DNA of 22,516 nt. It comes from a virus. The stretch is from IMG/VR virus record IMGVR_UViG_3300030103_005764, positions 44,828 through 67,343 of that record; one strand, given 5' to 3'. Position 1 is the stretch's first letter, and the number at the start of each line of letters is the position of its first letter. Shown here piece by piece: positions 1-22,516 of the stretch. Made by a program: the position numbers and the translations under genes. Under the pieces are notes generated by a model, which worked only from the letters and a program-made list of their open reading frames with translations, was not told the DNA's origin and ran no database searches.

Positions 1-174
1 GCACTTTTAATAGTAGATCAAAAAAGAGCAGATGAAATCTTTAGAGATATATGTATTGAAGTAAATGGTTTCTATGCAATGAACTATCTTGCATACTGGT
101 CATTAAGAGCAGGTGGCTTTGTTGCTTGGAACGGACACAGAAAAAGAAACGCAAAAATTGAAGGTGTAAAATAA
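1..174 (+). CDS. C-terminal fragment of unknown protein
   Basis: The first base opens a frame that runs without a stop for 57 codons to TAA at 172-174; the gene begins upstream of the window. The visible part has an aromatic stretch (GFYAMNYLAYW) and ends in a basic segment (GHRKRNAKIEGVK). The stop shares its final A with the ATG of the next gene (TAATG), so the two are probably translationally coupled. I recognise no family. Its place before a holin-like gene would suit a lysis or virion role, but that is context only. Confidence 0.6.
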   Translation, partial: ALLIVDQKRADEIFRDICIEVNGFYAMNYLAYWSLRAGGFVAWNGHRKRNAKIEGVK

Positions 175-494
175 TGGCTGAATTAAAAGAAGATAAACTT
201 ATTGTTAAAAAAGACAGCATGGTCAAAAAAGGTGCCAAAGACGGTTGGGCATTAATTAAGATCGTTTGGGTTTTCTTAAGAGATGAATTACCACAGTTCC
301 TATCCAATTGGAGAACAGTGCCGAGAATAATGATGGCATTGTATGGATTAGTTTTCTACAACACAATGCAGTGGTTCATGGCTCTTGATGCTCCGAACAA
401 TGCACAGGCAGGTTTTGTATCTGTTGTTGTTGGTGCAGGTGCGGCCTGGTTTGGACTTTACGTCAACGGCAAGAAGACCGAAATCAAAAAATAA
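174..494 (+). CDS. Holin-like small membrane protein
   Basis: This 106-residue protein has a Lys-rich N-terminal part (1-25), an amphipathic region with Trp (25-46), a hydrophobic segment at about 51-71, a second at about 79-96 rich in Gly/Ala/Val (GFVSVVVGAGAAWFG), and a charged tail (NGKKTEIKK). The order of hydrophobic segments, the Gly-rich last helix ending in WFG and the short Lys tail resemble 3-TM holins of the gene-transfer-agent type (GTA_holin_3TM). A holin would form holes in the inner membrane to let the endolysin out. The resemblance is from memory, and no endolysin is visible beside it, so any small membrane protein remains possible. It overlaps the gene upstream by one base. 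Confidence 0.5.
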   Translation: MAELKEDKLIVKKDSMVKKGAKDGWALIKIVWVFLRDELPQFLSNWRTVPRIMMALYGLVFYNTMQWFMALDAPNNAQAGFVSVVVGAGAAWFGLYVNGKKTEIKK

Positions 495-504
495 TTACCA
501 CGCA

Positions 505-532
505 TTGACAGATACACAATCTGTTATACAAT
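505..532 (+). promoter_or_regulatory. Sigma70-like promoter for dnaJ-def-clpA
   Basis: TTGACA at 505-510 is a perfect -35 box and TACAAT at 527-532 a good -10 box, with a 16-base spacer. The start point would fall near 539, at or next to the dnaJ ATG, so this mRNA may also be leaderless. An inverted repeat (ACAGAT, 5 bases, ATCTGT; 508-513 and 519-524) fills the spacer and may be an operator. There is no T4 late octamer here, so this operon is probably expressed by the host sigma factor early or mid infection. Confidence 0.6.
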
Positions 533-538
533 ATAGTA

Positions 539-1396
539 ATGAAGAATTATTATGACATTCTAGGTGTGAACGAAAAGTCCACAAGTGCAGAAATCACTAA
601 AGCATTCAAGGACCTAGCAAAGAAACATCATCCTGACAGAGGAGGAGATGAGTCTAAATTCAAAGAAATAAATGAGGCTCACAATACACTTAAAAGTTCA
701 CAGAAGAGACATGATTATGACACCATGCGAAAGTTTGGTGGGCCTAGACAGGGTGGTGGCGAACATCCTTTCTTCAACGAAGATATATTCGGCGATTTTT
801 TTTCTGGTTTTGGCAATGTAGGTGACGGGGTACAATTTAATTTTTCTTCGGGAGGACAGCCTAGATCATTTAGGCAGAGCAGAAAGGGAAATAGAAACGT
901 TCAAGTTCGAATGGCAGTAAGTTTAAAAGAAGCAATGATGAACCATGAGAAAACAATTAATTACAAATTGCCGTCCGGTCGAGAGGAATTCGCAACAGTC
1001 AAAATACCAGCAGGGGTGCAACACGGCATAACTTTCAAGTTTTCTGGAATGGGAGACGACTCAATAAGGAACATGCCACGTGGAGATCTTCTGGTGCAAA
1101 TGAGTGTTCTCGACTGCGATGGTTACACACGTAAAGGTAATGATCTTTATACAGACAAAACAATCGACTGTTTCCAAGCGGTACGTGGAACAGAAGTAGA
1201 ACTTAAAACACTAGATGACAAAGTGATTAAGGTAAAGGTCCCATCCGGAACACAACCTGGCACTCTGTTGCAAGTAAAATCACAAGGAATGCCTGTGCAT
1301 AAAACATTAAATATTCGTGGAAACCTATATGTCAAAGTACACATATTGATACCGCAATTATCTGCACAGGATTTAAAAAAGATAAAGGACCTATGA
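539..1396 (+). CDS. J-domain co-chaperone (DnaJ/CbpA-like, no zinc finger)
   Basis: The 285-residue protein starts with a complete J domain (about 1-65) with YYDILGV at the start and the HPD motif at 31-33, which stimulates the ATPase of Hsp70 (DnaK). A Gly/Phe-rich linker follows (about 66-115), then a two-part beta-rich substrate-binding domain (about 120-280; KIPAGVQHG and KVPSGTQPG mark the two repeats). The CxxCxGxG zinc-finger repeats of type I DnaJ are absent, so it is type II/CbpA-like. The phage protein probably directs host DnaK to phage substrates. It heads a three-gene cassette and overlaps the deformylase gene by four bases (ATGA). Confidence 0.93.
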   Translation: MKNYYDILGVNEKSTSAEITKAFKDLAKKHHPDRGGDESKFKEINEAHNTLKSSQKRHDYDTMRKFGGPRQGGGEHPFFNEDIFGDFFSGFGNVGDGVQFNFSSGGQPRSFRQSRKGNRNVQVRMAVSLKEAMMNHEKTINYKLPSGREEFATVKIPAGVQHGITFKFSGMGDDSIRNMPRGDLLVQMSVLDCDGYTRKGNDLYTDKTIDCFQAVRGTEVELKTLDDKVIKVKVPSGTQPGTLLQVKSQGMPVHKTLNIRGNLYVKVHILIPQLSAQDLKKIKDL

Positions 1397-1887
1397 TACA
1401 AGTATTTCAATACCCACATGAGACACTGCTACAGAAAAGCACCGAATGGAACAAGAATGACAGCATAGATGGATACGATGATATTGAAAAATTTGAAAGA
1501 GACTATATCAAACTGATGCTAGATGAAAGTGGTATGGGACTTGCGGCAAATCAAGTAGGCATTACCAAAAGATTCTTTGCTATCGGACATGACTCATTTG
1601 ACACATTCAAAAAACATGCTATAATTTGGAATCCAAAGGTTATAAATTTTAGTGAAGAGAAAGTTATTGACGTAGAAGGATGTTTAAGTTTTAAAAATAT
1701 ATGGCTAAAAGTAGAAAGGCCAAAGACAGTAGAAGTGCAATATGAAACAACACAAGGACAAACAAAAAACGCAACACTCGACGGAATGGAATCCAAGTGC
1801 TTCCAGCATGAATGCGATCACCTTGACGGTATTACGTTTAATAAAAGAGTCTCTAAACTACGATGGGACATGGCAAACAAAGGATAA
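1393..1887 (+). CDS. def: Peptide deformylase
   Basis: The 164-residue protein removes the N-formyl group from new polypeptides, using a metal bound by one Cys and two His. All three family motifs are present: GMGLAANQVG (47-56, motif 1), EGCLS (95-99, with metal ligand C97) and QHECDH (138-143, with H139, catalytic E140 and H143). Length and motif order are normal for the family, and nothing suggests loss of activity. Deformylases are known in marine T4-like phages. Here it lies between a J-domain protein and a Clp unfoldase, so all three act on nascent or folding proteins. It starts inside the dnaJ stop (ATGA overlap). Confidence 0.95.
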   Translation: MIQVFQYPHETLLQKSTEWNKNDSIDGYDDIEKFERDYIKLMLDESGMGLAANQVGITKRFFAIGHDSFDTFKKHAIIWNPKVINFSEEKVIDVEGCLSFKNIWLKVERPKTVEVQYETTQGQTKNATLDGMESKCFQHECDHLDGITFNKRVSKLRWDMANKG

Positions 1888-1890
1888 AGA

Positions 1891-4224
1891 ATGTTAGAAG
1901 CAAACGAAGGACTAGAGAACATATTCGAGAACGCAGTTAAAGAAGCAGAAAAGAGAAAGCACGAGTATGTGACCATAGAGCATGTACTTTTAGCACTGAT
2001 AAAGGACAAGGACATAGGAACTGTTCTTCACGATTTCAAAGTTAATGTAGGCGGACTAATAAAAGATGTCGAAGATTACCTTGATACTAAATGCAACGAC
2101 ATAGTGACAAAGGGTGCAGAGCCAATGACGCCACGGAAAACGGCTTCGTTAGAAAGATTAATGAACAGGGCGTTTACGCAGGCACTGTTTCAAGGCAGAC
2201 AAGACGTCAATAGCATTGATATATTGATATCTATATTCTCGGAAAAGAAAAGTTATGCGGCATTCTTCCTTAAGAAACATCAGGTAAGCAAACAGGATCT
2301 TATGGATCTTGTGTCAACAGAAACTATATTGGACGAGGGCATGGCGCAAATGGGAGGGCCACAGCCGGGAGTAGAACAAAAATTAAGGCCGAACCAAGCG
2401 GACAGGATATTAAAAAATTACTGTGAAAATTTAAATCAAAAATATTTTGATAAAAAAATTGATCCTGTTATAGGTAGAGAAGAAGAAACAGAAAACTTAA
2501 AACAAATACTTGCAAGAAGAAACAAGAATAATGTATTAATAGTCGGCGATCCTGGCGTAGGTAAAACGGCAGTGGTGGAAGGACTTGCAAGAAGAATAGC
2601 AAAAAACAAAGGAGATGTGCCAGAATATTTGAAAGATCACATTGTCTGGAGTTTAGATGTCAACAGTCTTATAGCAGGTAGTAAGTTCAGAGGGGACTTT
2701 GAGGAGAGATTAAAACTTATTGTTAATGCATTAGATCAAAAAGGCAAAAGTATTCTATTCATAGACGAAGCACACATGATGGTGGGTGCTGGTGCTACTG
2801 GACAGGGTCAGAGTATGGACATGGCAAATATGATTAAACCTGCTTTACTAAAAGGCACTATAAAAGTTGTGGCCAGTACCACTTGGGAAGAGTACAGAAA
2901 GTATTTTGAAAAAGACAGAGCATTGATGAGGAGATTTCAAAGATTACAAGTTGGAGAACCAACAAAAGAAACTGCTGTCAAAATTCTTAAAGGAGTGAAG
3001 CACTACTATGAAAAGTTTCATGATTGCACAATTACAGATGAAGCCTGTGAAGACGCAGTTGATTACTCTAGCAAATATATCGCTGATAAAAAATTACCTG
3101 ATAAAGCCATAGACGTTATGGATGTTGCCTGTGCTAGACTAAGGCTAAAAGGAGTCAAGGACGGCAAGATTGATCATGACGAGATAATACACGAGATAAG
3201 TGTAATGACAGGCATCAGTATAGAACAACTATCACAAAAACAAGCAACCAATTTAAAAACTTTAGATGAAAAGATGAAGTTGCAAGTGTTTGGTCAGGAT
3301 AAAGCAATAAGCACAATTACAGACAAAATACTTGTTGCAAGGGCAGGACTTAAGAGTTTGACTAAACCAGTAGGCTCATTTTTGTTCCTAGGTCCAACAG
3401 GATGTGGTAAAACTGAAACAGCAAGACAATTGGCCAAGACATTAGGTGTTGAATTAATTAGATTTGATATGTCAGAATATCAAGAAAAACATAGTATTGC
3501 AAAATTAATTGGGTCTCCTCCTGGATATGTGGGATTTGAAGATTCTCAAATGGGTGGCGGAATGTTTATAAATGAAGTAGAAAAAAATCCTCACGCAGTT
3601 GTTTTGTTTGATGAAATTGAAAAAGCACATAGAGATGTATCAAATATGCTACTACAAGTTATGGATTATGGTACAGTCACAGGCAGTAATGGTAAGAAGG
3701 CCGACTGCAGGAACATCACGCTTATAATGACATCAAATCTAGGTGCCGAAGCCAATGAAAGGAATAACATAGGATTCGGACCGAGCGAAAGATCAGGTGA
3801 GGACGATAAGGCAATGAAGAAGTTCTTCCCACCAGAGTTTAGGAACAGGCTAGATGCAGTAATTAAATTTGATAAACTTGGAAAAGATACTATGAAATCA
3901 ATTGTGAAAAAATTCTTGCTTGAATTAAACACAATGACGATAGAGAAAGACGTTGAAGTTAATGCAACGGAACACGCAATAGACTTTTTAATGTCCAAAG
4001 GCTTTGATGCAAAACTAGGTGCAAGACCGTTGCAACGTGTTATTGATGAAGAAATAAAGAAACCTTTGTCGAAAATGATGTTGTTTGGCGAATTAACAGA
4101 GGGCGGAATGGTAGAGGTAGGACTATCAGACGATGTTGTGCCAAAACTAACAGTGAATTTCAAAGCCAAAAAGGAAAGAAAAGCAATTTCAGTATTAAAC
4201 CCTGCCGATGAGAAAACATCATAA
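1891..4224 (+). CDS. clpA: ClpA-like double AAA+ unfoldase
   Basis: This 777-residue protein has a Clp N-domain (about 1-150), AAA+ module D1 with Walker A GDPGVGKT (219-226) and Walker B LFIDEAH (289-295), and module D2 with Walker A GPTGCGKT (501-508) and Walker B VLFDE (571-575). There is no long coiled-coil M-domain between the modules, so it is of ClpA rather than ClpB type. D2 also holds IGF at 627-629, between the SNLG sensor-1 region and FRNRLD. This is the place and form of the loop by which ClpA/ClpX/ClpC dock on ClpP (IGL in E. coli ClpA). No clpP is visible here, so it would have to use host ClpP. That would let the phage choose which proteins are degraded. It starts 3 bases after def. 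Confidence 0.9.
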   Translation: MLEANEGLENIFENAVKEAEKRKHEYVTIEHVLLALIKDKDIGTVLHDFKVNVGGLIKDVEDYLDTKCNDIVTKGAEPMTPRKTASLERLMNRAFTQALFQGRQDVNSIDILISIFSEKKSYAAFFLKKHQVSKQDLMDLVSTETILDEGMAQMGGPQPGVEQKLRPNQADRILKNYCENLNQKYFDKKIDPVIGREEETENLKQILARRNKNNVLIVGDPGVGKTAVVEGLARRIAKNKGDVPEYLKDHIVWSLDVNSLIAGSKFRGDFEERLKLIVNALDQKGKSILFIDEAHMMVGAGATGQGQSMDMANMIKPALLKGTIKVVASTTWEEYRKYFEKDRALMRRFQRLQVGEPTKETAVKILKGVKHYYEKFHDCTITDEACEDAVDYSSKYIADKKLPDKAIDVMDVACARLRLKGVKDGKIDHDEIIHEISVMTGISIEQLSQKQATNLKTLDEKMKLQVFGQDKAISTITDKILVARAGLKSLTKPVGSFLFLGPTGCGKTETARQLAKTLGVELIRFDMSEYQEKHSIAKLIGSPPGYVGFEDSQMGGGMFINEVEKNPHAVVLFDEIEKAHRDVSNMLLQVMDYGTVTGSNGKKADCRNITLIMTSNLGAEANERNNIGFGPSERSGEDDKAMKKFFPPEFRNRLDAVIKFDKLGKDTMKSIVKKFLLELNTMTIEKDVEVNATEHAIDFLMSKGFDAKLGARPLQRVIDEEIKKPLSKMMLFGELTEGGMVEVGLSDDVVPKLTVNFKAKKERKAISVLNPADEKTS

Positions 4225-4834
4225 CAAATTATATTACGGCAAGTACCGTTTCAAAACAGTTTTCAATATGCCTGAAACTGCTATGCTATGGCCTACGACA
4301 GATGAAAGATTACAAAATATCAAGGACAACAATGACAGGATGGAAAAACTTTGGTTACTTGCAGATTTCATTATCAACAATAGAAATAAAATGAAGTTTA
4401 GGATTCAAGAGAAGAAGAGTATATTCTATTCAAACCAAGAGTTGGCAGAAGAAGTAAAATCTAAATTTATTGATAACTTTGTACACATGGAAACAGTGGA
4501 TCCTAGGCATGGTGAATTAAAAGAGAATGTTGTCGGCTGTCATAGATTGCCACATGGAAAGTACCAATATCAAGTTCATATCAAAAAAGACGCACACAGA
4601 ATTATAACAAACTTGCAGAGAGAAAATTTACGTGATTTTATAGAACGGAATGTTGATAATTGCTATGTTCCAGGTTATGCATTAATGGATTACCTTGAGG
4701 ACAAGTGCCAGTATTGCTTTGGTGGATATTTCTATGTCACCAAAGAAAGTTACATTACACCAATTTACATGATGGCCCAGCAGGCAATAGACAAAATTAT
4801 TAAATTTAGAAAGGTGAAAAAATGGAAGCAATAA
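4208..4834 (+). CDS. Conserved-type hypothetical protein, 208 aa
   Basis: No family recognised. The N-terminus is basic and aromatic (MRKHHNKLYYGKYRFK). The middle is mixed and soluble in character, and near the C-terminus there is a Cys/aromatic patch (DKCQYCFGGYFYV). It has no membrane segment, signal peptide or obvious catalytic motif. The start overlaps the end of clpA by 17 bases and the end overlaps the next gene by 13, so it belongs to the same operon. The Cys pair CQYC could bind metal, but no second pair completes a zinc site; C112 and C152 are isolated. Confidence 0.75.
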   Translation: MRKHHNKLYYGKYRFKTVFNMPETAMLWPTTDERLQNIKDNNDRMEKLWLLADFIINNRNKMKFRIQEKKSIFYSNQELAEEVKSKFIDNFVHMETVDPRHGELKENVVGCHRLPHGKYQYQVHIKKDAHRIITNLQRENLRDFIERNVDNCYVPGYALMDYLEDKCQYCFGGYFYVTKESYITPIYMMAQQAIDKIIKFRKVKKWKQ

Positions 4835-5118
4835 AAAAACTACGAGATAAAAATATTTTCAATGATCAAAGTATTGTTGAAAGCATGATAAAAGGCAACT
4901 GGATGGGTGATGCAGTGATCAAAAAAGCACATCTCCGAGTAAAACAAGTAAGAGAAGACGACTGCATTTGTGAGGAACTAGGATCAGCAGACGGAAAGGC
5001 CTACAAGATAAAGTATATAAACATACTGACAGTGGACGGACAAGAGCCTAATGAACTTGCCGCTGTGTACGGACTGGGTCCAAAAACTGCAAGATTCAAG
5101 AGACGTAAGGCCGAATAA
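4822..5118 (+). CDS. Small hypothetical protein, basic C-terminus
   Basis: This 98-residue soluble protein is not recognised. A purine-rich ribosome binding site (AAGGTG, 4811-4816) sits about 5 bases before the ATG. The protein is basic overall and ends in a basic stretch (TARFKRRKAE), which would suit nucleic acid binding, though no fold can be assigned. It overlaps the preceding gene by 13 bases. It is the last gene before a late promoter whose octamer contains its stop codon. Confidence 0.7.
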   Translation: MEAIKKLRDKNIFNDQSIVESMIKGNWMGDAVIKKAHLRVKQVREDDCICEELGSADGKAYKIKYINILTVDGQEPNELAAVYGLGPKTARFKRRKAE

Positions 5119-5121
5119 ATA
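5114..5121 (+). promoter_or_regulatory. T4-type late promoter octamer
   Basis: AATAAATA, one mismatch from the T4 late consensus TATAAATA. It contains the stop codon (5116-5118) of the gene upstream. The ATG of the virion-type gene follows after 6 bases with no Shine-Dalgarno sequence. I see no clear start-codon hairpin at this site. Confidence 0.65.
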
Positions 5122-5127
5122 ACAACG

Positions 5128-5709
5128 ATGGCACAGACAAGCACAACACTAATAAGTCAAAAAACGCACAAAGCCGATATCACGGTTGAAGGAGGTGCAA
5201 CATTTACAGTCACAGGTAGTGAATACAAGATCAGTACAGTAGACACTAGCCTGAGCAATCTAGCACAATTTGACTTGATCACTGTATCAGGCACAACAAA
5301 TAACAACAAAACATTCACAGTGAAGAGTGTTGCAACTGATGGTTTGAGCATTGTGGTCGAAGAACTTGTCACAGCAGAAACACGTGACGGTTCTACCGAT
5401 ACTACCATAGATCATGTTGGTTTTGTTAGTGATAAACAAAAAGGCGACGGATACTTTTCACAACCAGATGGAGTACACACTGTTGCCTATAAGGTGGACA
5501 CAACACTTACAGGTTCAATTAAAATGCAGGGTTCTTTGGCAACAACGCCGACCGAGGACGATTTTTTTGATATCTCGGGCACAACATTCACAACAGATCA
5601 AAGCACAACAATATCAAGTGCCAATTTCACAGGCAATTTTGTATGGGTAAGGGCAAAAGCCACAGGAATTACCGCAGGATCTATCACAAGTATTCAATTA
5701 AACAACTAA
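5128..5709 (+). CDS. Probable virion structural protein, beta-rich
   Basis: The 193-residue protein is very rich in Thr, Ser, Val and Gly, with alternating polar and hydrophobic residues typical of phage tail, fibre or head-decoration beta domains. It has no Cys. The C-terminal half (DDFFDISGTTF, then NFTGNFVWVRA) looks like domains seen in marine myovirus structural proteins. It follows a late promoter octamer and is followed by a terminator-like stem, so it may be a single-gene late unit. The exact place in the virion cannot be told from sequence. Confidence 0.65.
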   Translation: MAQTSTTLISQKTHKADITVEGGATFTVTGSEYKISTVDTSLSNLAQFDLITVSGTTNNNKTFTVKSVATDGLSIVVEELVTAETRDGSTDTTIDHVGFVSDKQKGDGYFSQPDGVHTVAYKVDTTLTGSIKMQGSLATTPTEDDFFDISGTTFTTDQSTTISSANFTGNFVWVRAKATGITAGSITSIQLNN

Positions 5710-5734
5710 AAAGTCGCATAAACACTGGCTTTTT
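5708..5734 (+). terminator. Candidate intrinsic terminator
   Basis: AAAAAGTC (5708-5715) can pair with GGCTTTTT (5727-5734), giving an 8-bp stem with one G-T pair, an 11-base loop and a T-run in its 3' arm. It overlaps the stop codon of the virion-type gene and comes just before the next promoter, which fits a transcription boundary. The stem is AT-rich, so it may be weak. Confidence 0.4.
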
Positions 5735-5740
5735 GCTAGG

Positions 5741-5768
5741 TTGACTATTACCAGTTCTGTGTTAAACT
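5741..5768 (+). promoter_or_regulatory. Sigma70-like promoter for the protease operon
   Basis: TTGACT (5741-5746) and TAAACT (5763-5768) have a 16-base spacer, and the predicted start lies near the ATG at 5775. TGTGT (5758-5762) and ACACA (5771-5775) could pair around the -10 box. No late octamer is present. The -10 match is only fair (4 of 6). Confidence 0.4.
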
Positions 5769-5774
5769 ATACAC

Positions 5775-5957
5775 ATGAACGACAATGACCTAGAACAGAT
5801 CAACACTGTTGATGTGAATATAACAGCGGAGTCGATTGACGCCCATGTTATTTGCCTTCGAGAGAACGGATACAAGGTTCTTAAGAAATCTACAACATAC
5901 TCAAGATATCTATTATTCTTTTTATTAGGTGCCTTTTTAATGGGGAGTATTATGTGA
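5775..5957 (+). CDS. Small single-span membrane protein
   Basis: This 60-residue protein has an acidic soluble N-terminal part (MNDNDLEQINTVDVNI) and one C-terminal hydrophobic segment (about 45-60, YLLFFLLGAFLMGSIM), as in tail-anchored or stop-anchor proteins. Its end overlaps the GTG start of the large protease by four bases, so the two are probably coupled and may act together at the membrane. No family is recognised. Confidence 0.65.
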   Translation: MNDNDLEQINTVDVNITAESIDAHVICLRENGYKVLKKSTTYSRYLLFFLLGAFLMGSIM

Positions 5958-8905
5958 GGTCAAAATTTAAAAATATAATATTGGCCAGTTCTTTCACTGC
6001 CTTAACTGCCTGTGGCGGGGGTGGAGGAGGTGCGGTCACTGCCGTATCTAATTTTGTTCAGGACGATTTATCAAGTCTCACTGGAAGTGAATCTATTATA
6101 AGTTCATACTCATCGTTGTTGAGTGGATTCAATAGCACTATATCGAGTGGCAATTTGGCAGGACTATCAGCAATCATCACTGGGCCGACGCAAAAGGATA
6201 TTACGAAGGCAGGCAACTTATTGACCATGTTGGACCAAGCAGAAACTTTATGGACACAAACAATAGATCTAATAGAATCACAAGATGATGATACCAAATT
6301 ACAGATATACAACAGTGACGATTACAAAAACGCCCATGCGGCAGTTTTATATTTGAAGAACCACGTTAAACCGGTGATACAAAAAGTATCACAAGGACAG
6401 AAATTATCTCTTACAGAATACAACAAAGTTGCCAGTGATAAAAAAGCAGAAGAAATAATAAAGCAAGAAAAAGAAAGCACTGTTGAAACATATGTTGTCG
6501 ATAAAAAAACAAAAATTAATGCAGAGAAACAAAGCAAAGTTGTAAAAAAAGAAACGAAAAAAGAAGAAACTGAAAAAGAAGAAACTAAAAAAGAGGAAGT
6601 GAAAGAGGAAAAGAAAGTCGAGAAACAAGAAGAAGCCAAGGAAGAAAAGAAAGAAGAAGAAAAGGTTGTAGAAAAACAAAAGGATGTTTGGAAAACAGAT
6701 GAATTTAACAAGGATACAAGTAAAACAATTATAAATGCTGACAAGGCCTATGCCAGGGGTTGGACAGGTAAAGGTGCGGTGCTAGGAATAATAGATACCT
6801 ATCAACAGACAGATCATGAAGCACTTGATGGCAAATACAAATGGTACAAAGACTATGTCTTAAATGACACCATTGTTGAAAACAAAGGACAATATCAATC
6901 CCACGGGACACACGTGGCTGGTATAGTTGCAGGTAAAAGAGATGGCACACAATTCCACGGAGTGGCCTTTGACGCAGACCTTGTAGGTGCCAATGTTGAC
7001 TATTATGGTAATGCAAGTGCCAACATGGGACAGGCACAGAATGCCTTACACGATATTGCTAAACTCAAGGCAACAAAAGTTGATGGCGGCGAAGGCATTA
7101 ACATCGTTGCAGTGAATATGAGTTTTAACAAAAACATACAATTCAATCACTACGGTACAATTACAAAGTTAGATGACGGCACATACAGTTCTTCGGTCAT
7201 TACTGCAAACAAAGATAGTGCAAAGTATTGGAAGATAGGCACAGACAACGACATAATACTTGTGAACTCCGCAGGTAATGGAATGTACGTTGATGGTGTA
7301 TGGAACACTGATTTTGCCCTTGATCCGGGTATTTGGGCAACAGAAGTCGACGCAGATGGTAACCTTGTGTTAGGCGGAAAAATGTTAATAGTTGGAAATT
7401 GGGGAGGCACAAAAGAGGACGGGCAGGTAGTTGGTAGTAAGTCAGGGCACGTGTGTCTAAACATTATTGATAACAAATGTAATGACAAATATCAAGTGAA
7501 AGATTTTTATATACTGGCACCAGGTAACAACGTGTATTCAAGTGTGAGCGGTGACGGGTATTCTGAGATGGGTGGGTCAAGTATGGCGGCACCACAAGTG
7601 ACAGGTGCTATTGGTATACTGCATGAAATGTGGCCTCACATGAAAGGTGAGAACCTTGTGAAACTTGTATTGAATACGGCAGACACAAACATAAATGGAT
7701 ATGATGTGGACATACACGGACAAGGTATGTTGGATCTTGATGAAGCAACTAAACCGCAAGGTGCAGTTGGTGTTCCAACTACAGGCAGAGTGGACGGCAC
7801 TGTGACATCTTTAAACAATACATATTTTGCAACAGGAAGTAGTAGTGCTTTCTCAAGTTTATCAAATATTAAAATTATGGTCATCGACGACTATGACAGA
7901 GATTACTACATGAATCTAGGTAATGGATATACAGTAAAAGACAACAGAAAATATTCAGATGTAGACATGCTGATAGCAAACAACAACACGTATCTTCCGG
8001 TGAATCAAAGTTTTGGTTCTTTTACACAAGGAGGACAGTACAACCTATTAAACAATTACAACTTCGGCTTTTACACTGGTGATAATGGCGGCGGAGATTA
8101 TTCCATAAATGTTGGAAAAAACTTTATGTTGAATAATAATTTAAAATTGAAGACTAGCATAGGACAGATGAGTGAACAGGATACATGGTTAGGTAATTCT
8201 TCTGATGGAATACTGGCAGTGGGAGATAACAACAATACAAATTTTGGAAACATAGGTGTCGAATATTTGTTAGGCAATAATGTTTTGAGTTTCAATTACA
8301 CTAGGGGACATACAGATATCAACACAATAGACGGTAGCATAATCACAAATTTCTCAGATATTGAAACAGAATCTTACAGGTTGGCGTATGAAATACACAA
8401 AGATACGCACACAACTTTCGGCTGGTCGTTCTCACTTCCAAGTCACATAACATCGGGTTCGATGGACTTGGAAGTAGCCGAGAGTGTTAATTTAGACGGA
8501 ACAATCAATCATACAAGTATCCAGAGTGATCTGACCCAAAGCACTAAAGAGAAAAACATCGGTTTCTTTTATGCTAAAACTCCAACACATGATTTGGATT
8601 CAACTTTCAATTTTACCGCAGAATACAGACAAGACGTATCTGGAAAACAAGGTAAGGATGGAGTCAATGTTGGCATAAACTATATAAAAAAATTAAGTCT
8701 ATCTTGTGGTATTCCAAACACAGGATTTAAACAATTAGACAAAAAATTAGGTTGGCTCAAAAATCCTAAATGCTTTAATGAGGATGGCACACATAAAGAT
8801 ATGAAAAAATTATATGCCGCACAAAACGGCACAATAGACAATGCGGAGAAACACGGACTGGTATATGATCTTGAAAAAGACATGTTTGTTCCTGTAAAAG
8901 AATAA
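5954..8905 (+). CDS. Lipoprotein subtilisin-like (S8) protease with beta-rich C-terminus
   Basis: This 983-residue protein starts at GTG (5954), overlapping the gene upstream. A lipoprotein signal ends in lipobox LTAC with lipidated C20, followed by six Gly. A helical region and a Glu/Lys-rich stretch (about 184-246) lead to a peptidase S8 domain (about 252-585). The catalytic triad is complete: D281 (GIID), H317 (SHGTH) and S543 (GGSSMAAP), with oxyanion Asn N442 (SAGN). Residues from about 590 to 930 are Asn/Gly/Ser/Thr-rich with alternating strands and resemble the passenger/barrel part of bacterial S8 autotransporters, but the end (MFVPVKE) lacks the usual terminal aromatic residue. It would be exported by infected cells and anchored to a membrane. 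Host or phage surface proteins are possible substrates. Origin by transfer from a bacterium is likely. Confidence 0.88.
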   Translation: MRSKFKNIILASSFTALTACGGGGGGAVTAVSNFVQDDLSSLTGSESIISSYSSLLSGFNSTISSGNLAGLSAIITGPTQKDITKAGNLLTMLDQAETLWTQTIDLIESQDDDTKLQIYNSDDYKNAHAAVLYLKNHVKPVIQKVSQGQKLSLTEYNKVASDKKAEEIIKQEKESTVETYVVDKKTKINAEKQSKVVKKETKKEETEKEETKKEEVKEEKKVEKQEEAKEEKKEEEKVVEKQKDVWKTDEFNKDTSKTIINADKAYARGWTGKGAVLGIIDTYQQTDHEALDGKYKWYKDYVLNDTIVENKGQYQSHGTHVAGIVAGKRDGTQFHGVAFDADLVGANVDYYGNASANMGQAQNALHDIAKLKATKVDGGEGINIVAVNMSFNKNIQFNHYGTITKLDDGTYSSSVITANKDSAKYWKIGTDNDIILVNSAGNGMYVDGVWNTDFALDPGIWATEVDADGNLVLGGKMLIVGNWGGTKEDGQVVGSKSGHVCLNIIDNKCNDKYQVKDFYILAPGNNVYSSVSGDGYSEMGGSSMAAPQVTGAIGILHEMWPHMKGENLVKLVLNTADTNINGYDVDIHGQGMLDLDEATKPQGAVGVPTTGRVDGTVTSLNNTYFATGSSSAFSSLSNIKIMVIDDYDRDYYMNLGNGYTVKDNRKYSDVDMLIANNNTYLPVNQSFGSFTQGGQYNLLNNYNFGFYTGDNGGGDYSINVGKNFMLNNNLKLKTSIGQMSEQDTWLGNSSDGILAVGDNNNTNFGNIGVEYLLGNNVLSFNYTRGHTDINTIDGSIITNFSDIETESYRLAYEIHKDTHTTFGWSFSLPSHITSGSMDLEVAESVNLDGTINHTSIQSDLTQSTKEKNIGFFYAKTPTHDLDSTFNFTAEYRQDVSGKQGKDGVNVGINYIKKLSLSCGIPNTGFKQLDKKLGWLKNPKCFNEDGTHKDMKKLYAAQNGTIDNAEKHGLVYDLEKDMFVPVKE

Positions 8906-9249
8906 TGCAGAAAGATATCTACAAAGAAGACTATTTTGGAACACTTATGTGCATACTTGTGGATGAGTCACGTAAGATCATGCCTACATTTAATCCCACG
9001 AAAGAATTACATAAAATTCAAAACGACATGTGTTTAGCAGGTACCTGGATTGACAAGGTGCCAGTTGGAACTATGATTCATAACGAACCGCAACATCATA
9101 TATTAGAAATACAAAAAAGTATTCTACCCGAGTACAGAAGACTTGCGGCTAATTTGATAGACCGATTCATAAGTGAGTTTGAGGCACAGGGCGGACGTAG
9201 GATAGAGATAACAGAAAAATTTGAAAGGATGTACAAATGGAAACAATAG
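8905..9249 (+). CDS. Hypothetical protein, 114 aa
   Basis: A soluble mixed alpha/beta type protein with no recognised family. The ATG uses the last A of the protease stop (TAATG), so it is likely translated by coupling. Features include a HNEPQHH cluster (about 59-65) and a helical C-terminus ending in MYKWKQ. The last 13 bases overlap the next gene. No signal peptide or membrane segment is present. Confidence 0.7.
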   Translation: MQKDIYKEDYFGTLMCILVDESRKIMPTFNPTKELHKIQNDMCLAGTWIDKVPVGTMIHNEPQHHILEIQKSILPEYRRLAANLIDRFISEFEAQGGRRIEITEKFERMYKWKQ

Positions 9250-9431
9250 AAATCACATGCACAAACAATGGCAAAATCAAACCAGTTGAGGTTTTGACCA
9301 AAACAGACAAGTATCTTAAGGTTATATTGCCAGGAACCGAAATAGTGTTAGAACTGTTTCGTGAGGACTTAAATAGTGAGTACACAGGAATCACAGCAGG
9401 ATTACAATTTGAATGGCTACCGAAAAATTAA
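9237..9431 (+). CDS. Hypothetical protein, 64 aa
   Basis: A small acidic protein, mostly predicted beta (EVLTKTDKYLKVILPGTEIVLEL), with no recognised family. It overlaps the previous gene by 13 bases and the next by 19. An AAGGA-like sequence (9225-9229) about 7 bases upstream of the ATG may act as ribosome binding site. The tight packing and continuous frame support a real gene. Confidence 0.65.
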   Translation: METIEITCTNNGKIKPVEVLTKTDKYLKVILPGTEIVLELFREDLNSEYTGITAGLQFEWLPKN

Positions 9432-9895
9432 AATTTAAACTAGAATTATATGCAACAATGTGGGACACACCCCCACATGCACAAATCCTAATCAACGACA
9501 CGAAGTATTTTGATAAGGATGTGACAGGCACAGAGTCTGCTCCAGAAGTGATAGAATTTGAACATGAATGTACCGAAGGACAGAAATACGATCTGATAAT
9601 CAAACGGTCAGGTAAAACAAATAAACAAACGATAATAAACGAAAAAGGTGACATCCTTAAAGACCAACTGTTGCATATCAAATACCTAGAGATAGATGAA
9701 ATAGACCTAGGAGGTATAGTATACGAAGGAGTATATACGCCAGAATATCCAGAGCCATGGGCCTCGCAACAACGAGAAAGCGGAAGAGACTTACAGGATT
9801 CATTCAAAAATGTCACACAAATGGGTTTCAATGGTACATGGAACCTAAGTTTTGAGTCACCATTTTACGCTTGGCTTTTAGAGAACCTATACTAA
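9413..9895 (+). CDS. Conserved-type phage protein, possible carbohydrate-binding fold
   Basis: A 160-residue protein with a beta-rich N-terminal half (KLKFKLELYATMW, then TKYFDKDV and QKYDLIIKRSG). The conserved-looking C-terminus has PEYPEPWA, MGFNGTW and a final FYAWLLENLY. The beta-sandwich pattern and Trp/Tyr content recall calcium-dependent carbohydrate-binding modules (CBM60 type) found in some phage proteins, but I hold this only as a weak possibility. It overlaps the preceding gene by 19 bases, and its stop lies in the next late promoter. Confidence 0.65.
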   Translation: MATEKLKFKLELYATMWDTPPHAQILINDTKYFDKDVTGTESAPEVIEFEHECTEGQKYDLIIKRSGKTNKQTIINEKGDILKDQLLHIKYLEIDEIDLGGIVYEGVYTPEYPEPWASQQRESGRDLQDSFKNVTQMGFNGTWNLSFESPFYAWLLENLY

Positions 9896-9901
9896 TAAAT
9901 A
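9894..9901 (+). promoter_or_regulatory. T4-type late promoter octamer
   Basis: AATAAATA, overlapping the TAA (9893-9895) of the gene upstream. The ATG of the next gene is 7 bases downstream with no Shine-Dalgarno sequence. This is the first late promoter of the long block of putative head cargo genes. Confidence 0.65.
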
Positions 9902-9918
9902 TGCTTATATGAGAGCAT
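9901..9918 (+). promoter_or_regulatory. Start-codon hairpin
   Basis: ATGCT (9901-9905) pairs with AGCAT (9914-9918), with one further T-G pair (9906/9913). The ATG at 9909-9911 lies in the loop. A late transcript starting near 9908 would lack the 5' arm; a read-through transcript would contain it. Confidence 0.4.
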
Positions 9919-10265
9919 CACAATTTATAAAAGAGAACATAGACAGCGACGCAGTCAACGAACTAGATTCGTTCATTATGAACAATGAGGATCTATACCG
10001 TAGGCGTTTTATGCCCATCATATCAAATATCAAAAGAAAAGTTAAAAAAAATATCTACGATCATGAAAAAGCACAAAAACTTTGGATGTATCTAGTTGAT
10101 GATGCGGCAAAAGAGTATGTCAAAGAGTACGGATCGACACAAGACGATGTTTCGACAATGTTTCCAAAAGAGACTAGACAACAAGTTGCAAGAATAATAT
10201 CTGATAGAGAAATAGAGAATATTAAACAAGGCGAATACGATGCACCTCAGGGAACTGTTTCTTAG
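9909..10265 (+). CDS. Small putative prohead-core/internal protein with capsid targeting N-terminus
   Basis: This 118-residue, charged and largely helical protein begins MRASQFIKEN. T4 internal protein III begins MKTYQEFIAE, a capsid targeting sequence cut by gp21 protease after IAE; here IKE at 7-9 would be the matching site. The rest (RRRFMPIISNIKRKVKKNIYD) is basic and amphipathic, and no enzyme motif is visible. Late promoter and start hairpin lie directly upstream, and the end overlaps the next gene by 26 bases. That it is head-localised is inference from the N-terminus and the promoter. Confidence 0.7.
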   Translation: MRASQFIKENIDSDAVNELDSFIMNNEDLYRRRFMPIISNIKRKVKKNIYDHEKAQKLWMYLVDDAAKEYVKEYGSTQDDVSTMFPKETRQQVARIISDREIENIKQGEYDAPQGTVS

Positions 10266-11412
10266 GGAGGACGATCGTTCAACAGCAGTATTTGCCTTTG
10301 GCCGATTCAATCCACCCACAATAGGACACCAAAAATTATTAGACAAACTCGAGTCGATGGCACAGCAAGTCAACGGCAAAGCATTTCTTTTCCTTTCACA
10401 CAAACAAAACAACAAAACAGACCCACTTACTCACAGAGAAAAAACAGATTACTTGAAAATGTTCTATCCAAAATTAGCGATAGGTGATCCGGCTGTAAAA
10501 ACAATAATCCAAGCACTTCAAAAAATCCAAGCAGAAGGAAGGACAAGGCTCGTGATGGTTGCAGGATCAGATAGAGTTGCAGAATTTCAAAAATTGTTAA
10601 ATCAATACAACGGTAAACCAGACAAGCAAGGAAATGACCTTTATAAGTTTGATTACATTGATGTTGTAAGTGCAGGAGAAAGAGATCCTGATCAAGAAGG
10701 CGCATCAGGTGCCTCGGCATCAAAAGCCAGGGAACTTGCTAACAAAGGACAAGAACATGAATTTTCCAAAATAATAATGGGCGGAAATACTGGCAAAAAG
10801 TTATATGATATAATACAAGACAGGCTTGGTAAACAGATTGACGAGAACAACAAAAAGTTGTATAATGAAAACATGGAAGACGCAAAGCCAACTGTATATC
10901 TAGACATGGACGGAGTCCTAGCAGACTTCTTCGGCGGTGTTGAATTCCTTTATGGTGTTGACCATTGGAAGGAATTGACAAATGACAAAACGAAAGATTT
11001 GAAAAAACAAGTTATAGATCGTATTACAGGCACAGACTTCTTTGCAGTATTGCCTAAATTTTCAACAGCAGATGCACTTATAGATATGGTTAAAAAATTT
11101 ACAGGTGGTAAGTTTTCAATAAACACTTCACCTTTAAGAGGAGATCATGCAAACAGTGCCAAGTATAAAAAGGTGTGGATTAGCAATAATATTGAACAAC
11201 CAGATGAGGTGGTTGTAACTGGCCGTAAAGAAAGTTATGCGGTCGATAAGGGAACCGGTACTCCAAATATACTCATTGACGACAGGCCTATTAATATAGA
11301 AAAATGGCAGGCGGCTGGTGGGTACGGAATACTATATCAAGCAAACAGAGATTCACTAGACACAGTGAAGAAAGGATTAGAAGGATATGCCAAAGTTCAG
11401 CGGGATCAATAG
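10240..11412 (+). CDS. Nucleotidyltransferase / HAD 5'-nucleotidase fusion
   Basis: This 390-residue two-domain protein begins MHLRELFLRE, very like the targeting sequence of T4 Alt (MELITELFDE). Right after it comes a cytidylyltransferase/NMNAT-like domain (about 14-200) with GRFNPPTIGH (21-30, the HxGH-type nucleotide site), VAGSDRV and GASASKAR (about 157-164, in the place of ISSTxxR). The second domain (about 215-385) is HAD-type with LDMDGVLADFF (nucleophile D222, D224), a Thr/Ser motif (NTSPL) and IDDRP. It resembles 5'(3')-deoxyribonucleotidases. The halves could act in NAD, nucleotide or nucleotide-sugar metabolism; the substrate is unknown. It overlaps genes on both sides. Confidence 0.85.
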   Translation: MHLRELFLREDDRSTAVFAFGRFNPPTIGHQKLLDKLESMAQQVNGKAFLFLSHKQNNKTDPLTHREKTDYLKMFYPKLAIGDPAVKTIIQALQKIQAEGRTRLVMVAGSDRVAEFQKLLNQYNGKPDKQGNDLYKFDYIDVVSAGERDPDQEGASGASASKARELANKGQEHEFSKIIMGGNTGKKLYDIIQDRLGKQIDENNKKLYNENMEDAKPTVYLDMDGVLADFFGGVEFLYGVDHWKELTNDKTKDLKKQVIDRITGTDFFAVLPKFSTADALIDMVKKFTGGKFSINTSPLRGDHANSAKYKKVWISNNIEQPDEVVVTGRKESYAVDKGTGTPNILIDDRPINIEKWQAAGGYGILYQANRDSLDTVKKGLEGYAKVQRDQ

Positions 11413-11566
11413 ACCATACGCGGCAGGAGAAATTGAAAAAACTCCACAAGAAAAACAGCGAGAACTCGATGATAAGATGAAAGCATTCTTGGCCAAAGGC
11501 GGCAAGGTTGAAAAAGTAAAAGCACACAAACCTACCAAGCAACAGTTGAAAGACTGGACTATATAA
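11387..11566 (+). CDS. Small basic protein, 59 aa
   Basis: An ATG at 11387 inside the end of the fusion gene opens a 59-residue frame ending at TAA 11564-11566, directly before the next ATG. The product starts MPKFSGINRPYAAGEIEK and ends KQQLKDWTI; it is rich in Lys and Gln and probably helical. It fills what would otherwise be a 154-base gap, and its start and stop mesh with both neighbours. I recognise no family. Confidence 0.7.
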   Translation: MPKFSGINRPYAAGEIEKTPQEKQRELDDKMKAFLAKGGKVEKVKAHKPTKQQLKDWTI

Positions 11567-11770
11567 ATGGACATAGAAGAGTTGAAGAAATTAGCAGGTG
11601 TGGCCGAGCAATCTGAAGATTCGATGGGAGAAAATCTGTCGTACACAGGCACAGAAAAAGCACGTTATCAAAGAAAGCACAACATCAAACCAGGCACCCA
11701 AGAGTGGTTTAAATTGTGGTTTGCAAGACCTAAACTCACTGGCGAAAAGCCAATGCCAAAAAACAAATAA
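11567..11770 (+). CDS. Small conserved-type phage protein, 67 aa
   Basis: Begins [12 protein letters not shown]. The distinctive part is [20 protein letters not shown] followed by [13 protein letters not shown] associate this segment with proteins of cyanophages and other marine T4-like phages, but it has no known function. It ends in a basic PKNK. The start follows the previous stop directly and the stop lies inside the next late octamer. The N-terminus is a weaker variant of the targeting motif (Glu at 4 and 5, Leu at 6). Confidence 0.75.
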
Positions 11771-11773
11771 ATA
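11766..11773 (+). promoter_or_regulatory. T4-type late promoter octamer
   Basis: AATAAATA containing the stop (11768-11770) of the gene upstream. The superoxide dismutase ATG is 8 bases downstream. No Shine-Dalgarno sequence. Confidence 0.7.
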
Positions 11774-11788
11774 CTCGCAATATGCGAG
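11774..11788 (+). promoter_or_regulatory. Start-codon hairpin of the SOD gene
   Basis: CTCGCA (11774-11779) pairs perfectly with TGCGAG (11783-11788) around a 3-base loop. The ATG (11782-11784) is half in the loop and half in the stem. The 5' arm begins immediately after the late octamer and would be missing from transcripts that start near 11780. This is the most GC-rich of the start hairpins. Confidence 0.5.
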
Positions 11789-12336
11789 CCTTAGAATTTA
11801 CAGAAACACATTGTCCTAGAACCAAAGCAAAAGAATGTTCTTGTAGCAAGGTAAAAGGAATCACAGAAGGATTGTCCACTGTGATTGCCCAGTGCGATCT
11901 ACAACACTCCGACGAGGTAAAAGGTAGTATTTTGCTGATGCAGGCCCCAGGCACTCCAACACTAATCAAAGGCACAATTACTGGACTAACACCGGGTGAA
12001 CATGGTTTCCACATACACGAATTTGGAGACATGAGTGATGGCTGTAAATCAATGGGTGGCCACTATAATCCTGATAATGTTAATCACGGAGACAGAGACG
12101 AAGGACATGTTGGTGATCTTGGAAATATTATAGCAACAGAATCAGGCGTTGCTAATTTTTCAATAAGAGCAAACAGGGTTGACTTAATAGGCGATAGATC
12201 AGTAGTTGGAAGAGGTATAGTAGTCCATGCTGAAAAAGATGACCTAGGGTTAGGCGGCGATGAAGAAAGTTTAAAGACAGGTAACGCTGGTGACAGATTG
12301 GCTTGTGGTGTAATTACATTGAGAGATACAAAATGA
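11782..12336 (+). CDS. sodC: Cu/Zn superoxide dismutase with capsid targeting propeptide
   Basis: This 184-residue protein converts superoxide to oxygen and peroxide. All key residues are visible: copper ligands H77, H79, H94 and H149; zinc ligands H94, H102, H109 and D112; disulfide C88-C175; guiding Arg R172. Motifs are [22 protein letters not shown] and [10 protein letters not shown]. The N-terminus is not a Sec signal. It reads [10 protein letters not shown], then a Cys/Lys-rich stretch with C11, C19 and C21, ending in ITEG at 27-30, directly before the first SOD strand ([10 protein letters not shown]). ITE/G matches the T4 gp21 site (I/L)xE, so residues 1-29 look like a removable head-targeting propeptide. 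It is late-expressed and overlaps the next gene by ATGA. Confidence 0.93.
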
Positions 12337-13241
12337 AATTTTTAATTTTTAACGGAACACTGAAGCCTGACGCAGAATCAAACACTAGCAAAGTTGTAAG
12401 TATGTTGAAACTTGCATTTGAAAAATTAGGGCAAGACTGCGAAGTAATCACGATGAGAGAATTGAATTACGAAAGAGGTACTGTTGATATTAATGATGAG
12501 TTGAAACCAGAATTAATGAAAATGTTTAAGGCAGACGGCGTTGTTTTTGCAACACCTATATGGTGGAGTGGACAGAGTTCACACATTCAAGCAATTATGG
12601 AAAGAATGGATCCCATATACAACTGGTCAAAAGAAAACAAGCATCAACCTTTTTACAATAAAGTGTTTGGTTCATTGATATCGGGTGGTGGAGATGGATT
12701 CCAAAAAATACATGGCAACCTTTACAGTTTCGCATCTAACTTTGGATTCACAATAGTGCCACAGGCAAATGTAGAATCTAAGGCACAAGGCCTAGATGAA
12801 ATACTAGATGACCAAGACACTGTTGATCAAGTCAAAAACTGTGCAATTAACATGACTGCATGGGCAAGGGTTTTGAAAGAAGGCAATCCGGCAAAAGACG
12901 GTAGGCACGGTTCTGTTGATATAAATGAAGATCTTACCGAAGGCAAGAGGATACCACGTAAAAAGGGACAAAAAGCAAAGTCTAAAAAACACAGTGACCT
13001 ATACACGGATGAAGATCCAAAAGGCACTATCCATGGATTAGGATTCAAGGATGAAGCGGCGGCAAGGTCAAGTGTTGCAAAGATTAGGAAATCGGGTAGA
13101 TCACACGCACACAAAATACAAGCGGCAGTTGCCATGGAGCAGAGAGCAAGAGCGGCAGGCAAATCAGGGCCAGCGGCCATCTACAGGAAGTTTATCAACT
13201 CCATGAAGAAGAAAACCAAAGCCAAAAATAAAAAGAAATGA
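12333..13241 (+). CDS. NADPH-dependent FMN reductase/flavodoxin-like domain fused to DUF5824-like tail
   Basis: The start is ATG at 12333, overlapping the SOD stop; a longer frame from 12303 would lie inside SOD. Residues 1 to about 200 form a flavodoxin-like fold: [16 protein letters not shown] (FMN phosphate loop), FATPIWWSG and SGGGDGFQ. The rest (about 205-302) is a very basic tail with [27 protein letters not shown] and [13 protein letters not shown], ending [11 protein letters not shown]. This matches what I know of DUF5824 in marine phages. The border reads [12 protein letters not shown] fits a gp21-type site, so the domains may be separated in the prohead. It probably reduces flavin or quinone with NAD(P)H, next to a superoxide dismutase. 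Confidence 0.82.
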
Positions 13242-13456
13242 AAGCAGTAATTAAAATTATAGCAGAACACCTAGACGTTGCGGAGAGCAAGGTCACTCCA
13301 GAAGCACATTTAGTAAACGATTTAGATGCAGATTCATTTGACACAGTAGAACTGGTGATACAGGTAGAGAAAGCCACAGGCGTAAAAATATCACAGGACG
13401 ATGGTGACAAAGTGCAGACAGTACAAGATCTAATCAACCTAGTGGAAAAAAAATAA
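13238..13456 (+). CDS. acpP: Acyl carrier protein
   Basis: This 72-residue acidic four-helix protein has the phosphopantetheine attachment motif DADSFDTVEL, with S33 as the attachment site. The usual DSL is DSF here. Length, acidity and the helix II sequence (DTVELVIQVE) are typical of bacterial fatty acid ACPs. It needs a host phosphopantetheinyl transferase for activity. It overlaps the FMN reductase fusion by four bases (ATGA), inside a late operon of putative head cargo. This is an unusual setting, since no other lipid synthesis gene is visible. It could alter host fatty acid flow or act as a carrier or binding partner. Confidence 0.9.
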   Translation: MKAVIKIIAEHLDVAESKVTPEAHLVNDLDADSFDTVELVIQVEKATGVKISQDDGDKVQTVQDLINLVEKK

Positions 13457-13462
13457 AAAGAA

Positions 13463-13858
13463 ATGAAGATACGTGAGATAACAGAATACGTTACTGATTA
13501 TGTTCACGGCGATGTTGATAAAGTAATCAAAAAATTAGGTAAAAAGAAAATGCGTATGGGATATTATCCTATGATGGCATATCCATACAGAGTTAAAAAA
13601 GAAACTAAAGAAGCACCACCAGGCACTTACTTTACGAAGACAGGAAATTTGGTTAAAGGAAAATTAACAAAAGCGGCCAAAGAAAGAGGTGCAAGAGAAA
13701 CTGACCCCAAGGACAATCAAAGATCTAAAGTACCACCAGTTACACAAAGCAACGAAGCAAAAAAGTGGAGTACAAAATATAAAAAATCTATAAACTGTAA
13801 TAATCCAAAAGGATTTTCACAAAAGGCGCATTGTGCAGGTAGGAAGAAAAAGAAATGA
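13463..13858 (+). CDS. Basic protein with capsid targeting-like N-terminus and Cys/Lys tail
   Basis: This 131-residue protein begins MKIREITEYV; ITE at 6-8 fits a gp21-type cut. The middle is Lys-rich (LVKGKLTKAAKERGARE). The tail has NEAKKWSTKYKKSINCNNPK then GFSQKAHCAGRKKKK, a two-Cys basic module that I associate with marine T4-like phage proteins. No enzyme motif is visible. A DNA-packing or core role is inferred from charge and targeting motif. It starts 6 bases after the ACP gene and overlaps the next by four. Confidence 0.75.
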   Translation: MKIREITEYVTDYVHGDVDKVIKKLGKKKMRMGYYPMMAYPYRVKKETKEAPPGTYFTKTGNLVKGKLTKAAKERGARETDPKDNQRSKVPPVTQSNEAKKWSTKYKKSINCNNPKGFSQKAHCAGRKKKK

Positions 13859-14625
13859 AAATCAAAGAATTTATAATAATGCCACAAACAATTAAACCTA
13901 TGGGCCTAATACACAAACCGGGTAAAGGACCTAATAATAGATTTGATTTCAAAAACAAGGGCAACAACAAAGCAAATGAAGATGAGCATAGTCCTGATCT
14001 CAAACTACCTACCGGAAAAAAAATGATATTACAAGCAGATGACGAGGAACACACACGAGGATTAGTTGTCACTAGCAACAAAGACGGCAGTTATGACACA
14101 TACTATTGGTATCAGAATCCCAACGAGGCAATGCCTATTGAAATTAAAATAGATGGAGAATCAGTTTCCAAAGATGCTAAAAATGTGAAATGGGAATATC
14201 ATCCGGAACTGGATGAAGCAAGGGGCAGTTGTTGGCATGGATATCAACAAAAAGGCTACAAGAAAAAAGGCAACAAAATGGTGCCTAACTGTGTTAAAGA
14301 AGAAGCCGCAGGTGTTGGTATAGTAACAAAACAAAATGCAACGAAAGACGTGCCAGTTGGTGGTGAATACATGAATATTAAAAAACTACATTTAGGCAAA
14401 GGCAAGCCAAAAACAATGCGAGAAGAATTTGCCGATTTCCTGGAAAACTTTGCGGACGGTAAACGCAAAGGCAAAAGCAGGCCAGGACGTGTGAAACGTG
14501 CAGGTGCAAGTTGCAAGGGATCAGTCACATCATTAAGAAGTAAGGCAAAAAAAGCATCAGGTGAACGTGCAAAAATGTATCACTGGTGTGCCAACATGAA
14601 GTCGGGGCGAAAAAAGAAAAAATAA
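13855..14625 (+). CDS. Multi-module basic protein with capsid targeting-like N-terminus
   Basis: This 256-residue protein begins MKIKEFIIMP. A short beta-rich region (about 55-115; GLVVTSNKDGSYDTYYWY) follows. Then comes HPELDEARGSCWHGY, where LDE/A fits a gp21-type cut directly before a CW..GY...VPNCVK module (14230-14298). The same module occurs in the dehydratase fusion at 21180-21248. The tail has RPGRVKRAGASCKGSV then KASGERAKMYHWCANMKSG, ending RKKKK. The modular build and three Cys-pair elements suggest compact DNA- or metal-binding parts, but no function is established. Confidence 0.72.
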   Translation: MKIKEFIIMPQTIKPMGLIHKPGKGPNNRFDFKNKGNNKANEDEHSPDLKLPTGKKMILQADDEEHTRGLVVTSNKDGSYDTYYWYQNPNEAMPIEIKIDGESVSKDAKNVKWEYHPELDEARGSCWHGYQQKGYKKKGNKMVPNCVKEEAAGVGIVTKQNATKDVPVGGEYMNIKKLHLGKGKPKTMREEFADFLENFADGKRKGKSRPGRVKRAGASCKGSVTSLRSKAKKASGERAKMYHWCANMKSGRKKKK

Positions 14626-14628
14626 TTA
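14621..14628 (+). promoter_or_regulatory. Late promoter octamer variant
   Basis: AATAATTA, two mismatches from TATAAATA, containing the stop (14623-14625) of the gene upstream. The ATG lies 5 bases downstream. The same TAATTA form occurs at 19171-19178 with the same spacing, which supports a real variant. Confidence 0.45.
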
Positions 14629-14629
14629 C

Positions 14630-14646
14630 ACACATGCAATATGTGT
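14630..14646 (+). promoter_or_regulatory. Start-codon hairpin
   Basis: ACACAT (14630-14635) pairs perfectly with ATGTGT (14641-14646) around a 5-base loop. The ATG (14634-14636) lies at the top of the 5' arm. A transcript starting at the ATG would lose most of the 5' arm. Confidence 0.45.
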
Positions 14647-15470
14647 TACTAGTTTTTTTAGAATTCAAAAAATACAAAGAGCCTATAAACCTACAAATAT
14701 TCGCAAACAATAGGTTAATTGATGATATCGACCTTGAAGAAAGTATTTCGGTTAGAAAAAACTTTTGGTCTATGCAAGAAATGAATCAAACATTTTTGAA
14801 ATATTCTAAAGAATGTCATTACGAGTATGAATATGACCTGCCACCTACAACAGAAAACAAACATCCTCACGTATCTGAATTAGTTAACAAGGACGGCGCA
14901 CGTTTAGTTTGTCCGGAAAAATTACTTTATTACGAATTAGAAGGATCACAACTCGCTGATAACTTCACGTTCAGGATCAATGACAGCAACACAAATTACA
15001 CAAATGGCTTCATGACCAAATCTAATTTAATAAAGTTTAAATGTTTCTGTCTTTTACCAAAAAAACTATTAACACGGGACAAACTTAATAGGTTAGCGTT
15101 GATATCAAAAAAACGAAGGATAAAGAAAAAACTGCCCTATGCAGATCACGTATATCTGTATTATACTACCAATGAACTGGCATCTAGGAAAGGTGATGAC
15201 ACAGAACCTGTGCGTTGGCCAACTGCAAGGTATGAGGATTGGTATGGTGGGCAAAAAGAATTTACAATACCTTTAATAAAAAAATACGGCGTGTTGATGC
15301 TTGATCCACACAGAGATATAAGAAGTACGCCGCCAAAAAAAACCCGAGTCATTTTTGAGAGTGACTTTTTGTGTTATGCCGACTATTATGGTTTGATAAA
15401 TATTGATAATGAAAATCAACGAAGTAATCATGCGAGAACAAGCCACAGCGGGAGCCACGTCGGCAGGTAA
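14634..15470 (+). CDS. Hypothetical protein, 278 aa
   Basis: The start is ATG 14634 after the late octamer; an in-frame ATG at 14586 lies inside the gene upstream and is less likely. The protein is soluble, rich in Tyr, Leu and Lys, with a hydrophobic N-terminus (YVLLVFLEF) too short and charged for a clear membrane span. Segments worth noting are DHVYLYYTTNEL and VRWPTARYEDWYGGQKEF. No family is recognised. Its last 62 bases overlap the next gene in another frame, and that gene's promoter lies inside this coding region; the tail RSNHARTSHSGSHVGR may therefore be a by-product of the overlap. Confidence 0.72.
   Translation: MQYVLLVFLEFKKYKEPINLQIFANNRLIDDIDLEESISVRKNFWSMQEMNQTFLKYSKECHYEYEYDLPPTTENKHPHVSELVNKDGARLVCPEKLLYYELEGSQLADNFTFRINDSNTNYTNGFMTKSNLIKFKCFCLLPKKLLTRDKLNRLALISKKRRIKKKLPYADHVYLYYTTNELASRKGDDTEPVRWPTARYEDWYGGQKEFTIPLIKKYGVLMLDPHRDIRSTPPKKTRVIFESDFLCYADYYGLINIDNENQRSNHARTSHSGSHVGR
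15395..15402 (+). promoter_or_regulatory. T4-type late promoter octamer
   Basis: GATAAATA, one mismatch from consensus, inside the coding region of the gene upstream. The next ATG (15409) is 6 bases downstream. No Shine-Dalgarno sequence. Confidence 0.6.
15403..15419 (+). promoter_or_regulatory. Start-codon hairpin
   Basis: TTGAT (15403-15407) pairs with ATCAA (15415-15419), and the 7-base loop contains the ATG (15409-15411). The 5' arm starts directly after the late octamer. Confidence 0.4.
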
Positions 15471-15672
15471 CATTGCCACTGTTGTAAGTCCACACATCGC
15501 TATAGGTAGAGACAGATTCAAAAAATCATTCACAGGATCTCCAGGCAGATCAGGAACAAAAGCACCAAAATTACCAAAAATAGTGCAACCTAAAAATCCT
15601 AATGGCACTGCCAAAGGTGCCCACGCAATGCCGGGTGTAAGTTTATTTGGTGGGCCGGGGATTAAAAGATAA
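15409..15672 (+). CDS. Small basic Gly/Pro-rich protein with capsid targeting-like N-terminus
   Basis: This 87-residue protein starts at ATG 15409, giving MKINEVIMREQ; the upstream TTG at 15403 in the same frame lies in the hairpin arm and is unlikely. The length to MRE matches the 10-residue T4 targeting sequences. After it the protein is flexible and basic (RDRFKKSFTGSPGRSGTKAPK), ending MPGVSLFGGPGIKR, with no Cys or acidic cluster. It may be a DNA-coating internal protein; this is inference. The stop shares its last A with the next ATG. Confidence 0.72.
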   Translation: MKINEVIMREQATAGATSAGNIATVVSPHIAIGRDRFKKSFTGSPGRSGTKAPKLPKIVQPKNPNGTAKGAHAMPGVSLFGGPGIKR

Positions 15673-15836
15673 TGGAACCATTAGTACTCACTGACCCCAT
15701 TAAATGTGAAAATTGTGGTTGCGACAGTCATTGTGGTAAGGTTTGTAAAAGAACTGAAAAACATAGCCCTATAGACGGGTCAAACAAGTACGAAATTGAG
15801 GTTTGTAAGCACTGTCGTTGCGTAGCCTGTGCGTAA
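15672..15836 (+). CDS. Cys-rich zinc-ribbon or metallothionein-like protein, 54 aa
   Basis: A short frame from ATG 15672 (TAATG overlap with the gene before) to TAA 15834-15836 encodes 54 residues with nine Cys: CENCGCDSHCGKVC in the first half and CKHCRCVAC at the end. The spacing (CxxCxC, CxxxC, then CxxCxCxxC) suits two zinc sites or a small zinc ribbon. Small proteins of this look occur in other marine T4-like phages, as far as I recall. It could bind zinc or copper, which is of interest near a Cu/Zn SOD, but no direct link is shown. Its stop overlaps the next late octamer. Confidence 0.75.
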   Translation: MEPLVLTDPIKCENCGCDSHCGKVCKRTEKHSPIDGSNKYEIEVCKHCRCVACA

Positions 15837-15842
15837 TAAATA
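15835..15842 (+). promoter_or_regulatory. T4-type late promoter octamer
   Basis: AATAAATA overlapping the TAA (15834-15836) of the Cys-rich gene. The next ATG (15848) follows after 5 bases. No strong start hairpin is seen here. Confidence 0.65.
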
Positions 15843-15847
15843 TTGAT

Positions 15848-16420
15848 ATGAGATTCCATGAATTTAAAACAGAAGACAATTCAGACAGGGGCATGAACAA
15901 ATACGGACTTGCCGCAAGGAACAAGGACGGCAAATTCTACTCATACAGACACGGTAAACTAACAGGTACATTTGATAACATGGCTGACCTGCAGAAACAT
16001 CAACACAATTTGATAAAGGACGAATCAATCAAAGAAGGTGCTGAAATGATTGCTTACCACAAACATCCAACACAACAGAATTTGTGGACTTTCCCAGACG
16101 CATATAAAGATGACGAGGAAGTAGAGAGTCCATACATGAGCAACGCCAGTATGAGACAGTTCCTTGACGCACTTGGATACGATAGTGATTTCGAAGACAT
16201 GAGTCCAGTACCAGCAAAAGAATTTATAGCCAGAACCACGCAGTGGTTACAAAAGAACATCGGAAAAAGAAGTCCCGAAGAACCAGCAACCAGAGACGGC
16301 AACATGATATCAGGTGGCAAGCCAGAAGGTTACATGAACCAAATGGTCAAAGCACACAACGAGATAGCAAGGAAAGTTTTAGCGAAGTATCCTGAAGTCA
16401 CACACTTTGGATTTAATTAA
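15848..16420 (+). CDS. Putative internal head protein with capsid targeting-like N-terminus, 190 aa
   Basis: The start is ATG 15848 (MRFHEFKTED); an in-frame extension to 15818 would run through the promoter and is rejected. The protein has an N-terminal part (about 1-62, including KYGLAARNKDGKFYSY), then IKEG (about 61-64), which fits a gp21-type cut, then a C-terminal domain (about 65-190; SNASMRQFLDALGYDSDFED, FIARTTQWLQKNIG, HNEIARKVLAKYPE). The C-terminal domain is helical and has no known enzyme motif. The next gene starts one base after its stop. Confidence 0.72.
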   Translation: MRFHEFKTEDNSDRGMNKYGLAARNKDGKFYSYRHGKLTGTFDNMADLQKHQHNLIKDESIKEGAEMIAYHKHPTQQNLWTFPDAYKDDEEVESPYMSNASMRQFLDALGYDSDFEDMSPVPAKEFIARTTQWLQKNIGKRSPEEPATRDGNMISGGKPEGYMNQMVKAHNEIARKVLAKYPEVTHFGFN

Positions 16421-16421
16421 T

Positions 16422-18293
16422 ATGAAGATTAACGAATTACATAACCAACCAGTCAAACCAGACACATACGAGGCTTCAATGGCCTTGAACCAATTGCTTA
16501 AGATTGGTAAACATGCGATCAAGATACACAACATGATAGACGATGCGGCGGAGATGGAGTCATGGGTAGCAAAGAAGATAGACCTAGCAGGTGACTATGT
16601 GAAAAAAGTGCATGGCTACATGCAGGGCGAGAAGGCCGGACTATACGATGACGGTGGCATGACGGAATCAAGAGAACAGATCGGTGACTACGCAAGAGAA
16701 ATTAAATCAGGCAGGATCGTAAGGATAGTAGACTTCACACCAGATGAAGATGGAGACATCTACACAATCTCATACGGTGAGGATCAAGGTGAAAACGATG
16801 TCTTTGCAAAGGATTTGAAATTCCTAGATCAGACAGGCAGTGACCAAGAAGAAATCGGCAAGTTTGACGAAGACGCAGGCTCTCTCACAGATCAACAGAA
16901 AAAAGCACTAGACATGGTTCAAGCAAAGTATGGAAATCGTGTCGGTGGAAACGGTGATAGCCTACCGAAAGGTTATATGCTGATGCGATTGCAGACTGGT
17001 GTTGGTACAGATGGAATAGACGATGACGAGTTAGAAGCCGCATTAAAGAAATATGGATATGACAGTATGTACGACGCCGAACAGGCAGACGACGACTTCT
17101 TTGATAAAATTCACAACAAAGAACATTTGCCTATTACTATGAATATGATAGACGCACTGTCAGACGCGATGGGTTCAGATTTTATGGATGATAAAAAATT
17201 AGGTGATGCCTATGATTATCTTTACAATAGAGACGAATCAGTTTCAGAAGACGCAGGCGAGGGACACATGAGCAAAAGCACATTGTACCACACTGCCAAG
17301 TATGCGATAGAGTTGATGTCGATGATCAACAAGGGTGATGATCTTGAGGGTTGGGTACAGAGCAAACTTAACAAGGCCGCAGATTATCTACAGGGTGTAC
17401 ACAACTACGAAGAATATCAGAAACTTAATCCATACAGAGAAGAACTTGATTCCAGCGTATTACAAAGACACGCAGGCATAGTGCAAAAAAATATTGATGA
17501 AATATTGGCTAGAGAAACTAGCCTTGATGATGTTGATACTAAACCAGGCATGATGAGGATACTTGCCAAAAGAGTTAACGAAGTTGAGAAAAAAATGGCC
17601 AAAGAGAATAGAAAAAACACAGACGAAGCACACGGTGGCCAACACAGCACATCAGGTAGAAGCATGACCAAGGGCGAAATGAACAAGAGAGAAAAGATCG
17701 TCAAAGGCATGAAGAAGAACAAAGCAGGATTCAAGAAGAGATATGGCAAGGACGCAGAAGCAGTGATGTACGCGACTGCAACTAAAAATGCCATGAAGGA
17801 CGACGAAGCAAACGAAAGTGGAATACTGTACAGAGCAGGAGTAAAGAAATACGGCAAGGCTGGAATGAAGGCCATACAAAGTGCGGCGGGCAAAGGTGCC
17901 TCACACCAAGAGATTGGAAAGATCAAAGACAAACATCTTAAAGACGACGAACAAATGCAAGAAGGCATAAAGGACTGGGCAAAAAACCTAGCAATGGCGG
18001 GCGTAATTGTGGCAGGGTTGGCCGGAGTAGGGTCTATACAGGATGCCATAGATAGAAGTGTGCCGGCAGTGGCGGCTATGGAGAAAGCATTAGAATTGGC
18101 ACAGGATCAAGGCAATGACGAACTTGCAAATATGATTGAAAAAGACCTTTCAGCAGTCAAAGTCAGGTTGAGTTCTGGCAAGGATCTAAATTTTGTCAAA
18201 AGTATGCAGAGCAAATATAGTAAATTCATCCAAACGGAAGGACTTGCATACGAATCAAAACTGGCAATAAGACTAGAACAACAAATTAAATAA
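16422..18293 (+). CDS. Large multi-module putative prohead-core/virion protein with internal duplication
   Basis: This 623-residue protein starts at ATG 16422 (MKINELHNQP). It holds a duplicated helical module: residues 16-67 (HAIKIHNMI, ESWVAKKID, GDYVKKVHGYM) and 283-335 (YAIELMSMI, EGWVQSKLN, ADYLQGVHNYE). Between them is a very acidic region. Residues about 400-520 carry two basic modules that I associate with marine T4-like phages (KREKIVKGMKKNKAGFKKRY and LYRAGVKKYGKAGMKAIQSA). MQEG then precedes GIKDWAKNLAMAGVIVAGLAG (about 518-540), a likely membrane-active helix, and a helical end. The targeting motif, alternating charge and modular build suit a core protein processed in the prohead. 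Confidence 0.75.
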   Translation: MKINELHNQPVKPDTYEASMALNQLLKIGKHAIKIHNMIDDAAEMESWVAKKIDLAGDYVKKVHGYMQGEKAGLYDDGGMTESREQIGDYAREIKSGRIVRIVDFTPDEDGDIYTISYGEDQGENDVFAKDLKFLDQTGSDQEEIGKFDEDAGSLTDQQKKALDMVQAKYGNRVGGNGDSLPKGYMLMRLQTGVGTDGIDDDELEAALKKYGYDSMYDAEQADDDFFDKIHNKEHLPITMNMIDALSDAMGSDFMDDKKLGDAYDYLYNRDESVSEDAGEGHMSKSTLYHTAKYAIELMSMINKGDDLEGWVQSKLNKAADYLQGVHNYEEYQKLNPYREELDSSVLQRHAGIVQKNIDEILARETSLDDVDTKPGMMRILAKRVNEVEKKMAKENRKNTDEAHGGQHSTSGRSMTKGEMNKREKIVKGMKKNKAGFKKRYGKDAEAVMYATATKNAMKDDEANESGILYRAGVKKYGKAGMKAIQSAAGKGASHQEIGKIKDKHLKDDEQMQEGIKDWAKNLAMAGVIVAGLAGVGSIQDAIDRSVPAVAAMEKALELAQDQGNDELANMIEKDLSAVKVRLSSGKDLNFVKSMQSKYSKFIQTEGLAYESKLAIRLEQQIK

Positions 18294-18305
18294 ACGCAAA
18301 ACATT

Positions 18306-18313
18306 TATAAATA
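18306..18313 (+). promoter_or_regulatory. T4-type late promoter octamer (perfect consensus)
   Basis: TATAAATA, identical to the T4 late consensus, in a 26-base gap between genes. The next ATG (18320) is 6 bases downstream. A short 4-bp stem (ATAC 18311-18314, GTAT 18318-18321) touches the start codon but is weak. Confidence 0.75.
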
Positions 18314-18319
18314 CTTCGT

Positions 18320-19171
18320 ATGGCAACAAAAAAATCAGCAGACACAAGTTTTAGAGACCTAGTAGCTCGTTTAAACGCAATGAGCAATATGACTCCTGAA
18401 CAAGAGCGTTCAGAACTTATGGAAGCGGCAAACAAAGAGCCTAAAGTGTTAGATGATAAAGACATTTCATTGGCAGACATTGCCAAGTTGGCTGGAATCA
18501 AGGAATACGTAGAACAAACAAAAGTATCACCAAAGGCAGAAAAACTTGTAGAATCTATCACGCAAGAGCCAAAAACGGAATCAGTAATTACTAAAGCAAT
18601 TAAAGAAGCAGATGCCGATGAATCTTTAGCAACTTCAATTAAAAGAGAAGTAAAAGAAGCAGTAAACAGATTAGATAAAATTGCAGAATTAGAAACACAA
18701 TTAGCAGAACTAAAAGCAGAACAAAAAGAAGAGCAAACATATGATTCAAAATCATTCAGAGAAGTTGTTACAAAAGATATCGCAGAGTATGTCAAGAACG
18801 CAGAAGATTCTCAACTTGTGGAACTTTACAACACAATCTCAGACAATGAAGCAGTATACAATGAAGAACAAAAAAATATTCTTGTCAAGACTCCAGAAAC
18901 TACTGAAATCATTGCAGACGCCGAACAGGCCGAAGCACCTGCAGAAGAAGAGCAAGTAGACGAAAAAGTAGTCGATGGTGTACAAACAGACAGAAACACA
19001 TCTGAGCCACATGCAAAAGAAAAAGAAGATGACAAAGAAGCAGAAGACAAATCAGATGAAAAAGACGATGACGGTGAAGTGCCTATGCTTGACCCAGAGT
19101 TTGATGAAGGTGAAGAAGTAGAATTACCTGCAGAAGACAAATATACTAACGATTTAGATCCACAAAAATAG
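18320..19171 (+). CDS. Highly acidic coiled-coil protein, putative prohead scaffold component
   Basis: This 283-residue protein is rich in Glu, Asp, Lys and Ala. It starts MATKKSADTSFRDLVARLNA and has heptad-like helices (about 95-155; RLDKIAELETQLAELKAEQK). The tail is extremely acidic (about 200-283; EEEQVDEKVVDG, then DKEAEDKSDEKDDDGE). It has no Cys and no catalytic motif. Acidic coiled-coil proteins of this kind form the T4 prohead core (gp22, gp67). The perfect late promoter fits abundant late expression. LME/A at about 33-36 would fit a gp21-type cut. The N-terminal targeting motif seen in neighbours is absent. Confidence 0.72.
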   Translation: MATKKSADTSFRDLVARLNAMSNMTPEQERSELMEAANKEPKVLDDKDISLADIAKLAGIKEYVEQTKVSPKAEKLVESITQEPKTESVITKAIKEADADESLATSIKREVKEAVNRLDKIAELETQLAELKAEQKEEQTYDSKSFREVVTKDIAEYVKNAEDSQLVELYNTISDNEAVYNEEQKNILVKTPETTEIIADAEQAEAPAEEEQVDEKVVDGVQTDRNTSEPHAKEKEDDKEAEDKSDEKDDDGEVPMLDPEFDEGEEVELPAEDKYTNDLDPQK

Positions 19172-19178
19172 ATAATTA
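19171..19178 (+). promoter_or_regulatory. Late promoter octamer variant
   Basis: GATAATTA overlapping the TAG (19169-19171) of the gene upstream, with the next ATG 5 bases downstream. Same TAATTA form and spacing as the site at 14621. Confidence 0.45.
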
Positions 19179-19197
19179 CGTGTATGCAACTGCACGT
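19178..19197 (+). promoter_or_regulatory. Start-codon hairpin
   Basis: ACGTG (19178-19182) pairs with CACGT (19193-19197), extended by a T-G pair. The ATG (19184-19186) lies in the 8-base loop. A late transcript starting near the ATG would lack the 5' arm. Confidence 0.45.
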
Positions 19198-19825
19198 GAC
19201 AAAAAACCAATTTGATCCGCAACCTTGTTGGACCGAAAAAATAAAAACAGTTTTCGCTTGTCCTCCAAAGGAAGCAGTAGAATTGTTTGACCAGAACGGC
19301 TATGATCTAACTAAACTGGAGCAACTATACGCAGTGGCAAATGCCAGATACACAACAAAACATCGTGACAGAGAACACATCACTTTAAGACAGACATGGT
19401 TCACTGATATCAATGAACAAGATGGTCCTCATATCAATCATGCTGTTATGTTTGAACGTAAAGGCTTTTCTGGTGATGCTCTAGAACAACTTACATTATG
19501 GGCAAAAGCAGAGCCACATCTATATAAATTGGTTGCAATGAAACCTAAATGGGGGTTGGATTTCAGTATTGACTATTGCGACAAGCAGGGAAATGTGTTT
19601 GAACTATTGCATTGGGAATATGACGGTTTTGACTATAAAGAAATTGCCGATAAAAAAGCATCCATGGAGCAATTTCTGTTGAAACAGGACTGGAATGATC
19701 GTGCTAAAACTATGTTGGCACGTAAAGAAGAATGGTATCCATTAGGCTTTTTTGAACAGAGTGAATGGAAAACTAAATTTTTTGGCATTGATAAAGAACG
19801 TTTCAAAGTGGTGCTGTGGAAATAA
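19184..19825 (+). CDS. Conserved-type hypothetical protein, 213 aa
   Basis: A soluble, Trp- and Tyr-rich protein starting MQLHVTKNQFDPQPCW. Segments include TKHRDREHITLRQTWFTD, WGLDFSIDYCD and FELLHWEYDGFDY, and it ends RFKVVLWK. The mixed charge and many aromatic residues suggest a compact globular fold. No catalytic motif or membrane segment is recognised. It has a late promoter and start hairpin of its own, and its stop lies in the next octamer. It has neither the targeting N-terminus nor a basic Cys tail, so it may not belong to the head cargo. Confidence 0.75.
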   Translation: MQLHVTKNQFDPQPCWTEKIKTVFACPPKEAVELFDQNGYDLTKLEQLYAVANARYTTKHRDREHITLRQTWFTDINEQDGPHINHAVMFERKGFSGDALEQLTLWAKAEPHLYKLVAMKPKWGLDFSIDYCDKQGNVFELLHWEYDGFDYKEIADKKASMEQFLLKQDWNDRAKTMLARKEEWYPLGFFEQSEWKTKFFGIDKERFKVVLWK

Positions 19826-19828
19826 ATA
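19821..19828 (+). promoter_or_regulatory. T4-type late promoter octamer
   Basis: AATAAATA containing the stop (19823-19825) of the gene upstream. The next ATG (19835) is 6 bases downstream. No convincing start hairpin. Confidence 0.65.
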
Positions 19829-19834
19829 CGTAAA

Positions 19835-20614
19835 ATGAGTCAAATACCTTACAACTACGGCAAATACGTTGATGACACAGTAAGACTGCGTGATCAAGGG
19901 CATGTAGACGCTGGAAAACAAGTAAAGTCACCAGCAAGTGCAGGCAGTAGAGGCTTAAATAAAACTATTAACTTTACAAAAGACGCAACACAAATGAAGA
20001 TGGGGGAATCAATCACTATGGAAGACATGAAATCTTTAATAAGCAGAATAGATGGGTTGAACGTCCCAACTGATGAAGCAAAATCAGGAATCGAAGATCA
20101 TGATTACAAATTACTAATGTTAGACATCTCCGCTATGAAAGATAGAATAGCAGAACTAAACATCGACGATGACTCAAAGACAAGAGCACTTACGGCGTTG
20201 GGAGATGTTGAAGACGAATTAAACTTTGACGAAGCATACGAACCGTTCCCAGAAGAAGACGAGATGACTTTCGAGGACGATGATGCGTTCTACGAAGCGT
20301 TTGGTGAACTTGGTTTCCCAGAAGACGAGACGGAATTGTTTGACGCAGAGTACAGAGGACGTAAGGTACCGCTTAATAAACCAATGCGTGGTGATGTAAA
20401 AAAATTCAAAGTGTACGTTAAAGATCCAAAATCCGGAAACGTGAAAAAAGTAAACTTCGGACACGGTGGAAGTTCAGCAAGAAAAGCCGGACAGAAGACA
20501 ATGAAGATCAGAAAGTCAAATCCTAAGGCAAGAAAAAGTTTTAGAGCAAGACACAACTGTGCAAACCCAGGACCAAAAACAAAAGCAAGATATTGGAGTT
20601 GTAGGAAATGGTAA
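19835..20614 (+). CDS. Acidic-middle, basic-tail phage core-type protein
   Basis: This 259-residue protein has a mixed N-terminus (MSQIPYNYGKYVDDTVRL), a helical region, a very acidic stretch (about 125-170; EPFPEEDEMTFEDDDAFYEA) and a basic C-terminal module (about 172-259). The module includes EYRGRKVPLNKPMRGDVKKF, KVNFGHGG, KSFRARHNC and a final KTKARYWSCRKW. I know this module from the ends of marine phage structural or core proteins, where one Cys follows RHN and another lies in WSC. The acid-to-base layout would let it bridge core and DNA. The start lacks the targeting motif. It overlaps the next gene by 7 bases. Confidence 0.75.
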   Translation: MSQIPYNYGKYVDDTVRLRDQGHVDAGKQVKSPASAGSRGLNKTINFTKDATQMKMGESITMEDMKSLISRIDGLNVPTDEAKSGIEDHDYKLLMLDISAMKDRIAELNIDDDSKTRALTALGDVEDELNFDEAYEPFPEEDEMTFEDDDAFYEAFGELGFPEDETELFDAEYRGRKVPLNKPMRGDVKKFKVYVKDPKSGNVKKVNFGHGGSSARKAGQKTMKIRKSNPKARKSFRARHNCANPGPKTKARYWSCRKW

Positions 20615-20799
20615 AGGTACTTGAAGTTGTTGGAGTAACATTAGAAGAGTTTGAAAAACTAGCAGAAAAGAAAGATGCCTGCTATCACAAAGTTAGATCA
20701 AGATACAAAGTTTGGCCTTCGGCTTACGCCTCTGGTGCTCTAGTTCAGTGTCGGAAAAAAGGCGCGGCTAATTGGGGCAACAAGAGTAAGAAGAAATGA
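20608..20799 (+). CDS. DUF5872-like small basic protein
   Basis: This 63-residue protein consists of a short N-terminus (MVKVLEVVGVTLEEFEKLAE) and the module KKDACYHKVRSRYKVWPSAY then ASGALVQCRKKGAANWGNKS, ending KKK. The pair of Cys, the YKVWPSAYASGALV core and the Lys-rich end match DUF5872 as I know it from phages and large DNA viruses. Function is unknown; the charge suggests nucleic acid contact. It overlaps both neighbours (7 and 4 bases). Confidence 0.8.
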   Translation: MVKVLEVVGVTLEEFEKLAEKKDACYHKVRSRYKVWPSAYASGALVQCRKKGAANWGNKSKKK

Positions 20800-21557
20800 A
20801 GATAAACGAACTGAACGAATCACCAGACAGAGAATATGTAAATCTTCCAAAAGAGGATATTGAAAGACTAAGGCAAAAATTCCTGCCTGACTGGGAATAC
20901 AAGGATAACAGTCTGCAGAAAAGATTCAAGTTTGAGGATTACTTTGAGGTAATCGAATATCTTATTAACACTATCAAGCCACAAGAGAAGTTAGATCACC
21001 ATGCAGACCTTGGAGTATTTTTCGATGAGGTGCTAGTAAAAGTTTACACACATAGAACCAAAGACGTTACAGATTACGATTTTATGGTTGCCATGCAAAT
21101 GGACATGATTGCAAAAATGAAACACGGTGCAATAAATCCAAATTACGATCTTAACGCACTAGTGGACGAAGGCACAAGATGCTGGAAAGGATACGTGAAG
21201 AAAGGCATGAAGACCATGTTTGGCAAGAGAGTGCCTAACTGTGTCAAGAGAGAGCACGTTGACTTTTGTGTAAACTGTGGAGGTATAGTTTTACACGAAT
21301 CTCTAAATGAAAATCTTAAAAAATGGTTCAAACAAAAATGGGTAAGGATGGGACCAAAAGGAAAGATTAGAGGTGCCTGTGGAGGCAAAAGCAAAGGTGA
21401 AGGTAAACCAAAATGCTTACCACTTGCAAAAGCAAGAGCACTGGGCAAAAAAGGCAGGGCAAGTGCGGCACGTAGGAAGAGAAGAAAAGATCCAAATCCA
21501 AACAGGCGTGGTAAAGCAATCAACGTCAATACCAAAAAGAAAAAAGCCAAAAAATAA
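20796..21557 (+). CDS. Pterin-4a-carbinolamine dehydratase with capsid targeting N-terminus and basic Cys tail
   Basis: This 253-residue protein begins MKINELNESP; LNE/S at 6-8 fits a gp21-type cut. Residues about 12-108 form a pterin-4a-carbinolamine dehydratase (PCD/DCoH) domain: FLPDWEY, RFKFEDYFEVIEYL, EKLDHHAD with H68 and H69, TH with H86 and D95. The His spacing (H69 to H86, 17 residues) equals that of DCoH (H62 to H79). The enzyme recycles oxidised pterin cofactor, and PCD genes are known in cyanophages. The tail carries CW..GY...VPNCVK (21180-21248), FCVNCGG, then a long Lys/Arg-rich end (KPKCLPLAKARALGKKGRAS and a final KKKKAKK). The tail could hold the enzyme on packaged DNA. Confidence 0.85.
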   Translation: MKINELNESPDREYVNLPKEDIERLRQKFLPDWEYKDNSLQKRFKFEDYFEVIEYLINTIKPQEKLDHHADLGVFFDEVLVKVYTHRTKDVTDYDFMVAMQMDMIAKMKHGAINPNYDLNALVDEGTRCWKGYVKKGMKTMFGKRVPNCVKREHVDFCVNCGGIVLHESLNENLKKWFKQKWVRMGPKGKIRGACGGKSKGEGKPKCLPLAKARALGKKGRASAARRKRRKDPNPNRRGKAINVNTKKKKAKK

Positions 21558-21558
21558 T

Positions 21559-21587
21559 TTGCATTGAAACGAAATCTGTTATATACT
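21559..21587 (+). promoter_or_regulatory. Candidate non-late promoter before the replication genes
   Basis: TATACT (21582-21587) is a good -10 box. TTGCAT (21559-21564) is a poor -35 at 17 bases; TTGAAA (21564-21569) is better in sequence but only 12 bases away. The short match AATCTGTTATA is shared with the promoter at 505-532. No late octamer is present, which suits early or middle expression of dsbA-like and gp43 genes. Confidence 0.4.
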
Positions 21588-21604
21588 GTTGATAACAACA
21601 GGAG
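21586..21604 (+). promoter_or_regulatory. Leader hairpin and Shine-Dalgarno sequence
   Basis: CTGTTG (21586-21591) and CAACAG (21596-21601) form a perfect 6-bp stem with loop ATAA, directly before or overlapping AGGAG (21600-21604). The ATG at 21611 is 6 bases further. This is a canonical ribosome binding site, in contrast to the SD-less late genes. Confidence 0.5.
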
Positions 21605-21610
21605 AAACAA

Positions 21611-21868
21611 ATGGCAGTAAGAAACTTTAATGATGCAGAAAAACAAAAATTAATCCAGATCATTTCCCAAGGATCACAAGTACTAGGAGAAGTTGAAGAT
21701 CTTAGAGCAGGATTAAAAGACACTGTAAAAGCAATAGCAGAAGAACTAGAATTAAAACCAGCACTAATAAACAAAGCGATATCAGTTGCACACAGAGGCA
21801 ATTATCAGAACATCGCTGACGAGATGGACACGCTGGAAAGCATACTTAACACAGCCGGCAAACTATAA
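21611..21868 (+). CDS. DsbA-like small DNA-binding/late transcription protein
   Basis: This 85-residue helical acidic protein (MAVRNFNDAEKQKLIQIISQ) has the layout of T4 DsbA, a double-strand DNA-binding protein of late transcription: short N-terminus, helix, D-x-R-x-x-x-K-D-x-V-K-A-I-A-E-E-L segment, then KPALINKAISVAHRGNYQ and an acidic end helix. The likeness is in pattern and length (T4 DsbA is 89 residues), from memory and not by alignment. It has a strong ribosome binding site and its stop is shared with the next ATG. Other small regulators are possible. Confidence 0.5.
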   Translation: MAVRNFNDAEKQKLIQIISQGSQVLGEVEDLRAGLKDTVKAIAEELELKPALINKAISVAHRGNYQNIADEMDTLESILNTAGKL

Positions 21869-22152
21869 TGTTAGACAAAGTCAGATTATTCTGGCTTCGT
21901 AGTTTTGAGAGTGACAAGACAGCGTTTTACTTTGAACTTGTCAGTTTCATATTCACGGTTGGAGCCAGCCTTACACTAGCAGTCACGGCCACAAATCCTG
22001 ACATGACGGTTGTGTACCCAATGTTCTTTGTAGGAGCGGTAACACAATGTTATGCTTCGTACAGAAGGAATGCGGCATTCGTGATGATGATCACTGGCTA
22101 TTTTTCAATCATAAATGTTTACGGTTACGGCGTAGCAAGTTATTGGTGGTAG
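21868..22152 (+). CDS. Small multi-span membrane protein
   Basis: This 94-residue protein has three hydrophobic segments: about 19-42 (AFYFELVSFIFTVGASLTLA), 48-61 (VVYPMFFVGAVTQC) and 69-90 (AAFVMMITGYFSIINVYGYG), with a basic RR between the second and third. Its start overlaps the previous stop (TAATG) and gp43 begins directly after its stop. A membrane protein coupled to the polymerase gene could anchor replication, but that is a guess. No family is recognised. Confidence 0.75.
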   Translation: MLDKVRLFWLRSFESDKTAFYFELVSFIFTVGASLTLAVTATNPDMTVVYPMFFVGAVTQCYASYRRNAAFVMMITGYFSIINVYGYGVASYWW

Positions 22153-22516
22153 ATGAGTTACATAGACGCATTATATAAAAAAGACGAAGACAGGATATAT
22201 GTTGTAGAACGAGATCCAAAGAAGGGTCGTGTCTTTGTGGAGTATGACGCAAGATATGTATTTTACTATCCTGACGCAAGGGGCAAACACAGGTCAATGA
22301 CCGGCGAGACCTTGCAAAAAGTAACATGCGCCACACAGAAAGAATTCATTAAAGAGCAGAGGATTAGGTCCAACAAGTCTCTTTATGAACACGATATCAA
22401 TCCTGTGTTTAGATGTTTGGAGGAGAATTATCTCGGTAAGGAAACTCCAAAACTGAATGTGATGTTTTTTGATATCGAGGTAGACTTCGATCCAGATCGA
22501 GGTTATTCCACAACAG
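22153..22516 (+). CDS. 43: Family B DNA polymerase, N-terminal part (T4 gp43 type)
   Basis: The frame starts at ATG 22153, directly after the previous TAG, and runs off the window after 121 codons. Residues 1-100 match the N-terminal domain of gp43 in layout (MSYIDALYKKDEDRIYVVER, then KLNVMFFDIEV). MFFDIEVDFD holds exonuclease motif I with D107 and E109, corresponding to D112 and E114 of T4 gp43, so 3'-5' proofreading is expected. It is the replicative polymerase and the strongest single marker that this is a T4-like phage. Confidence 0.9.
   Translation, partial: MSYIDALYKKDEDRIYVVERDPKKGRVFVEYDARYVFYYPDARGKHRSMTGETLQKVTCATQKEFIKEQRIRSNKSLYEHDINPVFRCLEENYLGKETPKLNVMFFDIEVDFDPDRGYSTT

Follow-up and report, generated by a model that had tools for sequence, protein, structure and literature searches.

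The DNA considered here, from a marine relative of phage T4, is a 22,516-nucleotide stretch (the window), positions 44,828-67,343 of the 67-kb IMG/VR record IMGVR_UViG_3300030103_005764. Nine of the 24 open reading frames (ORFs) hand-listed between positions 8905 and 22152 encode otherwise different products that share a six-residue N-terminus, M-[KRH]-x-x-[EQ]-[hydrophobic], referred to as the tag (Table 1). The N-termini given in a preliminary description of this DNA (MRASQF at 9909, MHLREL at 10240, MRALEF at 11782, MKIREI at 13463, MKIKEF at 13855, MKINEV at 15409, MRFHEF at 15848, and MKINEL at both 16422 and 20796) were all found at those ORF starts. Residue 3 is mostly I, A, L or F, with the weakly hydrophobic Ala accounting for 27%, and residue 6 is F, L, V or I. 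The same description called the proteins behind the tag unrelated, which slightly overstates the case: likeness among proteins of the gene block is confined to residues 2-7, but some of the nine have C-terminal modules in common.

Table 1. Features of the window (positions counted from its first nucleotide; a slash marks a predicted cut)
Feature	Position	Strand	Support
Late promoter element ATAAATA, 14 bases ahead of the 9909 ATG	9895-9901	+	14/18 relatives
Tagged protein, 118 aa (MRASQFIKE/N), predicted helical	9909-10265	+	
Predicted prohead-protease site I-K-E/N of 9909	9927-9935	+	[IL]xE in 12/13 distinct tagged relatives
Tagged cytidylyltransferase-like and 5'-nucleotidase-like enzyme (MHLRELFLRE/D)	10240-11412	+	phrog_3041 3.3e-52; phrog_2643 8.5e-25; PF01467
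Predicted protease site L-R-E/D of 10240	10261-10269	+	LxE at residues 8-10 in 19/19 relatives
Late promoter element ATAAATA ahead of the superoxide dismutase (SOD) gene 11782	11767-11773	+	19/29 relatives
Tagged Cu/Zn SOD: tag, Cys-rich pro-region, enzyme	11782-12336	+	PF00080 1.4e-44
Predicted protease site I-T-E/G of SOD, residues 27-29, just ahead of the SOD fold	11860-11868	+	
Untagged FMN-reductase-like protein with basic tail	12333-13241	+	
Tagged basic protein, 131 aa (MKIREITE), Lys-rich tail with Cys	13463-13858	+	
Tagged 256-aa basic protein (MKIKEF) containing CWxGY and K/R-rich Cys modules	13855-14625	+	
Late promoter element ATAAATA of 15409	15396-15402	+	9/14 relatives
Tagged 87-aa protein with a copy of the cleavage-junction segment of the major capsid protein	15409-15672	+	
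Capsid-protein-like segment, residues 8-25 (MRE/QATAGATSAGNIATV)	15430-15483	+	14/18 identical to G001 gp23 residues 39-56
Late promoter element ATAAATA of 15848	15836-15842	+	7/10 relatives
Tagged 190-aa protein (MRFHEF) in which a variable pro-domain precedes a conserved C-terminal domain	15848-16420	+	
Predicted protease site I-K-E/G of 15848, residues 61-63, domain boundary	16028-16036	+	
Tagged protein, 623 aa (MKINEL)	16422-18293	+	
Late element of untagged 18320	18307-18313		22/24 relatives
Untagged very acidic protein (net -40), IAKLAGI motif, late promoter	18320-19171	+	
Late element of untagged 19835	19822-19828		23/24 relatives
Protein untagged in the window, with late promoter	19835-20614	+	
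Tagged pterin-4a-carbinolamine-dehydratase-like domain, CWKGY and K/R-rich tail	20796-21557	+	PF01329 6.5e-14
Predicted protease site L-N-E/S of 20796	20811-20819	+	[IL]xE in 9/11 distinct tagged relatives

The SOD, which we read as SOD1 type, is aligned by SOD chains in the PDB from about residue 36 and contains the metal-site motifs HIH (77), GCKSMGGH (87), an 11-letter motif (102), VVHAEKDD (147) and RLACG (172). The first ten residues of the 9909 product have a mean pLDDT of 48. The last 40 residues of the 20796 product carry a net charge of +18; six window proteins have strongly basic ends, three of them tagged, and in the 196-kb relative G001 basic tails (net +10 or more) occur in 3/19 block proteins vs 0/178 of the rest. 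The untagged 12333 product is a possible cargo partner, the tail of its G001 relative being found also in tagged 13855, and the acidic 18320 product is a possible core partner.

The tag persists while the domains behind it are lost or swapped. The 15848 family has members with and without the middle domain, all keeping the tag; one SOD (L052) carries the N-terminus of another family; the C-terminal domain of the 19835 product bears the tag directly (MKINEI) in G001; and a SOD gene of G002 lies outside the block with its tag kept. The capsid-like segment of 15409 scored 72 against G001 gp23 (maximum of 60 in 1000 shuffles), and the whole product, compared with 50,697 phage records, gave 15 matches (E 0.2-0.6), all over residues 6-25, of which 11 are major head or capsid proteins by annotation and four are hypothetical.

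Distribution of the tag and constraint on its codons

The pattern M[KRH]..[EQ][AFILMVWY] was counted in block genes and in the rest of the same record (Fisher test), with block limits drawn from synteny once the match positions were already known. Because the pattern was derived from the window, only the relatives provide an independent test. In the source record, the tag is found in 9/16 called block genes vs 0/44 others (7.7e-7). The motif search of related genomes that had been suggested gave clear block enrichment in G001 (7/19 vs 2/181; 7.1e-7), G003 (4/10 vs 2/100; 5e-4) and G005 (7/12 vs 0/43; 3.9e-6), and weak enrichment in G002 (2/14 vs 2/144; 0.04), against a background among 514 non-block genes of 1.4% as observed, or 0.7% on the assumption that positions are independent. 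A pattern-free test compared the mean BLOSUM62 score between block proteins with 3000 random draws: at residues 2-7, values as high were drawn 0 times for the source record, once for G001, 21 times for G003 and 0 times for G005, and later six-residue blocks were mostly ordinary (lowest, 65/3000 draws, G005 residues 14-19). Chance is excluded by the block enrichment together with these draws.

That the motif might be equally common on early replication proteins, as the preliminary description had envisaged, is not what was found: none of the seven outside-block matches in G001-G005 is a recognised replication gene, a check that covers recognised genes in a gene set of which part is without annotation. 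Two kinds of outside-block match, MRYKEI (G001, G003) and MRFTEF (G002), are not accounted for by capsid targeting. The pattern had no match in HTVC008M or S-SM1, and in T4 (about 150 of 169 kb) it matched none of the known tagged proteins. With a T4-register pattern, the corresponding locus of HTVC008M showed enrichment (4/19 vs 3/160), and that of S-SM1 did not (1/12 vs 4/127).

Ile3 is encoded by ATA, ATC and ATT and Glu5 by GAA and GAG, as had been noted and taken as selection on the peptide and not on the DNA. When pN/pS of codons 2-6 was compared with that of later codons family by family, this view held for 15409 (0.06 vs 0.21), 13855 (0.21 vs 0.53) and 16422 (0.13 vs 0.20, four sequences), but not for 9909 (0.33 vs 0.17), 10240 (0.51 vs 0.32) or SOD (0.54 vs 0.33), where the tag codons are no more constrained than later ones and position 5 of SOD alone is strict (0.06).

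Predicted junctions, late elements and head genes

Protease-type junctions were sought as [IL]xE with Glu at residues 7-12 (background 41/514). The 9909 junction is present in 10/13 clusters at 90% identity, with E9 invariant in 17/17 aligned sequences (window included) and residue 8 variable, and the 10240 junction in 14/14 clusters. The SOD site, as [ILM]xE, occurs in 36/37 relatives and 21/22 clusters at 90% identity, and in the 15848 family E-G-A is invariant in 18/18 aligned sequences, with P3 being I or L in 14, V in 3 and M in 1 (our own count). Trimming after (I/L)xE, as proposed for the whole set, has the support of a conserved junction in five families (9909, 10240, SOD, 15848 and 20796); the 15409 family has a looser junction (Glu in 15/15; P3 Ile in 5/15, mostly V or M otherwise), and a conserved second site was sought and not found in the 13463, 13855 and 16422 families, where IxE lies inside the tag only.

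A T4-type late element precedes four of the nine tagged genes (9909, 11782, 15409 and 15848). None of their own was found in the window for 10240, 13463, 13855, 16422 and 20796, which may be transcribed by read-through. In G001, such elements lie ahead of 30/200 genes vs about one expected (6/19 in the block, 24/181 elsewhere).

The head genes are known from relatives, the 67-kb source record being without that region: a gp21-type protease was found in 3/7 records searched (G001, G003, G004) and gp23 in 2/7 (G001, G003). In G001, G003 and G004, the three relatives in which the region was found, the tag is also found on an 80-aa protein directly adjoining the portal gene, which is one of G001's two outside-block matches. 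T4 core gene 67 occupies the same position and gp67 is also 80 aa long, and from position and length we infer that the portal-adjacent protein is a prohead core component. Entry of the tagged proteins into the prohead core, as first suggested, is supported by this shared tag and by its absence from recognised replication genes; as judged from sequence, targeting to the core is well supported.

Proposed route and rival readings

The shared first six residues are read, with a probability of roughly 0.8, as a capsid-targeting tag of the T4 kind belonging to a clade-specific system with enzyme cargo. The tagged proteins would be produced late in infection, at least partly from T4-type late promoters; the tag would bind the prohead scaffold core, so that they become enclosed during capsid assembly; and a gp21-type protease would cut most of them after (I/L)xE, separating the tag or pro-region from what follows. 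The mature products, a number of which have DNA-binding-like tails rich in Lys/Arg, would stay inside the head beside the packaged DNA and, by analogy with T4, would enter the next host together with it. The cargo would include the Cu/Zn SOD, the cytidylyltransferase/nucleotidase, the pterin-dehydratase-like protein and the small capsid-junction copy.

Very unlikely is a different late destination for the tagged proteins, whether baseplate, tail, membrane or a replication compartment, in place of the prohead core. One pattern match, MRYKEI, does sit among genes read as tail-type in G001, where head genes and block are far apart, but the tag is present at the core-gene position, protease-type junctions come after it, 15409 copies the capsid junction, and the T4 head protein gp24 has the identical letters KINEL at its N-terminus. 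The tagged proteins could also be ordinary infection enzymes acting in the producing cell, their N-terminus being a helical cap or stability signal. SOD, dehydratase, nucleotidyltransferase and acyl carrier protein all belong to the usual repertoire of auxiliary metabolic genes, and several tagged genes lack their own late element; this reading is nevertheless very unlikely given the late elements ahead of four tagged genes, the lack of such an N-terminus on recognised replication genes, the conserved junctions, and the detection of a cyanophage cytidylyltransferase in virions (PMC3037559). It is highly improbable that the resemblance reflects, in place of a peptide signal, an element in the nucleotides at the start codons (through overlap with translation or promoter signals) or is left over from recent duplication: in 15409, 16422, 13855 and at SOD Glu5 the residues are kept while the codons change freely among synonyms, and position 4 is unconstrained, unlike position 5, which is mostly Glu, even though late elements end a few bases upstream of several ATGs and the 9909 and 10240 tag codons show low synonymous change.

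A broader picture can be offered tentatively, at slightly below even odds: large T4-like phages of a widespread marine group would equip their virions with a set of ready-made enzymes (Cu/Zn SOD, nucleotide enzymes, a pterin enzyme, DNA-binding proteins), using a single exchangeable address of six residues and release by the protease. Within this set one protein, like T4 gp61.1 a tagged capsid-junction copy, might occupy the sites of capsid N-arms at the inner shell or be a protease substrate or timer, and injected SOD would defuse an oxidative burst or protect DNA in the first minutes of infection. As a loading code that is exchangeable between domains and readable in sequence, the tag would make the injected protein arsenal of uncultured phages predictable. 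To our knowledge, SOD as head cargo would, if true, add a new kind of injected phage protein.

Comparison with known systems

Three internal proteins served to define the T4 capsid targeting sequence, which, a review suggests, may be a general way in which T4-like phages load varied proteins (PMC9026906). Residues 4 and 7 serve targeting and residues 8 and 10 processing (PMC9026906); the window tags match with an offset of one, at residues 3 and 6 and, for 9909, also 7 and 9. Like the tags of IPI, IPII and IPIII, those of the window are N-terminal, about ten residues long, and basic at residue 2, with a spacing of three between two hydrophobic residues and varied proteins behind (PMC9026906); the (I/L)xE that follows the T4 tags is conserved in five of the nine window families. 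Unlike them, they are one residue shorter, with Glu/Gln5 and hydrophobic 6; their cargo is more numerous, larger and includes enzymes; some have pro-domains between tag and cut; and three families show no visible cut beyond the tag. Describing the N-terminus as T4-like therefore calls for a reservation on two counts, the shorter tag and the pattern's failure to match any known tagged protein in the roughly 150 of 169 kb of T4 covered.

Among T4 N-termini, that of gp24 (MAKINELLRE/S) comes nearest: it contains KINEL and LRE, letters found in the window tags, and its first 10 residues are removed by the prohead protease (PMC9958956). T4 gp24 is the vertex shell protein, and none of the nine is known to be like it outside the N-terminus. 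The T4-GC190 cytidylyltransferase of cyanophage S-SM1, detected in virions by mass spectrometry (PMC3037559), resembles 10240 in enzyme type and differs in its T4-register N-terminus (MKKFSAFLNE/A). The PBCV-1 virion carries a Cu/Zn SOD (PMC7019647). It is of the same type as the 11782 enzyme and belongs to an algal virus. We know of no tag or protease processing for it.

T4 gp61.1 also carries a tag. Like 15409, it is a small protein with a segment similar to its own phage's gp23 across the gp23 cleavage site; the letters of the two differ, each resembling gp23 of its own group. The gp61.1 gene adjoins primase gene 61, whereas no primase was recognised among the window neighbours of 15409, and in several other Straboviridae gp61.1 is a longer protein with a different N-terminus. 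Tagged small proteins that resemble their own capsid junction, T4 61.1 and this clade's 15409, would tie the loading of cargo to the maturation of the shell, a connection that can be tested.

Distribution of the tag in the record and its relatives

The window covers bases 44828-67343 of a 67,343-base IMG/VR virus fragment from a group of large, T4-like phages, whose DNA polymerase and Clp are 42-51% identical to those of Sinorhizobium phage Phosso and Agrobacterium phage Atu_ph07. Relatives of up to 196,581 bases were found through viral-contig searches, and five were taken whole (G001, 196 kb; G002, 172 kb; G003, 139 kb; G004, 101 kb; G005, 89 kb). Gene starts were set at the first acceptable ATG, chosen without regard to the motif, with small ORFs being missed. 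The nine ORFs singled out in the preliminary description for a shared N-terminal hexapeptide (the tag, M-[KRH]-x-x-[EQ]-[hydrophobic]; ORFs are named by their start positions) are all present at the positions and with the N-termini that it gave. Its rule, which asks for a basic residue at 2, Glu/Gln at 5 and a hydrophobic residue at 6, is matched in the record by 9 of the 16 called genes of the cluster holding these ORFs, hereafter the block, versus none of the remaining 44; among hand-listed ORFs between 8905 and 22152, a region where the gene caller misses small ORFs, 9/24 are tagged. The motif search in related genomes that had been proposed again found the tag concentrated in the block, the limits of which were drawn from synteny after hit positions were known (G001, 7/19 vs 2/181; G003, 4/10 vs 2/100; G005, 7/12 vs 0/43). 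Enrichment is weak in G002 (2/14 vs 2/144), where one of the two outside matches is the Cu/Zn superoxide dismutase (SOD) gene, located elsewhere in that phage yet still tagged.

A pattern-free test confined the likeness among block proteins to residues 2-7, a level reached, out of 3000 random draws, by 0 for the record itself, 1 for G001, 21 for G003 and 0 for G005. With eight families weighted equally, residue 2 is K/R (75%), 3 is I/A/L/F, 4 is variable, 5 is Glu (78%) or Gln (11%) and 6 is F/L/V/I. The tag is confirmed as an observation and lies beyond chance. The proposed selection on the peptide is supported by codon change for 13855, 15409, 16422 (just four sequences) and Glu5 of SOD, but not over the whole tag in SOD, 9909 and 10240. 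The few MRYKEI and MRFTEF proteins that match outside the block (see table) may be chance or further tagged proteins.

Coordinates of features in the window, its relatives and T4
Record	Coordinates	Feature	Remarks
Window	5954-8905	Protein that appears autotransporter-like from our reading of its sequence	Lipoprotein-type signal (LTACGGGG, by eye), subtilase domain (Pfam S8, 5.7e-26), long C-terminal region; N-termini of the same kind at matching places in G001 and G005
Window	11567-11770	[ILVMF]..LAG[ILV] motif	
Window	11782-11868	SOD pro-region	C-[PK]-R-T-x-A-x-x-C-x-C conserved between tag and cleavage site, here and in relatives (36/37)
Window	12333-13241	FMN-reductase-like gene	Basic tail
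Window	13238-13456	Acyl-carrier-protein-like gene	Follows the FMN-reductase-like gene
Window	18320-19171	[ILVMF]..LAG[ILV] motif	Acidic untagged protein
G001	55439-55885	MRYKEI match	Away from portal
G001	62525-63589	[ILVMF]..LAG[ILV] motif	
G001	156047-156283	[ILVMF]..LAG[ILV] motif	
G002	16999-17355	MRFTEF match	
G003	112764-113207	MRYKEI match	Away from portal
T4 (NC_000866)	18966-19130	gp61.1	Locus L148

Predicted cleavage junctions and modularity

Trimming after (I/L)xE had been proposed for all nine proteins. Against a background of 41/514 non-block genes (8%), an [IL]xE that places its Glu at residues 7-12 is present in 12/13 tagged relatives of 9909, 19/19 of 10240 (cytidylyltransferase-like plus 5'-nucleotidase-like) and 9/11 of 20796 (pterin-4a-carbinolamine-dehydratase-like), relatives being counted as distinct sequences and not as independent lineages. 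In SOD (11782), 36/37 relatives have [ILM]xE beyond a Cys-rich pro-region, with A, G, Q, S or D as the next residue, the exception being a truncated gene call, and the distance from junction to enzyme is constant in 35/36. The window SOD junction, E29/G30 (a slash marks a predicted cut), just precedes the alignment start of solved SOD chains (residue 36 on chain residue 4-5). Counted per cluster at 90% identity, the junction is present in 21/22 (SOD), 14/14 (10240) and 10/13 (9909). Glu-Gly-Ala is invariant in 18/18 members of the 15848 family, 14 of which have I/L as the third residue ahead of the cut, and in the 15409 family the residue ahead of a segment copied from the capsid protein is Glu in 15/15 (P3: I 5, V 6, M 3, N 1). 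A conserved second site was sought in 13463, 13855 and 16422 and none was found. An (I/L)xE-type junction thus occurs in five of nine families, plus a looser one (15409), so that five or six of the nine tagged families, and not all of them, are likely to be trimmed. The Cys motif of the SOD pro-region, which is reminiscent of the CxC with which the SOD1 copper chaperone transfers copper, would be removed together with the tag on cleavage.

The tag acts as a module that can be detached. Some relatives of 15848 lack the middle domain altogether and have the tag joined straight to the conserved C-terminal domain (MRAQEFIRE/GAEM), close to the N-terminus of T4 IPIII (MKTYQEFIAE/A). In an SOD-bearing relative (L052), the enzyme bears the N-terminus of the 13855 family, and the C-terminal domain of 19835, untagged in the window, is directly tagged (MKINEI) in G001. 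Tag confidence is low in both predicted structures (mean pLDDT over residues 1-10 of 48 for 9909 and 37 for 15848), and 15848 shows a second dip at residues 57-62, immediately ahead of its E63/G64 junction. Comparison of the two models with the PDB gave no match with E below 1.

Probable late expression of part of the set and a copied capsid junction

In a de novo octamer count upstream of G001 genes, AATAAATA ranks first. Of 200 G001 starts, 30 have the T4-type late element ATAAATA no more than 60 bases away, versus about 1 expected (block 6/19, elsewhere 24/181, the latter largely structural genes by our own reading); in G003 the counts are 4/10 and 13/100. The element stands 12-15 bases ahead of 5128, 9909, 11782, 15409, 15848, 18320 and 19835 in the window, and is kept in relatives of 9909 (14/18), 11782 (19/29), 15409 (9/14), 15848 (7/10), 18320 (22/24) and 19835 (23/24). 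It is missing in relatives of 9413 (0/15), 10240 (0/19), 11567 (0/6), 12333 (0/18), 16422 (0/6) and 21611 (0/19), and rare before 13855 (2/11) and 20796 (1/13). That part of the set would be made late agrees with head cargo and tells against enzymes directed early at the host. The distance from late element to ATG is 12-17 bases in about half of the cases (G001, 15/30; G003, 9/17; G002, 9/17); with the T4 spacing from late element to transcription start, transcription would begin at or adjoining the ATG, and late mRNAs would be nearly leaderless. Genes with the element have, on average, a slightly lower Shine-Dalgarno score (1.5 vs 2.0).

Tagged protein 15409 holds MREQATAGATSAGNIATV, in which 14/18 positions are identical to G001 capsid protein residues 39-56, a stretch spanning the LSE/Q junction at which we infer that the capsid protein is cut. 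The match (score 72; best of 1000 shuffles, 60) ranks first among 199 G001 proteins. In GenBank phages 15409 has weak matches only (E 0.2-0.6), in 15 large-phage records; the matching protein is annotated as hypothetical in 4 of these and as major head or capsid protein in the other 11. T4 gp61.1, itself tagged (MKTFKEFIKE/D), can be aligned to residues 56-93 of T4 gp23, a stretch that includes the cleavage site behind residue 65 (score 82, 0/2000 shuffles), and gp23 is its top match among 213 T4 proteins. In other Straboviridae the gp23-resembling segment is C-terminal in a longer protein in 6/7 read, that of KPN6 being short and tagged as in T4. In S-SM1, the untagged SSM1_197 (annotated major head protein) resembles gp23 in the same region (score 62, 0/1000 shuffles). 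Each of 15409, gp61.1 and SSM1_197 matches the gp23 of its own group (clade of the record, T4 and S-SM1) and not the others'; no such preference was found within Straboviridae, where each of six 61.1 proteins resembles every one of the six gp23s (scores 68-115), a seventh phage, Asswx_1, being left out for want of a usable gp23 stretch. HTVC008M gp143 was rejected as a further copy (score 44, equalled by 19/1000 shuffles, away from the junction). We suggest that a packaged capsid-segment copy might occupy N-arm sites on the inner shell or serve as a protease substrate. No account of the 61.1-gp23 resemblance was found in the literature searched, with incomplete coverage.

Proposed packaging and the relation to T4

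A gp21-type protease was found in 3/7 relative records and a gp23-type capsid protein in 2/7. In G001, 3/19 block proteins versus 0/178 others have a strongly basic end (net +10 or more over the final 40 aa), as do 6/24 window ORFs, three of them tagged; such ends would suit DNA-bound internal proteins. The [ILVMF]..LAG[ILV] motif is common to the scaffold-position protein and some block proteins, yet also occurs in a few other genes; it is possibly a second core-binding motif. For Atu_ph07, a virion proteome of 131 proteins is reported (PMC6102473). In the 50-kb region of this phage that encodes ClpA and DNA polymerase, nothing matches the hexapeptide rule, and three matches to the T4 register (the tag spacing of T4 internal proteins, one residue longer) look like chance. 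The literature searched, with incomplete coverage, held no description of such tags in marine phages and no packaged phage SOD.

The best reading, with a probability of roughly 0.8, is a T4-kind capsid-targeting system with a shorter register and an enlarged, modular enzyme cargo. Core binding and presence in the virion are predicted for the tagged proteins, cutting for most of them, and injection of the cargo is likely by analogy only. A putative cytidylyltransferase, T4-GC190, was found in purified S-SM1 virions (Sullivan et al., PMC3037559). Its gene, SSM1_190, encodes an N-terminus in T4 register (MKKFSAFLNE/A), and 10240 is the same enzyme kind (phrog_3041, 3.3e-52), 34-44% identical to cyanophage and HTVC008M proteins among the matches listed.

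The description of the tag as T4-like holds for the kind of targeting system and not for the register, which is shorter; the hexapeptide rule is specific to the clade of the record, matching nothing in HTVC008M or S-SM1 and no known tagged T4 protein. In HTVC008M the T4-register pattern shows enrichment at the corresponding locus (4/19 vs 3/160), which it does not in S-SM1 (1/12 vs 4/127). As a general detector this pattern is loose, because the 9/214 called T4 genes that match include only three known internal proteins and 61.1. In G001, G003 and G004, the 80-aa protein directly adjoining the portal gene is tagged (MKLMEF, MKLMEF and MKLFEF); T4 gene 67 occupies the same place and also encodes 80 aa. 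T4 gp24 begins MAKINELLRE/S, and its first ten residues are removed (PMC9958956). In T4 IPIII, residues 4 and 7 play a part in targeting, and 8 and 10 in processing (PMC9026906); the window tags have their counterparts one residue earlier, at 3 and 6, joined in 9909 by 7 and 9.
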